Positions 1 to 64,000 of a DNA stretch of 64,000 nucleotides are shown here, piece after piece. A program made the translations under genes and the position numbers. The first letter of the stretch is position 1. Each line of letters begins with the position of its first letter. The notes under the pieces are model-generated. The model had not been told where the DNA came from. It was given only the letters and a program-made list of their open reading frames with translations, and did no database searches. The DNA comes from Oscillospiraceae bacterium (GTDB lineage: Bacteria > Bacillota > Clostridia > Oscillospirales > Ruminococcaceae): positions 188,243 to 252,242 of the forward strand of contig CACZDM010000002.1 in assembly GCA_902779915.1 (NCBI GenBank). Reading direction: 5' to 3'.

Positions 1-1
1 T

Positions 2-922
2 GTTTCCGACAACACTAAAGTCTCCGAAGCGCTAAAAAATATAAAAACGGGCGATGAAATTGAACTGCTTGCGAAAAGTGTATTAAAAATGGAAATTGAC
101 ACGGAAAAATATATTGAAAATTTAGTGGATATCACCGCGGAAGAAGAGCGAATAAAATCAGAGCTTGAGGTTGCAACCCATATTCAAGCGGACATGCTTC
201 CCTCCATATTCCCACCGTTTCCAAACCGAAACGAGTTTTCCTTAACTGCAATCATGTCGCCAGCAAAAGAGGTTGGAGGAGATTTTTATGACTTCTTCTT
301 TGTTGACAATGATCATTTAGGGCTTGTCATGGCGGATGTTTCGGGAAAGGGTGTCCCTGCGGCGCTTTTTATGGTTATAGCCAAAACTTTAATTAAAGAT
401 AGGGCGATTTTGTCCGGTTCTGAAGGCAACTACAGCACGGCTGAAGTTTTGAAATATGTTAATAGGCAGCTTTGCGACAACAACAAAGAAGGATTTTTTG
501 TGACTGTTTGGTTTGCAATATTGGATCTGGCAACAGGCGAGGGAATTGAGTCTAACGCAGGCCATGAATATCCAGCGATTTGCCGGGATGGCGGAAAATA
601 TAAACTCATTAAAAGCAAACATTCTCCAGCGGTTGCGATAGCGGAGGGGACAAACTTTAAAGAAAATGGTTTTAAACTCAATCCCGGCGACTCTTTATAT
701 GTCTACACTGACGGAGTGACTGAAGCAACAAATTCTAGAGGGGCATTGTTTGGTGAAAAGAGGCTGGTTGAATCTTTAAATACAGACACATCTACTTCAA
801 CGGCAAAAACTTTGGCAATTGTCAGAAAAGATGTTGACAAATTTGTTGACGGTGCTTCCCAATTTGACGACATCACTATGCTTTGTTTTAAATATTATGG
901 CAAGGGAGGGCCCGCTAATTGA
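2..922 (+). CDS. HAMP-SpoIIE family PP2C-type protein phosphatase, 5' end outside window
   Basis: The frame is open to the window edge, so the gene is truncated at its 5' end; the Met at 89 is internal. The first ~40 codons read like the end of a HAMP linker (GDEIELLAKS, then a short coiled coil), implying an upstream membrane sensor. The rest is a SpoIIE/RsbU-type PP2C domain, with the metal-binding motifs EVGGDFYDFF and ADVSGKGVPAALFM and the late VYTDGVTEA and FDDITML motifs. Family role: it dephosphorylates an anti-sigma antagonist (STAS protein) to release a sigma factor. It overlaps the following anti-sigma kinase gene by 4 nt (TTGA), so the two are translationally coupled. They lie directly upstream of the NHLM export genes, so control of that locus by partner switching is the natural inference. 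The STAS partner is not in the window. Confidence 0.9.
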   Translation, partial: VSDNTKVSEALKNIKTGDEIELLAKSVLKMEIDTEKYIENLVDITAEEERIKSELEVATHIQADMLPSIFPPFPNRNEFSLTAIMSPAKEVGGDFYDFFFVDNDHLGLVMADVSGKGVPAALFMVIAKTLIKDRAILSGSEGNYSTAEVLKYVNRQLCDNNKEGFFVTVWFAILDLATGEGIESNAGHEYPAICRDGGKYKLIKSKHSPAVAIAEGTNFKENGFKLNPGDSLYVYTDGVTEATNSRGALFGEKRLVESLNTDTSTSTAKTLAIVRKDVDKFVDGASQFDDITMLCFKYYGKGGPAN

Positions 923-1326
923 AGGAGATAATCTTGAAGGCCCAAGTTGATAATTTATATAGAGTTCTGGATTTTGTTGAAGAGGAGCTAGACCTCAGAA
1001 ATTGCAAAACCAAGACTAAATCTCAAATTTTGGTTGCGGTTGAAGAAATTTTTGTAAATATTGCAAGCTATGCCTACGAAGGGGGGGATGGCGAAGTTAA
1101 AATTAGGGTGTCTTTTTCTGCTGATTCAAATGTTGTTTCCATAGTTTTCATAGACAGTGGGATCAAGTATAATCCAATTGCAAAGGAGGATCCAAACATT
1201 AAGCTATCAGCTGATCAAAGGCCTATTGGCGGACTGGGAATATATATAACAAAAAAATTTTTTGATGAACTAATTTATGCCTATAAAAGTGGTAAAAATA
1301 TTCTTACCGCGAAAAAGAAAATGTGA
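919..1326 (+). CDS. RsbW/SpoIIAB-like anti-sigma factor serine kinase
   Basis: A 135-residue GHKL ATPase of the HATPase_c_2 (RsbW-like) type. The N-box EEIFVNIASYAY, the G1-like DSGIKYNP and the G2 motif GGLGIYITKKFFDE are all visible, as is the terminal GKNILTAKKK strand. Length is normal for the family. It starts with TTG at 919 inside the stop of the phosphatase gene, behind a GGGAGGG ribosome site. Known family role: it binds and inhibits a sigma factor and phosphorylates a STAS antagonist. Neither a sigma factor nor a STAS gene is visible here; they may lie upstream or elsewhere. With the phosphatase it forms a sensor-to-sigma switch cotranscribed with the bacteriocin export genes 21 nt downstream. 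Confidence 0.88.
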   Translation: MKEIILKAQVDNLYRVLDFVEEELDLRNCKTKTKSQILVAVEEIFVNIASYAYEGGDGEVKIRVSFSADSNVVSIVFIDSGIKYNPIAKEDPNIKLSADQRPIGGLGIYITKKFFDELIYAYKSGKNILTAKKKM

Positions 1327-1347
1327 ATTATTTAGGGGGTTGTAGAA

Positions 1348-1845
1348 ATGGCAGGAAGTGTTTTTAGAAAAAAGAGTATGGACAGGGTTTCTTCGCCAGA
1401 ACAGCTTAATGACTATATAAAAGTCTCAAATCCAGCAGTTTGGATGGTTATATCTGCTGTTGTCATTTTGCTGATCGGAATTTGCGTCTGGGGAGTTTTT
1501 GGGAAACTCGACACAGTGATTAAAGGCGGAGGATACTGCAAAGATGGAACTGTTCATTGTTATCTTCAGGAAAAAGATCTAGCAAGACTAACTCAAGACA
1601 CCAAAATAACCATTGAAGGCAAAGAATATCCCATAGCATCTGTTGCTAGAATGCCAATAGAAATTGACGAGGAAGAATATGAAACTAATGAAACCGAGCC
1701 ACATCTTTACGCGATGCACAAAAGCGGATTAGAAGAAAACGATTGGGCTTGCGATGTTTTGGTTAATGCTCCGCTTGAGGATGGTGTGTATGACACAAGT
1801 ATAACAGTCGAGAGCGTTTCCCCAATGTCCTTCATTTTAAAATGA
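1348..1845 (+). CDS. short NHLM bacteriocin system secretion protein (HlyD-like accessory)
   Basis: A 165-residue protein with a cytoplasmic N-terminus (FRKKSMDRVSSPEQLNDYI), one membrane segment at about residues 31-51 and a ~110-residue extracytoplasmic part. The N-terminal SSPEQLND and WGVFGKLDTVIKG pattern is what I know from the NHLM bacteriocin system secretion protein, a membrane-fusion (HlyD-type) partner of the NHLM ABC exporters. Unlike a typical member it has no long coiled-coil hairpin between the two lipoyl-like halves, so it is a reduced version. Position supports the call: it sits 15 nt before the peptidase-containing exporter. RBS AGGGGG precedes the ATG. Function in assembling the export complex is inference. 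Confidence 0.75.
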   Translation: MAGSVFRKKSMDRVSSPEQLNDYIKVSNPAVWMVISAVVILLIGICVWGVFGKLDTVIKGGGYCKDGTVHCYLQEKDLARLTQDTKITIEGKEYPIASVARMPIEIDEEEYETNETEPHLYAMHKSGLEENDWACDVLVNAPLEDGVYDTSITVESVSPMSFILK

Positions 1846-1860
1846 GCAAAGGAGTGATTA

Positions 1861-4050
1861 TTGTTGAGTAGCGTTAAGAGTTTAAAAAAACCTGTTGAAC
1901 ACGGCAAAGCTAAGGTCCCTGTTGTTATGCAGATGGAAGCTTTGGAATGTGGGGCGGCGTCTTTAACCATGATCCTTGCATACTATGGCAAATGGATTCC
2001 GCTGGAGCAGGTTAGAGTTGATTGTGGAGTTTCTCGTGACGGTTCTAATGCAAAAAATATTATGACGGCTGCCAGAAACTATGGTCTGAGCGCAAAAGGC
2101 TTTCGCTATGAACCAGAAGATTTGAAGAAAAAAGGCAAATTTCCCTGCATAATTCACTGGAACTTTAATCACTTTGTTGTTTTGGATGGATTTAAGGGAG
2201 ACACTGCATATCTTAACGACCCTGCAAGAGGGACTGTTAAGGTGTCGATGAAAGAGTTTGACGAAAGTTTCACGGGAATCTGCTTAATGTTTGAGCCAAC
2301 CGAGAGCTTTGAGCCTGGCGGAAAGCCAAAGAGCATTTTTGAATTTGCAGTTAAACAATTAAAAGGAACTGGAACTGCGATTGCTTTCGTCATTTTAACA
2401 ACAGTTATAGGCTCTTTGATGGGAATCATCCAACCTGGTTTTAACAGAATATTTTTGGATCGACTTCTGACAAAGCAAAATCCAGACTGGCTTGTTCCGT
2501 TTTTGTTTGCTCTGTCGGGCTTTGCAGTCATACAACTGGTCGTTGAATGGATCCGCGCGATATATTCAATGCGAATAAACGGCAAGTTATCTGCAGTCGG
2601 AAGCACATCATTTATTTGGAAAGTTTTGCGCATGCCTATGGAATTCTTCTCTCAGAGGATGGCGGGAGACATACAAATGCGCCAACAGTCCAACGCTTCA
2701 ATAGCAGAAAAACTCATAGTCACCCTTGTTCCAATAACAATAAACACGGTGATGATGGTGTTTTATTTGGTTGTTATGATTCGATATAGCGTTTTGTTAA
2801 CTTTGGTTGGAATATCTTCGGTTGTCATCAACATATTCCTTTCAAATATAATTTCCAAAAAGCGAATCAACATAACAAGAATTCAAATGAGGGATTCCGG
2901 AAAGCTTGCCGGAACTACGGTTGCTGGAATCGAAATGATTGAAACAATTAAAGCAAGCGGGGCTGAAAACGGATTTTTCACCAAGTGGTCTGGCTATCAG
3001 GCAAGCGTCAACACTCAAACTGTCAGATATAGCAAAATCGACCAATATCTGGGAATGCTCCCAACATTGTTTTCAACTCTAAGTTCAAGTGCCGTTGTGA
3101 TTTTGGGCGCATATCTTGTCATTCAAGGAGAGTTCACGGTTGGTATGGTCATGATGTTCCAAGGATTTTTAAGCTCCTTTAATGCCCCCATGACGCAGCT
3201 TATATCCGCCGCTCAAACCATGCAAGAAATGCGAACAGAAATGGAGCGCATCGAAGACGTTATGCAGTATCCAACCGACGTCCTTCTAGACCAGGATCGC
3301 GAACTAGACGCAAGCAAAGAATATGATAAATTGTCTGGGAATATCCAGCTCAAAAACGTGACATTTGGCTATTCAAGGCTTGCCCAACCTCTTGTTAAGG
3401 ACTTTAACCTGAATCTAAAACCCGGAGACAGAGTTGCGTTTGTTGGAACTTCAGGATGCGGAAAATCAACGCTTTCAAAATTGATTTCAGGGTTATATCA
3501 GCCTTGGAGCGGCGAAATACTTTTTGACGGAAAGCCAATCAAAGACATTGAGAGGACAGTTTTTGCGGGCTCTTTATCGGTTGTTGACCAAGACATTATC
3601 ATGTTTGAAGACACAATTGCAAACAACATAAAGATGTGGGACGATTCAATTGAAGATTTTGAAATGATAATGGCCGCTCGCGATGCCCAGATTCATGCTG
3701 ACATTATGCATCGTGACGGAGGATATAATCACAAAATTATTGAAGGCGGAAAAGACTTTTCTGGCGGACAAAGGCAGCGTATGGAAATTGCCAGAGTTTT
3801 GGCCCAGGACCCAACCATAATAATCCTCGACGAAGCGACTTCTGCTCTTGACGCAAGAACAGAATATGAGGTTGTTAAGGCGATAAAAGAAAGAGGAATA
3901 ACCTGCATAGTTGTCGCACACCGTCTTTCAACCATTCGTGATTGTGATGAAATAATTGTTATGGACAGAGGGAATGTTATTGAAAGAGGAACTCATGAAG
4001 AGTTGTATGCTAATGGTGGATATTACACACAGCTAGTATCTAGTGAATAA
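1861..4050 (+). CDS. NHLM/PCAT-type peptidase-containing ABC exporter (C39 peptidase-permease-ATPase)
   Basis: A 729-residue three-domain exporter. Residues ~18-140 are a C39 double-glycine peptidase with catalytic Cys30 (in MEALECGAAS), His104 (FNHFVVLDGF) and Asp120 (LNDPARG); all three are intact. A six-helix ABC exporter domain follows (~165-450), then an ATPase with Walker A GTSGCGKSTL, signature FSGGQRQR, Walker B IIILDEATSALD and the H-loop VVAHRLST. Such proteins cut the leader after Gly-Gly (or Ala/Ser-Gly-Gly contexts) and export the released peptide. The Nif11-type leaders encoded downstream all end in AGG or SGG, the expected substrates. It starts with TTG at 1861 behind GGAG, and its stop lies 13 nt before the partner transporter's start. 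It probably works with that partner, as is usual in NHLM clusters. Confidence 0.95.
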   Translation: MLSSVKSLKKPVEHGKAKVPVVMQMEALECGAASLTMILAYYGKWIPLEQVRVDCGVSRDGSNAKNIMTAARNYGLSAKGFRYEPEDLKKKGKFPCIIHWNFNHFVVLDGFKGDTAYLNDPARGTVKVSMKEFDESFTGICLMFEPTESFEPGGKPKSIFEFAVKQLKGTGTAIAFVILTTVIGSLMGIIQPGFNRIFLDRLLTKQNPDWLVPFLFALSGFAVIQLVVEWIRAIYSMRINGKLSAVGSTSFIWKVLRMPMEFFSQRMAGDIQMRQQSNASIAEKLIVTLVPITINTVMMVFYLVVMIRYSVLLTLVGISSVVINIFLSNIISKKRINITRIQMRDSGKLAGTTVAGIEMIETIKASGAENGFFTKWSGYQASVNTQTVRYSKIDQYLGMLPTLFSTLSSSAVVILGAYLVIQGEFTVGMVMMFQGFLSSFNAPMTQLISAAQTMQEMRTEMERIEDVMQYPTDVLLDQDRELDASKEYDKLSGNIQLKNVTFGYSRLAQPLVKDFNLNLKPGDRVAFVGTSGCGKSTLSKLISGLYQPWSGEILFDGKPIKDIERTVFAGSLSVVDQDIIMFEDTIANNIKMWDDSIEDFEMIMAARDAQIHADIMHRDGGYNHKIIEGGKDFSGGQRQRMEIARVLAQDPTIIILDEATSALDARTEYEVVKAIKERGITCIVVAHRLSTIRDCDEIIVMDRGNVIERGTHEELYANGGYYTQLVSSE

Positions 4051-4063
4051 AGGGGGATATGAG

Positions 4064-6277
4064 ATGAGTTGGTTTGATGAACAGATTAAGCAGCGTAAAC
4101 GTGTTGATGATGCTGTGTTTGCTGATGCTTTCGTCAATATCGCCGGCTCTGTTATGGGCCGAAAAGTTCAAACAGCGCTTAGCGATAATATGCAGGTGAC
4201 TAAAGACGCGGTTGATGAAATACTAAAATATTATCATATTAAGGTTCAGGATGTTCCGGATGAAATAAAAAATGTTGATGAACAAATTGAGTTTTTGCTC
4301 AGGCCCCATGGAATCATGAGAAGGACCGTTAAATTGGTCAAAGGATGGCATAAAGACGCAATAGGCGCGATGATTGCTTTGAGAAAGAGCGATGGCCACA
4401 TAGTTGCGCTGATTCCAAGCGGAATAACTGGCTATAGCTTTATTGACCCAGACACCGGAAAAAAACACAGGGTTACTGGGCGTGTTGAAGAGCTTTTTGA
4501 AGAAGAAGCCATGGTTTTTTATAAACCTTTCCCCCTAAAAAAATTGGGGCTTAAGGATCTTTTTCAATATATGGTTCAGTCGCTTTCAACGGCGGATTTT
4601 GCTCTCATGGCGGGTTGCGCGTTGGTTGTGACAATAATTGGAACGTTAACTCCTAAAGTTAACAACATTATCTTCTCATATGTTATCGAAAACCACAGTA
4701 TGCAGCTTTTGGCCGCTGTCACAGTATTTTTAGCTTCGGTCATCTTGAGCAGTCACTTGTTGTCGATAATTAATGGAGTTATAAACACACGAATAATAAC
4801 AAAAATGAATATAACCGTTCAGGTTGCGACGATGATGAGGGTTTTGTCTTTGCCGGCTAGCTTTTTCAAGGACTACAGCGCTGGTGAACTTTCCTCAAGA
4901 ACCCAAACAATAAACGAGCTTTGTAAAATGCTGATAACAAATGTTTTGCAGGCTGGCATGAATTCGTTGTTTTCACTCATTTATATTACTCAGATTTTTG
5001 CATATGCGCCCGCGCTTGTTATTCCCGCGCTTTTGATTATTATCTCGACTGTTGTCGTTGGAGCTGCAGCGGCTTTGCTTCAAATGAAGATTTTAGTAAA
5101 ACAAATGACGATTTCTTCAGAAGCCAACGGAATGACATATGCTTTAATATCTGGAATTCAAAAGATCAGGCTTTCTGGAGCTGAAAAGAGAGCATTTTCT
5201 CGCTGGGCCGATAAATATTCAAAACAGGCACAGCTTGCGTATAACCCGCCTGTTTTCATAAAAGTCAACGCTGTTATCACAACGGCAATTGGCCTGATTG
5301 GAAATATTGTTATGTACTATTTCGCAGTCACAAGCAATGTATCTGTTGCGGACTACTATGCATTCACAACAGCTTATGGAATGGTCTCTGGAGCTTTTAG
5401 CGCAATGGCAGGGGTTGCGCTGGATATTGCTAAAATACGACCAATTATGGAGATGGTTAAGCCGATTCTTGAAGCGCTTCCCGAAGTTTCTCAAGGAAAG
5501 AAAGTTTTAACAAGAATTTCTGGCGGAATAGAAATAAATAACGTGACATTTGGTTATGATGAAAGCATGCCTCCAATTTTGGACGATGTTTCGCTAAAAA
5601 TTAAGCCCGGTCAATATGTCGCCATAACCGGAAAAACAGGTTGCGGAAAGTCAACCCTAATGAGGCTGATTTTGGGATTTGAAACTCCGAAAAAAGGATC
5701 TGTCTATTTTGATGGAAAAGATCTCCAGACAATAGATTTGCGGTCTTTGAGACGAAAAATTGGCGTTGTTATGCAAAATGGAAAGCTGTTTCAGGGGGAT
5801 GTTTTTTCAAACATTACCATTTCGGCGCCACAGCTAACGATGGATGACGCCTGGGAAGCAGCTGAAATGGCCGGAATGGCGGATGATATTCGCCACATGC
5901 CCATGGGAATGAACACAATTGTTTCAGAAGGAGGCGGAGGAATTTCCGGAGGACAGCGTCAGAGGCTGATGATCGCGAGGGCGATTGCTCCAAGGCCGAA
6001 GGTTTTGATGTTTGACGAGGCGACGTCTGCGCTTGACAATTTAACTCAAAAGAAGGTTTCAGAGTCTCTGGATGGCCTAAAATGCACAAGGCTTGTCATT
6101 GCCCACAGGTTGTCAACAATCAAGCAGTGTGACAGAATAATTGTTCTGGATAAAGGAAAAATCATTGAAGACGGAACCTATGATGAGCTGATTGCAAACA
6201 ATGGTTTCTTTGCTGAGCTGGTTGAAAGACAAAGGCTTGACAAAAGTGATTCCAACGAATCTGAACAAGAGGGTTGA
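4064..6277 (+). CDS. NHLM bacteriocin export ABC transporter permease/ATPase (partner, no C39 domain)
   Basis: A 737-residue ABC exporter from the ATG at 4064. A GTG seven codons earlier overlaps the previous gene, but AGGGGGAT at 4051 fits 4064. Residues ~1-170 form a soluble N-terminal domain with no C39 catalytic motif. The six-helix transmembrane domain follows (~180-460), then an ATPase with Walker A GKTGCGKSTL, signature ISGGQRQRL and Walker B VLMFDEATSALD. This architecture matches the second transporter of NHLM clusters, which always travels with the peptidase-containing one. Formation of a heterodimer or of a separate efflux or immunity unit cannot be decided from sequence. No frameshift or missing motif is seen. 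Confidence 0.93.
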   Translation: MSWFDEQIKQRKRVDDAVFADAFVNIAGSVMGRKVQTALSDNMQVTKDAVDEILKYYHIKVQDVPDEIKNVDEQIEFLLRPHGIMRRTVKLVKGWHKDAIGAMIALRKSDGHIVALIPSGITGYSFIDPDTGKKHRVTGRVEELFEEEAMVFYKPFPLKKLGLKDLFQYMVQSLSTADFALMAGCALVVTIIGTLTPKVNNIIFSYVIENHSMQLLAAVTVFLASVILSSHLLSIINGVINTRIITKMNITVQVATMMRVLSLPASFFKDYSAGELSSRTQTINELCKMLITNVLQAGMNSLFSLIYITQIFAYAPALVIPALLIIISTVVVGAAAALLQMKILVKQMTISSEANGMTYALISGIQKIRLSGAEKRAFSRWADKYSKQAQLAYNPPVFIKVNAVITTAIGLIGNIVMYYFAVTSNVSVADYYAFTTAYGMVSGAFSAMAGVALDIAKIRPIMEMVKPILEALPEVSQGKKVLTRISGGIEINNVTFGYDESMPPILDDVSLKIKPGQYVAITGKTGCGKSTLMRLILGFETPKKGSVYFDGKDLQTIDLRSLRRKIGVVMQNGKLFQGDVFSNITISAPQLTMDDAWEAAEMAGMADDIRHMPMGMNTIVSEGGGGISGGQRQRLMIARAIAPRPKVLMFDEATSALDNLTQKKVSESLDGLKCTRLVIAHRLSTIKQCDRIIVLDKGKIIEDGTYDELIANNGFFAELVERQRLDKSDSNESEQEG

Positions 6278-6355
6278 TTTGAGTCTCTGAATTATTAGAG
6301 CGTTTTTATGGAAAAAAAGTAAATATTTATATTGCAAGCATGAAGGGAGCAGTTT

Positions 6356-7753
6356 ATGTACTACCGTGTGAAAGACAATTTTTTACTCAGGGGATGGAAG
6401 CTACTCCCGTTTGCCTTATATGACTCGGATTCACATAAAACCCACTTTTTTGACCAAAAGACGTTTTTGATGATCCTTAAGTGTGGTGGAGAGCGAGACT
6501 TTGAAGCTCAAAACCTGCCGCCTGAAGACCAGCATAGGCTTGAAGGGCTTGTAAAGCGGGGAATTGTTGAAAAAATGGCCAGGCCCCGAAGATTGAATAA
6601 AAAACAAGAATATAAATTTTTCCCTTCTAGATATATGTCTCAAGCGCAATGGTCGATAACAGGCCGATGTAACTACAAATGTAAACATTGTTTTATGTCT
6701 GCTCCAGAGGCAAGATTTGGCGAACTTTGTTTGGATCAAATGAAAAAAATAGTGAATGAGCTGAAAAAATGCGGAATATATAACGTTTCTTTGACCGGAG
6801 GAGAGCCGCTTGTTCGGAATGACTTTTTTGAAATTGTTGATGAACTCTCCAAAGCAGACATAAATATTTTATCAATTTACACTAATGGCCGTTTGATAAC
6901 TGCTGATTTGTTGGAAAAAATTAGGTCAAAAAATCTTCGCCCTAAAATCCATATGAGCTATGATGGAAAAGGCTTTCATGACTGGATCAGAGGGGTTAAG
7001 GGAGCTCAGGAAGCTGTGATAAATGCGTTTAGGATATGCCAAAAAATGAGCTTTGAGACAACAGCGCAAATGTGTATTCATAAAAAAAATAAAGATGCGT
7101 TTTGTGAAACAATGCTGGAATTGGCTAACCTAGGCTGCAAGAGGCTTAAGGTGAGTCCTGCTGTTTCTTTGGGAAATTGGTCTAAAATTTCTTCAGAATA
7201 TGCCTTGTCGACAAAGCAAGTGTATGACTGCTATCTTGAATATATCAGGCAATTTTTTGAAAATAAAATGCCAATATCACTGATGCTTGATGGATGCTTT
7301 TTGTGTGAAAAAAAGTCTGTTAAATATTCAATTCCATATACAAAGCACGGCAATAGAGTTGATGATCTTCAAAGGTTAGTTTGTGAGCATGCTAGAAATT
7401 CTCTATATATCAGTCCCAATGGAGACGTTTTGCCGTGTGTTGTCCTTTCAAACACCACTTTTAAGAATAAATTCGCCAAAATTCCAAATACTAAGTTAGA
7501 AGACATTTTGAGTGATTCATATTATATGAAAGTTATAAACTATAGGCTTAAGGATTATTTTAAACACAACTCAGAGTGTGCTAATTGCAGACACAGGTTT
7601 CTTTGTGGTGGCGGATGTCGAGGGCTTGCTGTTGCAAATGGCGGATCGGATTATTTTGCAAAAGATCTGGCTGCGTGCTTTTTCTTCAAAAATCTCTATC
7701 ATGAAAAGGTCAAAAGCGTAGCCGAAATTGCGATAAAAAAATTAAACATATAA
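6356..7753 (+). CDS. radical SAM/SPASM peptide maturase with N-terminal PqqD-like region
   Basis: A 465-residue enzyme. Residues 1-90 resemble a winged-helix PqqD-like/RRE domain, which binds RiPP leaders. Cys105, Cys109 and Cys112 (CNYKCKHC) form the radical SAM 4Fe-4S site; SLTGGEPL and SIYTNGRL follow in the barrel. The C-terminus is a Cys-rich SPASM domain (CEHARNSLYISPNGDVLPC, then CANCRHRFLCGGGC and a final Cys) that should hold one or two auxiliary clusters. Its place between the exporters and eight Nif11-leader peptides makes it the likely modifying enzyme. The chemistry (thioether, C-C, epimerisation or other) cannot be read from the sequence, because the cores have at most one cysteine each. 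RBS GAAGGGAG precedes the ATG. It may be in one transcript with the exporters, as only 78 nt separate them. Confidence 0.92.
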   Translation: MYYRVKDNFLLRGWKLLPFALYDSDSHKTHFFDQKTFLMILKCGGERDFEAQNLPPEDQHRLEGLVKRGIVEKMARPRRLNKKQEYKFFPSRYMSQAQWSITGRCNYKCKHCFMSAPEARFGELCLDQMKKIVNELKKCGIYNVSLTGGEPLVRNDFFEIVDELSKADINILSIYTNGRLITADLLEKIRSKNLRPKIHMSYDGKGFHDWIRGVKGAQEAVINAFRICQKMSFETTAQMCIHKKNKDAFCETMLELANLGCKRLKVSPAVSLGNWSKISSEYALSTKQVYDCYLEYIRQFFENKMPISLMLDGCFLCEKKSVKYSIPYTKHGNRVDDLQRLVCEHARNSLYISPNGDVLPCVVLSNTTFKNKFAKIPNTKLEDILSDSYYMKVINYRLKDYFKHNSECANCRHRFLCGGGCRGLAVANGGSDYFAKDLAACFFFKNLYHEKVKSVAEIAIKKLNI

Positions 7754-7817
7754 AAAATTAACGATATACTAAAAAATATATTTATACAGCAAAAATATGT
7801 TAGGAGGGCGATTTGCT

Positions 7818-8108
7818 ATGTCTATTGAAAATGCTAAAAAATTTTTTGAAGATTTAAATTCAGATTCAAAACTGCAGGATGAATTAAAAAATATAATGCA
7901 AAAAAACAACAATTTAAGCGATGAGCAAAGGAAAAATGAAGTCGCAAGTTTTGCAAAATCCAAGGGGTATGATTTTTTGCCCAATGATTTGGATGGCCTT
8001 GAAATTTCGATTTTTGATTTGAGCAGCGATGAACTGTCGCATGTTGCGGGAGGAGGGCTTGAGGTTGAACCTGATAAAACTGAAGACGATTGCGTTATTT
8101 TAATGTAG
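7818..8108 (+). CDS. Nif11-leader RiPP precursor peptide 1
   Basis: A 96-residue peptide. The start is taken at 7818, after TTAGGAGGGCG; an ATG at 7797 precedes the ribosome site and is rejected. The Nif11-like leader starts MSIENAKKFFEDL, has the mid-leader helix A.SKGYDFLPNDL and ends SSDELSHVAGG at residue 79. The 17-residue core is acidic with one Cys and a hydrophobic end (DDCVILM). It is the first gene after the maturase, 64 nt away, and so the most likely to be cotranscribed with it. The family members are leader-guided substrates cut and exported by a C39 exporter; the final product is unknown. Confidence 0.85.
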   Translation: MSIENAKKFFEDLNSDSKLQDELKNIMQKNNNLSDEQRKNEVASFAKSKGYDFLPNDLDGLEISIFDLSSDELSHVAGGGLEVEPDKTEDDCVILM

Positions 8109-8360
8109 TTTAATCAACTTGTCTCCTTTGCCTGGCTATAGCATAAATATGAAATGAAAATTATTAATTTGACATTAAATAACAACAAAAACATTTGGTA
8201 TGTGTTTGCACTGAGAGATGGTGATGATATTGAAAAAACCTCTCACTATCTCCAAGTGGAGACATATACATGGCAAAATTTGACCGGTCAATTAGCCAGA
8301 TTATGTTTTCAAAATTCTATTAAATTATTTAGTTTATCTCAAATTAAGGAGGAGATTACA

Positions 8361-8708
8361 ATGTCAAAAGAAAATGCTATTAAATTTTTTAAACTATCCA
8401 TTGAAAATCCTGAATTGTTGGAGGAAGCAAAAAAGCATTCGGATGCAGAAAACTTTTGCGACGCTTTAAGCAAAGTTGCAAAAGAAAAAGGCTTTGAATG
8501 CAGCGCCAAGGAACTTGAAGAAACTATGAATGTTTTGTCTAAACTAGATTCCAGTGAGATCAGCGAGGATGATCTCGAATCTGTTGCTGGCGGTAGTTGG
8601 TTGAGTGATGCGTGGAAGAAGTGTAAAAGTTTGTATGACCAATACGGCGACAGAGTTAAAAAAACATTTAACGCAGCAAAAGATGCCTGGAACAATTTTG
8701 GAAAGTAG
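8361..8708 (+). CDS. Nif11-leader RiPP precursor peptide 2, amphipathic core
   Basis: A 115-residue peptide starting at 8361 behind AAGGAGGAG. The open frame runs 69 codons further upstream to 8154, but the ribosome site and the family-typical MSKENAIKFF start settle 8361. The leader ends DDLESVAGG at residue 78. The 37-residue core carries three Trp, two Tyr, one Cys and many Lys (SWLSDAWKKCKSLYDQYG at its start) and looks like an amphipathic cationic helix, as in membrane-active peptides. This activity is inference. A 252-nt spacer separates it from peptide 1. Confidence 0.85.
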   Translation: MSKENAIKFFKLSIENPELLEEAKKHSDAENFCDALSKVAKEKGFECSAKELEETMNVLSKLDSSEISEDDLESVAGGSWLSDAWKKCKSLYDQYGDRVKKTFNAAKDAWNNFGK

Positions 8709-8884
8709 AAATGACAAATCATAAAAATTTTAACATTTAATTTAAATCACTGCGGAGGAGGAAAAATGCGTGTAACTGTCAATAACATTTTAAATACATA
8801 GCCATATGTTTAAAAATATTATTTGGCTTAACTTGTTTTTCCTCCTCCTTTTCTTTATTTTAAAAAAACACGCACATTACATAT

Positions 8885-8961
8885 GGTGCTTTCCTTTATG
8901 GCTTGGAGGTTATTTGGGCTTATTTATATAAAACGATTTGCAAGTCATAGAGGAGAGCACC
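8885..8961 (+). repeat. 21-bp RNA hairpin between precursor genes
   Basis: Arms 8885-8905 and 8941-8961 pair at every one of 21 positions. Three pairs are G-U when read on the + strand; on the - strand they would be A-C mismatches. This indicates an RNA structure of the + transcript. No U-run follows at once, so it is not a typical terminator. Confidence 0.7.
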
Positions 8962-8980
8962 CCCCAATAATCGGCATAAT

Positions 8981-9010
8981 TTGACTTTTTTGCCGCGTGT
9001 TTATTATAAG
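8981..9010 (+). promoter_or_regulatory. probable promoter of precursor peptide 3
   Basis: TTGACT at 8981-8986 and TTATAA/TATAAG at 9004-9010, 17-18 nt apart, lie about 77 nt before the TTG start at 9087. This suggests that peptide 3 is transcribed on its own. Confidence 0.5.
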
Positions 9011-9086
9011 TGTATATATTGTGTGTGCGTGTGCTTCTCCAAATTAGGTTATATATATAATTTGGTTTGATTAGGAGGAGTTTATA

Positions 9087-9542
9087 TTGTCAAAAGAAAA
9101 TGCAAAAAAGTTTTGTGAGCTTATAGGAAGGAATCCAGAGATTTTAAAAGAATGCGAAAAGTATGACAAAGGCCAGAATGATATTTACGAAGTTTATAGT
9201 GAACTAGCAAAAGCTAAAGGCCTTAATTGCACAGCTTGCGAATTAAAAGAAGTTGAAAAACCATCTGAAAATATGAGCGATGATGATCTGGCGGCGGTTT
9301 CTGGAGGCGCTTCAGTTGAGCAGGGAATAATGGCTGGGCTTTCAGCATTGTCTGCATTTGGCAGCGCTGTCATGAATTCCAGAGGTAAAGACGGTAAAAT
9401 AAACTGGAAAGACCCAAGTCTTTATATTGGCGGCGGCATGGCAGCCTTGGGAGCCGGATTTGGATCTTGGATGAACTATGGCAATAACGGCGGAAACGGA
9501 AATGCAAATGCAAATGGAAATGGAAATGGCGCTCAAAAATAA
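9087..9542 (+). CDS. Nif11-leader RiPP precursor peptide 3, long Gly/Asn-rich core
   Basis: A 151-residue peptide, the longest of the set, starting with TTG at 9087 behind TTAGGAGGAG. The leader starts MSKENAKKFCEL and ends SDDDLAAVSGG at residue 74. The 77-residue core first has a small-residue hydrophobic stretch (GIMAGLSALSAFGSAV), then GGGMAALGAGFGSW, then a Gly-Asn-Ala tail of simple repeats. This is the two-segment GxxxG-rich look of unmodified class II bacteriocins such as two-peptide types. It has no core Cys, so a Cys-based modification is excluded. It may be exported without modification. Confidence 0.85.
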   Translation: MSKENAKKFCELIGRNPEILKECEKYDKGQNDIYEVYSELAKAKGLNCTACELKEVEKPSENMSDDDLAAVSGGASVEQGIMAGLSALSAFGSAVMNSRGKDGKINWKDPSLYIGGGMAALGAGFGSWMNYGNNGGNGNANANGNGNGAQK

Positions 9543-9783
9543 AGCTAGATGTTAAATGGAACTATATCTGATTTGGTTTCAGTTTGTTGATGTATATCGC
9601 CGTTTTTTCTTCTAAACAAGATTAAAAACACATTATTAAATGCAACTGGCTTAAAGTGGCTTTTTGGCAGGGGGATCTTGAAAAATTTCTCAGGGCGGGT
9701 TTTATTTAAAATTGAGGATGCTGGAAGCCATTAGTCAAAATTAATGTTTTAGATTAAGCTTATTTTAAAGGAGGTTTATCAAC

Positions 9784-10110
9784 ATGTCTAAAAAGAGTTT
9801 GCAAAAATTTATCAATGACTCGCAAAAGGATAAAAAACTAAAAAACATATCTGAAGAATCTCGCAAAAAATTTGCTTCCAAGGAAGAAAGATTCAGCTAT
9901 GTTGTTGAAGAAGCAAAAAAATTTGGCTATGATTTCACAGTAGACGATATGCTCAACGAAATGGAAGAAAATCTTTGTTATGGATTTTCAGATGATGAAC
10001 TTGCAAATGTTTCGGGGGGAACGGGCGGAGGCTTTTTATCATCTTCAGCAAACCAAGAGCGGAAGGAAACTAAAAACTTTTTTCTCGGTATTACGGGCAA
10101 AAACCAATAA
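9784..10110 (+). CDS. Nif11-leader RiPP precursor peptide 4
   Basis: A 108-residue peptide with ATG at 9784 behind AAAGGAGG. The leader opens MSKKSLQKFINDSQKDKKL, has VVEEAKKFGYDFTVDD in the middle and ends SDDELANVSGG at residue 79. The 29-residue core begins TGGGFLSSSANQ, is basic and has no Cys. The leader is close to that of peptide 5 (both have KFI.DS.KDKKL and FGYDFTVDD-like parts), so these two are recent duplicates with different cores. A terminator-like hairpin follows at 10141. Confidence 0.85.
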   Translation: MSKKSLQKFINDSQKDKKLKNISEESRKKFASKEERFSYVVEEAKKFGYDFTVDDMLNEMEENLCYGFSDDELANVSGGTGGGFLSSSANQERKETKNFFLGITGKNQ

Positions 10111-10140
10111 TATTGTTGTTGAGATAAAGAAAAGGGCTTT

Positions 10141-10169
10141 ATCAACACCTGATAGCTTTGTTGATTTTT
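10141..10169 (+). terminator. rho-independent terminator after precursor 4
   Basis: ATCAACA (10141-10147) pairs with TGTTGAT (10159-10165) across an 11-nt loop and is followed by a short T-run. It lies 31 nt after the stop codon. Confidence 0.6.
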
Positions 10170-10387
10170 GTTTAAAATTTAGGCAGATTGATGGATTTAG
10201 GTTGATTTTTTGAACTAAAAGAAAATGTGTGGTAAAAAGCCAAGCTAACTTTCAAAAAAATCGTTAATCCGAAATTGAATAGATTAGTACATAGCTTGTT
10301 TAGCAGCTTATAAAGAAATGTTGTTTTGTCAAAAGGGCGCCAAACAAGCGAATGTTTTAAATTTATTGATTGAGGAGACGATTTATT

Positions 10388-10783
10388 ATGTCAAAAGAAG
10401 ATTTGAAAAAATTTATTAAAGACTCCGCCAAGGACAAAAAACTCCAGGAAATTTTGGAAAATGGAGGAAATATGAACAATTCCTCCAAAGAACAAATTGA
10501 ATATGTTGTTCGAGAAGCAAAATCTCATGGATATGATTTTACTGTTGATGAGTTTGTGGAGTTGTTTAAAAAATCAGATTCAAAATCAGGCGAAATTATG
10601 GACGATGAGCTTTCGGATGTTGCGGGCGGAACAGGGCCGATATATGATTTTTGCATAAAAGTTAAACGAGGCCTTGAAGATCTCATTGAAGGCCCTCCAT
10701 CCCTCACAAAAAAAGCTAAACGTAAACTACATGATGTTGAAAATAATTTGAATTTAGATAACAAATGGTATAGAAAAATCTAA
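10388..10783 (+). CDS. Nif11-leader RiPP precursor peptide 5
   Basis: A 131-residue peptide starting at 10388 behind TTGAGGAGACG; an in-frame start at 10370 precedes the ribosome site. The leader starts MSKEDLKKFIKDSAKDKKL, has SHGYDFTVDEF and ends MDDELSDVAGG at residue 81. The 50-residue core starts TGPIYDFCIKVKRGLEDL. It is strongly basic, with a single Cys, Pro-Pro and a WYRKI end. The leader is paralogous to peptide 4, while the core has no resemblance to it. Confidence 0.85.
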   Translation: MSKEDLKKFIKDSAKDKKLQEILENGGNMNNSSKEQIEYVVREAKSHGYDFTVDEFVELFKKSDSKSGEIMDDELSDVAGGTGPIYDFCIKVKRGLEDLIEGPPSLTKKAKRKLHDVENNLNLDNKWYRKI

Positions 10784-11210
10784 ATTGTTTTTGGTCTAGC
10801 CTAAATTGCTGCAAGGGGAAGAATTTCAAAATAATTTCTTCTTGCAGCTTGGCCAGGCTTGTTGCGCCAGCATTTTGCAGGTCTATTGAAAGGGGGGATT
10901 TGTATGTGAAAAAAAGGTTTGACTGCTATAAATTTTTCAAAGCTATAGCTTAAATTCCAAAGTCAAAATAAAGAATCTACATACCTCTTTCAGTTAATTT
11001 TTTGTTAGCATATAAACAATTAAATTCAACTGAATGAGTTGATGTTTCAAATCGGTTGTTTGAAAAAAGGGGGCGATTTTTAAACTAAAATAAATTTTCT
11101 GTTAAAAATTTTTGGATCAGGTTGGGTCTTTATTTTATGATATACCAAAACATTCGATTATTTTAATAATTTCTGTTAATTTTTTATCAATTATTTAGGA
11201 GGTAATTACT
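10784..11210 (+). other. 427-nt spacer with hairpins and a possible 15-residue ORF
   Basis: A hairpin pairs GCTGCAAG (10808-10815) with CTTGCAGC (10841-10848). A second, nested structure spans 10887-10992: TGAAAGGGG with CCTCTTTCA, TATGT with ACATA, TTTGACT with AGTCAAA, and GCTATA with TATAGC. Its outer arm contains a strong ribosome site (AGGGGGG, 10891) followed by a GTG at 10906 and a 15-codon ORF (MKKRFDCYKFFKAIA) ending at 10953. No sign of selection on this ORF can be seen. The rest is AT-rich and without recognisable features. Confidence 0.5.
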
Positions 11211-11393
11211 ATGTCTATAAAAAATTCCAACAACTATATCGAAGATGATCTAAATAAAGTTTCAGGAGGAACTGGCTTTTTTAAAAAGATAGGCAACAAG
11301 TTCAAGGGCTGGTTTAGCAAAAAGGATAAAACCGATAAAGAAATAAAAGACATGTCAGAGAGTCCTCTTTTGCCTAATGATGACGAAGATTAG
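11211..11393 (+). CDS. mini Nif11-type precursor peptide 6 with almost no leader
   Basis: A 60-residue peptide with ATG at 11211 behind TTTAGGAGG. Only the end of a Nif11 leader remains: MSIKNSNNYIEDDLNKVSGG, residues 1-20, lacking the helical body seen in its neighbours. The 40-residue core begins TGFFKKIGNKFKGWFSKKDK. It is a cationic, aromatic amphipathic segment followed by an acidic tail. It may be a natural leaderless-like variant, or a gene that lost its leader by internal deletion; the intact ribosome site and clean frame favour expression. Whether the maturase can bind it is doubtful, while the C39 peptidase site is retained. Confidence 0.7.
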   Translation: MSIKNSNNYIEDDLNKVSGGTGFFKKIGNKFKGWFSKKDKTDKEIKDMSESPLLPNDDED

Positions 11394-11460
11394 TTTGTTT
11401 TTAATATACTCACAGTATAATTGTTAGCAATAAGTTTAGTCAATGTTATGTTAACGTGGG

Positions 11461-11488
11461 TTGAAAATAGTTTTGTTAGTCGTATAAT
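11461..11488 (+). promoter_or_regulatory. probable promoter for peptides 7, 8 and the metallopeptidase
   Basis: TTGAAA at 11461-11466 and TATAAT at 11483-11488, spacer 16 nt, lie 46 nt before the GTG at 11534. The three following genes are closely spaced (30 and 37 nt). Confidence 0.6.
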
Positions 11489-11533
11489 CGCGATTTTATA
11501 ATGCCAATTTGACATAAAGGAGCTGATTTTAAA

Positions 11534-11827
11534 GTGGCTTTGGAAGAAGCAATAAAATTTTTGGAATATGCGAAGTCAAACGCTGATTTAGACGACAAAA
11601 TAAACCAAATTTTATCGAGTAATGCTGGAAAAATTGATAAATATAGCCCAATAATTCCTGTTGCCAAAGAAAAGGGATATCGGTTCACAATTAGTGAACT
11701 TGAAGAGGCGCTTTTGATGCCGGAGCGTGACTTTGATGAAGATGAACTTTTAAACATTGCTGGCGGTTTGAATAGTGGGTCAAATGACTCAAATTCCAAA
11801 TGCAAAGGAATAGGTTGGTCTATGTGA
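11534..11827 (+). CDS. Nif11-leader RiPP precursor peptide 7
   Basis: A 97-residue peptide starting with GTG at 11534 behind AAAGGAGCTG. The leader MALEEAIKFLEYAKSN and the middle AKEKGYRFTISELEEAL are Nif11-like, and it ends DEDELLNIAGG at residue 78. The 19-residue core is Ser/Asn/Gly-rich with one Cys and one Trp near the end (KCKGIGWSM). It is the first gene of a probable three-gene operon with peptide 8 and the HExxH protein. Confidence 0.83.
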   Translation: MALEEAIKFLEYAKSNADLDDKINQILSSNAGKIDKYSPIIPVAKEKGYRFTISELEEALLMPERDFDEDELLNIAGGLNSGSNDSNSKCKGIGWSM

Positions 11828-11857
11828 TTTTTTTTAACCTTTGAGGAGGTTATTTAT

Positions 11858-12226
11858 ATGTCTTTGAAAGATGCAAGAAAATTTATTGTTGATTTTGGTT
11901 CAGACCCAACTCTCAGGCTTAAAATTGTCCAGATTAAGCTAAAAAAAGGCAAAAAAAATTTAAGTAACTTTGATAAACTGACGTTAATGCAGACTGCTGC
12001 CAGGGACCGTGGATATCATTTCACCATGGACGAACTCAAAGAAGCAAATAATTGCACATTTGGAGAAGTCGAGGATTTGGAATTGGTTAACGTTTCAGGG
12101 GGCCTAACAACCAACAAACATGCCCTCTCGCAGGCGTTTCCAATAACAAGCATCGACGACTTGTTTGATATAGATCTGGCAGCTAAAGCGGATTCAGATC
12201 TGAGCGCTGATTCGGAAACATGTTAG
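11858..12226 (+). CDS. Nif11-leader RiPP precursor peptide 8
   Basis: A 122-residue peptide with ATG at 11858 behind TTGAGGAGG. The leader opens MSLKDARKFIVDFGSDPTL and has DRGYHFTMDELKEA in the middle; the end LELVNVSGG (residue 82) lacks the usual Asp-Asp-Glu. The 40-residue core is acidic and ends in Cys (SADSETC). It is unlike any other core in the set. It lies 37 nt before the metallopeptidase-like gene, so the two are probably cotranscribed. Confidence 0.83.
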   Translation: MSLKDARKFIVDFGSDPTLRLKIVQIKLKKGKKNLSNFDKLTLMQTAARDRGYHFTMDELKEANNCTFGEVEDLELVNVSGGLTTNKHALSQAFPITSIDDLFDIDLAAKADSDLSADSETC

Positions 12227-12263
12227 CTGTTTTTGTTTAAAAAATATTTAGGAGGAGTTTATT

Positions 12264-13103
12264 GTGGGGCTGGCTTCAAAATTTAATTTAAATGGTGATG
12301 AGAAAAAAATTTTTGAAGATTATATTTCAAATAAAATGGGGGAAAAACTTCAGCCGTCAAAGGATGAAGAATTTTTGGATAGATGGAACGCTTGGATTGA
12401 CGAATCCTCAAAAAAGGGCGTCGCATTCGTTTTAAATTCATATCTTATTCCAAAACGTCCCGTTGAATTTAGAAAGCCCGAGTGCGTAAGCGTCAGCATA
12501 TATGAATCGATTGCGGGAAAAATTCCAATAATTGTTGTTGGCGATGATGATGATTTTGAGAATCTCATAATTAATCTTGCGTATCGCGGCGTTAGGCCAG
12601 ACAACATCCACCAGCAAGGAGCTTCATTTCTCTCCGGAAAAACAAACAGGTTTATTGTTCTTTCCAAAAAGCCGTATAGCAACATTCCGGCGAGTTGGAT
12701 GGGCCTTGAGGAGGAAGATTGGAGAAAAAAATCCATGGTTTTGCGAAGAGCACACGAATGCACCCACTACTATACACGCAGATACTATGGAACATCGCAA
12801 AACAATTTGCATGATGAGCTCATGGCGGACTTTTTTGGGCTATATGCTGCATTTGGCAAGTATCAATCAAAGTGGTTCACTCACTTTATGGGAATTGACG
12901 GGCAAAATCTCGACGGCAGGCTCTCGCTATACACTAGAGACCTTCCAAAGGCCGTTGTTGCCGCGATTGGCCAGGTCGGGGTTTGCTGCTCGCGTTTTCT
13001 TGAAAATTGGTCTGAGTCCCATGAATTTAAAAGTATGAAGGAGCCTGAGAGGGTTGATTTTCTCTGTGAATTGGGAATTTCCGGCATGTTCGAAAAATGT
13101 TAG
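12264..13103 (+). CDS. HExxH metallopeptidase-like protein of the Nif11 cluster
   Basis: A 279-residue protein starting with GTG at 12264 behind TTTAGGAGG. The first ~15 residues (MGLASKFNLNGDEKKIFEDY) do not form a signal peptide and no membrane segment is seen, so it should be cytoplasmic. Residues 164-168 are HECTH, an HExxH zinc-site signature, followed at 185 by HDELMADFFG, whose Glu185 or Asp189 could be the third ligand. I do not recognise the family. It sits last in the operon with peptides 7 and 8. Possible roles are leader trimming, proteolytic maturation of a core, or self-protection; which one is not decidable. A strong terminator follows. Confidence 0.7.
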   Translation: MGLASKFNLNGDEKKIFEDYISNKMGEKLQPSKDEEFLDRWNAWIDESSKKGVAFVLNSYLIPKRPVEFRKPECVSVSIYESIAGKIPIIVVGDDDDFENLIINLAYRGVRPDNIHQQGASFLSGKTNRFIVLSKKPYSNIPASWMGLEEEDWRKKSMVLRRAHECTHYYTRRYYGTSQNNLHDELMADFFGLYAAFGKYQSKWFTHFMGIDGQNLDGRLSLYTRDLPKAVVAAIGQVGVCCSRFLENWSESHEFKSMKEPERVDFLCELGISGMFEKC

Positions 13104-13133
13104 AGTTTTCTTATTTTAAATTTTTCTAAAAAA

Positions 13134-13179
13134 ATTGGCAGTGGGCTTAAATTTTTAGCTTATTGCCGATTTTTTTTTG
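13134..13179 (+). terminator. terminator of the Nif11 operon
   Basis: ATTGGCAGTGGGCT (13134-13147) pairs with AGCTTATTGCCGAT over 14 positions with four G-U pairs on the + strand, followed by nine T. The G-U pairs show that it acts on the + transcript. It overlaps the end of the convergent ATPase gene. Confidence 0.8.
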
Positions 13180-15565
13180 ATGTTAGTGAGTTAAAAAGCT
13201 TTGCTGTTAAGTGTTCCAAAAATCTCAAAAGCGGATAGTCCAGCGCCATCAGTCCAATCAAAACAGCCAACGCTTCAATTGAAAGGCTGACAAGCGAAAA
13301 CAGGCCTGAAAGAAAAACCACTGCCAATATCATTAAAACAAGCATTGAGAAAAAAATTGCCAGACGTTTTAAGCTCAAAGGTTTGCAGACTTCAAACAAA
13401 ACTGAAAAGCCGTTTGTTGCAAGCAAAACAGTTGCAACTGTTGAAAGCTCTTCAAACTCAAACAAAAAGATTGATTTGAAAACCTGCAAAGCTAAAATTA
13501 TTAATATATTACACATTCCCCCTGGCAAAGCTTTTCTTAAAACATTTGAAATAAATCGACCTTTAACAATTGCTGTTGTTGGCTGCAATGTCAGCAAAAA
13601 TCCTGGAAGGCCGATGGTTAGCGAACTGATGAGGGTCCATTGAAACGGAGTTATGGGATATGGAATGTTAATAAAAAGCGCTATGATTGAAAATATAAAT
13701 GAAAATATATTTTTTACCAGAAACAGCGCCGCAGATCGTTCTATGTTGTTGATAACCCGCCTTCCTTCCAAAACAACCTTTGGCATTGACGCAAAATTTG
13801 AATTAAGCAAAACCAGCTCAGCAACTTGGCTTGCTGCATCGCTTCCAGATGCCATAGCTATTCCAACATCCGAGTCTTTCAAAGCCAAAACATCATTAAC
13901 TCCATCTCCCGTCATTGCGACGGTGTGTTTTTTGTTTTGCTTTAAAAGGCGAACAAATTTTCGCTTTTGATCTGGAGTGACCCTGCCAAAAACAGCATAT
14001 TCTTCAATCGCATCTCGCATCTGGTCTTCAGTTTTTAAAGTCTGCGCGTCAATATATTTTTCTGCATCTTTGATTTTTGCTTTTTTTGCAATTTTTGAAA
14101 CCGATATGGGGTTATCTCCTGAAATGACCTTGATCTTAACCCCTTGCCTTTCGAAAAATTCAAAGGTTTTTGGGGCCTCTTCCCGAATTGGATTTTCAAG
14201 CAAAATCAAACAAATTGGCTCTTTTTTTCCAATCAAAACATTTTTTTCAATTTTTCCATCAAGTCGCGCAAGAAGAAGAACTCGACTGCCTTGGGATATG
14301 TATCTGTTAACATTCTTTTCAATTGTTTTATATTGTTCTTTTAATATGAATTCGGGCGCCCCAACAGCAAACGTTCCTTGGCCTTCAAATTCAGCTGCAG
14401 ACCATTTTGTTGAAGAAAGGAATGGGTGAAATTTTTTGAGCGTCCAATTTGTTTGCCGATTAAAATGTTCCTTGAGCGCCAAAGATGTGCTGTTATCTGG
14501 CGGCATGTTAGAAACAACAGAATTGGCGGCAGTATATATGTTTTCAATGCTTTCGTCGCAAAGCGAAACAACGCCAGCAACTTTCATTTTCGGCTGGGTT
14601 ATTGTTCCGGTTTTATCAACACACAAAACGTCAACCCGAGCCAGAGTTTCAATGCAGCTCATTTCTTGAACAAGCGTTTTTGATTCGATCAGTTTTATGA
14701 CGCTGATTGCAAGCGCAATGCTTGTCAGCAAATATAGGCCTTCTGGAATCATGCCGATTAAAGCAGAAACGGTCGTTGTCACTGAATCATCCCAAGGCAT
14801 CTTTAATATGAAGGTTTGTTTTAAAAACAGTATTAGACCAATTGGGACCAGGGTAAAACCAATGATCCTGATTAATTTGTCCAAAGACGCCATCATATCC
14901 GACTGCGGTTTGTGGAGGTTTTTTTTAGCTTCCATCGTCAGCCTAGATGCATACGAATCCTCCCCAACATTATCAAGCCTCGCAAAACATTTCCCAGAAA
15001 GAACAAAACTTCCAGAAAGCAATTCATCGCCAGCTTTTTTGGGAATTGGGTCTGATTCGCCAGTCAGCAAAGATTCATCAACCTGAATTTCTCCTTCAAG
15101 CAAAGTCGCGTCTGCAGTTATTTGGTCACCCGATTTTAAAATCACAACATCGTCCCTGACAAGCTCGTGGTTTAAAACAGAAAGTTTTTCCCCATTTCGA
15201 ACAACAATCGACTTTGGAGATGAAATCAGCGTTAATTTGTCTAGCTTAATTTTAGATCGAACCTGTTGAAAAATTCCAATCAAAGTGTTTAAAACAATAA
15301 TCATAAGAAACGACATGTCTTTATATGAGTGCGCAATAAATAAACACACTCCCAATATAAAAAAAACCAGGTTGAAAAATGTGAAGAGGTTGTCGAAAAT
15401 AATCTGCTTCACTGTTTTATATGATTTATTACTGAGTGTATTAGAATAGCCGGCCTCTCGAATTTGCTTAACTTGCTCATTCGTCAGACCAAACTTCGCG
15501 GTTGTCTTTATTCTTTCAATTTTCCTCTTCTTTACTTCCTGCGTCTTTTGAGATTTTAATTGCAT
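13160..15565 (-). CDS. P-type cation-transporting ATPase (CtpE/MgtA-like, P-type II/III fold)
   Basis: An 801-residue P-type ATPase. Visible in order: actuator domain with LLTGESDPIPK, membrane segment with IGMIPEGLYLL (Pro-Glu-Gly ion-site helix), phosphorylation motif CVDKTGTIT, nucleotide domain, MTGDGVNDVLALKDSDVGIA hinge, and six C-terminal helices. There is no N-terminal Cys-rich heavy-metal domain, so it is not a copper or zinc exporter. The PEGL helix and the whole resemble the CtpE-like group, for which calcium uptake has been described in mycobacteria; substrate here is inference. It follows the split transketolase genes by 36 nt on the same strand, so cotranscription is possible though functionally unexplained. 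Confidence 0.9.
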   Translation of the reverse strand: MQLKSQKTQEVKKRKIERIKTTAKFGLTNEQVKQIREAGYSNTLSNKSYKTVKQIIFDNLFTFFNLVFFILGVCLFIAHSYKDMSFLMIIVLNTLIGIFQQVRSKIKLDKLTLISSPKSIVVRNGEKLSVLNHELVRDDVVILKSGDQITADATLLEGEIQVDESLLTGESDPIPKKAGDELLSGSFVLSGKCFARLDNVGEDSYASRLTMEAKKNLHKPQSDMMASLDKLIRIIGFTLVPIGLILFLKQTFILKMPWDDSVTTTVSALIGMIPEGLYLLTSIALAISVIKLIESKTLVQEMSCIETLARVDVLCVDKTGTITQPKMKVAGVVSLCDESIENIYTAANSVVSNMPPDNSTSLALKEHFNRQTNWTLKKFHPFLSSTKWSAAEFEGQGTFAVGAPEFILKEQYKTIEKNVNRYISQGSRVLLLARLDGKIEKNVLIGKKEPICLILLENPIREEAPKTFEFFERQGVKIKVISGDNPISVSKIAKKAKIKDAEKYIDAQTLKTEDQMRDAIEEYAVFGRVTPDQKRKFVRLLKQNKKHTVAMTGDGVNDVLALKDSDVGIAMASGSDAASQVAELVLLNSNFASMPKVVLEGRRVINNIERSAALFLVKNIFSFIFSIIALFINIPYPITPFQWTLISSLTIGLPGFLLTLQPTTAIVKGRFISNVLRKALPGGMCNILIILALQVFKSIFLFEFEELSTVATVLLATNGFSVLFEVCKPLSLKRLAIFFSMLVLMILAVVFLSGLFSLVSLSIEALAVLIGLMALDYPLLRFLEHLTAKLFNSLTSKKNRQ

Positions 15566-15601
15566 ACAAGCCTATCTCCCATTATCATAATAATTTCTGG
15601 T

Positions 15602-16543
15602 CTAGCCAAGTTTACTTCTTATAGTTTGATATATTCCTTTAGCGTCGAGTTTATAGTGCGCAAGCAGATCATGAGCCGAGCCGGATTGACCAAACCGATC
15701 ATTTATCCCGATTCTTTGAACTCTTTTGGGGAACTCTTCGCAAACAACCGAGCAAACCGCCTCGCCAAGCCCGCCTATGATGCTGTGTTCCTCAACTGTG
15801 AATATTTGCGATGTCTCAGCCGCTGCTTTTAAAATAATCTCCCGGTCCAGCGGCTTTATGGTGTGTATGTTGATAACCCTGGCGCTGATTTTATCATTTT
15901 CAAGGAGTGTTGCCGCTAAAAGAGCCTCGCGAACAGGGAGCCCAGTTGCAATAATTGTTATGTCTTTGCCGTCTTTTAGCGTTATTCCCTTTCCCATTTC
16001 GAATTTATAGGTTTCTTCATCGTTTATCGTCTCAACAGCCAGCCTTCCCAGGCGTATATACACAGGGCCCATATGGTCTGCAGCGCTTTTAACCGCGGCT
16101 TTCATCTCATAGTGGTCGCAAGGGTTTAAAACAACCATGTTTGGAATTGACCTCATCAAAGCAATGTCTTCACAGCATTGATGGGTCGCGCCGTCTTCTC
16201 CAACAGAAATTCCAGCGTGGGACCCGGCGATTTTGACGTTTAAATTGGGATATGCAACTGAGTTTCTGATCTGCTCAAAACCACGACCCGCGCTAAACAT
16301 CGCAAAACTTGCAACAAACGGAATTTTTCCCATGGTTGCAAGGCCTGCTCCAACTCCAATCATGTTGCATTCTGAGATTCCGCAATTGAAAAATCGATCC
16401 GCAAACGCTTCTTTGAAAATTTTTGTCTTTGTTGCAGCAGCAAGATCCGAATCCAAAACAACTATTTTCTCATTAAACCGGGCTATTTCAGCCAAAGCCT
16501 CTCCAAAGCTCTCTCTGGTTGCTTTTTTTAAAATTTTCGACAT
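15602..16543 (-). CDS. transketolase, C-terminal subunit
   Basis: A 313-residue protein equal to the pyrimidine-binding and C-terminal domains of transketolase (GISECNMIGVGAGLA, the GATHQCCEDIALMRSIPN loop, and the later VEEHSIIGGLGEAV). The Glu of GISECNM is the conserved cofactor-activating residue. It starts 2 nt after the stop of the N-terminal subunit, so the two halves are coupled and form one enzyme. Split transketolases are common in Clostridia and archaea. It moves two-carbon units in the non-oxidative pentose phosphate pathway. Confidence 0.95.
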   Translation of the reverse strand: MSKILKKATRESFGEALAEIARFNEKIVVLDSDLAAATKTKIFKEAFADRFFNCGISECNMIGVGAGLATMGKIPFVASFAMFSAGRGFEQIRNSVAYPNLNVKIAGSHAGISVGEDGATHQCCEDIALMRSIPNMVVLNPCDHYEMKAAVKSAADHMGPVYIRLGRLAVETINDEETYKFEMGKGITLKDGKDITIIATGLPVREALLAATLLENDKISARVINIHTIKPLDREIILKAAAETSQIFTVEEHSIIGGLGEAVCSVVCEEFPKRVQRIGINDRFGQSGSAHDLLAHYKLDAKGIYQTIRSKLG

Positions 16544-16545
16544 TT

Positions 16546-17388
16546 TTAACCCTCCAACTGCGCTAAAATTGAATCAAGCTCTGCTTTTGCAAGCTTAAAT
16601 TGCTCTTCATTCGGAGCGCATCCATGCCACGAAACGTTGTTTTCCATATATGAAACACCCTTTCCTTTGATTGTTTTCATGACGATTGCCGACGGCCCAT
16701 CCTTGCAAGCCTTAGCAAGATTCACCGCGCGCTCGATTTGCTCAAAGTCGTGGCCATCAATTTGCATAACGTTAAATCCAAAAGATTCAAACTTTTGAGG
16801 GATCTTTGACAATCCAGCAACCTCTTGAACCGAGCCGTCGATTTGAAGCTGGTTGTTGTCAACAAAAAGACAGAGGTTGTCTAGTTTATAGTGGGATGCA
16901 AACATCAAAGCCTCCCAAACCTGGCCCTCTTCGATTTCTCCATCACCTAAAACGCAATATACCCGAACGCCCGATCCGTCAAGCTTTGCGCCAAGAGCCA
17001 TCCCGCAAGCAGCAGAAACGCCCTGACCCAATGAGCCGGTTGACATGTCAACTCCGGGGGTTGAATTCATGTTTGGATGACCCTGAAGAAAAGCCCCCAT
17101 TTTTCGCAAAGACTTCAAATCCTCAAGCTTAAAAAATCCCATATGAGCCAAAACGGAATATAGAGCCGGCGCAGCGTGGCCTTTTGACAAAACAAATCGA
17201 TCACGATTGGGATCTTGGGGAGCCTTGGGATTTAAATTTAGCTCCCTAGAATAGAGGTATGCTAGCAAATCTGCAATCGACAAAGAGCCGCCAGGATGGC
17301 CAGATTTCGCGCCATACACGCTTTCCAAGACCCCTATTCGGATTTTGCAGGCAAGACTTTTAAGGCTTTTTAAACAATCAATATCCAT
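16546..17388 (-). CDS. transketolase, N-terminal (thiamine diphosphate) subunit
   Basis: A 280-residue protein. The start is set at the ATG at 17388, behind AGGAGAAGATTT; the open frame goes 26 codons further but without a ribosome site. It has GHPGGSLSIADLLA, the SKGHAAPALY loop and the thiamine diphosphate/Mg site GDGEIEEGQVWEA, about 30 residues before FVDNNQLQIDG. These cover the whole pyrophosphate-binding half. It pairs with the C-terminal subunit immediately downstream. A TTGAAT/TATATA promoter lies about 55 nt upstream. Confidence 0.95.
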   Translation of the reverse strand: MDIDCLKSLKSLACKIRIGVLESVYGAKSGHPGGSLSIADLLAYLYSRELNLNPKAPQDPNRDRFVLSKGHAAPALYSVLAHMGFFKLEDLKSLRKMGAFLQGHPNMNSTPGVDMSTGSLGQGVSAACGMALGAKLDGSGVRVYCVLGDGEIEEGQVWEALMFASHYKLDNLCLFVDNNQLQIDGSVQEVAGLSKIPQKFESFGFNVMQIDGHDFEQIERAVNLAKACKDGPSAIVMKTIKGKGVSYMENNVSWHGCAPNEEQFKLAKAELDSILAQLEG

Positions 17389-17442
17389 AAATCTTCTCCT
17401 CGCATTTTTATATTTAAAAACAAAAAGAAATATCTGCGATAA

Positions 17443-17471
17443 TATATACAAACAGTCATAAAACAATTCAA
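17443..17471 (-). promoter_or_regulatory. probable promoter of the transketolase operon
   Basis: On the - strand TTGAAT (17466-17471) and TATATA (17443-17448) are separated by 17 nt, upstream of the start at 17388. Confidence 0.5.
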
Positions 17472-17718
17472 AGCATGTTTTATTAAGAAAAAATGAAAAC
17501 TCACACGTTTAAAAATCTTCTTTTTAATTATATCACATCCCATCGAAATATCAAGTGGCGATGCTGGTTTTTTTTAATTTTTAGGTTTTAGCGATCAAAA
17601 GCCGTCATTTTTAACATGATTTACGATTATATTTGTTGCTCTGACGAGAAATAATTAATAATGGATGTTAAATTTTCATATTTTTTATATTATACACATT
17701 TTTTGGAGGTCGATTTAA

Positions 17719-18015
17719 ATGGTGTGTAGATTAGAGGAACTCAGAGACAAAAACGTTATAAACATCAAAAGCGGAGCAAATCTGGGCTGCGTTGATGATG
17801 TTGTCATAGACACTTGTTCTGCGGAGGTGAAATCGCTTGTTATATACGGAAGGTGTAGATTTTTTGGGATTTTCGGGAGGGAGGATGATGTTGTTGTTTC
17901 TTGGGAAAACATCAGCGTGATCGGTGATGATGCGATACTTGTCTGTTTTGACCACATGCCGCGTAACTGCCAATCCAGAAAGAAAAAAAATTTTTTTAGC
18001 TCATTATTTAAGTGA
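17719..18015 (+). CDS. YlmC/YmxH family sporulation protein (PRC-barrel)
   Basis: A 98-residue protein with the PRC-barrel pattern of YlmC/YmxH: an N-terminal LRDKNVINIKSGANLG, then DDVVIDTCSAEVKSLVIYG, FFGIFGREDDVVVSWENI and a basic tail. Members occur in endospore formers and are used as sporulation-associated markers; the precise biochemical role is not known. ATG at 17719 is preceded by TTGGAGG. It stands alone, with divergent and downstream promoters on each side. Confidence 0.9.
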   Translation: MVCRLEELRDKNVINIKSGANLGCVDDVVIDTCSAEVKSLVIYGRCRFFGIFGREDDVVVSWENISVIGDDAILVCFDHMPRNCQSRKKKNFFSSLFK

Positions 18016-18062
18016 TTATGGATATTTTTGAAAATATTTAGCAAAAATTTAAAAAAAAGGGG

Positions 18063-18091
18063 TTGACAAATTGACAAAGCGAATATACAAT
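18063..18091 (+). promoter_or_regulatory. promoter of the secreted-protein pair
   Basis: TTGACA (18063-18068) and TACAAT (18086-18091) with a 17-nt spacer. The expected transcript starts near 18098, leaving a ~175-nt leader before the ATG at 18273. Confidence 0.65.
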
Positions 18092-18272
18092 TGAATTTAA
18101 GGGGAGGTGTACACTGATTAAAGCTCCTGGAATTCTTTTACGAATTCGCCAAACTGCTCAACCCCCCTATACGTCAAAACCGGTCTTAGCTTTTTGTGTG
18201 TAAAAAAACAAACCATGATTTAAAATAATTTAAATTCATTAAATTTATTATTTTGCTAGGAGGTTTTTGAAA
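18092..18272 (+). promoter_or_regulatory. structured 5' leader of the secreted-protein gene
   Basis: The leader has a strong ribosome-site-like GGGGAGG (18101) with no ATG behind it, although a CTG at 18114 opens 29 codons before a stop. It also has an inverted GAATTC pair flanking TTTTAC, and a CCCCCC run that can pair with GGGGAGG. It could mask or mimic a ribosome site. No known riboswitch class is recognised. Confidence 0.4.
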
Positions 18273-18782
18273 ATGTTAAGTAAAATCAAAAAAGTTTTAG
18301 TTTCTCTGGCTTTGGCAGCAAGCCTTGCTCTTGCTCCAATGAATGTTTCGGCGGCTACCTTAACTAAAGATTCAAAGGGGTCAACAAAGGTTACCTACCA
18401 AAAGGAGGCTGCTCTTAAAAAGGCTGCTGCCGACGCTGATTATATGGTTGAAGTTCCTGAATCTATTTCGTTCAGTGCAAACAAGTTGGAAGAGGAGATG
18501 GAGCTTAAATTATTGAATAATGACGTAAAGAAAGAGATTACTATAACACCATCATTTGCTCCAGATAAAGAAATATACACAGACCTAGATGAATCTCATT
18601 TAGTTTTTGAGGAGTCGAGTGCTACATTTAAATCGGATGCAGATTTGGAGTCTGTCCAAAAAATTAACGCCAGACTTACTGAAAACGGTAAAGAGGCAAT
18701 CGAAACGGCCATGGATGAAAATTCAGGCGAAGTTGTAATCGGACAGATTAATTATGCCGTTGAGCTTGCTGAAGCCGAGTAA
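18273..18782 (+). CDS. secreted protein A with duplicated signal peptide
   Basis: A 169-residue protein; the ATG at 18273 is used, 9 nt after AGGAGG, rather than the TTG two codons earlier. Residues 1-27 are a signal peptide (Lys-rich n-region, then VSLALAASLALAPMNVSA, cut after Ala). The mature part has a beta-rich look, with YMVEVPESISF near its start, a pattern (VxVPxSI) that I know from WxL-like and other surface beta-sandwich proteins. No WxL motif, sortase site or lipobox is present. The signal peptide and ribosome site are nucleotide-identical to those of the next gene. Family not recognised. Confidence 0.75.
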   Translation: MLSKIKKVLVSLALAASLALAPMNVSAATLTKDSKGSTKVTYQKEAALKKAAADADYMVEVPESISFSANKLEEEMELKLLNNDVKKEITITPSFAPDKEIYTDLDESHLVFEESSATFKSDADLESVQKINARLTENGKEAIETAMDENSGEVVIGQINYAVELAEAE

Positions 18783-18871
18783 TATATTAAAAAATTGATC
18801 TAAACTCTGCTGAAAAAATCAACCCTTGGTTTAAACTTATTAAATTTACTATTTTTTGGGGGTTTTTGAAA

Positions 18872-19573
18872 ATGTTAAGTAAAATCAAAAAAGTTTTAGT
18901 TTCTCTGGCTTTGGCAGCAAGCCTTGCTCTTGCTCCAATGAATGTTTCGGCTGATCAGTATATAACCGAAGAAACTGCTCCAAGCGGGGAGGAGGGGAAG
19001 GTATTCACAAAGGTTTATGTAAAGGGTACGCAGTATCAGACGAGGTGGACAGTCGAGGTCCCTGCATCAATTACAATTAATTTGGACAATGCCAAGTCTG
19101 ATCCCGGTGTTTTGCATATATTTGTTAGAGCTGCAGAGGATATACCGACAGGTTCAACGTTAAAAGTAACGCCAACGTTTAGTGTGAGAGGCGAAGATAA
19201 AGTTACAATTTGGGCAACTGCCACTCAAAATAATGTTCCTATCACAATGGAAACGCCTGTTGGCAGTACCGGCCTTAAAATTGACGCGAACTTGTTGGCG
19301 TTTGGCACTTATACGGGGGAGGGTGCTTTTGATGCATCAGGTAGTTTGATCTCAAGTAATTTTACCGCAGACACTAATATGGCTATGTTCAACCCACCAT
19401 CTAGGGATGCACTTAAGGATATCCCCATTAATGTGAACAAGAATATGACGGATACAGCCAAACAAAACATCCCTACCCCTGATAACTCCTCCGGTGACCC
19501 TAGAATTGCAGAAAATCAACAAATCGGAAAAATTACCTATGAGTGCGAATTGGTTCCTCCTTCCGGCACCTGA
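18872..19573 (+). CDS. secreted protein B with duplicated signal peptide
   Basis: A 233-residue protein; ATG at 18872 behind GGGGG. The first 26 residues equal those of protein A, and the DNA from 18861 to 18951 is identical to 18262-18352. The mature part diverges but keeps WTVEVPASITINL near the start and TYECEL near the end, against YMVEVPESISF and INYAVEL in protein A. The two are therefore remote paralogues under one signal sequence. It is probably a single beta-sandwich, secreted and perhaps bound non-covalently to the surface. No enzyme motif is seen. A terminator follows at 19592. Confidence 0.75.
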   Translation: MLSKIKKVLVSLALAASLALAPMNVSADQYITEETAPSGEEGKVFTKVYVKGTQYQTRWTVEVPASITINLDNAKSDPGVLHIFVRAAEDIPTGSTLKVTPTFSVRGEDKVTIWATATQNNVPITMETPVGSTGLKIDANLLAFGTYTGEGAFDASGSLISSNFTADTNMAMFNPPSRDALKDIPINVNKNMTDTAKQNIPTPDNSSGDPRIAENQQIGKITYECELVPPSGT

Positions 19574-19591
19574 TTAATTAAACAAATCTAG

Positions 19592-19631
19592 ATGCCCCGC
19601 CTTTGCTTTTTAAGGGGGGCATTTAGTCTTG
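19592..19631 (+). terminator. terminator after secreted protein B
   Basis: ATGCCCC-G-CCTT pairs with AAGG-GGGGCAT (one bulged G), followed by ATTTAGTCTT. Confidence 0.65.
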
Positions 19632-19760
19632 AAACATCGGCTATGTAGGGGCTCCTAGGAGCATTATCCAAAGCAAATTGACTGATAACGCATATAATAT
19701 AGCTTGGTTTGCATATTATTTAATAGTTCTAGTGTTTTTTAGATTTGGAGGATTGTTTAA

Positions 19761-21023
19761 ATGAAACGGACGGCTGGTTGGTTGGCGTTTTTGGTTTGTT
19801 TAGTGTTTAGTGTTTTGTTGTTTTGTCAAGGCCCATTGGATTTTTCCTATGAAAGTTCGGCGAAAAATCCCGAGCCGGGCGAGCAAAAGACGGCTGGCGG
19901 AACAAAAGAAGGTTTGCAGGAAATGCGCGGCTGTTGGTTTTCATATTTGGAATGGCAGCGTATTTTGCAAAACAAAAACAAGGAGCAGTTTGAAAAGAGC
20001 GTCAGAGCGGTTTTTGAAAATTTAAAAGCTTGCAAAATTAACGCCTTGATGCTCCATCTGCGAGCGTTTGGGGATGCTTTCTATCCCTCAAGCCTTTCCC
20101 CAATTTCGAAATATTTTGCTGGAAATTTGTGTGAACAGGTTGAATATGATCCGCTAAAAATAATAATTGAGATTGCAAAGGAATATAATATATCTGTTCA
20201 CGGTTGGATTAATCCCCTTCGGACAATGTCGGATGATGATTTTTCAAAAATTTCCGATAAATATATCCTCAAAAAGTGGAAGTTGGCTCAAAATTCAAGT
20301 GACTACTATATGAAGGATTTGACCGGAAGGTATATCCTGATCCCAACAAATCCCGAGGTCAGGGGCTTTATTTCGGATGTCATAGGCGAGATATTGAGCC
20401 GCTATGACCTTTGCGGAATTCACATTGACGACTATTTTTATCCGTCCAGGATTAATGAATTAAAAGAAAATGACGTTTCGTATTACAATAAAGTTAAGCC
20501 GGGTTGTGATATAAACACATGGCGCAGGCAGGGGACGTCTGAGCTTGTCAAGCAGCTGTATAAAAAATGCCACGAAATCAAGCCGGACGCAAAATTTGGG
20601 GTCAGCCCTCAAGCGAACATGAAAAACAACTTCAACTCCATGTTCATAGACACAAAGCTTTGGCTGTCTGAACCCGGTTATTTGGACTATATTATGCCGC
20701 AAATTTATTTTGGCTTTGAAAATTCGTCAAGTCCATTCGACAAAACCTTTGATGAGTGGAATAATTTAATCAAAAATGACGCGGAACTTTATGTTGGCCT
20801 GGCTGCATACAAAGTCGGAATGGAACATGATCAATACGCTGGCCTTGGCGCGAAGGAATGGAAAGAAAAGACGGATATTTTAAAGCGCCAGGAAGAATAT
20901 TGCAGGAAGTGTGAAAAATATAGGGGATATTGTCTATTTTCATATCAATCCATATTTCAGGCGGATGGAAATGTGAATCCAAAAACAAAGCAAGAGATCG
21001 AAAATTTAAACAGCCTGTCTTAA
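19761..21023 (+). CDS. family 10-like glycosyl hydrolase (GHL10/DUF187, YngK-like)
   Basis: A 420-residue protein with a signal peptide or anchor at residues 5-26, followed by a low-complexity linker. The catalytic part (from ~55) opens EMRGCWFSYLEWQRIL, then INALMLHLRAFGDAFYPS, HGWINPLRTM, GIHIDDYFYPS and LDYIMPQIYFGFEN. These are the recurring beta/alpha-barrel strands of the GHL10 (DUF187) family, exemplified by YngK of Bacillus. The acidic residues in HIDDYF are typical active-site candidates. It acts outside the membrane, probably on glycans or peptidoglycan; substrate is unknown. ATG at 19761 follows TTTGGAGG. A strong terminator follows. Confidence 0.9.
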   Translation: MKRTAGWLAFLVCLVFSVLLFCQGPLDFSYESSAKNPEPGEQKTAGGTKEGLQEMRGCWFSYLEWQRILQNKNKEQFEKSVRAVFENLKACKINALMLHLRAFGDAFYPSSLSPISKYFAGNLCEQVEYDPLKIIIEIAKEYNISVHGWINPLRTMSDDDFSKISDKYILKKWKLAQNSSDYYMKDLTGRYILIPTNPEVRGFISDVIGEILSRYDLCGIHIDDYFYPSRINELKENDVSYYNKVKPGCDINTWRRQGTSELVKQLYKKCHEIKPDAKFGVSPQANMKNNFNSMFIDTKLWLSEPGYLDYIMPQIYFGFENSSSPFDKTFDEWNNLIKNDAELYVGLAAYKVGMEHDQYAGLGAKEWKEKTDILKRQEEYCRKCEKYRGYCLFSYQSIFQADGNVNPKTKQEIENLNSLS

Positions 21024-21033
21024 ATTTTTGACT

Positions 21034-21067
21034 AGCCAGATCATTTTAAAATGGTCTGGCTTTTTTT
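21034..21067 (+). terminator. terminator after the glycosidase gene
   Basis: AGCCAGATCATTTT pairs with AAAATGGTCTGGCT and is followed by seven T. Its 3' arm contains the last codons of the convergent gene. Confidence 0.9.
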
Positions 21068-22566
21068 GACGCCTCTTTAAAAACACTGCTGAGATTTTCA
21101 ACAACATTCGTTGCAAGAACACATCTTGTGTCTTTTCCAGCTTCAACCAACAAGTCTGCTGCTCGCCCATGCGCATATATTGCGTTTGAGATTGCTTGTT
21201 GGATGCTTTTGTGTGACGGAACAAAGGCTGTGATAATCCCGGTCAGGACGTCTCCCGTTCCTGCTTTTGCAAGGCTTTGATTTCCGCTTTGGTTGACAAA
21301 TTGATTTCCATCGGGGGTTGAAAGAATTGTGTGTGGACCTTTTAAAACCAAAAAACAGTTTAGTCCCATCGCCTTTTGCTTTGAAATTTCAAATCTGTTT
21401 TTTTGAATTTCGCTGGTTTCCATGCCACACAGTCGCGCCATTTCACCGGTGTGTGGGGTCAAAATTGAAGGGCTTTTTCTCGCTTTGAGAAGTTTTAGTA
21501 GATCAGAGTCCAAAAAATAAAGCGCATCAGCGTCTAAAACTATCGGCAAATCGCTCAAAATTGCTTTTTTAACAACGTTTCTTGCGCAAAAGTTCCGAGA
21601 TATCCCGGGTCCGCAGGCGATTATGTCGACTTTTTCTGGAATTTCAAAGTCGCGTAAAGTCCCGTTTTCTTCAAGACATTTTGTGTATGTCGCTTCGGGC
21701 AGATGAGCCGTGATGTGGCTTTTAACAGCTTGTGTCGTCGCCATTTTCAAAAGTCCAATTCCGGCCGAAAAACAGGCCTTTGCGCAAAGAATGGCTGCTC
21801 CGGGCATATGGTCGCTTCCTGAAACAATTAAAGCGCTTTTGTTTGTCGACTTATTGGCGTTTGGAGCGGGGGAGGGGAGAGTTGAAAAAAAGTCGCTCCT
21901 GCTCCAGGTTTGCTTGATTTGAGCTTGATTTTTTTGGTCATACACAATTCCGGCATCAACAACCAAGATTTTGCCATAGTTTAGCTTGGATGGATATAAA
22001 AATGCGCTGATTTTTGGGAAGGATATTGTTAAAGTCAAATCGGCTCGGATTGCGTTTTTTGAGACTCCCCCGTCTGCCGAAACCCCGCTTGGGATGTCGA
22101 TTGCGATGATTTTTGCATTTGATTGATTTATTTTATGAAAGACTTCACAATACTCGGGCGAAATCTCTCCTCTAAATCCAATTCCAAACATGGCGTCAAC
22201 GATTATTGTGGACTTTTGTATAATATTTTCGACTGAACTTGAATATTTCACAAAGTCATATCCGTGTTTTAAATATAAATTCATGTGATATAACGCAGCA
22301 TTTTTATACTCCGACGGATCCTCCAAGAGCACTAAATTCACATTGAAATTCAAATTTTTCAGGCGTCTCGCAGCAACGATTCCATCCCCGCCATTGTTTC
22401 CTCGGCCGCAAAAAACGCTTATTGTGTCGCTGGGTTTGGCAAATTTTAAAATTTCGTGGCATATCGCCTGGCCCGCATTTTCCATCAACATTTCAGATGC
22501 AATTCCCAATCCATTAATCGTGTGTTCATCGGCGGCATACGCTTCTTTTTTGTTAAATATAATCAT
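21046..22566 (-). CDS. nnr: bifunctional NAD(P)H-hydrate epimerase / ADP-dependent dehydratase
   Basis: A 506-residue fusion. Residues ~1-215 are the YjeF_N epimerase domain (FCGRGNNGGDGIVAARRL, IVDAMFGIGFRGE, IAIDIPSGVSADGG). Residues ~230-500 are the YjeF_C ribokinase-like dehydratase (SDHMPGAAILCAKACFSAG, ACGPGIS, ILTPHTGEMARL, VNQSGNQSLAKAGTGDVLTG). It repairs hydrated NADH and NADPH using ADP. The two-domain fusion is the normal bacterial arrangement. The start follows AAGGGGG. It stands upstream of nothing on its own strand, and the dnaJ terminator precedes it, so it has its own transcript. Confidence 0.95.
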   Translation of the reverse strand: MIIFNKKEAYAADEHTINGLGIASEMLMENAGQAICHEILKFAKPSDTISVFCGRGNNGGDGIVAARRLKNLNFNVNLVLLEDPSEYKNAALYHMNLYLKHGYDFVKYSSSVENIIQKSTIIVDAMFGIGFRGEISPEYCEVFHKINQSNAKIIAIDIPSGVSADGGVSKNAIRADLTLTISFPKISAFLYPSKLNYGKILVVDAGIVYDQKNQAQIKQTWSRSDFFSTLPSPAPNANKSTNKSALIVSGSDHMPGAAILCAKACFSAGIGLLKMATTQAVKSHITAHLPEATYTKCLEENGTLRDFEIPEKVDIIACGPGISRNFCARNVVKKAILSDLPIVLDADALYFLDSDLLKLLKARKSPSILTPHTGEMARLCGMETSEIQKNRFEISKQKAMGLNCFLVLKGPHTILSTPDGNQFVNQSGNQSLAKAGTGDVLTGIITAFVPSHKSIQQAISNAIYAHGRAADLLVEAGKDTRCVLATNVVENLSSVFKEASKKARPF

Positions 22567-22580
22567 AAATAAGCCCCCTT

Positions 22581-22632
22581 AAAAAAATAAATCAGCCCCC
22601 AATAAAATAGCTGACACATTGAGGGTTGATTT
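22581..22632 (-). terminator. terminator of the hrcA-grpE-dnaK-dnaJ operon
   Basis: On the - strand AAATCAACCCTCAAT pairs with ATTGGGGGCTGATTT and is followed by ATTTTTTT. It starts 5 nt after the dnaJ stop. Confidence 0.85.
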
Positions 22633-22636
22633 AATT

Positions 22637-23794
22637 CTAGTTAAACATATCTTTTATCCTATCAAAAAAACCTTTTCTTTTGTGATAATTCTTTTCATCC
22701 AGAGAATTATCGAACTCTTTGATTAATTTTCGTTGCTTTTCATTTAGGTTGCGTGGAACTTCAATAATGGTTGTTATTAGCATATCTCCTCGGCTGTGGG
22801 AGTGAAGCCTGGTGACACCTTTGCCTTTAAGCCTGAAAGTTGTTCCTGGCTGGGTTCCTTCGGGAATATTATATTTGACTTTGCCGTCTATTGTTGGAAC
22901 AACGAGCTCAGCGCCGCTAACTGCCTGCGCATATGTTATTGGTATATCACACAATATGTCAAATCCATGCCTTTTAAATAGCGGATCCGGCCGAACAGTT
23001 ATTGCGATGTTTAGGTCCCCATATGGGCCACCATTAGAGCCAGCGTTTCCTTCGCCAGAAACAACCAAAGTCTGGCCATCATCAATTCCAGCGGGTATAT
23101 TGACGGAAATCTTTTTGGATTTTGACTTTTTGCCAGTTCCGTGGCAGCTTGAGCATGGGTTTGATATAACCTGGCCCTTTCCGCCACATCTTGGGCATGT
23201 TGTTGCGGAAGTCATGATTCCAAAAGGAGTTCTCTGTTGGGTCCTGACCTGGCCGGTTCCGCCGCAATTTGGGCATTTTGACGGAGCTGAGCCGGAAGCA
23301 GCACCTGTTCCTCCGCATGAATCGCATCTGTCCATTTTTTGAACGTTCACTTCTTTAGACGTTCCTTTACAAGCTTCAAAAAATGAGATTGTTATGCTTG
23401 CGAATGTGTTTTGGCCTCTTCTTGGAGCGTTTGAGCGCCTTGATCCAGAAAATCCGCCGAACCCGGAAAATCCGCCGCCTTCTCCAAACATTTTGTCTAT
23501 GATGTCTTCCAAATCAACGCCAAATCCGCCCGCGCCATATTGCCCAGAACCAGCGCCAGAAAAGTTTGAATCAACTCCCGCGTGTCCAAATTGGTCATAT
23601 CTCGCTTTTTTTGTTGAGTCGCTCAAAACTTCATATGCTTCGCTTATTTCCTTAAACTTTGCCTCCGCCTCTTTGTCTCCAGGGCACAAATCCGGGTGAT
23701 ATTTCTTTGCTAATTTGCGATATGCTTTTTTTATCTCGCTGTCTGAAGCTCCGCGTGATAGGCCTAAAACCTCATAATAATCTCGTTTACTCAT
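22637..23794 (-). CDS. dnaJ: co-chaperone DnaJ (Hsp40)
   Basis: A 385-residue type I DnaJ. The start is the ATG at 23794 ([11 protein letters not shown]); a longer frame to 23836 lacks family support. It has the J-domain with [10 protein letters not shown] (HPD), a Gly/Phe-rich linker rich in GGFGG, and four zinc-finger repeats ([32 protein letters not shown]). The substrate-binding C-domain follows. It stimulates the DnaK ATPase and delivers unfolded clients. It is the last gene of the CIRCE-controlled operon, separated from dnaK by a hairpin. Confidence 0.97.
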
Positions 23795-23828
23795 CACGGT
23801 TTCTTCCTCCAAAACCTGCACAAAACCG

Positions 23829-23867
23829 AAAAGCAAGGCGTTTTTTTAGTTTTAAATCCTTGCTTTT
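23829..23867 (-). repeat. hairpin between dnaK and dnaJ
   Basis: AAAAGCAAGG (23829-23838) and CCTTGCTTTT (23858-23867) form a perfect 10-bp stem with a 19-nt loop in the 93-nt dnaK-dnaJ gap. With its short T-run it could terminate partially or protect a processed dnaK mRNA end. Confidence 0.6.
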
Positions 23868-23887
23868 TTAAATTGCGCAGGATACTG

Positions 23888-25735
<1,848 letters not shown>

Positions 25736-25785
25736 TTACCTCCAAATAATTTAACTATATTTATATTTTTTACTATTAGTATCAT

Positions 25786-26373
25786 CTACGGATTAGCCAC
25801 AACAACCATCGCGTGGCGAATAACCGTGTCATTTAGCATATATCCTTTTTGCAAAACCTGACAAACAGTGTTGTGAGAATAACCTTCATCCTCAATGACG
25901 TTGATTGCGTTATGGCAATTTGGATCAAACTCTTTACCCAGGCTTTGAATTTCCAAAACTCCAATCTTTTTTAAAGCGTCCGAAAATTGGTTGACTATTA
26001 ATTTAACACCCTGGCTGAGCTTGGAGCCGTCTTCTGAAGCTTCAAGCGCGCGTTCAAGGCTGTCTAAAACAGCAAGCAAAGGGGTGATGCAATCGGCTTT
26101 TGCGGATGAATATATCTCCTGCTTTTCTTTGATTGTTCGCTTGCGAAAATTGTCAAACTCAGCCTTAAGCCGCAAATCCCTGTCTTTTAAAATTTTAAGC
26201 TCGCTTTCAAGCTTCTGGATTTCCAAAACATAATCTTCAACGCTTTTTTCAAATTCTTCTTCATCAAAAGCCTCTCCCTCCTCAATCTCATCTTCCAATT
26301 TCAAGCTTTTTGTTTCGTCAAGATTTTGAGGTCCATTTTCTTTAAAAGTGTCTTTTTCTTTCTCTTCGCTCAT
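25786..26373 (-). CDS. grpE: nucleotide exchange factor GrpE
   Basis: A 195-residue GrpE. The ATG at 26373 is chosen over a TTG two codons earlier. It has an acidic disordered N-terminus (~1-45), a long coiled coil (VEDYVLEIQKLESELKILKD), the family motif LRLKAEFDNFRKRTIKEKQE, and a beta-wing end with ID-like VLQKGYMLNDTVIRHAMVVV. It releases ADP from DnaK. It starts within 10 nt of the hrcA stop, so the genes are coupled. Confidence 0.96.
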   Translation of the reverse strand: MSEEKEKDTFKENGPQNLDETKSLKLEDEIEEGEAFDEEEFEKSVEDYVLEIQKLESELKILKDRDLRLKAEFDNFRKRTIKEKQEIYSSAKADCITPLLAVLDSLERALEASEDGSKLSQGVKLIVNQFSDALKKIGVLEIQSLGKEFDPNCHNAINVIEDEGYSHNTVCQVLQKGYMLNDTVIRHAMVVVANP

Positions 26374-26379
26374 ATTCAA

Positions 26380-27417
26380 CTAATCTCCTTCCTCTTTTTC
26401 AGCTTCGCCCAGCATATTATCAATTATGGATGTGACACTTTGCGAAAAATAAGAAACATATGGGATAATTTCTTGATAGTTTAGTCTGATTGGCCCAATA
26501 ACACCAAAAGATCCGAATTGCTCAGAGGTTCCATATTTTGTCAAAATTAGGCTTGAATTTCCGATTAAAAATGTGTCATTTTCCTTTCCAAAAACTATGT
26601 TAATCCCCGAAAAAGCGCTTGATAATATGTTTTCTATTTTGTCTTTGGCCGACATGAATTCTATTAACTCATCAGCCTTTAGCCCATCATATTTTAAAAG
26701 GTTATTTTCGCCTTTTAAGTCGATTTGCGTCTTTGAAATTTCATCAGACATTTTGTGAAGTGTTTCCAGAAGGGGGGAAAGACTCAAAGTGTAGCTGCCC
26801 ATAGCTTCTGCCAGTTTTTGAAAAACATCATCATCAAATGAATCGATTGAAATTCCCTTGAGATTTTTATTAATCGTCTCCTGGAAAAATTTAAGCTGCT
26901 GATTTGTTATGTCAAACTGCATTCGGCAAATTTTATTTTTCACTTCACCTGATGAGGTTATTATCAAAACAGCATAAACCCTTCTCCCTGTTGGAATAAC
27001 TTCAACTTTAGATATAACCGAAAATTTGGGGATGTTGTTTGTTGAAATGGCCGCAAGCCCCGTTATTTCAGAAAGAGCGCCCAGAGCATTGTCAACAACA
27101 GCAGAAACAGAGCTTGTGTCTGCACGAAGCAAATCGTCGATTGACTTTTTCTCTTGATCGGTTAGATTTTTTGGCTTAACAATTTGGTTTATATATGCTC
27201 TAAAGCCGAGGTATGTTGGAATCCTTCCAGCCGAAGTGTGAGGCTGCTCTAAAAAGCCAGCTTTTTCAAGTTTAGCCATGTCATTTCGTATTGTCGCTGG
27301 CGAAACAGCTTTATTGAGTTTTAAGCAGACAGAAACGCTTCCAACTGGCTCGCCAGTTTCAATATATAAATTAACTATATGCTCTAATATTTTCAGCCGC
27401 CTTTCATCATTTTTCAT
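26380..27417 (-). CDS. hrcA: heat-shock repressor HrcA
   Basis: A 345-residue repressor from the ATG at 27417 (GAGG 8 nt upstream); a GTG lies three codons earlier. The N-terminal winged helix (RRLKILEHIVNLYIETGEPV, then VSPATIRNDMAKLEKAGFL) and HTSAGRIPTYLGFRAYI are typical. It binds the CIRCE operator that lies 34 nt upstream of its own start and is folded by GroEL in the known model, giving self-repression of hrcA-grpE-dnaK-dnaJ. Confidence 0.96.
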   Translation of the reverse strand: MKNDERRLKILEHIVNLYIETGEPVGSVSVCLKLNKAVSPATIRNDMAKLEKAGFLEQPHTSAGRIPTYLGFRAYINQIVKPKNLTDQEKKSIDDLLRADTSSVSAVVDNALGALSEITGLAAISTNNIPKFSVISKVEVIPTGRRVYAVLIITSSGEVKNKICRMQFDITNQQLKFFQETINKNLKGISIDSFDDDVFQKLAEAMGSYTLSLSPLLETLHKMSDEISKTQIDLKGENNLLKYDGLKADELIEFMSAKDKIENILSSAFSGINIVFGKENDTFLIGNSSLILTKYGTSEQFGSFGVIGPIRLNYQEIIPYVSYFSQSVTSIIDNMLGEAEKEEGD

Positions 27418-27450
27418 ATATTTCACACCTCAGCACACGATGAATGATTC

Positions 27451-27477
27451 TTAGCACTCATATTATCTGAGTGCTAA
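27451..27477 (-). promoter_or_regulatory. CIRCE operator
   Basis: TTAGCACTC (27451-27459), nine spacer nt, GAGTGCTAA (27469-27477): a perfect match to the CIRCE consensus. It lies just downstream of the promoter below and upstream of hrcA, the standard site of HrcA repression. Confidence 0.98.
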
Positions 27478-27481
27478 TATT

Positions 27482-27510
27482 ATATTATCACCATTTTTTC
27501 ATTATGTCAA
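27482..27510 (-). promoter_or_regulatory. heat-shock operon promoter
   Basis: On the - strand TTGACA (27505-27510), 17 nt, TAATAT (27482-27487). The start of transcription would fall at the edge of the CIRCE element, so HrcA binding blocks RNA polymerase. Confidence 0.85.
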
Positions 27511-27693
27511 TAGATTATAAAAAATATTTTTTTAATTTTTGTGGTTTTGCAGATTGATGTTCCAGCCAGCAAGCAAAAATCCACACTAATTGTTTAGCTT
27601 TGTTGGGGTATATTTGTTTCAATATCCTCAAGCAAAAGGATTAATGCAACAAATATAACCCAAATAAACATTTTTTAACTTTTTATCAACCCC

Positions 27694-27731
27694 AAAAAGT
27701 GACAACAAAATCTAAAAAATTTCATTGTCAC
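27694..27731 (-). terminator. terminator after the DUF4340 gene
   Basis: On the - strand GTGACAA pairs with TTGTCAC, followed by TTTTT. It lies 21-58 nt beyond the stop. Confidence 0.7.
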
Positions 27732-27751
27732 CTGGCAAATGTTTTATTTTT

Positions 27752-28753
27752 TCATTTAAAACGCATATTCAGCCACGGCAAGCCGTCTTCAGCTACTGTG
27801 TATATGGCGGGGATTCCGTCCATCATAACATAATACGATCTGTAAATAAGATTTTTGATCGCTGCAGCACGTTCCTCCTCTGATCTCGCCGTTTCAGGCA
27901 AATTTGAAACAGCTCCAATTTTAAAGCTGTAGGTTTTGTCATCGATAACATAAGTCACCTCGGCTTGCGGATTGCGCAGCCCACACAGTTCGATGGCTTC
28001 GTCGGACAGATACGGCGCGTAAACACGGGAAGCGGTTAACAAAGGAAGGGGGTCTTCCAGCTGAAACATTGTTTCTTCGGGTATTTTGAATTTTTCAGGG
28101 CTAGATATTTTTAATTTTCCGTTTTGATCCTCAATAAGCTCGATGGGGGATTTCAAATCATTCCGTTTAATAACGCATTTTTTAATTTTTCCTTTTATTA
28201 AATTTCCATTTTCATCCGAAATTCTTGGCATATATGGAATTAAATTTAAATTTGCATATCGAAAATGCTCCCTAAAAAACGGGTCTATTTTTGCAGCCGA
28301 GATCAGGCCAATCTCTTGCTTTCCCTCTTCAAGACAATAACATGCTGTTCCGTCGGGGGTTATATTGCCAATTCTTAATACTAATGAATAATCATCAAAA
28401 TCTGCTTTTATCTTGACTCTTGGCTCACCAAGTCCATAATCTTGCAAACTGTATTCTGGTTTGGAAGCACCTTTAATTTCCAACTGTTTCATAAGGCTGA
28501 AGATTTCAGAACAAAAAACTTGATTTATTGGAATATGTTCGAATTCATTAACCTTAAAAACATCGTCCTGCCTGCAAATTTCAGTCAAACTGTCCTCTGA
28601 TTCGATTGTAACTTTTAAAGGATATTGTTCGTGAAAATAGTAGTACTGGACTGAATCTGACTGATTTTCGGTCAAACCAAACAAAAAAAATGCGAAGATC
28701 AAAAAAACAACGATTAAAACAGAAGTAGATATAATAATTTTTATATTTTTCAT
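27752..28753 (-). CDS. DUF4340 domain membrane-anchored protein
   Basis: A 333-residue protein with an N-terminal signal anchor (residues ~5-25) and an extracytoplasmic part. YGLGEPRVKIKADFDDYSLVLRIGNITPDGTACY resembles the DUF4340 core (shown here as two separated pieces: YGLGEPRVKI and LRIGNITPDGTACY). DUF4340 proteins often occur with gliding or ABC-transport genes, but no such genes are adjacent here. The likely location is the outer face of the membrane; function is unknown. It shares a strand with the DUF1015 gene, 151 nt upstream. Confidence 0.75.
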   Translation of the reverse strand: MKNIKIIISTSVLIVVFLIFAFFLFGLTENQSDSVQYYYFHEQYPLKVTIESEDSLTEICRQDDVFKVNEFEHIPINQVFCSEIFSLMKQLEIKGASKPEYSLQDYGLGEPRVKIKADFDDYSLVLRIGNITPDGTACYCLEEGKQEIGLISAAKIDPFFREHFRYANLNLIPYMPRISDENGNLIKGKIKKCVIKRNDLKSPIELIEDQNGKLKISSPEKFKIPEETMFQLEDPLPLLTASRVYAPYLSDEAIELCGLRNPQAEVTYVIDDKTYSFKIGAVSNLPETARSEEERAAAIKNLIYRSYYVMMDGIPAIYTVAEDGLPWLNMRFK

Positions 28754-28904
28754 TCTTTACCATTTTTCTTCTGTAATTGTGAATTTATATATTTGAAAAA
28801 GCTTTTAGTTTATCCGTTATTTAAATAAACTGGTGCTTTCTTCGCATTCCTATTTACAGCAAAAAGTCTATATCACAAATTTTTCTCAATATATGACCGC
28901 CTTT

Positions 28905-30164
28905 TTATATTTTATGATCCAACGAGTAAAAAACAAATCCGGATGTTGGTTTTGGAAAAAACAAAGCGCTCTTTTGCGGCATATCCTCCCCATTTTTTAC
29001 AACATCAATTATTTCATTTATTCTCGTTGCGCTCAAAAAAATCGCAAAACACGCATCTCCGCAATTGACCGCTTCACAAGCCTCACTTGCCGATTGAACA
29101 TACCCAACCTGATCAGACGCAACATTAAGGATTTTTTCTAAAAACAATTTATGTAAAACTGCAACATCCAGTTTTCTATACGCCTCAGATTGTTTGCATA
29201 TTTTTTCCATTATATCCAAATCCTTCAAAACCAGCACGCTATAGATGCCGTCTGCATATACCCCAAACGCGTTTTTGTTTTCTCTTTTGAGGCCAAACAT
29301 CGTCTTTCTCGCCGATTTTAAGGTTTTACATCTAGTGATTTCAAAATATTTAGACGCTCTTTGTAATATGTCGTCGCTGTCAAACATGTCTATGTTTGAC
29401 ACAATCCTGTGGGTTGGAAGGACGGCCAGAGCAGGGTCATTCCTTTCGATAAAAAGCGTCATGACGTAATTTGCGGGATGTTCGTCTGATATGTTTTCCT
29501 CAAGCTTTAATTTTTCTTTATATGAGCATGCAGTCCGAAATATTTGATCGCCATCTGAAATATAAAAAGTCTTTTTGCTAAATAAGTCAACAATTTCACT
29601 TATTTTTGATTCATCACTCACCTCCCAAATTTTATGAATTCGACCCTCCTGTTTAGCTTTGGCTAAATAGGTTGATGATGTTACTTCAGAGATCAGGTCA
29701 AAAATTTTTCTTTCGTTGTCTTCATATAAAACACAAACAGGACTAAACTGGCATTTTGTCGCCTCAAGAAGCTTCATATCAGCTGTTTGATTGGCCTGGG
29801 AAGCGATTTTGGAATTTAAAATGTAATCCTCTTGCGGCCCAGGGAGCTTGAGCGCGCCAATAACGCCGTTCATTCGATATGTCTGGTCATTAATTTTATA
29901 TGAAATCTCATATATATAGAGAGAAGGCGAGTTGGAAAATGTCAAAACTTCTCTTTCAATCCATTCCTCAAGCTTTTGCTTTGCGTCATCATATGAACTG
30001 GGAAACTCCAGATTAACAGCATTAAATTCATGCCTTGATTTTAATTTTTCTTTTTGCTCGGCTGAAATCACATCATATGGCGGACAAACAAGTCTAGATA
30101 AATTATTAGATTTTGTTGATTTGTTAGCATAGCACAAACCCCAAAATGGCGCAACCACATTCAT
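28905..30164 (-). CDS. DUF1015 family protein with altered core motif
   Basis: A 419-residue cytoplasmic protein; the ATG at 30164 is chosen because GGAGG lies 8 nt upstream, and the ATG at 30206 has no site. It opens PFWGLCYANKS and contains VCPPYDVISAEQ, typical of DUF1015. The usual family signature ADGHHRYETA is here SDGDQIFRTA, so the His-His-Arg part is lost. DUF1015 proteins occur beside serine/phosphoglycerate metabolism genes in Clostridia; function is not established. A TTTACA/TATAAT promoter lies upstream. Confidence 0.8.
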   Translation of the reverse strand: MNVVAPFWGLCYANKSTKSNNLSRLVCPPYDVISAEQKEKLKSRHEFNAVNLEFPSSYDDAKQKLEEWIEREVLTFSNSPSLYIYEISYKINDQTYRMNGVIGALKLPGPQEDYILNSKIASQANQTADMKLLEATKCQFSPVCVLYEDNERKIFDLISEVTSSTYLAKAKQEGRIHKIWEVSDESKISEIVDLFSKKTFYISDGDQIFRTACSYKEKLKLEENISDEHPANYVMTLFIERNDPALAVLPTHRIVSNIDMFDSDDILQRASKYFEITRCKTLKSARKTMFGLKRENKNAFGVYADGIYSVLVLKDLDIMEKICKQSEAYRKLDVAVLHKLFLEKILNVASDQVGYVQSASEACEAVNCGDACFAIFLSATRINEIIDVVKNGEDMPQKSALFFPKPTSGFVFYSLDHKI

Positions 30165-30210
30165 TAACATATCCTCCACAAACAACTTATTAAATGAAAA
30201 CAACAATAGT

Positions 30211-30238
30211 ATTATAGCACAAATTTTTAATATGTAAA
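30211..30238 (-). promoter_or_regulatory. promoter of the DUF1015 gene
   Basis: On the - strand TTTACA (30233-30238), 16 nt, TATAAT (30211-30216), about 47 nt before the start at 30164. Confidence 0.65.
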
Positions 30239-30295
30239 GGGTTTATTCGCATTATTTTAACAAAAATTTTAAAAATGCATTTGCTGTTGTCGAAT

Positions 30296-30330
30296 AAAAA
30301 GGACACGTCTCAAAATTAACATGTCCTTTT
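30296..30330 (-). terminator. terminator after the giant transglutaminase gene
   Basis: On the - strand AAAAGGACA pairs with TGTCCTTTT, followed by TTATTC. It starts 5 nt beyond the stop. Confidence 0.8.
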
Positions 30331-30335
30331 AAAAT

Positions 30336-33300
30336 TTATTTCAAATCAGTCTTAAATTTAAACATCATCTTCCCCAGATTTCCATCCGCGTCTTTTTCGT
30401 GTATGCCATCTTTTGCAATAACAAATTTTTTGCCACTATCACTCAATGTCAAATTTGTGCTGTTTAATCCGCAATCATCGCTGAATTTAACATTATCACT
30501 GTCGTTTAAAGTCATTTTGTCAAATCCACTTCCAATTTCAAATGGCAAATCAATTTTTTTCAAGTTGTTCGGTATGTCTTTTGATATATCCAGATCTTTT
30601 TTGGCTTCGCTTCCACTTAACTTTATACAATCAGGCGCAATTTGATATTTAAGCCCGCTTGATGTCTGATTAACTCCGCGATTATATACGCAACAAAGTT
30701 CCCCGTATTTATATACTGCGACGTCATCTTTTGTGTAACAACTGTTTTTGCCTAAATCGAAATTTTTAACATGCGAATCTTCGAGAAAATCAAAAGCATT
30801 TGAACCAGGAACTTTAAAAGAGTCAAATCCCTTTGAAATCATAAAAGCAATTTTAGTGTCTCGCAAATATAGCGGAATATCTTGGTCGATATCTAGCGGT
30901 TTTTTATTTTCTTCATCACGCCAAATTTTGAAATTTCCAAACTTAATTTGATATTTGATTCCATTTGAAAGAGTGTTATAGTCGCCGCCAAAATTGAGCA
31001 ACTGACAATCAAAATTTTTGTCGTCATTATCATTTTTAACATAAAGCCCGTCTTCTTTAATGACATATTTTTTACTTCCACCTTTAAATTTTAACTGATC
31101 CTTTGTTAATTTACATTTATGATCAAACAAAATTTTTGCGCTGTCATCCAAAGTCACCTGGTTAAATCCCTCGCCAATCAGAAGAGGCAAATTGAGTTTT
31201 TTCAAATTATTTGGTATATCTTTTGATATATCCAGATCTTTTTTAACATTACTGCCTTCTAGCCAAATAGAGTTATTACAAATTCTATAGTTGACTCCGC
31301 TTTCAGTAGTATTTATTCCTTTGTTATATACAAATACTTGTTTATCGTCTTTATATAGCGCGACGCCATCTTTAACATACGAATTCAAATCGAAACTTGA
31401 CGCGCCAACGGATTTTTTTGAAGTGATGTCAATGTGTTTAACATTAGAGTCATTCCGAAATTCCAGGTTGTCTATTTCATCTTCAGGGCAAATTAAAGAG
31501 TCGATTCCGCTTGATATAGAAAACTTCATTTTGAAATCTTTTAGAAATTGTGGGATATCTTTTTCTATGTTCAAAGATTTTTGATTTTTGTCATTGCTTG
31601 CCAGGATGATGCCATTGGAACCTAGTCGATATATCAAGCCTGGTTTGAAAGAGACTAATTCTTTGATGGTTGGCTTTTTGGCCGATTTATCATAATCCAC
31701 GCCTCGAAATTTGAATCCATCCTCTATATTTATTGTTTGATCAAAATATTTTGAGTCAAATGATAAATTGTCTAGATCAAAGCCGGATGGAACATCTATC
31801 TGTTTAAAACCGTTTTTTATGAGAAATGGGCGATTGAGATCTTTTAAATCCTGTGAAAGTTTTGAAATATCCAAATGAGTTATTTTTTTGCCCCCGTCTT
31901 TTCCATCATTTCCCTCCAAAGAAACAAATTTATCGTGTATTTGATATTTAATTCCGCTGGAATCGGTTATCATTTTTTTGTTAAAAATTTTGATAAGCTT
32001 TCCTTTTTTTCCACCGGCATCTTTTTCATAGATTCCAAAATCATTAGTGGTATATTTGCTGTTTTTTTCAGACAAAATCACTTGCTTTACGTTGCATACT
32101 GAATCAAAGTCAACTTTTTCGACCTCTTCGTCGCTCAAGCTAATGCTCTCAATTCCGCCGCCGATCTTGATGGAATAGCCGTATTTTAACAATGATTTTG
32201 GAATTTTAAAAGTTCCTTTAGCTCCATTTCGATCCCCCGTTATAAGTATTTGAGGAGAACGGGTGTTATTAGTTAAGCAAAATTTAATCCCTGTTTCTTG
32301 ATCACCAAAGTTGTCCAAAAAGCCATATAGCTGACTCGAAGGGTTTTCAGAAAGCTCTGTTAAAGTAAGAAAAATATGGTGTGGGTTGTTGAGCAAATCT
32401 TTGTTTGTTTTTTCAAGTGATTTATTTTGGTAAAATCCTGAAAAGAAGTTTTTGATTTTTTGCGCATTTAAATTTCTTAAAACGACACTTATATTGGCAG
32501 GCAGTGTTTGGCTTGAGAATTGATTGTTTCCTGAATTTGTCGGGTCTTGCAATGAGTCTGGAGCTCCCCAGGTCGCGTCAATCAACGCCCATCCAGCTTC
32601 CTTTTTATGGTCAACCAGGTTATTTTGATCATCATAGGATCCGCCCTCATTCTTTTCCAGATATATTGCGGTGTATGCGTGAGTATATATCTGATCGGGT
32701 TCTTGGAGCGTTCCAATAACCGCGCTTGGAATTCCCGCCATTCTCATCATTAAAGCTGTCAGCTGGGCCTTTCCAGCGCAAACCCCGGTTTTATTTTTGA
32801 AAACGAAAAATGGATCTTGAGGCTTGCGACAATTTGAAACAGTGCTCTCCTGATCATATTTAATATTTTTTGCAACCCAGCGATATATGGCTTTTGCAAT
32901 CCTCCAGCTTTTATTCATTTGGAAGTGGCGACTATATTTTCCTCTTTGTGTTTTGACTCGATTTATTCCCTCTCCTTCATATTTAGAAAATTCTTTTTTG
33001 ACGTCTTCAATTGGCATGTCTTTTGCAGGGGTTCGGTCCTCAACTTTTTTTACTAAACCTTTGACAACTCCCTCTATCTCTTTATATGTTTCTTGCTCAT
33101 CTAGTGTTTGGTTTTTGATTGAACCATCGGGATATTTTACTTCATATTTCATCTGCTGGTTTAAATCTTCTGTTTTTGGCAGATCTTTAAATTTATCTGT
33201 ATGTTGAGAAAATTCCCCTATCCTGTCGAAGCAAAAACCATATATCTTAGTTTTATCTATTTTCCCCAAAGACTTATTACTTTTTTTGTCGAAAAGACTT

Positions 33301-36245
33301 CCATTTTTTATTTCATATTTATTACTGCTGGTATTTTTTAAAATTATTTTTTCCAAATCCGAAGCAGAGTCAATGTTTATGTCTTCATCACAAAGATCAG
33401 CTATAGACTTAATCCCGGAGCCTATTCTAAACTGGTTGCAAACTTTTTTCAATTCGTCGGGTATTTTAAAATTCTCTAAAGGAGCATCTAAGTTTAAATT
33501 TTGAATGTTTATGGTTTGATTTTTTAAATCATAAAAAATATTGGCGCCATTTAATTTTTTTATTGTGTCAAACATGTTTCCTTTAGTTTTGCTTCCAGTA
33601 GAATAGGAAGCAAAATAAACTGCAACGCCATTTGAATCTGTAATATAATTATTTGACGTCGAGGCATCTATATGCTCCAAATCTGAAGCCATATTCAAGT
33701 TAACGCATTCATTTCCGCTTAAAACGATAGATTTAATTCCTAGGCCTATATTATACATAGTATTGGCATTACCTATTTTTTTCAACTCATTCGGTATTTT
33801 AAAGTTTTCCAAAAGATTGTTTTTATCATCATTTGACAATGTTATAGAATTAGTTGAAGGATTAATTTCAAAATTAACATCGCCACTCACTGTGCTGATT
33901 TTTCCGCTTGTTTTTAAAACTTTAACCATATTTTCAACAGTGTTTCCGTTGATATCTGTGGTTTTCTTAAAAACAGCGATTTTATTCGTATCCAGAATAT
34001 ATTTTGTTGAGTCGGTCACGTCAACCTCTTTTAGATCAGATGCCGCGGATAAATCAACTTCATCGTCTCCATGCAAAACGATCGATTCAATTCCCGGTCC
34101 AATAATAAATTGACTGTTGGGCCAAGTTTTAAAATTATTGAGAAGTTCGGAATCATATAATTTATTAATATTAAGATCTAGATTTTTGACAGGGGATTTG
34201 GAGTCGGTCCCTGTGAGTCGCACCTCTTTGTCCCTTCCCTGCAGGCATTTCACTTGCCCCACATTTTTTACTCTTCGACAATGTCCAACATATGTTCCAC
34301 TTAATTTGTGATATAAATAAAGAAATCCATTTGAGTCTCTCATTTCATATATTTTTGATTGGCTGGCGTCTATGGATTCAAGATCATTCGCAAGCCCTAT
34401 ATTAACCGTGTCATTTTCTCCCAAAACTATGGATTTAATTCTGGGGCCGATAAAAATGTTTGAAGACATTTTCCTCACAGAATCCGGTATTCGAACATCT
34501 TCCAAAGGATTATCTCGATCGCTCCCACGTAATTCTAACCCGCCAAAAACGCCATAACAAATTTGGATTTTGCCGGCATCTATGTCTATGCTTGTTTTTA
34601 ATTGTTTAACAAAAACATCGCTCCCACCAGTAGTTGATCTTTCATATAGAGCAATTCCGTCTTGATCTTTTATGTATATATTGGATTTTTCCACGTTAAC
34701 GTCTTTTAATCCGCTAAAAGCCAAGTTCAAAATTTTCTCGTTTCCTTTCAGGATCATTGATTCAATTCCGGATTCTATATAAAAATCACAACAAACCTTG
34801 CTCAAACTGGAAGGAATCTCAACATTTTTTAATGAAACTTTTTCTATCTGGCTGTTCAAATTCCATTTACCCGGACGGCCACCCAAAGAGTTGTCAAATG
34901 TAAAATGAATTTTTCCAATAACTCCGCTTTTTCGCAAAAGCTTAACCATTTTATCCGGCGTTCCATCGGTTGATTTTTCATATAGCGCAACTCCATCTTC
35001 ATCCAAATAGTATATACTGGACTTTGTCGTGTCAACATATATCAAGTTATCTGCCATGCTTAAATCAAGTTTTTCGTTCCCGTTTAAAATCAAAGACTGT
35101 ATGCCGGGTTGAATTTTAAACGGAGCGTTGTTAAAGTATTGCTTGTTTAGATCTATAAGCTGATTTGGAATTTTAACATTTTCTAGGTTGGATAACTGGG
35201 CGTCATTTTTTGATATGGATATGAATTTTGAAAGGCTACTCGGATCATTGTTTTCTTCAATCGAAAAATCAAGTCCATATCGAGAATTTGACTTGGATTT
35301 TAGCAATTTAACAGGCGTTTTGCTTTCTTTTCCGTCTTTGCTAACTATCTCATAAAGTATATTATCTTCTGTGACATATGATCCCAATTTAGATTTGCCT
35401 TCAACTTTTTCAAGATCCTTGGCCTGACTAAAATCTAAATTTGTCTGCGAATCAAAAGTTAAAGATTTTATGCCTTTGCCAACTTTTATTAATTTATTAG
35501 TTTTTTTCAAAGACTCGGGAAGCGTTATATCCTGCGGGTCTTGAGACTGGTTATACACTGTAAATTGATCATCATTTGCGCTATATTCAACCGTGAGCAT
35601 ACCTATATCTTTCTTTTTCAGCAAAACTTTAACAAGCTTTTTTTGCCCATCCTCTGTTTTTTCATATATCGCAACATTATCTTTGTCTTTTTCATATATA
35701 TCGGAATTTGTTGTATCCACATTTTCAAGGCTTGCGGCGCTGCTTAGGTCAAGCCGATCATTTTTGCCTAGAGTTAAAGATTTAACGTCTTTGCCAACTT
35801 TTATATTCACGTTGCCTAAATTTGATATATATTCAGGGAGTTTAATATTATCAGCTTCAAGCGTGATATTCACCTTTTTGTTTTCGGTGTTAAAATAGAA
35901 AATATAACCATCGGACTTTTTGTATGGCTTGATAATGTTTTCTAAGTCTCCTTCTGTTCCGTCGGGTAGCTTATTGTAGAGTTTAATAAGTTCACCCGCA
36001 TATTCAACTATATATCGCGATGAATCTTTTGCATCTATATGTTCAATCTGATTCGGAAACCCCTCAGTAAATGCTAGTTTAGCATCACCTTTTAATTTTA
36101 TATATTTAATTCCACACAAAATATTAATCACATTATCTCCTTTTTTGATTTTGCTAAGCATAGCATCATCCACAACACATTTTGTCATTAAATTAGGGTC
36201 ATCGACTATTTCTAGGCTTCCCAAAACGATCGTCTCCGAACCCAT
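30336..36245 (-). CDS. giant repeat protein with transglutaminase-like domain (frame-shifted main part)
   Basis: A 1,969-codon frame from the first Met, but the frame is open further upstream through the hexapeptide repeat to about 36,446. There it should join the leader-bearing ORF 36212-36859 (see that entry); rejoined, the protein has about 2,170 residues. It holds many repeats of ~75 residues with the pattern I(E/K)SI(V/L)L.G...ND.A.DL..(V/I)D...S.Y, then a GVA.Y.K hairpin, like BspA-type leucine-rich repeats. In the middle is a transglutaminase/protease-fold domain with Cys1156 (GVCAGKAQL), His1189 (YTHAYTAIYLE) and Asp1223 (ALIDATWG) in this ORF's numbering, i.e. an intact triad. It is probably a surface or secreted protein. 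Partners and substrates are unknown. Confidence 0.8.
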   Translation of the reverse strand: MGSETIVLGSLEIVDDPNLMTKCVVDDAMLSKIKKGDNVINILCGIKYIKLKGDAKLAFTEGFPNQIEHIDAKDSSRYIVEYAGELIKLYNKLPDGTEGDLENIIKPYKKSDGYIFYFNTENKKVNITLEADNIKLPEYISNLGNVNIKVGKDVKSLTLGKNDRLDLSSAASLENVDTTNSDIYEKDKDNVAIYEKTEDGQKKLVKVLLKKKDIGMLTVEYSANDDQFTVYNQSQDPQDITLPESLKKTNKLIKVGKGIKSLTFDSQTNLDFSQAKDLEKVEGKSKLGSYVTEDNILYEIVSKDGKESKTPVKLLKSKSNSRYGLDFSIEENNDPSSLSKFISISKNDAQLSNLENVKIPNQLIDLNKQYFNNAPFKIQPGIQSLILNGNEKLDLSMADNLIYVDTTKSSIYYLDEDGVALYEKSTDGTPDKMVKLLRKSGVIGKIHFTFDNSLGGRPGKWNLNSQIEKVSLKNVEIPSSLSKVCCDFYIESGIESMILKGNEKILNLAFSGLKDVNVEKSNIYIKDQDGIALYERSTTGGSDVFVKQLKTSIDIDAGKIQICYGVFGGLELRGSDRDNPLEDVRIPDSVRKMSSNIFIGPRIKSIVLGENDTVNIGLANDLESIDASQSKIYEMRDSNGFLYLYHKLSGTYVGHCRRVKNVGQVKCLQGRDKEVRLTGTDSKSPVKNLDLNINKLYDSELLNNFKTWPNSQFIIGPGIESIVLHGDDEVDLSAASDLKEVDVTDSTKYILDTNKIAVFKKTTDINGNTVENMVKVLKTSGKISTVSGDVNFEINPSTNSITLSNDDKNNLLENFKIPNELKKIGNANTMYNIGLGIKSIVLSGNECVNLNMASDLEHIDASTSNNYITDSNGVAVYFASYSTGSKTKGNMFDTIKKLNGANIFYDLKNQTINIQNLNLDAPLENFKIPDELKKVCNQFRIGSGIKSIADLCDEDINIDSASDLEKIILKNTSSNKYEIKNGSLFDKKSNKSLGKIDKTKIYGFCFDRIGEFSQHTDKFKDLPKTEDLNQQMKYEVKYPDGSIKNQTLDEQETYKEIEGVVKGLVKKVEDRTPAKDMPIEDVKKEFSKYEGEGINRVKTQRGKYSRHFQMNKSWRIAKAIYRWVAKNIKYDQESTVSNCRKPQDPFFVFKNKTGVCAGKAQLTALMMRMAGIPSAVIGTLQEPDQIYTHAYTAIYLEKNEGGSYDDQNNLVDHKKEAGWALIDATWGAPDSLQDPTNSGNNQFSSQTLPANISVVLRNLNAQKIKNFFSGFYQNKSLEKTNKDLLNNPHHIFLTLTELSENPSSQLYGFLDNFGDQETGIKFCLTNNTRSPQILITGDRNGAKGTFKIPKSLLKYGYSIKIGGGIESISLSDEEVEKVDFDSVCNVKQVILSEKNSKYTTNDFGIYEKDAGGKKGKLIKIFNKKMITDSSGIKYQIHDKFVSLEGNDGKDGGKKITHLDISKLSQDLKDLNRPFLIKNGFKQIDVPSGFDLDNLSFDSKYFDQTINIEDGFKFRGVDYDKSAKKPTIKELVSFKPGLIYRLGSNGIILASNDKNQKSLNIEKDIPQFLKDFKMKFSISSGIDSLICPEDEIDNLEFRNDSNVKHIDITSKKSVGASSFDLNSYVKDGVALYKDDKQVFVYNKGINTTESGVNYRICNNSIWLEGSNVKKDLDISKDIPNNLKKLNLPLLIGEGFNQVTLDDSAKILFDHKCKLTKDQLKFKGGSKKYVIKEDGLYVKNDNDDKNFDCQLLNFGGDYNTLSNGIKYQIKFGNFKIWRDEENKKPLDIDQDIPLYLRDTKIAFMISKGFDSFKVPGSNAFDFLEDSHVKNFDLGKNSCYTKDDVAVYKYGELCCVYNRGVNQTSSGLKYQIAPDCIKLSGSEAKKDLDISKDIPNNLKKIDLPFEIGSGFDKMTLNDSDNVKFSDDCGLNSTNLTLSDSGKKFVIAKDGIHEKDADGNLGKMMFKFKTDLK

Positions 36246-36859
36246 AGGCTGTCTTTCACAGTCCTTAAGTTTTTCAAATAGGTCATCAGGACTTGCTTTG
36301 TTAGCTGAGCCTTCTTGATTAGCTGAACCTTCTTGGCTAGCTGAGCCTTCTTGGTTAACTGAGCCTTCTTGGCTAGCAGAACTTGCTTGGCTAGCTGAAC
36401 CTTCTTGGCCAGCTGAGCTTTCTTGGCTAGCTGAGCCTTCTTGGCTAGCAGAACTTGAGCAGAACTTGCTTGGCCAGCTGAGCCTTCTTGACCAGCTGAG
36501 CCTTCTTGGCCAGCAGAACTTGCTATGGTTGTTGCGTTAGAAGTCTGCATAGAAATTTCATTTGGATTGACTGCATGCGCAGAAAACGCTCCAATTCCAG
36601 TCAACATAGTAACTATGGCTATCGGGGCCAGGAGCTGTTTTAACCCCACCCCTCCCGCGACCAGAGATAGATCTTGATCCGAGATTGGAGTTGATTTTTG
36701 CATCAAATCATTGAAGAAATGTTCATATTCATCATAGTCACATTTTCCGTTCATAAATTTACTATAACTTTCCTTCAAATCTTTGCATTTTTTGAATTCG
36801 TTTCTAAATTTTTCGTCTCTTTTAATTTTTTCAACAAATTTTTCCAAAGCGCTGTCCAT
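36212..36859 (-). CDS. Nif11-type leader and hexapeptide repeat, N-terminal part of the giant protein
   Basis: Encodes MDSALEKFVEKIKRDEKF onward: a 70-residue Nif11-type leader (KCDYDEYEHFFNDL in the middle, SDQDLSLVAGG at its end), then a hydrophobic segment (~74-94) ending in FSAHA, and then hexapeptide repeats SA(G/S/N)Q(E/A)(G/S). An 11-bp tandem duplication at 36447-36468 shifts the frame. Beyond it the ORF reads an alternate frame of the same DNA repeat (KKAQLA-like) and stops at 36212. Removing one copy rejoins the 30336-36245 frame with the hexapeptide intact. The ATG at 36859 follows AAGGGA, and a strong promoter lies ~70 nt upstream, so it is not a dead fragment at the 5' end. Confidence 0.8.
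   Translation of the reverse strand: MDSALEKFVEKIKRDEKFRNEFKKCKDLKESYSKFMNGKCDYDEYEHFFNDLMQKSTPISDQDLSLVAGGVGLKQLLAPIAIVTMLTGIGAFSAHAVNPNEISMQTSNATTIASSAGQEGSAGQEGSAGQASSAQVLLAKKAQLAKKAQLAKKVQLAKQVLLAKKAQLTKKAQLAKKVQLIKKAQLTKQVLMTYLKNLRTVKDSLWVRRRSFWEA
36291..36517 (-). repeat. 18-bp tandem repeat coding SA(G/S/N)Q(E/A)(G/S)
   Basis: Twelve imperfect 18-bp units (216 bp) plus an 11-bp extra. The coding units, in order, are variants of SAGQEG, SASQEG, SASQES, SAGQAS, SVNQEG, SANQEG and SANKAS. Confidence 0.9.
36447..36468 (-). repeat. 11-bp tandem duplication that shifts the frame
   Basis: AGCAGAACTTG occurs twice in direct succession (36447-36457 and 36458-36468). Only one copy fits the 18-bp repeat; 11 is not a multiple of 3. 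Confidence 0.95.
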
Positions 36860-36930
36860 AAAAATCCCTTCTTTCTAAAATTAATGTCTGAGTTTATGTA
36901 AAATTTAAAGCAAACCAACCCCTAAGATAT

Positions 36931-36959
36931 AATATACCATACTTAAAATAATATGTCAA
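36931..36959 (-). promoter_or_regulatory. promoter of the Nif11-leader giant gene
   Basis: On the - strand TTGACA (36954-36959), 17 nt, TATATT (36931-36936), about 72 nt before the ATG at 36859. Confidence 0.75.
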
Positions 36960-37086
36960 ATGTTGACAAAACACCACAGGATAACATATATATTTGTCAA
37001 TAATACAACAGCCAAAAAAGAAAAACCTATTTGCTATATCAGTCGCAGTCCCACATAAAAATTTAAAAAAATAATTAAAAAAACAC

Positions 37087-37115
37087 TTGACAAAATTAAA
37101 ACTATGGTGTATACT
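37087..37115 (+). promoter_or_regulatory. tRNA operon promoter
   Basis: TTGACA (37087-37092), 17 nt, TATACT (37110-37115), 39 nt before tRNA-Met. Confidence 0.85.
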
Positions 37116-37153
37116 TAGATATATCGCTTGAAGGTTGCTTGAATTTAATAGTT

Positions 37154-37230
37154 GGCGATATAGCTCAGGTGGCTAGAGCATGCGGTTCATACCCGCAGTG
37201 TCACTGGTTCGAATCCAGTTATCGCTACCA
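37154..37230 (+). tRNA. tRNA-Met (CAT)
   Basis: A 77-nt cloverleaf with encoded CCA. The acceptor GGCGATA pairs with TATCGCT (first pair G-U), the D-loop is TAGCTCAGGTGGC, the anticodon loop holds CAT, and the T-arm is GGTTCGAATCC. The first pair and D-arm make an elongator more likely than an initiator, but this is not certain. Confidence 0.95.
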
Positions 37231-37233
37231 AAT

Positions 37234-37308
37234 GGCCCGTTGGTCAAGTGGTTAAGACACCGCCCTTTCACGGCGGTAACGCGAGTTCAATTCTCGCACG
37301 GGTCACCA
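37234..37308 (+). tRNA. tRNA-Glu (TTC)
   Basis: A 75-nt cloverleaf with encoded CCA, 3 nt after tRNA-Met. The acceptor GGCCCGT pairs with ACGGGTC, and the anticodon stem-loop CGCCCTTTCACGGCG holds TTC. Confidence 0.97.
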
Positions 37309-37448
37309 ATTTTTGTTTCGTTTTAGTTTGAAAGCGGATTGAAAAACAGGCAATTTTGAGCGCGTGGAGTTGCAAGTGGCGTTCTGAGGATTTGTTTTAG
37401 TGGATGATTGTTTAAAATTCGTTGAATTTTTGTGTGTGGGTAAAAACA

Positions 37449-37486
37449 AAAACTGCTGAGGGAGAGCTTGCCTTCAGCAGTTTTTT
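37449..37486. terminator. bidirectional terminator of tRNAs and rubredoxin gene
   Basis: AACTGCTGA (37451-37459) pairs with TCAGCAGTT (37474-37482), with a T-run on the + strand and an A-run before the stem. It can therefore end transcripts from both sides. Confidence 0.8.
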
Positions 37487-37498
37487 ACGCGCAAAGGA

Positions 37499-37627
37499 TC
37501 ATTGCTTTTCAAAGGAGTCTTTCCCAACTCCGCAGACTGGACACACATAGTCCTCCGGCTCCGAGTCCAGGCTTCCCTCATGAACATATCCACACACCAA
37601 ACACACATAATTAACTTTTTCTTCCAT
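37499..37627 (-). CDS. minimal rubredoxin-like protein (42 residues)
   Basis: A short gene coding [18 protein letters not shown] at its start, then [20 protein letters not shown]. Cys9, Cys12, Cys29 and Cys32 form two CxxCG knuckles, the iron site of rubredoxins. At 42 residues it is shorter than a classical rubredoxin (~52) and resembles the rubredoxin-like C-terminal domain of rubrerythrin standing alone. It probably carries electrons in oxygen or peroxide defence. The ATG at 37627 has only a weak upstream site. The adjacent bidirectional terminator at 37449-37486 ends it. Confidence 0.88.
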
Positions 37628-37980
37628 AGTACCCACACACCAATGCCTTTCTAAAAAGTATTAAACAATCCGAAAAAACAGCTAAAACGCCCTTTTCAAG
37701 ATAAGATTATCATATTTTGTCGAATTTGTCAAGAAAAATTATTGCTTTAAATTTTAATCAAAGTTAATTCCACTAAAAACAAAAATAACAACGCGGAGTC
37801 TATTTACTATAAGTAATACGACGCAAGCAAAAAAATTTTATTACCACTCACGGTATTATATATGTTTAGGCTTTCTGAGATCAAAAAGCCTAAACAACGC
37901 CATAAATTCCAAAGCGAGATATATCAACCACTTTTTGCAAACCATTGAAAAGTCCACAATATATGACAAAAAATTTTAAA
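37628..37980. other. 353-nt intergenic stretch with a perfect hairpin
   Basis: GTTTAGGCTTT (37864-37874) pairs perfectly with AAAGCCTAAAC (37885-37895). There is no T-run on either side. It may end the nfn transcript or bind a protein. Nothing else is recognised. Confidence 0.5.
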
Positions 37981-39372
37981 CTAACCTAACTCCGCCAAAT
38001 ATTTGTCTATGGCCCGAGCCGCGTTTTTGCCCGCTCCCATCGCTAAAATCACGGTTGCCGCCCCAGTCACAACGTCCCCCCCAGCATAGACAGCTTTTTT
38101 TGAAGTCAACCCGGTCTGAGGATCAACAACCAAGCCTCCCCAACTGTTTGCCTCAAGATCCGGAGTTGACCTCCTGATTAAAGGATTCGGAGATGTTCCA
38201 ATCGAAATTATCACGCAGTCAACACAAATTTCAAACTCACTCCCTTTTTTCTCAACAGGGCGCCTTCTTCCAGACTCATCCGGTTCTTTAAGCTGCATGC
38301 GCGAACATATTATTTTATCAACAAAATTTAAAGAATCGCCATGAATTCGAGTTGGCTGACACAAAGTTTTAAAAATAATCCCCTCCTCTTTGGCGTGCTG
38401 GATTTCTTCTTTTCGCGCCGGCATCTCATTTTCGCTCCTTCGATATATCACATAAACATCCCGCGCACCAAGACGTTTTGCCGCCCTCGCTGCGTCCATA
38501 GCAACATTTCCTCCGCCAACAACAGCAACTCTTCTTACCCTTTTTATCGGCGTCTGCGAGTCGGGTTTATATGCTTTCATTAGGTTTATTCTCGTTAAAA
38601 ATTCGTTTGCAGAATAGACCCCATTTAAATTTTCACCAGGAATGTTCATGAAACGAGGCAGCCCAGCTCCCGAAGAAATAAAAATCGCTTCAAAGCCTTG
38701 CGAAAAAAGTTCATCCACAGTCACGCTGCAGCCAACAACAACATTTGTTTTAACCTCAACGCCAAGCTTTTTGAGATTTTCCATCTCTTTTTCAACAATT
38801 TTTTTAGGGAGCCTGAATTCGGGAATTCCATATGTTAAAACGCCTCCAGGCGCATGCAAAGCTTCAAAAATTGTCACCTCATGGCCTCTTTTTGCCAAAT
38901 CACCCGCACATGAAAGCCCTGCAGGCCCAGACCCAACAATCGCAACTTTTCGACCGGTTTTTTCAACAACTTTTTCGACTTGTTTTAAATTTTCATCACA
39001 CCAGTCCGCAACAAATCTTTCCAGGAATCCAATCGCAACCGGCTCTCCCTTGATCCCGCGAACACACCTGCTCTCGCACTGGACTTCCTGGGGACACACT
39101 CGCCCACAAACAGCAGGCAAAGAGGAATTTTGCCTTATAATTTCATACGCTTCCTTGAATTTTTTTTCTCTAATTTTTGCGATAAAACCAGGAATATCGA
39201 TTGAAACAGGACACATCGAAACGCAAGGCTTATTTTTGCAGTTTAAACACCTTCCCGCCTCATCAACCGCTTGCTCAGGGGTATATCCAAGCGCCACTTC
39301 GTCAAAATTTTTGCTTCTCAAAGAAGGCTCCTGAACCGGCATTTTATTTTTCCTCAAACTCATATTTGGCAT
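37981..39372 (-). CDS. nfnB: NfnB-like FAD/NAD(P)-binding subunit (glutamate synthase small-subunit fold)
   Basis: A 463-residue protein with two N-terminal Cys clusters for 4Fe-4S centres (CLNCKNKPCVSMCPV and CGRVCPQEVQCESRC). An FAD dinucleotide fold follows (VAIVGSGPAGLSCAGDLAKRGHEVTIFEA), shown here as its parts GSGPAGLSCAG and HEVTIFEA, and then an NADPH fold (AVVGGGNVAMDAARAA) and ATVILAMGAGKNAARAI. The neighbour is an NfnA-type protein, which makes the NADH-dependent reduced ferredoxin:NADP+ oxidoreductase the likely enzyme; GltD alone is unlikely, because no glutamate synthase large subunit is here. ATG at 39372 overlaps the NfnA gene by 13 nt. Confidence 0.88.
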   Translation of the reverse strand: MPNMSLRKNKMPVQEPSLRSKNFDEVALGYTPEQAVDEAGRCLNCKNKPCVSMCPVSIDIPGFIAKIREKKFKEAYEIIRQNSSLPAVCGRVCPQEVQCESRCVRGIKGEPVAIGFLERFVADWCDENLKQVEKVVEKTGRKVAIVGSGPAGLSCAGDLAKRGHEVTIFEALHAPGGVLTYGIPEFRLPKKIVEKEMENLKKLGVEVKTNVVVGCSVTVDELFSQGFEAIFISSGAGLPRFMNIPGENLNGVYSANEFLTRINLMKAYKPDSQTPIKRVRRVAVVGGGNVAMDAARAAKRLGARDVYVIYRRSENEMPARKEEIQHAKEEGIIFKTLCQPTRIHGDSLNFVDKIICSRMQLKEPDESGRRRPVEKKGSEFEICVDCVIISIGTSPNPLIRRSTPDLEANSWGGLVVDPQTGLTSKKAVYAGGDVVTGAATVILAMGAGKNAARAIDKYLAELG

Positions 39373-40214
39373 TCTTTCTGACTCCTTTTGAAAAGGTTAC
39401 AAGTTTTTTCACGCGATTCGCGTTCGAAATCTCTATACATCATCGAGCGGCTGATCGCTTCGTCAAAGTCAACTAAATGGCCATCGAAATCCGGCCCATC
39501 AACACACGCAAATTTGACCTCATTCCCAACCATAACTCGACATCCGCCACACATCCCAGTCCCGTCGATCATTATCGGATTCATTGAAACGGTTGTTTTT
39601 ATGTTGTGTTTTTGGGTCAGCCTCGAGACAAATTTCATCATAACCAAAGGCCCAATCGCAATGACTTTATCATATTTTTCTCCACTGCTTATTAGATTTT
39701 CCAAAGCATCCGTCACAAGCCCTTTATCTCCAAAAGATCCATCATCAGTCATTATTATTAGCCTGTTTGAAATTTTTTCGAATTCATCCTGCAAAATCAC
39801 TAAATTTTTGTTTCGAAATCCAATGATCGAATGAACAATCACATCACTTGAATGAAGATATTTAGCAACCGGATATGCTATGGCGCATCCAACTCCCCCG
39901 CCAACTACCGCGACTTTTTTCAAGCCATCAAGCTCAGAAGCTTTTCCCAAAGGCCCAACCAAATCTTTGATATGGTCTCCTTCATTTAGCCGATTCAGCC
40001 GCGTCGTCGTCGACCCAACAATTTGAAATATTATAGACACTGTCCCATATTTTCGATTGCAGTCAGCAATGGTTAGCGGAATTCGCTCCCCCTCTTGGTC
40101 AACCCGCAGCATCAAAAATTGCCCCGGCCTTGCTTTATCTGCAATCATTTTGGCGGAAATTTCCATCATGGAAACATTGCTGTTTAGGATTTTCTTTTTG
40201 ACTACTTTGAACAT
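39360..40214 (-). CDS. nfnA: NfnA-like FAD/2Fe-2S subunit (dihydroorotate dehydrogenase electron-transfer fold)
   Basis: A 284-residue flavoprotein of the PyrK/SudB type. The FAD domain has GERIPLTIADCN, then GPLGKASELDG, then the NAD domain with AVVGGGVGCAIAYPVAKYL. The C-terminus has the 2Fe-2S motif GTGMCGGCRVMVGNEVKFACVDGPDFDG (parts MCGGCRV and FACVDGP). With the next gene it forms the NfnAB complex, an electron-bifurcating transhydrogenase in Clostridia. GGAGG precedes the ATG by ~12 nt. A TTGAAT/TATAAT promoter lies ~80 nt upstream. Confidence 0.88.
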   Translation of the reverse strand: MFKVVKKKILNSNVSMMEISAKMIADKARPGQFLMLRVDQEGERIPLTIADCNRKYGTVSIIFQIVGSTTTRLNRLNEGDHIKDLVGPLGKASELDGLKKVAVVGGGVGCAIAYPVAKYLHSSDVIVHSIIGFRNKNLVILQDEFEKISNRLIIMTDDGSFGDKGLVTDALENLISSGEKYDKVIAIGPLVMMKFVSRLTQKHNIKTTVSMNPIMIDGTGMCGGCRVMVGNEVKFACVDGPDFDGHLVDFDEAISRSMMYRDFERESREKTCNLFKRSQKECQI

Positions 40215-40293
40215 ATTTCAAAATGCCTCCAAATATTCTAATGAAAAAATAAATATTCAATAAAATCAACTCAACATCAAACACTTCCTATGT

Positions 40294-40322
40294 ATTATAC
40301 ATCAAATCCACAAAAAATTCAA
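40294..40322 (-). promoter_or_regulatory. nfnAB promoter
   Basis: On the - strand TTGAAT (40317-40322), 17 nt, TATAAT (40294-40299). Confidence 0.75.
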
Positions 40323-40514
40323 GAAATTAATGTTCAACTATGTAAAAAATAATCTTGATAAGCAAGATGAAAATATATCTTTTTGAATTTTTGATTATGA
40401 ATTTAAATGACATATAATAAACTTCACTTATGGTGAAAATAATTAAATTGTTATAGAATATCATCTAATCTAAAATTAATTTTTATTTATTAATAAAAAA
40501 ATCACAAAAATCAC

Positions 40515-40543
40515 TTGACGCCAACAACGATATGTGTTATAAT
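40515..40543 (+). promoter_or_regulatory. promoter of secreted family member 1
   Basis: TTGACG (40515-40520), 17 nt, TATAAT (40538-40543), followed by a ~60-nt leader before the ATG at 40613. Confidence 0.8.
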
Positions 40544-40612
40544 ATTTGTGTGTAGTATTTAGGCCTGAAACTACAAAAAAATTATTAAAATTTATTTTAG
40601 GAGATGTTTAAA

Positions 40613-41140
40613 ATGAAAAAGAAAGTTTTAAAGAAAATTATAGTTGCTCTTTGCGCAGCTGCTATGTCAGTTCCAGCGGCCGCTTCTGTTGGAGCAGTTA
40701 ATGACAAACCCAATAACGCCAATCATCAAAACCAGAACATGGTTAGTGATGTGAGCATTAGATCTGCACAGTCCCTGATATCACACTTTCTTGATAAAAT
40801 TGACCAAAGGACACTGAATGAGCGTGTTTATAATAGTCTGGATAACGAAGCCATTGAAACTTCTGAATCATTACAACGACTAAGTGAGCTTCTAGACAAT
40901 ATAAATAATTTTGATGATTTGAATGACGAAGAGATGAGTGTTCCACTACTCAAAGCGTCTGTAGAAGAATTCAACCGTTATATGAACAATTACACACTTG
41001 CTGGTCCCATTGACAAAAAAAAGCTAGATAATATTAAAAAACGAGCTGACCTAATTCTGGCAGTCTATGCCAACAGCGACGACATTGACAGGTATGAGGG
41101 GGATTATGATCTTCGGTTCGTATTTCGTCCCCGATTTTGA
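40613..41140 (+). CDS. secreted family member 1 (short, unknown function)
   Basis: A 175-residue protein from the ATG at 40613 (AGGAG 9 nt upstream; an ATG at 40604 is too close). Signal peptide 1-29: VLKKIIVALCAAAMSVPAAA then Ser. The mature part is a helical domain; LLKASVEEFNRYMNNYTLAGPIDKK matches FNQELMDLEAYM and FSQNLRSFERYMQNYALYGAID in members 2 and 3, so it corresponds to their N-terminal domain only. Beyond its stop a +2 frame reads on with coding-like composition (NLYNGNLNQYELDPDF), so the C-terminus may be cut by a frameshift; this is a weak suspicion. No known domain. Confidence 0.75.
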   Translation: MKKKVLKKIIVALCAAAMSVPAAASVGAVNDKPNNANHQNQNMVSDVSIRSAQSLISHFLDKIDQRTLNERVYNSLDNEAIETSESLQRLSELLDNINNFDDLNDEEMSVPLLKASVEEFNRYMNNYTLAGPIDKKKLDNIKKRADLILAVYANSDDIDRYEGDYDLRFVFRPRF

Positions 41141-41538
41141 TAAACCTTTATAATGGCAACCTTAACCAGTATGAACTGGATCCTGATTTTCAGTCCTTGC
41201 TGTAATGCTAGATATGAATACTATTTCCCTAAATTAACCAAATGACATGCGCAGTGTCCAGTATTCATGATAATTTATACATATGATAATTAAAAGCCTT
41301 TTGAGTTTCTATCTTTAGATCTCAGAAGGTTTTTTAATTTTATTTATCTAAAAACTCACTTAAATAGAATATTTTCTAAGTGGAAATTTTTAATTCATAT
41401 TTGTTAACATTTTATTAATAAAAAATTAACAATTTTATCAAAAAAATGTTATATAATGACACGTATATTTTTGTTGCCAAGCAAAAATAAAGCCAGATTC
41501 ATGTATAAAAATTTATATATATAAAGGAGATAAAAGCA
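41141..41538 (+). other. 398-nt stretch between family members 1 and 2
   Basis: It holds a terminator (41292-41336) and, near 41452, a TATAAT-like -10 without a convincing -35. The ribosome site of the next gene is GGAG at 41525. Confidence 0.5.
41292..41336 (+). terminator. terminator after secreted family member 1
   Basis: AAAAGCCTTTTGAG pairs with CTCAGAAGGTTTTTT (one mismatch), with a T-run. Confidence 0.75.
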
Positions 41539-43260
41539 ATGAGAAGAAAATTTTTTAAAAAAATTATCTCAATTTTATGCGCAGGATCAATATCATTTTC
41601 TGTGTCTTCTTCGGTTTGTTCAATCAAAACAAACAGCTGCAACAAGGAAATTAAAGAAGCTGTTTTTGAATGCAACGAACGCATAAACACTATCAACCCG
41701 CAAATTTCCATATATTTAGAAAAATTAACAGATCGAATGAACAGACTTTCAGATGAAAAAAATTGTGAATATGTCGAAGAAGAATCTGAAAAAATCAGTC
41801 AAGTTGCAATCAAATTATCAAAAATTCAACAATTATTGAAAAAAACAGATAATCTCAACTTAAATAGCCCAAATAAATTCAATATATTCGACTTTAATCA
41901 AGAGTTAATGGATCTTGAGGCGTATATGGCGCATGAAGCAAATCGAAAAAATATTGACATAGATGAAATAATTAAAATAATTAAAAGAATCGACGTCGAT
42001 TACTGGGATGCATGCATTCAAAATCAATCGAAGGAAAATAAAATTTTTAACGAATTTGATAAAAGCGCTCCATTGTCAGAAGAAATAAACTCCGGCGGAA
42101 CACTTGAAGAAAAAGTCGAGATTTGTTTAAAAAATCCAAATACCCTGAAAAATAATAAATCCCAAATTCAATTGCTGGAAAAATATATAAAAAAATATAT
42201 TTCAGAATATGAAGTCAAAAATTTAGAATTTATTGAAAAAAATTTCAACGATCCAAACAAATGGAGTTTTGCTTTTGATAAATATCTCGGATCTGATAAA
42301 TTTGTTAAAAAAGTTATTAAATCTTTTAAACAAACAATTCCAAAGCACAAAGTCAATGAAATGGTTTATAACAATATCAAAGAACCGCCCCTCTGGACAA
42401 TTTCTAATCTAAACTGCTTTTTAGAAAGAATTATCGTCACAACATTTAAAAAAGTCATAGATCAAACCAGCCAATTTTTCTGTGATGAATATGAGCTGAG
42501 CAAATATTTATCACATATTCTAGAATTAAACAACACAAGCAACTATATAAAAGCCAGAACAATAATGGCTCCAAAATATGATGAATTTAATTTAAATTTT
42601 TCAGCAGTCAAACTTAAAGATCTTGAGCGAGTTTTTGAAAATATATTCAAAGACCTGACCGGAACGAATTGGATAGCCACATTATCAATGACCAACAAAG
42701 AAATCGATAATTCTAAAAAAAATAAACAAATATTAATTAACGATCAAAACAAGCCCTTAACCAATAGAGACATTGCGATAATCGAGCTTATACGCCAAAC
42801 CTGCTCTCCAATAAATAAAATTATGACCATAGCAGTTAACGACAAATTGGACTCAACAAAATCAGATTTTAGTAATGAAGAGCGCAATCAAATCAACGAT
42901 TCGTTTGAAAATTTAAACAAATATATTGAACATTTATGCAAAAATTTATATATAAGCGAACTTGGTTCAGGACGATTGAAGGCAGTATATAATGACGGTA
43001 AACATAAATTTGAAAATCATGCTCTGCCCAAACCAGACGTAAAAAACCCTCTCGAGCCTCCAACAATAATTATATTTCCAGAAAATTTGAACAATCTAAT
43101 ACACGATCAAATCGCGAATAACCCAATGTTACCAAGCCATATGCCCTTTCCAGGTCCAAATGCTCAGTTTATACTTCCGCCTATACCTATATTTGGACAA
43201 AACCCATTCAATTTTCCTCACGCCAGCAGTCATCTCATAGATATTCCCCCCCTATATTAG
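41539..43260 (+). CDS. secreted family member 2 (helical, Pro-rich end)
   Basis: A 573-residue protein; GGAG lies 10 nt before the ATG. Signal peptide 1-28: FFKKIISILCAGSISFSVSS. The mature part is largely helical and homologous along its length to member 3: FNQELMDLEAYM early, then AEVCLK-like VEICLKNP and YIKARTIMAPKYDEFNLNFS against YLKIRTIAADRPYNEDHLNFT. The last ~75 residues are Pro/Asn/Phe-rich (LPSHMPFPGPNAQFILPPIP). No repeats of known domains, no sortase or lipobox signal. A run of seven C lies at 43246-43252, 8 nt before the stop. Confidence 0.8.
   Translation: MRRKFFKKIISILCAGSISFSVSSSVCSIKTNSCNKEIKEAVFECNERINTINPQISIYLEKLTDRMNRLSDEKNCEYVEEESEKISQVAIKLSKIQQLLKKTDNLNLNSPNKFNIFDFNQELMDLEAYMAHEANRKNIDIDEIIKIIKRIDVDYWDACIQNQSKENKIFNEFDKSAPLSEEINSGGTLEEKVEICLKNPNTLKNNKSQIQLLEKYIKKYISEYEVKNLEFIEKNFNDPNKWSFAFDKYLGSDKFVKKVIKSFKQTIPKHKVNEMVYNNIKEPPLWTISNLNCFLERIIVTTFKKVIDQTSQFFCDEYELSKYLSHILELNNTSNYIKARTIMAPKYDEFNLNFSAVKLKDLERVFENIFKDLTGTNWIATLSMTNKEIDNSKKNKQILINDQNKPLTNRDIAIIELIRQTCSPINKIMTIAVNDKLDSTKSDFSNEERNQINDSFENLNKYIEHLCKNLYISELGSGRLKAVYNDGKHKFENHALPKPDVKNPLEPPTIIIFPENLNNLIHDQIANNPMLPSHMPFPGPNAQFILPPIPIFGQNPFNFPHASSHLIDIPPLY
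43246..43252 (+). repeat. C7 homopolymer at the 3' end of the gene
   Basis: Seven C in an AT-rich gene. Losing one C would replace the final codons by PPYIS and continue for 27 codons of Asn-rich sequence up to TGA near 43,338. Confidence 0.8.
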
Positions 43261-43570
43261 TATGCTTAATGTGCCCATTGCTAATAATTTCAATAACATA
43301 AATAACACAATCCAAAATGCAACTCTCAACAATATATGAATTGTGAATTTTGATAATGATATAAACAACATTTAAAACAATAGTCCATATATGCTAATTT
43401 AAACTTTTATGACTGCAAATTTACATGCACCACACAAAAAATAAAAATTAACATTTATTTACATTTTGTTTACAAATAATTAACAACTTTTGCATGAATA
43501 TATGCTATAGTATATCCATCTCGTGTTTAATAAATATATTATGAAAAATCAAAAGGAGATTGAACGTGTA
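43261..43570 (+). other. 310-nt stretch with Asn-rich remnant frames
   Basis: The first ~120 nt read in another frame as N-rich peptide (MLNVPIANNFNNINNTIQ), then INFD-like fragments, suggesting a former C-terminal extension of member 2. The last part has a -10-like TATAGT at 43506. Confidence 0.45.
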
Positions 43571-46171
43571 ATGAAACTAAAAATTTTTAAAAAAATCATT
43601 TCAATTTTATGCGCAGCATGCATATCAACTTCTATTGCGACTGCCTATGTTGGAGCGATTAAAACAACAAATGAAAATCCAGCGTGGACAGAAAAAATTC
43701 GTAGGATAAATAGACGTCTTTTCATACTCAAAGATCTCATTCAAATTTACAGAGGAAGGTTGAGTAGGCCATCAGTAGGCAACGATTCTGAAGAATCCGT
43801 GGTGAGAATAGCTAGGGTTTCAGAATTACTATATCAAGCTGAAACAATGATTAGAAAACTAAAAGATTTAAATTTAGATGATGAAGAAACATTTGATTTA
43901 GAAATATTTAGCCAAAATCTGCGCAGCTTTGAACGCTATATGCAAAATTATGCACTATATGGCGCAATTGATTTAAAAGCAGTCACTGAAGAAATAGTCG
44001 GCATAAATATGGATTATTGGAATGAACGTATTGACGAAGCCATTCGAAATAACAACGACAACGACAACGACGACGATAACGACGACGATAACAACAACAA
44101 TAACAATTTAATCAACAATAACAACAATAACAATTTAATCAACAATAACAACAATAACAACAATAACAACAATAACAACAATAACAACAATAACAACAAT
44201 AACAACAATAACAACAATAACAACAATAACAATTTAATCAACAATAACAACAACAACAACAATAACAATTTAATCAACAATAACAATTTAATCAACAATA
44301 ACAACAATAACAACAATAACAATTTAATCAACAATAACAACAATAACAACAATAACAACAATAACAACAATAACAATTTAATCAACAATAACAACAATAA
44401 CAACAATAACAATTTAATCAACAATAACAACAATAACAACAATAACAACAATAATAACAATTTAATCAACAATAACAACGCTCATGATAATGGATTAATC
44501 CAAAATATTTTACAAGCATTTGAAAGTTCAAATAGAAATTTGAACGATAGGCTTGATGATGTTGTTCAAATGATCAATGCTTCTAATTTCCATTCTGCTG
44601 CAAAAAAAGCAGAAGTTTGCCTGAAAATTTTGAATCGAATCGACTATAATAAAGATTATTATAAAAAATTTGAGAATATATTGCAAAATTATGTTGATTC
44701 ATATGTAGTGAACTCTTTGAATGACAAATTGCGCTTTATTGATAATTTTTTCCTAAGCAAAAACACATTAATGACCACTTTCAATAATTTCTTTAGAAAT
44801 GTACCGTTTGTTATTGTTGTGCGAACAGCAATAATGGATGAAATAATGGGAAATGCTCTTTCCACGATTAAATACGAAAAAATTAACGATCCGGGAATTT
44901 CTGACGCAGACAAACTAAACCGTTTCATAGACAGAACTTTAATGAAGAATATGTCAAAATCTCAAACTGACCACAATAAACTTTTGAAATCTTTATTGAA
45001 AATTTTTAAATTTAAAGGCATGATTGACTATTTAAAAATCAGGACAATTGCAGCTGATCGTCCATACAATGAAGATCACCTTAATTTCACTGCCAAACAA
45101 CTTCCTAAGTGTGTTGAATATTTTCAAAATTTAATTGGAAAATTGACAAATACCTATATTGGAAACTTAAGCAACATTTTGAATTTAAGCGATGACACCT
45201 TTGAAAATGAATATCCAGATGATCAGAATGATGAAGAAACTAGAGCTATTAGAGTTGCGAGAAGGCTGGGCTCCCCAATCATCGAAATTATGGAAGCTGC
45301 CGTCAACAAAAAACTTGGTGAGAACAATTTAGCTTTTGACGATAACGAAAAACAAAATATCGAAGATATATTTACAAGATTAAATCAAAATATTCAGTTT
45401 TTGTGTTCAAGGATTAGAATTAGACAAAATGATAACGAACTCAAAATGAGATATCTTCATGAAAATCTTCACAATAATGAAATAGATATTGACGATGATG
45501 CGCCTCAAAACAACGTCAACGTCAATGACAACGGATGGTTCCAAGGTTTAAACCAAAATGTCCAAAACAACAACAACAACAACAACGAGAACAACAATAA
45601 CATAAATGATGATAAGAATGATAAACAATTTGCATTCACTCTGGGATATGAAAACGCAATCAGATTTCAAGCTAAAGAAGGCTTTGGGGTTGCCGATTTG
45701 GATGAACAATATTTGAAAGGATTTGACGAGGGGAAGAATGACATAAAAAATAAAAACCTTAAAGAGCTTTTGGAAAGAACATTTGATGATCAATATCCGA
45801 TTAAAGACAATATTGGCGTTATGTATAAAATTTTGGACTTGAGAAAAAATGATGAATATAAACAAAGGGTTGAGGCTGTTTTAAACGTTTTGAACCGCAT
45901 TAATGATTTAGAAAATCGTAAAGAGTTTGGTCCTGCTCTGTCTGGTTTTATAAAATCTTATATAGACATGTATGTGGAAGAACTGGAAAAAGACATAAAA
46001 TCAGGCAAAGTTGCTCAATCATATATCGGTATGATGAAAGATGCTCAATCCCAAAAAGACAAAATTGCGACGATGGCCACCAAAGCTATTGAAACCTCTT
46101 ATCTCCCGAACAGATTCGATTCATTTGATAAATTTGAAGCGTTTATGTATGGATGCGTTTCTAGACCGTGA
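43571..46171 (+). CDS. secreted family member 3 with Asn-rich low-complexity region
   Basis: An 866-residue protein; the ATG at 43571 is chosen because it starts the signal peptide (IFKKIISILCAACISTSIAT), though the open frame continues 16 codons upstream. Residues ~30-155 are a helical N-domain with FSQNLRSFERYMQNYALYG. Residues ~160-310 are almost only Asn, interrupted about nine times by Leu-Ile, after an Asp/Asn start. From ~310 the helical domain shared with member 2 returns (YLKIRTIAADRPYNEDHLNF). A second Asn-rich linker (~665-690) precedes a C-terminal ~180-residue domain not present in member 2 (LGYENAIRFQAKEGFG). It is probably a surface or released protein; its function is unknown. 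Confidence 0.8.
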   Translation: MKLKIFKKIISILCAACISTSIATAYVGAIKTTNENPAWTEKIRRINRRLFILKDLIQIYRGRLSRPSVGNDSEESVVRIARVSELLYQAETMIRKLKDLNLDDEETFDLEIFSQNLRSFERYMQNYALYGAIDLKAVTEEIVGINMDYWNERIDEAIRNNNDNDNDDDNDDDNNNNNNLINNNNNNNLINNNNNNNNNNNNNNNNNNNNNNNNNNNNNNNLINNNNNNNNNNLINNNNLINNNNNNNNNNLINNNNNNNNNNNNNNNNLINNNNNNNNNNLINNNNNNNNNNNNNNLINNNNAHDNGLIQNILQAFESSNRNLNDRLDDVVQMINASNFHSAAKKAEVCLKILNRIDYNKDYYKKFENILQNYVDSYVVNSLNDKLRFIDNFFLSKNTLMTTFNNFFRNVPFVIVVRTAIMDEIMGNALSTIKYEKINDPGISDADKLNRFIDRTLMKNMSKSQTDHNKLLKSLLKIFKFKGMIDYLKIRTIAADRPYNEDHLNFTAKQLPKCVEYFQNLIGKLTNTYIGNLSNILNLSDDTFENEYPDDQNDEETRAIRVARRLGSPIIEIMEAAVNKKLGENNLAFDDNEKQNIEDIFTRLNQNIQFLCSRIRIRQNDNELKMRYLHENLHNNEIDIDDDAPQNNVNVNDNGWFQGLNQNVQNNNNNNNENNNNINDDKNDKQFAFTLGYENAIRFQAKEGFGVADLDEQYLKGFDEGKNDIKNKNLKELLERTFDDQYPIKDNIGVMYKILDLRKNDEYKQRVEAVLNVLNRINDLENRKEFGPALSGFIKSYIDMYVEELEKDIKSGKVAQSYIGMMKDAQSQKDKIATMATKAIETSYLPNRFDSFDKFEAFMYGCVSRP
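44047..44481 (+). repeat. Asn-rich low-complexity tract (AAC/AAT codons with Leu-Ile)
   Basis: About 430 bp made mainly of alternating AAC and AAT codons, often as a 9-bp AACAACAAT-like period, with ~12-bp AATTTAATCAAC inserts coding Asn-Leu-Ile-Asn. The reading frame is kept throughout. Confidence 0.95.
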
Positions 46172-46232
46172 ACTTGGTCTTGATAATATATAAAAAGCGA
46201 TATAAACCATATTTATAATCAACAAAAATTTA

Positions 46233-46276
46233 AACCTCTTGAGCATATATTTTAGCAAGGCTCGAGAGGTTTTTTC
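46233..46276 (+). terminator. terminator after secreted family member 3
   Basis: AACCTCTTGAGC pairs with GCTCGAGAGGTT over 12 positions (one G-U), followed by TTTTTTC. Confidence 0.85.
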
Positions 46277-46350
46277 TTTAAATATGTCAACAAAAAAGTT
46301 TTTAAAATAAAAAAGGACCTTGAAAAACAAGATCCAAAGGAGAGTGTACG

Positions 46351-46426
46351 TGGTGAGCCACCGGAGATTCGAACTCCGGACCCTTTGATTAAAAGTCAAA
46401 TGCTCTGCCAACTGAGCTAGTGGCTC
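46351..46426 (-). tRNA. tRNA-Lys (TTT)
   Basis: A 76-nt cloverleaf on the - strand with encoded CCA. The acceptor GAGCCAC pairs with GTGGCTC, the D-loop is TAGCTCAGTTGGC, the anticodon stem-loop TTGACTTTTAATCAA holds TTT, and the T-arm is CCGGAGTTCGAATCTCCGG. Confidence 0.97.
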
Positions 46427-46456
46427 AAAAAGATTAACAACTCAAAAGCTAATAAA

Positions 46457-46485
46457 ATTATATCAAACAAAATCACGGTTGTCAA
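46457..46485 (-). promoter_or_regulatory. tRNA-Lys promoter
   Basis: On the - strand TTGACA (46480-46485), 17 nt, TATAAT (46457-46462), 31 nt before the tRNA. Confidence 0.85.
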
Positions 46486-46803
46486 GTAAAATTTTTAAAA
46501 TTTTTAAAATTTATTTCTGTACGATTATATTCGCCCAATTAAAACGCCGCCAGCTCACAACCAGCTGTAGTATTTAAATCTTTTTTTCAAGCCTCTGCCT
46601 CTTTCAAAATCTCCGCAACAAGCGATAGGCTGATGCCCTCAAAAGGCTGCCTGAGTTTTTATAGCGCATATCCTTTTTCCGCTTCCCATTTAATGAAATA
46701 TCCAAGCCTCCAGTTGACAATATGTAATCTTTTGCATATGTAGTGCTTGAAGTAAAACGGATTCTCTTTTTTGTTTTTTTTAATTTTGATTTCAAATTTG
46801 CTC

Positions 46804-46832
46804 TTGACAATTTTTAATATGTAAAGTATACT
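46804..46832 (+). promoter_or_regulatory. RNase J promoter
   Basis: TTGACA (46804-46809), 17 nt, TATACT (46827-46832). Confidence 0.75.
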
Positions 46833-47118
46833 TAGAATAGATGTTTTTTCTCAATCGTTTTTTTGATTTGTTTTTGTTTTGAACATTTGATTTATTTTTA
46901 TTGACTAAAATCTTCTCGCTCGGTTATATATAAAGTCGGGCTGTGTTTTATTTGGTTTTTTGCTGTGTCCTTGAATTTTTAAGGATATGTTTTGTTGTTT
47001 TGTCTCATGGAAATTTAATTGTGATGTGATTTTTTGTTTTTTGTCATGTCATTGTGGAATTTTTAAATTTTTGTTTTTTAAATATTGATTGTTGATTATT
47101 TCAGAAAGGAATGTAATT

Positions 47119-48924
47119 GTGAATCGAGAAAATGAAAAGTTAACTGGTGGGCTTGATAAGAATAAAAAAGAGCCCGCTTCGGCCAGTAGTCGGCCCAGAA
47201 AAGTTTCAAAAACCGCCCAGGCCAAAAAGCCTCAAAAAAAATCGACTGGTTTGAGAAATTTTCGACGAACTCCTATTAAAATAGTTCCCCTGGGGGGGCT
47301 AAACGAAATCGGGAAAAACATGACCTGCATTGAATGCGGGAAAGACATGTTTATTATTGATTGCGGAATGGGCTTTCCAGATTCGGAGATGCTTGGCGTT
47401 GATTTGGTCCTTCCAGACTACACCTATATCGAAAAAAATCTCGACCGTCTGCGCGGAATAGTTATAACCCACGGCCACGAAGACCATATTGGAGGGGTTC
47501 CGTTTTTTCTGAAAAAATATAATGTTGCTGTATACGGAACGAGGCTGACAATAGGCCTGATCGAGGAAAAGCTCAAAGAACATGGAATCTTAAAAAATGC
47601 TAAACTACACATATCCTCTCCCGGCAAAATGATAAAATTTGGCTGCATGTCTGTCGACATGATATATGTTAACCATTCAATTCCAGACGCTGTTGGCTTA
47701 ATTATACACACTCCAGCTGGAGTTTTGGTGCATACCGGCGACTTTAAGATTGACTATAATCCAATCGAAGGGGATATGATTGATCTTGCTCGTTTTGCTG
47801 AGCTTGGAAATAAAGGGGTTTTGCTCTTTATGTCTGATTCAACAAACGCTGAGCGACCGGGATACACTATGCCAGAAAGACAGGTTGGAGAATCTTTTCA
47901 GCGGTTATTTAATGAGGCTGGCGATCGCAGGATAATCGTTGCTTCTTTTTCTTCAAACATTCACAGGATCCAACAAATCATTGACAACGCTGCTAAGTAT
48001 AAACGTCATGTTGCTGTTTCAGGGCGAAGCATGGAAAACGTTGTTGCTAAGGCGGTTGAGCTGGGTTATTTGAAGGTTCCTGCGGGAGTGTTTGTCTCCA
48101 TAGATTCAATTTCAAAATATCCCAGAAATAAGCTTATAATCATAACAACAGGAAGCCAAGGCGAGCCGATGAGCGCTTTGTCGAGGATGGCAAGCGGAAA
48201 CCACAAAAACGTTTCAATAACCAGCGAAGATTTCATCATAATTTCCGCATCACCCATTCCAGGAAATGAGAAGCTTGTGAATAATGTTGTGAATGATCTG
48301 ATGCGACTTGGAGCAAGGGTTATATACGAAAAAATGTATGAAGTTCACACCTCCGGCCATGCCTGCCAAGATGAGCTAAAACTCATGCTATCGCTGACCA
48401 AGCCTAAATATTTCATGCCTGTTCACGGCGAATATAAACATTTAAAAGCCCATGCAGAGCTTGCGATTTCGATGGGAATGCTGCCTAAAAACATTGTCAT
48501 TGGCGACATTGGCCAGATTGTTGAAATCAATTCCCGCGGGATTCATTCCGGGGGAGCTGTTCCGTCTGGTTGCGTTTTTGTTGATGGTTTGGGCGTTGGA
48601 GACGTTGGCTCCATAGTTTTGCGTGACAGGAAAATATTGTCGCAAGACGGGCTGATGATTGTTGTTATGGCGATTGAGAAAGATTCTGGGGAGCTTGTCA
48701 GCGGGCCGGATTTGGTTTCAAGAGGTTTTGTATATGTTCGAGAATCCGAGAAGCTTCTTGATGACGCCAAAAAGCTGATTCAGAAGGTTTTTGACAAATG
48801 CCTGGAGAAAAAAATCAATGACTGGGGAATATATAAAGTTCGAATCAAAGACGCTCTTTCAAATTTCATATTCTACAAAACCAGAAGGTCGCCGATGATT
48901 TTGCCAATAATAGTTGAAGTCTAG
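47119..48924 (+). CDS. rnj: ribonuclease J
   Basis: A 601-residue protein; the GTG at 47119 follows AGAAAGGA, while an in-frame TTG at 47089 has no site. A basic disordered N-terminal extension (~1-50) precedes the metallo-beta-lactamase core: GGLNEIGKNMTCIE, ITHGHEDHIGG (zinc ligands), VHTGDFKIDYNP. The beta-CASP part has FMSDSTNAERPGYT, TGSQGEPMSAL and VHTSGHACQDELK, with PVHGEYKHL after it. It is a 5'-3' exo- and endonuclease in mRNA decay and rRNA processing. The N-terminal extension is longer than in Bacillus and may contact RNA. Transcribed from a promoter ~285 nt upstream. Confidence 0.95.
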   Translation: MNRENEKLTGGLDKNKKEPASASSRPRKVSKTAQAKKPQKKSTGLRNFRRTPIKIVPLGGLNEIGKNMTCIECGKDMFIIDCGMGFPDSEMLGVDLVLPDYTYIEKNLDRLRGIVITHGHEDHIGGVPFFLKKYNVAVYGTRLTIGLIEEKLKEHGILKNAKLHISSPGKMIKFGCMSVDMIYVNHSIPDAVGLIIHTPAGVLVHTGDFKIDYNPIEGDMIDLARFAELGNKGVLLFMSDSTNAERPGYTMPERQVGESFQRLFNEAGDRRIIVASFSSNIHRIQQIIDNAAKYKRHVAVSGRSMENVVAKAVELGYLKVPAGVFVSIDSISKYPRNKLIIITTGSQGEPMSALSRMASGNHKNVSITSEDFIIISASPIPGNEKLVNNVVNDLMRLGARVIYEKMYEVHTSGHACQDELKLMLSLTKPKYFMPVHGEYKHLKAHAELAISMGMLPKNIVIGDIGQIVEINSRGIHSGGAVPSGCVFVDGLGVGDVGSIVLRDRKILSQDGLMIVVMAIEKDSGELVSGPDLVSRGFVYVRESEKLLDDAKKLIQKVFDKCLEKKINDWGIYKVRIKDALSNFIFYKTRRSPMILPIIVEV

Positions 48925-48981
48925 CAAATATTTTTCATCTATATATTAGTTTTTCAAAAATAATCGAGGGAAAATTGCCTT

Positions 48982-50976
48982 ATGAGACTTGAAAATGGTT
49001 GCCAAACAAATGGAAAATTTTCATTCAAATTTTTCTTAAAAACCAAATGGTGTTTGCTTTTGTTTGTTGTTTTTTTGGTTGCTGGTTGCGCATTTTTATC
49101 TTTTTACGACCAATTTGTTTTCTTTGTTTTTTTACCGATTGCAATTTTTTTAGCTGTTTACGCCGTTGTTGTTTTGATAAATTATGACAAAGAGCAAAAT
49201 ATTTTGATTGCGAGGCTGCTTGGCGAATTTGTGACTGACAGCGAATGTGATTTTCGAGATTTTCCCATTCCGGTTTTGGCCTGTTCCCATGACGGCATTG
49301 TTTTGTGGATTAATGATTGTTTTGATAAAAATATAAATAAAAACAATAAATATCATCGGGGCTTAAATTTTTTAGATATAATTAAAGAGCCTCTGGACGA
49401 TTTTTGCAGTCGAAGCGGAGTTCAGGTTCGCCTGAGCGACAGAGATTTCAAGGTCCACGCAACCTGTTCAAAAAAATCAGGAATATATATATTATATTTT
49501 GAAGAAAACACCAATTTTGTTTTTTTTGCCCGGGAATATCGACAATCTCGGCCGGCAGTTATGTATATTAAAATTGACAACTATGATGAATTTTTAGCGG
49601 GAAAAAAGGAGAGCGAAAAATCAAACGTCATCGGCAAAGTTGATGATATAATTGAAAAATTTATTGACGAATCAAGAGGATTCATCCAAAAAATTGAAGA
49701 TTATGAATTTTTAGTTGTCGTCGAACAAAGAGACTTGGAGCGGATGGTTTCTGGAAAGTTTGAAATTTTAAAAAGTGTTAAAGACGTGACTTTTAATGGG
49801 AAGGGCTCTCTGACGCTTTCTGTTGGGGTTTCTTCGATTGGAGAGACTTTTGGCCAAAATCAAAAATTTGCAAAGCAAGCTCTTGACATGGCTTTGGGAA
49901 GAGGAGGAGATCAAGTTGCTCTAAAAAACGCGACGTCTTTCGAGTTTTTTGGCGGAAATTCAAAGGACGTTGAAAAGCGGACGCGCGTTAAGGCAAGAAT
50001 CGTTGCAAACGCTTTGCTTGAGCTTGTTGGAGAGTCAGATAATGTGATAATAATGGGCCACAAGTTCAGCGATCTAGACAGCCTTGGCTCGGCAATTGGC
50101 CTTGCGTCTGCGGTTCGGAAGTTTAATAAAGAGAGTTTTGTTGCGATTGATCCTGATAAAAATCTTGTTTCTGGGCTGCTTAAAAAAATTAAAGAGTCGG
50201 ATCTTGCAGATGTTGTCATTGATGTTGACGACGCTTTGGATTTAATATATAAAAAAACACTCCTCGTCATAGTTGACACGCATAATCCTGACTTTGTTGA
50301 ATCTAAAGAGATTTATAAACGCTGCAACCAGGTTGTCGTTATTGACCATCACAGAAAGATGGTCAACCATATAAACGACGCTGTTATTTTCTACCACGAG
50401 CCGTATGCATCTTCAACGTCTGAGCTTGTTTGCGAGCTTATACAGTATTTTGGAGACGAATGCGTTTTAGGGAGCGTTGAGGCGGAGGCTATGCTGTCGG
50501 GAATCATGCTCGACACTAAAAATTTTGTCCTTAAAGTTGGAGTCAGGACTTTTGAAGCTGCTGCATATTTAAAAAGCCTCGGAGCAGACACAGTTTCTGT
50601 CAGGAAGCTGTTTTCAAACACAATAGAATCATATCAAAAGCGAGTTCGGATTGTTTCAAATGCGGAGATCTATAGAGGCTGCGCAATAGCAATCAGCGAA
50701 TTCAAAACCCAAGATATGCGAACGGTTTCTCCCCAGGCGGCGGATGAATTGCTTGAAATTTCCGGCGTTGAAGCTTCTTTTGTTATATATCAAATCGGAT
50801 CAATTATTAACATAACAGCCAGATCCTTGGGAAATTTTAACGTTCAGGTGATAATGGAGCGCCTTGGAGGAGGAGGCCATCAATCTCAAGCGGCGTGTCA
50901 AATAAAAGACTCAAACGTTGAGTCAACACGTCAGATGCTTTTGCAGGCGATTGACGAAAACGGTTTGGGCCAGTAA
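48982..50976 (+). CDS. gdpP: GdpP, cyclic di-AMP phosphodiesterase (DHH family)
   Basis: A 664-residue membrane protein. Two helices at ~27-70, a PAS-like part, a degenerate GGDEF domain (GKVDDIIEKF..., with GRGGDQVALK late), then DHH/DHHA1. DHH motifs are HKFSDLDSLGSAIGLA, VDTHNPDFV and VVIDHHRKM; the DHHA1 end is GGGGHQSQAACQI. It cleaves c-di-AMP to pApA. It is 39 nt before rplI, as in the gdpP-rplI-dnaB order of Firmicutes. Confidence 0.95.
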   Translation: MRLENGCQTNGKFSFKFFLKTKWCLLLFVVFLVAGCAFLSFYDQFVFFVFLPIAIFLAVYAVVVLINYDKEQNILIARLLGEFVTDSECDFRDFPIPVLACSHDGIVLWINDCFDKNINKNNKYHRGLNFLDIIKEPLDDFCSRSGVQVRLSDRDFKVHATCSKKSGIYILYFEENTNFVFFAREYRQSRPAVMYIKIDNYDEFLAGKKESEKSNVIGKVDDIIEKFIDESRGFIQKIEDYEFLVVVEQRDLERMVSGKFEILKSVKDVTFNGKGSLTLSVGVSSIGETFGQNQKFAKQALDMALGRGGDQVALKNATSFEFFGGNSKDVEKRTRVKARIVANALLELVGESDNVIIMGHKFSDLDSLGSAIGLASAVRKFNKESFVAIDPDKNLVSGLLKKIKESDLADVVIDVDDALDLIYKKTLLVIVDTHNPDFVESKEIYKRCNQVVVIDHHRKMVNHINDAVIFYHEPYASSTSELVCELIQYFGDECVLGSVEAEAMLSGIMLDTKNFVLKVGVRTFEAAAYLKSLGADTVSVRKLFSNTIESYQKRVRIVSNAEIYRGCAIAISEFKTQDMRTVSPQAADELLEISGVEASFVIYQIGSIINITARSLGNFNVQVIMERLGGGGHQSQAACQIKDSNVESTRQMLLQAIDENGLGQ

Positions 50977-51015
50977 ATATATAAAAAAAATTTTTGAAAG
51001 GAGAGAACATACATA

Positions 51016-51459
51016 ATGAAAGTCTATTTGTTGCAAGATGTTAAAGGAAAGGGAAAAAAGGGTGATGTTGTTAATGTGAGTGATGGATATGCCAGAAATT
51101 TTTTGTTTCCTAAAAAGGTTGCGGTTGAAGCAAACGCCAGCGTTTTGTCTGAAAAAAAGTCTAAAGATGAAGCCAGAGCATATCACAAAGAGCAGGAATT
51201 TCTGGCTGCAAAAAGAATCGCAAAGCATTTGGATGGGAAATCCATTGAGCTTAAAGTTAAATCTGGAGCTGACGGAAAAATTTTTGGCTCAGTCACCTCC
51301 AAAGAAATCGCCGGGGCGGTTCGAGTCAAATATAGCGTTGACGTTGACAGAAGAAAAATTGAAATGCCAGAGGTGAAATCTTTTGGAAATTTTGAGTTTA
51401 AAGTCAAAATCATGCCTGGCGTTGTCGCTAAAATGAAGCTGCTGGTGTCTGAAAAATGA
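51016..51459 (+). CDS. rplI: ribosomal protein bL9
   Basis: A 147-residue L9 of usual length. The N-domain [20 protein letters not shown] and [15 protein letters not shown] bind 23S rRNA; the long central helix and C-domain follow ([16 protein letters not shown]). ATG behind GAAAGGAG. It lies between gdpP and dnaB in conserved order. Confidence 0.97.
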
Positions 51460-51501
51460 GAAAATTTTCAATTTGTGCCATGAATTTTTCGGAGGTTTGG
51501 T

Positions 51502-52833
51502 TTGCAGGAAAGTTTTGATTATGAACAATTGCCATATTCTCTAGAGGCTGAGCAGAGCGTTTTAGGATCGCTTTTAATCGACCCCGGCTGCATATCCGAA
51601 TCTTTTTCATATATTTCCCCATCAAGTTTTTATAGCGAGCGCCACCAAAAGATTTTTTCAGTTTTTTTAAAGCTGTTCACATCTGGTCTGCCGATTGATT
51701 TCATAACAGTTTTAAATGCTTGTATGCGTGATAATATTTTTGATTCTGAGCAAAGTGGTAAAATATATTTAACCCAGCTTATGGACATGGTCCCCTCGAT
51801 CGCAAATTTTGTGAGCTATTGTAAAATAGTCAAAGAAAAGTTTTATCTTCGAAGTTTGATAAGGGCAGCCAGAAACATTGTTGATCTGGCAACCAGGGCT
51901 GAGTCGGATGCTGAAACGATTTTGGACTTGGCAGAGCAGCAGATATTTGATATTCGACAGGACAGGATTAACTCAAACCTTGTTCCAATAGACGAGGTCA
52001 TTAGCCAAGAATTTGACCATCTAGACAAGCTTTTGAGCGGAGAAGGGCAGGCGGGAATTTCTTCGGGATACTCCGCTTTGGATGCGCTAATAACTCGCCT
52101 CAGTCCCTCAGATTTAATAATTCTTGCAGCAAGGCCAGCCATGGGAAAGACAAGTTTTGCTTTAAACATCGCGTCTCGAGCGGCAAAGCAGAGCAAAAAA
52201 CAGGTTGTTATCTTTTCGCTTGAAATGTCAAGCCAGCAATTGGTTGAGAGGATGCTTGCAAGCGAATGTTCCATACTTTCAACAAAGCTTCATTCGGGAA
52301 ATCTCGAGCCTGACGAATGGGCTCTTTTGGCTGCCGGAGCGCAGGAACTTTGTGAATGTCAAATATTTTTCGATGACACTCCAAACCTTGGGACAGCGGA
52401 AATGAAAGCGAAGCTGAGAAGATTTTCAGACTTGGGCTTGGTTATCATCGACTATTTGCAGCTTATGTCAACTGGGCGCAGGGACGCGAACAGGGTTCAA
52501 GAAATATCCGAAATAACAAGGATGCTAAAAATAATGGCAAAGGAGCTGAATGTTCCGGTTATTTCGCTGTCGCAGTTGGCTCGTGGACCGGAAGCGCGCC
52601 AGGATCATCGGCCAATTTTGTCAGATCTTCGCGAATCTGGATCGATTGAGCAAGACGCCGACATAGTTATGTTTTTATATAGAGATGAATACTATAATCC
52701 TGAGACGGAAAAACCGGGGGTTGCTGAGTGTATTGTTGCTAAAAATCGTCATGGCGAGACGGGAACAATTGATCTTGGCTGGGATGGAAAATTCACAAGA
52801 TTTATCGGATTGGACAAATATCACAATGAGTAA
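51502..52833 (+). CDS. dnaB: replicative DNA helicase DnaB
   Basis: A 443-residue hexameric helicase starting with TTG at 51502 behind TCGGAGG. N-domain LPYSLEAEQSVLGSLLIDPG, linker, RecA-like domain with Walker A ARPAMGKTSFALNIA, EMSSQQLVERML, LVIIDYLQLMS and LSQLARGPEARQDHRP. It unwinds DNA at the fork. The stop overlaps the tilS start region. Confidence 0.97.
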   Translation: MQESFDYEQLPYSLEAEQSVLGSLLIDPGCISESFSYISPSSFYSERHQKIFSVFLKLFTSGLPIDFITVLNACMRDNIFDSEQSGKIYLTQLMDMVPSIANFVSYCKIVKEKFYLRSLIRAARNIVDLATRAESDAETILDLAEQQIFDIRQDRINSNLVPIDEVISQEFDHLDKLLSGEGQAGISSGYSALDALITRLSPSDLIILAARPAMGKTSFALNIASRAAKQSKKQVVIFSLEMSSQQLVERMLASECSILSTKLHSGNLEPDEWALLAAGAQELCECQIFFDDTPNLGTAEMKAKLRRFSDLGLVIIDYLQLMSTGRRDANRVQEISEITRMLKIMAKELNVPVISLSQLARGPEARQDHRPILSDLRESGSIEQDADIVMFLYRDEYYNPETEKPGVAECIVAKNRHGETGTIDLGWDGKFTRFIGLDKYHNE

Positions 52834-54139
52834 TATGGTTGAGACGGTTTCGTCATTTTTTGACTATTCGGAGCAGATTGTTGTTGGAGTTTCTGGCGGA
52901 GCGGATTCAATGACTCTTTTACATTGCCTATATATTTCAGGCAAAAATTTTCAGTTGATTGCTGCGCACATGAATCACAACCTTCGAGGAAAAGAGAGCG
53001 ATGAGGATCAGGAATTTGTTAGAAGCTTCTGCTTTGATCTAGGGATTCGGTTTGTTTTAAAAAGCGTTTATATATCGGAAATTGCAAAGCGTGAAGGAAT
53101 TTCGGTTGAGCTTTGCGGAAGAAATGAACGATATAGATTTTTTGAACAGTTTGGCTGCCGCATCGCCACAGCACACACTTTGTCAGACCGAGTTGAAACA
53201 ATGCTTCTAAATATTTCAAGGGGAGCGGGGCTTAAAGGGATTTGCTCAATTCCAAGGTTTCGGGGGAAGATTGTTCGGCCGCTTTTGTCGTTCTCGCGAG
53301 CCGAAATTGAATCCTATTGCCGCAAAAACTTCATAGAATATCGAAACGATTCAACCAATTTCAGTGATGAATATACACGAAATAAAATACGCCACTATAT
53401 CATTCCCGAATTTAAGCGCCTTAACAGCTGTTTTGAAAAACACGCTTTAAATATGTTTGACTGTTTGGAAAAAGACGAAGCATATTTGAGCCATGTTGCA
53501 AAAGTCGAGTTTGATCGGGCTTTGGTTGAGGGCGGCTTAAAATTATCATATATAAATAAGCTGGATTATTCGATTAAAATCAGGGTTTTGAGCATGCTTT
53601 TAAAAGACTGTAATATTTTTGTGACAAATGAGATGTTGATTCGAATTTTAAATATTTGCGAAAAGCAAGTTGGCCGAGAGAGCCTGCCTAAAAAAAATAT
53701 GGCAGTTGTTCGAAGGGGCATACTGTTTATTGAAAAAATTTTTAGCCTTGAGCCTTTTGACGTGGTTTTGCCAAAAAAAACGGAATTTTTATACAAAGAT
53801 TTGCTCTTTATTCGTTGCAATACCAAGCAGTGTGACTATTTTTCTCAAAAAACAAAATATTTGTTTCTTTTTAAAGCAGATTGTGATAAAATAGTAGGGG
53901 ATGTCCATATTCGAAGCAGACGCCAAGGAGATCGGATAAAGCTTCCTAGGAGGCCAACCAAAAAATTAAAGTCGCTTCTTCAGGAAAAAAGGGCGTCTTT
54001 TTCAAAGCGAAGTCAAATTGTTGTTTTAGCAGACGATAATGGGCCTTTTTGGGCTCGTGGCTTTGGGCTTGACTCGAGGGCTGTTTTAGATAAAAATTCA
54101 AAAAATGTTTTATTAATATTTGAACTTTTTAGTTTTTGA
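52826..54139 (+). CDS. tilS: tRNA(Ile)-lysidine synthase TilS
   Basis: A 437-residue TilS. The start is ATG at 52826, overlapping the dnaB stop; a second ATG at 52835 is also possible, and a longer frame to 52685 runs inside dnaB and is rejected. The PP-loop is VVGVSGGADSMTLLHCL, with HMNHNLRGKESDEDQEFV and TAHTLSDRVETMLLNISRG after it, and the C-terminal RSRRQGDRIKLP and FWARGFGLD. It makes lysidine at C34 of tRNA-Ile(CAU), allowing AUA reading. An hpt gene, usual between tilS and ftsH, is missing. Confidence 0.93.
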   Translation: MSNMVETVSSFFDYSEQIVVGVSGGADSMTLLHCLYISGKNFQLIAAHMNHNLRGKESDEDQEFVRSFCFDLGIRFVLKSVYISEIAKREGISVELCGRNERYRFFEQFGCRIATAHTLSDRVETMLLNISRGAGLKGICSIPRFRGKIVRPLLSFSRAEIESYCRKNFIEYRNDSTNFSDEYTRNKIRHYIIPEFKRLNSCFEKHALNMFDCLEKDEAYLSHVAKVEFDRALVEGGLKLSYINKLDYSIKIRVLSMLLKDCNIFVTNEMLIRILNICEKQVGRESLPKKNMAVVRRGILFIEKIFSLEPFDVVLPKKTEFLYKDLLFIRCNTKQCDYFSQKTKYLFLFKADCDKIVGDVHIRSRRQGDRIKLPRRPTKKLKSLLQEKRASFSKRSQIVVLADDNGPFWARGFGLDSRAVLDKNSKNVLLIFELFSF

Positions 54140-54202
54140 TGTTATAATATGACGGTGATGGTTTGCTGTTTTAATTTTATTGAGATTGAGGGGGACTAGG
54201 TT

Positions 54203-56167
54203 TTGAATGAAAAACGAGGAAATGGCGGGCTGATTTTCCCAGTTATTGCTGTTTTAGTTATAATTTTTATGGGCTTTTTTATGTGGAATCGCTCAAATGG
54301 ATTGGAAAATAATCCAAAATATTATGAAATAATCAACCTATATCAACAGGATCAAATCGAAGAATCAACCTTTGAATTCACAACCGGAAATTTAGAATAT
54401 GCTCTGAAGGAAGATCCAAGCAAAAAACATTCCTATAGGGTTCCGAGTGTTAAACTTTTTGTTAAGGCTATTGACAAAATAATATTTGAAAAATATGAGG
54501 GTGATCTGGAAAATTCTAAAAAAATTATAAATTATGTTCATGGACCAGACTATTCATGGATCAATTCTGCTATTCCTCTTGTTTTATTAGTTTTGATGCT
54601 TGGCGGGCTTTTGTTGTTTATGTTCAAATTTTCGGGGTCTGATATTGGAAAAATTGGTAAATTCACCAAAAATAATTTCAAATACTGCGCAGAAAAAGGA
54701 CGAAAAACAACCTTTAACCAAGTCGCGGGAGCTGATGAAGAAAAAGAAGAGCTGACTGAAATAGTCGAATTTTTAAAAAATCCCAAAAAATTCAGAGACA
54801 TAGGCGCTCGAGTTCCAAAGGGAGTTTTGATGATTGGCCCTCCTGGAACAGGGAAAACTTTGCTTGCAAGGGCTGTTGCTGGGGAGGCAAACGTTCCGTT
54901 TTTTTCAATTTCAGGTTCGGATTTTGTTGAGATGTATGTTGGGCTTGGAGCGTCAAGAGTTCGGGATCTGTTTGAGCAGGCCAAAAAAAGCTCTCCCGCA
55001 ATAATCTTCATTGACGAGATAGATGCTGTTGGGCGAAACCGCGGAAGCAATTTCGTTGGAGGCCACGATGAGCGCGAGCAAACGTTGAATCAGCTGCTTG
55101 TTGAGATGGACGGATTTGGAGAAAACGAGGGAATAATAATCATTGCTGCAACAAACAGGAAAGACATTTTAGACCCTGCTCTGCTTCGTTCGGGGCGTTT
55201 TGACAGGCAGGTTGTTGTTGGATATCCCGACGTTAAAGGCAGGGAAGAGATTTTAAAGATTCATTCCAAAAATAAACCGCTTGGATTTGACGTTGATTTG
55301 TCGGTTGTTGCTCGGTCAACAGCTGGTTTCACAGGAGCAGATTTGGAGAGCTTGATGAACGAATCTGCTTTGCTGGCCGCGAAAAAGGGACATAAGGCCA
55401 TAACTTTTGCGGACATTCAAAAATCAACAATCAAAGTCATTGCGGGGCCTGAGAAAAAGTCTAGAATAATTCAAGAAGATGAAAAAAAATTAACAGCATA
55501 TCACGAAGCGGGGCATGCTGTTGCAACATATTTTTGCAAAACCCAGGATCGTGTTCATCAAATCACCATAATACCTCACGGAATAGCCGGGGGATATACT
55601 TTGTCTTTGCCAGATCGAGACGAAAACTATATCTCAAAAGCAAAAATGGAGGAATCGCTGGTTGTTTGGCTGGGAGGGCGCGTGGCTGAGGCTGTTGTTT
55701 TGAAGGAAATTTCAACGGGGGCTTCGCAAGACATTGAGCAAGCAACTAAAACTGCAAGAAAAATGGTAACAAAATATGGTTTCACCCAAGCCATGGGGCC
55801 CGTGGTGTATGAAGATGATGACGAATTTTCTGGCCGTGGGTTTGGCGGCAAAAATTATTCTGAAACAACTGCAGCTGAAATTGACAAAGAAATCAGAAAA
55901 ATTATCGACGCAGCATATGATAAATGCAACGAAATTATAACAAAAAATATACATTATGTGCATATAGTCGCGCAATATCTCATGAAGGCCGAAACCATTA
56001 ATGAGGATGAATTTGAGAAAATCATGACTGATGAAATAACCATGGAATATGTTGAAAATATGGAAACAACCGCCGATGCTAATAAAAGAGCTGGTGGCGA
56101 AAAAGCTGAAACCAAAAGCGCTGATTGCGAAGAAGTTGATTCTAAAAAAAATGACAAGAGTGAATAA
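54203..56167 (+). CDS. ftsH: ATP-dependent membrane zinc protease FtsH
   Basis: A 654-residue AAA+ protease starting with TTG at 54203 behind GAGGGGG. Membrane helices at ~10-27 and ~115-137 flank a periplasmic-type loop. AAA motifs: Walker [19 protein letters not shown], Walker [26 protein letters not shown]. Zinc site [11 protein letters not shown] (residues ~434-438) and the later third ligand ([12 protein letters not shown]). The C-tail is acidic and lysine-rich. It degrades damaged membrane proteins and regulators. A terminator follows. Confidence 0.97.
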
Positions 56168-56175
56168 TGAAATAA

Positions 56176-56212
56176 AAAAATTCCTGCCTCTTTGAATTGA
56201 GACAGGTTTTTT
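56176..56212. terminator. shared terminator between ftsH and the V-ATPase operon
   Basis: CCTGCCTC (56183-56190) and GAGACAGG (56199-56206) pair, with a T-run on both strands. The pairing is complete with a G-U on the - strand, so it is probably stronger for the V-ATPase side. Confidence 0.75.
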
Positions 56213-56216
56213 GATT

Positions 56217-56831
56217 TTATTTTGCTCGACTGAGCCGGGCTATGTTGCTTCTTTCATTTTCATCAAGCTTTAGGGCGATAAAGCGAATTGTGTCTTGATA
56301 ATTTGGAATGAGCATGTGTTCCAGTGCGTTTACTTTGCGTCTGGTTTGCTCGATTTCGTCTGCAAGTATTGAAATCGTTTTTTCTTGTTCGGCTAATTTA
56401 ACCAAATCTGAAAGAATATTTTCGTATAAATTTATGGATTCATCCAAATATATGCTGTTTTGCGACAGGGCGTATGAAATATTTTCGGACGAATTGAATT
56501 TTCTTTTCAGCGAGAAAGACGGCGTGCTGACGCCCATTATGTTCGAGGCTGAAACTTTAACTGTTAACTCTTGACTTGGGATTAAAAGGGCGCTGCCAAC
56601 GACCTGTTTGGAAGTTTGAGCCCGGGCCATTTCAAAATGCAAATTAGCATTTAATATATCCTTTTCAACTTTAATTCGAAATTGAGCGGTTTTTTTTGCT
56701 GTTTCCAAAAATTTTCGCATCAATCCATCGCGCTTATCCTTCAAGAGTTTATGGCCTCTCCTGGCCGTCAGCAGGCGATCTTTTAGTTTGTTTAGCTCCA
56801 TTCTTGTCGGATTAACGTCCAAAACAGCCAT
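56217..56831 (-). CDS. ntpD: V-type ATPase subunit D
   Basis: A 204-residue subunit; the ATG at 56831 (MAVLDVNPTRMELN) follows AAGGA by ~10 nt, preferred to a GTG three codons earlier. LNKLKDRLLTARRGHKLLKDK is the family start and the two ends form the central-stalk coiled coil. It transmits rotation from the A3B3 head to the membrane ring. Last gene of the operon, 1 nt after B. Confidence 0.95.
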   Translation of the reverse strand: MAVLDVNPTRMELNKLKDRLLTARRGHKLLKDKRDGLMRKFLETAKKTAQFRIKVEKDILNANLHFEMARAQTSKQVVGSALLIPSQELTVKVSASNIMGVSTPSFSLKRKFNSSENISYALSQNSIYLDESINLYENILSDLVKLAEQEKTISILADEIEQTRRKVNALEHMLIPNYQDTIRFIALKLDENERSNIARLSRAK

Positions 56832-56832
56832 A

Positions 56833-58209
56833 TCACTCACTTCCTTTATAGTATTTATCTATGAATTTATAGTCGATTCGCTTTAATTCGCTTTTCGGAA
56901 GGATTGACAACAGCTCCCAGCCAATTTGCATTGTTTGCTCGATGGTTCGGTCAGTGTAAAAACCTTGAGAGATATATTTTTTTTCAAACTCATCAGCAAA
57001 TTTAACATATATGCGATCTATTTCAGACACAGCATCTTCGCCCAAAATCGTCATGAGTTCCTTAGCGTCTTTTCCAATTGCATACGCTGAAAACAGCTGG
57101 TTCATGACATCAGCATGGTCTGCTCTGGTTTTGTTTTCGCCGATTCCTTTGTCTTTGAGCCGTGATAGCGAAGGGAGGACGTCGATTGGCGGGACAACGT
57201 CTTTTCGATATAACTCCCTGCTTAAAATTATTTGACCTTCTGTTATATATCCGGTTAAATCGGGGATGGGATGGGTTTTATCGTCTTCAGGCATGGTTAA
57301 AATCGGGATCATCGTCACGCTGCCTTCTTTGCCCTTGAGCCTGCCTGCTCTTTCATATAAAGAAGCAAGGTCTGTATACATATAGCCTGGATATCCTCGA
57401 CGGCTTGGGATCTCGCGTTTAGCTGCGGAAACTTCACGCAAAGCGTCCGCATAGTTTGTAATATCGGTGAGTATCACTAAAACGTGCATCCCCAGGTCAA
57501 AAGCCAAATATTCAGCTGCTGTCAAAGCCATTCTGGGCGTTGCAATCCTTTCAATTGCTGGGTCGTTTGCCAAATTTATGAAAAGGACCGTTCGCTCCAA
57601 AGAACCATTATTTTTAAAGTCCTCGATGAAAAAGTTTGATTCTTCAAAGGTTATCCCTATCGCCGCAAAAACAACAGCAAAATTTTCCGATTTTCCCAAA
57701 ACTTTTGCTTGGCGCGCGATTTGAGCTGCAAGATTTGCGTGGGGAAGGCCGCTCGCTGAGAAAATAGGCAGCTTTTGCCCTCGAACTAAAGTGTTTAGGC
57801 CGTCAATTGCGGAAACGCCTGTTTGAACAAATTCCTCGGGATAGTTTCTGGATGCTGGATTCATCGCCACTCCATCAGCCGGCATTTTCTTGTCTGGCAA
57901 TATTTCCGGACCGCCGTCTATGGGCCTTCCCATTCCGTCAAAAACTCGGCCAAGAAGGTCTTTTGAAACCCCAAGCTCCATTGAGTGCCCCAAAAATCGA
58001 ACTCTGCTGTTTTCAAGGTTAATCCCTGCTCCAGATTCAAACAGCTGAACCAAGGCGTTTGAGCCGTCAATTTCCAAAACCTTGCAAAGCCTTTTCTCTC
58101 CATTTTCTAAAATTATTTCACCCAACTCGTTATATGAGGCGTTTTCAACTTCGCGAATCAGCATTAATGGCCCAGCAACTTCGTCAATAGTGCGGTATTC
58201 TTTTGCCAT
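56833..58209 (-). CDS. ntpB: V-type ATPase subunit B (non-catalytic)
   Basis: A 458-residue subunit. [16 protein letters not shown] start, [18 protein letters not shown], then [17 protein letters not shown] where A has a P-loop; the Walker Lys is absent, as is normal for [21 protein letters not shown] is present. ATG at 58209 overlaps the A stop (TAATG). It forms the regulatory sites of the head. Confidence 0.97.
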
Positions 58210-59978
58210 TATTCATCGCCTCCTTTTGCTAATTTGCCGATTTCTATCTCAATTTGCGTTGATATTTCTTTATACTTTTTGTCAATTTCATCGTCGCTAA
58301 AATATTTAAAGCGCCCAATTTGTTCTTTAACTGGAACAGACGCTATTTCGCTTATGGTCGCGCCCCTAGATATGACTTCAGTTGCAAGGTCAAAATACTT
58401 CAAAATCAAGCTCATCATCAAGAACTGCTTTTTCAGGGAGGTGTATGTGTCAACTTTGTGGAAAGCGTTTTGGTGCAAAAAATCTTCTCGTATGCACTTT
58501 GCCGCTTCCATTTTCATGCGATCCGTGCTGCTAATGGCATTAATTCCAACCAGTTTAACGATTTCTTCAAGTTTTGCTTCTTCCTGCAAAAGCTCGAGAA
58601 TCTTTGCTCTCAAGGCGCTCCAATTGCTTGAAATGTTTTCATCAAACCAATCCTTGATTTTATCCCAATACAGCGAGTATGATTTGAGCCAATTGATCGC
58701 CGGAAAATGACGCTTATATGCAAGCTGCGAATCAAGATTCCAAAAAACCTTAACAATTCGAAGCGTTGCCTGCGAAACAGGCTCTGAAATGTCGCCTCCA
58801 GGGGGAGAAACAGCTCCAATAACAGAAAGCGCCGTTTCTTTGCCATTTAGCGTTAAAACCCTGCCGGCGCGTTCATAAAATTCAGCAAGCCTGCTGCCCA
58901 AATATGCTGGATATCCCTCTTCTCCTGGCATTTCCTGGAGCCTTCCAGACATTTCCCTCAAAGCCTCAGCCCATCTTGACGTTGAATCTGCCATGAGCGC
59001 AACAGAATAGCCCATATCTCGAAAATATTCAGCGATTGTTATTCCAGTATAGACCGACGCTTCACGCGCCGCAACAGGCATATCCGACGTGTTTGCAATC
59101 AAAACAGTCCGCTCCATCAAAGTTTTTCCTGTTTTGGGATCCTGAATTTCGGGGAATTCATTCAAAACATCCGTCATTTCATTTCCGCGCTCACCACATC
59201 CAATATACACGATTATATCGGCGTCAGCCCACTTTGCGAGTTGATGCTGAACGATGGTCTTCCCGCTGCCAAATGGCCCTGGAACAGCCGCAACTCCGCC
59301 TTTTGCTATTGGAAAAAGCGAGTCAATAACTCTCTGCCCTGTGACAAGCGGAGTGTTTGGGGGGAGTTTTTCCTTAACTGGACGCTGCTTTCGAACTGGA
59401 GAACGCTGATTTAAAGTCAAACTATATTCCGAGCCGTTTTCTAGCTGAATTTTTCCTATTGCATCGTCGATTTTAAAGCTGCCCTGGCTGATTTCAGTAA
59501 CCTTACCAGATATATTTGGCGGCAGCATGATATAATGGACTATGGCGGATGTTTCTTGAACAGAGCCAACAATTGCCCCCGCTTCAAGATTATCCCCTGC
59601 CTCAACACTCGGCCAAAACTCCCAAACTTTTTCTCGACTAAGCGTTGGGGCGCTGATTCCGCGGGTCAACCTCTCTCCAGCTTTTTCTCTCAGCAAAGTA
59701 AGCGGGCGGCCAATTCCGTCATATATTCCGCCAACAAGGCCAGGCCCAAGCTCAATCGAAAGGGGATAGTTTGTTGAAACCACGCTTTCTCCCGGCCCAA
59801 CTCCCGATGTTTCTTCATAAACTTGGATTGAAGCTTTGTCGCCGTGCATCTCAATAATTTCCCCAATCAGGCCCAAATTTCCAACTCTGACTATGTCAAA
59901 AAGGTTGGTGTTTTTCATATTTTTGGCCACAATTAGTGGTCCTGATACTTTGACTATAGTACCCTTAGTTTGAGTCAT
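58209..59978 (-). CDS. ntpA: V-type ATPase subunit A (catalytic)
   Basis: A 589-residue subunit. [20 protein letters not shown], the ~80-residue non-homologous insert (~110-200), then Walker [31 protein letters not shown] and [20 protein letters not shown]. It hydrolyses (or makes) ATP. The start follows GGAGGA. Intact. Confidence 0.97.
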
Positions 59979-59980
59979 GT

Positions 59981-60313
59981 TTAATCCTCCGAATCATTTA
60001 TAAAAATATCGCTACCCGTGGCTTTTTTAACATTGATAGATAATATTTTGCTTGCAAAACTTTGGCCTTTTTTTGGAAACAAGTCAGGTATTGACGTTAT
60101 GGCAGGCGTTGCGGAGTGTTTATATTTTGAGATGGCGTTTGGAATTTTTTTAATTATTGATTCTGTGACAAATATTATCGCAAATTTTTGACTCGCTAGC
60201 CTATCTATTAATTTTTGGGCTTGGGCTTCATCCTCAACAACAAACGCATCCATCCCGCACATCGCAAAAGCCTTGATGTTATCGTCAATTCCAATAATAG
60301 CAATTCTGTGCAT
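59981..60313 (-). CDS. ntpG: V-type ATPase subunit F
   Basis: A 110-residue subunit; the ATG at 60313 ([20 protein letters not shown]) is chosen because AAGGA lies 8-9 nt upstream; another ATG two codons earlier is too close. Central-stalk subunit, called NtpG in Enterococcus. It sits between C and A in the usual order. Confidence 0.9.
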
Positions 60314-60334
60314 CAGCATATTCCTTTCATGAAT

Positions 60335-61273
60335 CTATTGTTGATTTTTTGCCCAAAGCAAATTCAGCGCAATCAGCTTTAAAGCAATGTGCTCCTGCCG
60401 CAGCGTTTCGATATATGAAACAATTGGCGCAAAACCAAAAGCAGCAGACCTGTAAATTTCACCGAACTGATTGATTTTTTCATTCAGCAATTTTTCAATT
60501 GATAAATAATTTTTAGAAATATCATTAAATATATTGCGCAGGTTTAATTTTTCAAGCAAAGCACACATTCCTTTAATTCCTTCTTTGGTTGCGTCTAAAA
60601 TCTCGCCCAGCTCAATATATCCCCCTCGAATCAAAAAATCACCTAAATCTTTTAAATTTAAATTAAATTTCAAATATCTAAATGCTATTGATATATTTTT
60701 TAAAGTTATCTCCAATTTAGTTCTTTCTAATAAAAAAACATCTTTTTTTGACAATTCCAGCATAGCTTCATATAAATTTTTGTCAATACTGTTTTCAACT
60801 TTTTTAGAATTTAAAGTTTTAGACATGATTTCAAAAGCTTCAATTGATATTTTTTTGAAAAAATCAGGCATTTTATCAAATTTTTTAGACTTTATGCACC
60901 TTTCCATTAGGTCAGGATCAACCGAAAACGGGCGTGATATGAGATTTTTCCAAGGGTTGTTTGAGAAAACGGATTTTAAAACCGCCTTATAATTTGAAAC
61001 ATCATTTTTTAGCCATAACCACTCAAACGGAGCCCCCAAAGGACAGGATTTTTGCACGTCTTCACAAATATCTATAAAATGCGACTGAAGTTGTTTGTCT
61101 AAAATTTTCAAATCCTGACAAATTTCGATGGGATAACCTAGATTTTGCAACCGATTTGAAAAATCTTCAATACTGTTGCATTGTTTGAGGCTGTTTAGGG
61201 CGGTTTCATTTAAAAGATGCGTTTCCAGCGCGCGAACATACCCAACCGCAAAAGCATAAGACGTCTTTTTCAT
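60335..61273 (-). CDS. ntpC: V-type ATPase subunit C (d-type)
   Basis: A 312-residue subunit; the ATG at 61273 (MKKTSYAFAVGYVRALE) starts 1 nt after the E stop behind GGGAGAG; the in-frame ORF extends 9 codons into E. It is all-helical, with the C/AC39 pattern, and joins the central stalk to the K ring. A typical length. Confidence 0.92.
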   Translation of the reverse strand: MKKTSYAFAVGYVRALETHLLNETALNSLKQCNSIEDFSNRLQNLGYPIEICQDLKILDKQLQSHFIDICEDVQKSCPLGAPFEWLWLKNDVSNYKAVLKSVFSNNPWKNLISRPFSVDPDLMERCIKSKKFDKMPDFFKKISIEAFEIMSKTLNSKKVENSIDKNLYEAMLELSKKDVFLLERTKLEITLKNISIAFRYLKFNLNLKDLGDFLIRGGYIELGEILDATKEGIKGMCALLEKLNLRNIFNDISKNYLSIEKLLNEKINQFGEIYRSAAFGFAPIVSYIETLRQEHIALKLIALNLLWAKNQQ

Positions 61274-61274
61274 T

Positions 61275-61865
61275 TCACATCTCTCCCAGGTCAAGAGCAT
61301 TTAAAGCGACAGATTTTAGAACGTCCTGATTGTCGGCAAAAACAGACTCCAAGCTCAAATCTATTACAGATTTAGGCGACACAATTTTAAAACCATAGTC
61401 AAATATATCAGAACATCTGCAATTTATCTCACTAGCATTTTTTAAATTCAACTCTCCTAAAAAATTTCCAGGCAGCCTTTTAAAATCCTTGGCTCCAACA
61501 ACCAACTCAAATTTTTCACTAGGCGCATTTTTTATAATTAATTTCGAAAAAAAACCAAAATATCCCGATTCATCCATGCTCGATAAATAATTCACCGACA
61601 TATCTAAAACTTTATTGATTAATTCATGTTTTTTCCTCAATATAGTTTTATTTTCAAATATGCTGTTTGCGGTTTTTGTTTGTGAAATAATTTGTTCTTT
61701 TCTTTGCGCAATTCTTTTTTCATTTTCTTCAATCTCTTTTTTTGCGCATTTTTCCGCCTCGGATATAATATTTTTGCACTTAATGTCATTTTCTTGTTTG
61801 AGCTTAATAATTTTTTCATTAGTGTCTTTTTCGATAATTTGTATTATATTTTCAAGAGCGTCCAT
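61275..61865 (-). CDS. ntpE: V-type ATPase subunit E (peripheral stalk)
   Basis: A 196-residue subunit. Residues ~1-85 are a lysine/glutamate-rich coiled coil, the rest a globular domain (VVGAKDFKRLPG; VSPKSVIDLSLESVFADN). It forms the stator stalk that holds the head. ATG behind AAAGGAG. Confidence 0.92.
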   Translation of the reverse strand: MDALENIIQIIEKDTNEKIIKLKQENDIKCKNIISEAEKCAKKEIEENEKRIAQRKEQIISQTKTANSIFENKTILRKKHELINKVLDMSVNYLSSMDESGYFGFFSKLIIKNAPSEKFELVVGAKDFKRLPGNFLGELNLKNASEINCRCSDIFDYGFKIVSPKSVIDLSLESVFADNQDVLKSVALNALDLGEM

Positions 61866-61885
61866 TTTATATCACACTCCTTTTG

Positions 61886-62368
<483 letters not shown>

Positions 62369-64000
62369 TTATTTTACTTTGTTAAAAAATTTTATATATT
62401 TTGTGTGCATACCAAAAGGAGTGAACTTTTTGCCGCCTCCATCATAGAATTTACTGAAAAATTCTACATATTGTAATCTATTGGTGTGAACATATGCGCC
62501 TAATATATTGATGCCAAAATTCATGGCATGCCCCAAAATGGAAACAACAACAAATATGAAAAAGCCGAGTATGCCGCCGCCTGCCATGCTTCCCAATATG
62601 TTTATCACGTTGGCGATAACTCCAGTTGCAATTCCCAAAGCCATAAGCCTGGAATATGATAAAGCGTCACTAATATATGACGTTATGTCATAAAGGCTGA
62701 TTATTCCGCCTAAAATTCGCATAATTCCTTTATTTTTGTATCCACCGAGCGTGATAACTAATAATACTCCCAGTACTAACATGAAAACTCCAATGGTGGA
62801 TATAATGTCTATTTTTGCAAGAGCCCCAATCGAAAAAATTCCAATACCGACCAAAATCAGCATCCAATTCAAAACTGTTGCGATCGCTTCCATAAATTTT
62901 CGACGTCTAAACAAAGTGTAGAATTTTATTGACAAGCCGACAATTATTTGAATCAAGCCGAGAACGATGCTAAAAATCAAGAGCGTCAGGGGCTCGGTGA
63001 CTGTGTTGATCCATAAGGGAGCCAAAGAAAAGTCAGAGCCAAAAAAGACCGCAGCAACAGTGTCTATTGCGTTTCCAAAAAAGCTTCCATACATAAACCC
63101 CCAAAAAGTCGTAGACACTCCACAGAAGAAGAACATCCTGAACAAATTTTTTTTACTTTGTTCAAATTTTTTAAAAAACATAAGCCATCCACACGCAATC
63201 GCCAAAACAAGGCCATATCCCGCGTCGGAGAACATCATGCCGAAAAAAACATAGTAAAACAAGGCCATGATCGGGTTTGGATCCACGTCGTAATATGATG
63301 GCATTGAATATGTCTTTGTTATACTTTCGACTGGAGCTGCAAAAAAATTGTTTGAAAAATCAACCGGGGAATTTTCGTCAGGTTCTGATATTTCTACATA
63401 TGCTCCAAATTTTTTGGCAAGTCTGTTTTTTATTATATTTTCAAACTTTGGATTTAAAAAGCCTTCAAGGATGAATGTGTGGGCTGTTAGGCCTAGCTTG
63501 CATATGGTTTGATATTTTTCCTTTCTGAGTCGTAAATAATCAGAAAAACGTTTGATATTTTCACAGTCAGACCACATGTTTTTGATTTTTTCTTCATATT
63601 TAGAAATTTTCTGATTCAAGTCTTTAATTTTCTTTTTATTTTCGCTGTTCTTATCTTCGGGAGTTTTTTCTGCTGAGGCAAAGGGAGGCTGGGAAAAACC
63701 AATGTCAGTTAAAATTTTTTGAATTTTCTCAGATATTACAAAGGGAATTATGAGAAATATCGTCGTTTGCAGTTTGTTTGCATCTAATATTTCAAAATAT
63801 ACATCACAGCCAAGTTTCCCGCTAAGCGCTTCCTCGCTCCAAAAATTAGGCAAACTTCCAACCAAAATGTGCGTGTGTTTGGTGTCTTTAATGTCAACCG
63901 GCAGGTCTAGGTTCAAATAGTAATATAAAAGCAAAGACTCATTTTCCAGTTGGCTAATTTCATTTCGAAATTTTTCAATCTCTGTCGCTAAATTTGAAAT
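62369..64000 (-). CDS. ntpI: V-type ATPase subunit I, N-terminus outside window
   Basis: The frame is open to the last base, so the N-terminus is beyond the window (544 codons seen). N-terminal part: coiled coil (KKKIKDLNQKISKYEEKIKN). C-terminal part: seven or eight helices, with FFGMMFSDAGYGLVLAIACG, SDALSYSRLMALGIATGVIA and the conserved Arg in YSRLMAL that forms the ion half-channel. It is the membrane stator. It is the first visible gene of the I-K-E-C-F-A-B-D series, 21 nt before K. Confidence 0.94.
   Translation of the reverse strand: MSNLATEIEKFRNEISQLENESLLLYYYLNLDLPVDIKDTKHTHILVGSLPNFWSEEALSGKLGCDVYFEILDANKLQTTIFLIIPFVISEKIQKILTDIGFSQPPFASAEKTPEDKNSENKKKIKDLNQKISKYEEKIKNMWSDCENIKRFSDYLRLRKEKYQTICKLGLTAHTFILEGFLNPKFENIIKNRLAKKFGAYVEISEPDENSPVDFSNNFFAAPVESITKTYSMPSYYDVDPNPIMALFYYVFFGMMFSDAGYGLVLAIACGWLMFFKKFEQSKKNLFRMFFFCGVSTTFWGFMYGSFFGNAIDTVAAVFFGSDFSLAPLWINTVTEPLTLLIFSIVLGLIQIIVGLSIKFYTLFRRRKFMEAIATVLNWMLILVGIGIFSIGALAKIDIISTIGVFMLVLGVLLVITLGGYKNKGIMRILGGIISLYDITSYISDALSYSRLMALGIATGVIANVINILGSMAGGGILGFFIFVVVSILGHAMNFGINILGAYVHTNRLQYVEFFSKFYDGGGKKFTPFGMHTKYIKFFNKVK

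What the first reader, a model, noticed from the sequence alone, without database searches (positions are those of the whole stretch)
30336..36859. Giant transglutaminase-like repeat protein carrying a RiPP (Nif11) leader
The N-terminus encoded at 36859 shares the leader plan of the eight Nif11 peptides at 7.8-12.2 kb: EKFVEKIKRDEKF against KFIKDSAKDKKL, CDYDEYEHFF against YDFTVDEFVEL, and SDQDLSLVAGG against SDDELANVSGG. Behind it come a hydrophobic segment, hexapeptide repeats, BspA-like repeats and a transglutaminase-fold domain with an intact Cys-His-Asp triad; about 2,170 residues in all. Double-glycine leaders normally mark peptides under 150 residues. This suggests either that a C39 exporter handles a giant surface protein, or that a leader was recruited for another sorting route. 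No exporter is adjacent; the only one visible lies 26 kb away.
Basis: partly seen in the sequence, partly recalled or inferred. Interest (0 to 1): 0.85.

Follow-up and report, generated by a model that had tools for sequence, protein, structure and literature searches.

The report
Peptide-export leader on giant proteins
Bacteria of one Ruminococcaceae genus carry, on the front of proteins up to 2,243 residues long, the kind of leader that normally marks tiny exported peptides, placed just ahead of a segment that looks like an ordinary secretion signal; the cell's one peptide exporter of the matching type would likely cut that leader off before the giant leaves the cell.

Summary
The core observation holds, with one correction. 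The window gene is not one open frame: a 215-codon leader ORF and a 1,969-codon main ORF meet at a frame break inside an 18-bp repeat array. A same-genus ortholog (G004) has the same leader in one intact 2,243-aa frame. The leader (residues 1-70) matches the Nif11 model over positions 6-68 of 68, below its cut-off (18-20 of 32.3 bits); a profile of five such leaders has a solved Nif11 leader (9ZN4) as best PDB hit.

It is not a one-off. Five of eight genus genomes hold 20 such leaders on long proteins and five on ~100-aa peptides. The same five, and only they, have an NHLM-type C39 exporter over cut-off. A signal-peptide-like segment follows the double glycine in 20 of 20 long and 0 of 5 short ones. 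Homologous transglutaminase bodies occur with this leader, with other Nif11-like leaders, or with plain Sec signals.

Best reading: a two-part export signal, the leader likely cut by the NHLM exporter and the exposed signal then used by Sec. Direct export through that exporter is the main rival. Cleavage and route are untested.

The parts
36650..36859 (-). Nif11-like leader, residues 1-70, ending ISDQDLSLVAGG
   Evidence: TIGR03798 19.8 bits, profile 6-68 of 68; A1 profile best PDB hit 9zn4 E 2.4e-5; dN/dS 0.09-0.12 in three ortholog pairs
36650..36655 (-). double glycine (residues 69-70), predicted C39 cleavage site
   Evidence: GG present in all 23 rows of A2
36572..36649 (-). signal-peptide-like segment, residues 71-96: Lys, hydrophobic stretch, AHA
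   Evidence: max 17-residue Kyte-Doolittle 2.08 starting 5 residues after the GG
36302..36514 (-). 18-bp repeat array (12.2 copies) holding the frame break; an 11-bp unit is doubled at 36447-36468
36212..36859 (-). leader ORF as assembled, 215 aa
30336..36245 (-). main ORF, 1,969 aa, repeat protein with transglutaminase-fold domain
   Evidence: 1652 of 1967 aligned residues identical to G004 ortholog
32649..32903 (-). transglutaminase core (PF01841 match); Cys at 32778-32780, His at 32679-32681, Asp just outside at 32577-32579
   Evidence: PF01841 E 3.9e-13; triad positions
1861..4050 (+). NHLM-type exporter with C39 peptidase (ABC1), Cys30/His104/Asp120 present
   Evidence: TIGR03796 962 bits, cut-off 853; residues located by motif
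4043..6277 (+). second NHLM ABC subunit (ABC2)
   Evidence: TIGR03797 729 bits, cut-off 709
1348..1845 (+). short HlyD-like partner, 165 aa
   Evidence: TIGR03794 33 bits (cut-off 156), profile 1-50 of 421 only
6356..7753 (+). radical SAM/SPASM-type enzyme beside the exporter
   Evidence: 64 NCBIfam families at E<=1e-3; the 25 shown are radical SAM or related models, none over its cut-off
7797..12226 (+). array of Nif11-type leader peptides
   Evidence: seven TIGR03798 matches at E<=1e-3 in the window

Best explanation
The gene, intact in a sister genome but frame-broken here as assembled, encodes a transglutaminase-fold repeat protein whose first 70 residues are a Nif11-like double-glycine leader placed directly in front of a signal-peptide-like segment, and this pair likely works as a two-part export signal: the leader would dock on the genome's single NHLM-type C39 exporter, would be cut after the glycines, and so would free a signal peptide predicted to take the giant out by Sec. 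Shown from sequence: the leader, the GG, the segment behind it, its recurrence on 20 long proteins in five genomes, the exporter in the same five genomes, and the exchange with plain Sec-type signals on homologous bodies. Inferred: docking, cutting, the use of Sec afterwards, and a cell-surface location. Whether the frame break is a switch, a recent lesion or an assembly error is not known.
For: Leader identity. Intact giant: G004 ortholog, 2,243 aa in one frame with 62 of 70 leader residues identical to the window. Recurrence: 25 full leaders in G000 and G002-G005, 20 on long proteins and 5 on 98-104-aa peptides. Of the 20, two are frame-broken (window, G002_C79) and five run off a contig end, one of them (G004_C55) after only 108 aa, counted as long because its ortholog G000_C4c has 238; one further row (G003_C11b) was cut before its GG and is left out. 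Motif L(-7)..[VI](-4).GG in 24 of 25; the 25th has Ile at -7. Size and signal segment go together: 20 of 20 long ones have a 17-residue stretch of mean hydropathy 1.64 or more after the GG, with a Lys or Arg near its start by reading; 5 of 5 short ones reach at most 0.78. Exporter: PF03412 matches, and TIGR03796 over cut-off, in exactly the five genomes with leaders, 5 of 8. Signal exchange: 5 of 41 transglutaminase proteins of the genus are leader-led (two of them frame-broken), 33 have a Sec or lipoprotein-type signal; of 24 database hits, the query's own record included, 16 have the GG motif and 6 a Sec signal by reading. P0017 (Nif11-like leader) and a G003 protein with a plain signal are 43% identical over 382 columns, starting at residue 184 (behind leader, segment and a linker) and residue 37. 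Constraint: leader dN/dS 0.12, 0.09, 0.09 in the three giant pairs against 0.30 and 0.40 for the body.
Against: No cleavage or export was observed. The leader scores below the curated Nif11 cut-off. Of 23 leaders scanned, 10 match TIGR03798 at E<=1 and more (13) match another GG-leader model, the CTB bacteriocin family. Without its last 15 residues the type-A profile is barely above shuffles (18.9 against a maximum of 18.7), so much of the signal is the GG motif, and leader lineages A and B do not match the P0017-type lineage outside that motif. The gene is 24-31 kb from the exporter. The co-occurrence rests on 8 related genomes, and the three that lack the exporter also lack the whole transglutaminase family, so it may be lineage rather than function; G005 has a second, weak C39 match (25.3 bits). 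The short peptides also have Arg just after the GG, so that charge is not specific to Sec. The segment after the GG has a higher dN/dS than the leader in five of eight pairs, up to 1.60. Database leaders of the P0017 type have no Lys/Arg between the GG and the hydrophobic stretch, which fits Sec poorly. C39 exporters are thought to keep the cut substrate from escaping into the cytoplasm (PMC6363468, passages), which a hand-over to Sec would have to get round. One leader pair (G000_C10 against G002_C48) has dN/dS 1.63 (2 synonymous changes). No signal-peptide predictor was available.
Confidence: 0.42

Rival explanations
1. The NHLM exporter itself carries the whole giant out: the leader docks, is cut at the GG, and the unfolded chain is threaded through the ABC channel; the hydrophobic segment behind the GG then serves as a membrane anchor or is trimmed outside.
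For: The same leader type is used on ~100-aa peptides that have no signal-like segment, so one leader, one route is the simplest rule. Leader and Sec signal replace each other on homologous bodies. The P0017-type leaders lack a Sec-type charged region. GG-led envelope or secreted proteins exist: MAM, 135 aa (PMC12184118, passages) and calculated 66 kDa in Treponema denticola (PMC11879956, passages).
Against: The 20 long leader proteins of the genus keep a signal-peptide-like segment and the 5 short ones lack it, which direct export does not need. The C39 exporter PCAT1 has a cavity of about 15,000 cubic angstroms, judged to hold one CtA cargo of about 9,000 (PMC6959990, passages). The HlyD-like partner is only 165 aa.
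Confidence: 0.3
2. The leader is never removed: it is the cytoplasmic tail of a type II membrane protein (N-in, C-out) or stays behind after signal peptidase cuts at AxA, and it tethers the giant to, or regulates it through, the exporter or another partner.
For: A 70-residue tail followed by a positively charged residue and a hydrophobic stretch has the layout of a signal anchor. Ax21 is a warning: it was proposed as a substrate of a C39 exporter and turned out to be processed by Sec (PMC3897388, passages; Ax21 lacked the GG-leader motif).
Against: The GG is kept in 25 of 25 leaders and its motif in 24, which a tail would not need. The same leader fronts short peptides without a membrane segment.
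Confidence: 0.2
3. The leader is a relic: a small Nif11-like gene fused to signal-peptide genes by chance and spread by duplication, with no role in export today.
For: The match to Nif11 is weak outside the GG motif; one leader pair shows dN/dS above 1; the window copy and the G002 copy are frame-broken.
Against: Low dN/dS of the leader (0.09-0.31) in seven of eight pairs, unrelated bodies sharing it, and further Nif11-like leader lineages on the same kind of body elsewhere.
Confidence: 0.06

Closest known systems
Nif11-type (N11P) leader peptides with NHLM/NHLP exporter (Haft, Basu and Mitchell 2010, PMC2887384, passages read)
   Same: About 70 residues ending in an ELSDEELEAVAGG-type motif, in paralogous families; genome carries TIGR03796/TIGR03797 exporter beside classic Nif11 peptides.
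   Different: Their table gives 23 residues after the GG. Here complete, unbroken long proteins have 155 (G002_C90a) to 2,173 (G004 giant) residues after it, starting with a signal-peptide-like segment; the gene is not next to the exporter.
MAM of Faecalibacterium with its C39 transporter (PMC12184118, passages read)
   Same: GG-led envelope protein, proposed from models and proteomics as substrate of a C39 exporter; same bacterial order by recall.
   Different: 135 residues, a 21-residue leader, gene beside its transporter in most species, and no signal-like segment after the GG was described in the passages read.
Bacteriocin-type signal domain proteins of Treponema denticola, TDE_0422/0424 (PMC11879956, passages read)
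   Same: GG-type leader on large proteins (calculated 66 kDa); a band of about 61 kDa in the culture supernatant; ABC transporter genes downstream.
   Different: Bacteriocin-type leader rather than Nif11, transporter genes close by, much smaller, no Sec-like segment reported in the passages read.
Sec-type transglutaminase-domain proteins of the same genus
   Same: Homologous transglutaminase bodies and a similar hydrophobic signal.
   Different: No leader: the Sec-type signal is at the very N-terminus.
PCAT1 with substrate CtA (PMC6959990) and LahT150 (PMC6363468), passages read
   Same: C39 domain recognising the last residues before a GG; LahT150 cuts Nif11 leaders, and its recognition motif lies in the last 13 residues.
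   Different: The substrates described in the passages read are short peptides, some tagged with a carrier protein.

Membership tests
Nif11-like leader family (TIGR03798 / PF07862) | score at or above the curated cut-off | tested here: not met
   18.1 bits on the 215-aa ORF and 19.8 on residues 1-110, against 32.3; PF07862 15.7 against 23.8
Nif11-like leader family (TIGR03798 / PF07862) | alignment over essentially the whole leader profile | tested here: met
   profile 6-68 of 68; 65 aligned columns against an 82-column profile of seven window Nif11 peptides, P 8.4e-7
Nif11-like leader family (TIGR03798 / PF07862) | similarity outside the GG motif | tested here: inconclusive
   without the last 15 residues 18.9 against a shuffle maximum of 18.7 of 40, P 0.0024
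Nif11-like leader family (TIGR03798 / PF07862) | GG motif with acidic/Leu pattern before it | tested here: met
   ISDQDLSLVAGG; 24 of 25 leaders match L..[VI].GG
Nif11-like leader family (TIGR03798 / PF07862) | helical leader fold as in 9ZN4 | tested here: inconclusive
RiPP precursor | short core peptide after the GG | tested here: not met
   2,173 residues follow the leader in the intact G004 protein
RiPP precursor | modifying enzyme beside the precursor gene | tested here: inconclusive
   none seen by eye among the neighbouring ORFs printed; no family scan was made of them; the window's radical SAM gene is at 6356-7753
NHLM/C39 exporter substrate | NHLM exporter with intact C39 residues in the genome | tested here: met
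   TIGR03796 962 bits; Cys30, His104, Asp120; 5 of 8 genomes, same as leaders
NHLM/C39 exporter substrate | gene next to the exporter genes | tested here: not met
   24-31 kb away
NHLM/C39 exporter substrate | cleavage after the GG by the C39 domain | not testable with these tools
   needs protein
Sec signal peptide protein | charged n-region, hydrophobic core, small-x-small end | tested here: met
   VGLKQLLAPIAIVTMLTGIGAFSAHA; by hydropathy and reading only, no predictor
Sec signal peptide protein | signal at the N-terminus of the protein | tested here: not met
   starts at residue 71 behind the leader
Transglutaminase-like superfamily (PF01841) | profile over cut-off and Cys-His-Asp triad | tested here: met
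   50.1 bits against 23; triad
BspA-like leucine-rich repeats | match to a leucine-rich repeat family | tested here: not met
   none among the four Pfam matches listed at E up to 10; filters drop most weak matches

The most novel reading that the evidence does not exclude
A bacterial export code in two locks: a RiPP-type Nif11 leader masks a Sec signal peptide, and only the C39 peptidase of the peptide exporter unmasks it, so that giant proteins of unrelated bodies and tiny peptides are released by one and the same peptidase, with the leader swapped on and off homologous proteins in evolution.
Probability: 0.35. Interest if true: 0.87.

Novelty: new variant of a known kind. Interest (0 to 1): 0.68.

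Why it matters
Nif11 leaders are read as flags for small natural-product peptides. If they also direct giant proteins, genome miners have been filing part of a secretome under RiPPs, or missing it because the leaders score below the cut-offs. The layout makes a question directly testable: can a C39 peptidase act as a gate in front of another export route, or can a C39 exporter thread a 2,000-residue chain? The exchange of leader and Sec-type signal on homologous bodies offers natural matched pairs for that test. In the searches made here (openly licensed PMC papers only) no title or abstract start in the listings described a Nif11 leader on a large protein; passages were read in nine papers.

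Tried and rejected
Considered and rejected. (a) A single continuous 2,170-aa protein in the window: the frame breaks in the array. (b) A chance GG: made unlikely by the intact ortholog, the paralogs and the shuffled-profile control. (c) A leader unique to this gene: the genus has 25 full examples. (d) Actin-nucleator-like (proline-rich plus WH2) bodies in the G000:C4 kind of protein: suspected by eye; Pfam listed no WH2 at E<=1 for two of them and none at E<=0.01 for a third, so dropped. (e) BspA-type repeats: no Pfam support. (f) Large Nif11 proteins elsewhere in the order through TIGR03798: 17 of 394 genomes match at E<=1e-4 (own included), no open frame above 210 aa in the 50 matches; but that threshold would miss the giants' own leaders, and in some genomes only 14 of up to 27 first-look candidates were scored, so this is a weak negative. 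(g) Other giants with this leader in the protein database: only the G004 protein itself among 57 candidates of like length; six leader-led proteins of 364-768 aa with the other leader type. (h) The organisms behind P0012-P0026: P0017 matched only the window's genus in samples of 391 class genomes, 398 phylum genomes (both E<=1e-20) and 297 family genomes (E<=1e-15), with at most 2-4 candidates scored per genome, so their exporters could not be checked. (i) Nif11 models on those database leaders: PF07862 was not listed for any of eight scanned at E<=0.5; TIGR03798 was listed for four of ten scanned at E<=0.1, at best 20.9 bits. (j) A transglutaminase relative of known structure: P0009 gave none at E<=0.01. 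(k) Structure of the leader: helical but of moderate confidence, weak matches. (l) The dN/dS script stopped with an error after printing eight pairs; the missing comparisons were made.

Caveats. The name of the window's own genome was not given. Assembly of a repeat array can create frame errors.
Full report
1. What is in the window. The stretch 30336-36859 on the minus strand is not one frame. It holds a 215-aa ORF from the ATG at 36859 and a 1,969-aa ORF ending at 30336. They overlap just behind an 18-bp repeat array (36302-36514, 12.2 copies) in which an 11-bp unit occurs twice in tandem at 36447-36468. The main ORF has a transglutaminase core with the Cys-His-Asp triad and internal repeats, but no Pfam leucine-rich repeat was listed.

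3. It recurs. A profile of five leaders searched in 100 genomes, own included, gave strong matches only in G000 and four of its seven genus mates; outside the genus the best was E 2e-4. Reading the N-termini gives 25 full leaders in the five genomes: 20 on long proteins and 5 on peptides of 98-104 aa, one per genome. Of the 20, two are frame-broken (window, G002_C79) and five run off contig ends (G002_C48, G002_C90b, G004_C42, G004_C55 after 108 aa, G000_C10). A further leader was cut by a contig end before its GG and is left out. The G004 ortholog of the window giant is 2,243 aa in one frame; a 2,117-aa protein of G005 carries the other leader type on a body whose Pfam matches are all below cut-off and mostly to coiled-coil families. 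The 504-aa and 988-aa proteins of G000:C4 are repeat-rich and proline-rich as far as printed. Unrelated bodies therefore share one leader family. In the protein database no other giant of like length had the type-A leader, but six proteins of 364-768 aa had the other type, and P0010 and P0011 (1,075 and 877 aa) have type-A leaders.

4. What follows the GG. In 20 of 20 long proteins a 17-residue stretch with mean hydropathy of at least 1.64 starts within 14 residues of the GG, with Lys or Arg near its start by reading; in 5 of 5 short ones the highest value is 0.78. Several end in AxA. In G003 the sequence behind the GG reads like the plain signal peptides of that genome (compare G003_C8 with G003:C4). 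The segment has a higher dN/dS than the leader in five of eight pairs, values running from 0 to 1.60.

5. The exporter. The window's 1861-4050 is NHLM ABC1 (962 bits, cut-off 853) with the C39 residues in place, 4043-6277 is ABC2, and the HlyD-like partner is short. PF03412 is found in 5 of 8 genus genomes (one match each, a second weak one in G005), TIGR03796 over cut-off once in each of the same 5, and TIGR03798 in the same 5. Caution: transglutaminase cores too are confined to those five, so shared descent alone could give this pattern.

6. Leader and Sec signal are exchanged. The genus has 41 PF01841 matches. Forty were read and the window's own. By script, 32 of 40 have a Sec or lipoprotein-type signal, 3 have the leader and 5 neither. 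Of these 5, one has a lipobox signal by eye, one is the main frame of the broken G002 giant, and three lack an intact N-terminus. Totals: 33 Sec-type, 5 leader-led (two frame-broken), 3 undetermined, of 41. In the protein database 24 proteins match the 700-aa G002 paralog, its own record included: 16 have the GG motif, 6 a Sec signal by reading, 2 no visible signal. Twelve of the 16 (P0013-P0017, P0019, P0021-P0026) form one type and P0012 another. These match the window's Nif11 peptides even without the GG end (P 1e-7 for a profile of ten of the twelve, 5e-8 for P0012), although as single sequences they stay below the NCBIfam cut-off or are not listed and PF07862 was not listed for any of eight scanned. 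P0017 and a G003 protein with a plain signal are 43% identical over 382 columns, beginning at residue 184 and residue 37.

7. Selection. Leader dN/dS is 0.12, 0.09 and 0.09 for the three giant pairs and 0.14-0.31 for four more pairs; one pair (G000_C10 against G002_C48) has 1.63 on 2 synonymous changes. The body of the giant has 0.30 and 0.40; the bodies of the other five pairs have 0.18-0.54.

8. The frame break. Two of three orthologs (G000, G002) are broken inside the array, by different lesions as read, with long open frames behind (1,969 aa; at least 1,606 aa to the contig end); G004 is open. Phase variation by slippage, fresh lesions or assembly error would all look like this.

9. Mechanism. 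Because the segment behind the GG goes with size, because Sec-type signals are the rule in the family, and because the GG motif and the exporter are kept, I favour a two-part signal: C39 cut first, Sec second. Direct threading through the exporter is the main rival. That one leader family fronts both peptides without such a segment and giants, and that the P0017-type leaders lack a charged Sec-like region, speaks for it. None of cutting, route or surface location was tested.

10. Known relatives. Haft et al. 2010 (PMC2887384) define the Nif11 leaders with about 23 residues behind them and the NHLM exporter. MAM (PMC12184118, 135 aa) and the 66-kDa T. denticola proteins (PMC11879956) show that GG leaders are not confined to tiny peptides, so this is a new variant rather than a new kind. 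Ax21 (PMC3897388) shows that a proposed C39 substrate can turn out to be a Sec protein. LahT150 (PMC6363468) gives a ready tool, and PCAT1 (PMC6959990) the cavity size. For all of these only passages were read; two further papers looked at (PMC8939145, PMC3482391) and a Legionella type I secretion paper (PMC6959600) held nothing on large Nif11 proteins in the passages shown.

Noticed in passing
window 36302-36514 and L145 (G002:C79) 3644-4300: The giant's frame is broken inside the repeat array in two of three orthologs, by different lesions, with long open frames behind: a possible on-off switch or assembly error.
   Followed up: partly
L062:2265-2579, L050:1640-1954, L060:2326-2622, L054:1490-1804, L056:2385-2687: One ~100-aa peptide per genome with the same leader type as the large proteins and an amphipathic-looking core of about 18-20 residues.
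   Followed up: partly
L063:2057-5023 and L011:2219-4476 (G000:C4): Three leader-led proteins in a row (988, 504, 238 aa); the first two have proline-rich stretches and the second YNQDYDQGYS-type repeats.
   Followed up: partly
L010:4576-7706 (G000:C5): A second cluster: four ORFs with GG leaders upstream of a radical SAM-like ORF (by eye) on the same strand.
   Followed up: no
window 12264-13103: 279-aa ORF behind the Nif11 peptides with an HECTH (HExxH) motif; no NCBIfam match at E<=1e-3.
   Followed up: no
window 43523-46171, repeats at 44093-44461: 882-aa protein with an ordinary-looking signal peptide and an 18-bp A/C-rich tandem array of 20.5 copies; two more signal-peptide-like proteins lie upstream (40604, 41539).
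   Followed up: no
L042 (G004:C12:17188-17433): A 250-aa ORF that looks like the 700-aa leader protein with its middle missing, including part of the leader.
   Followed up: no
G001, G006, G007: Three genus mates have no match at the thresholds used for the C39 domain, Nif11 leaders and transglutaminase cores alike.
   Followed up: partly
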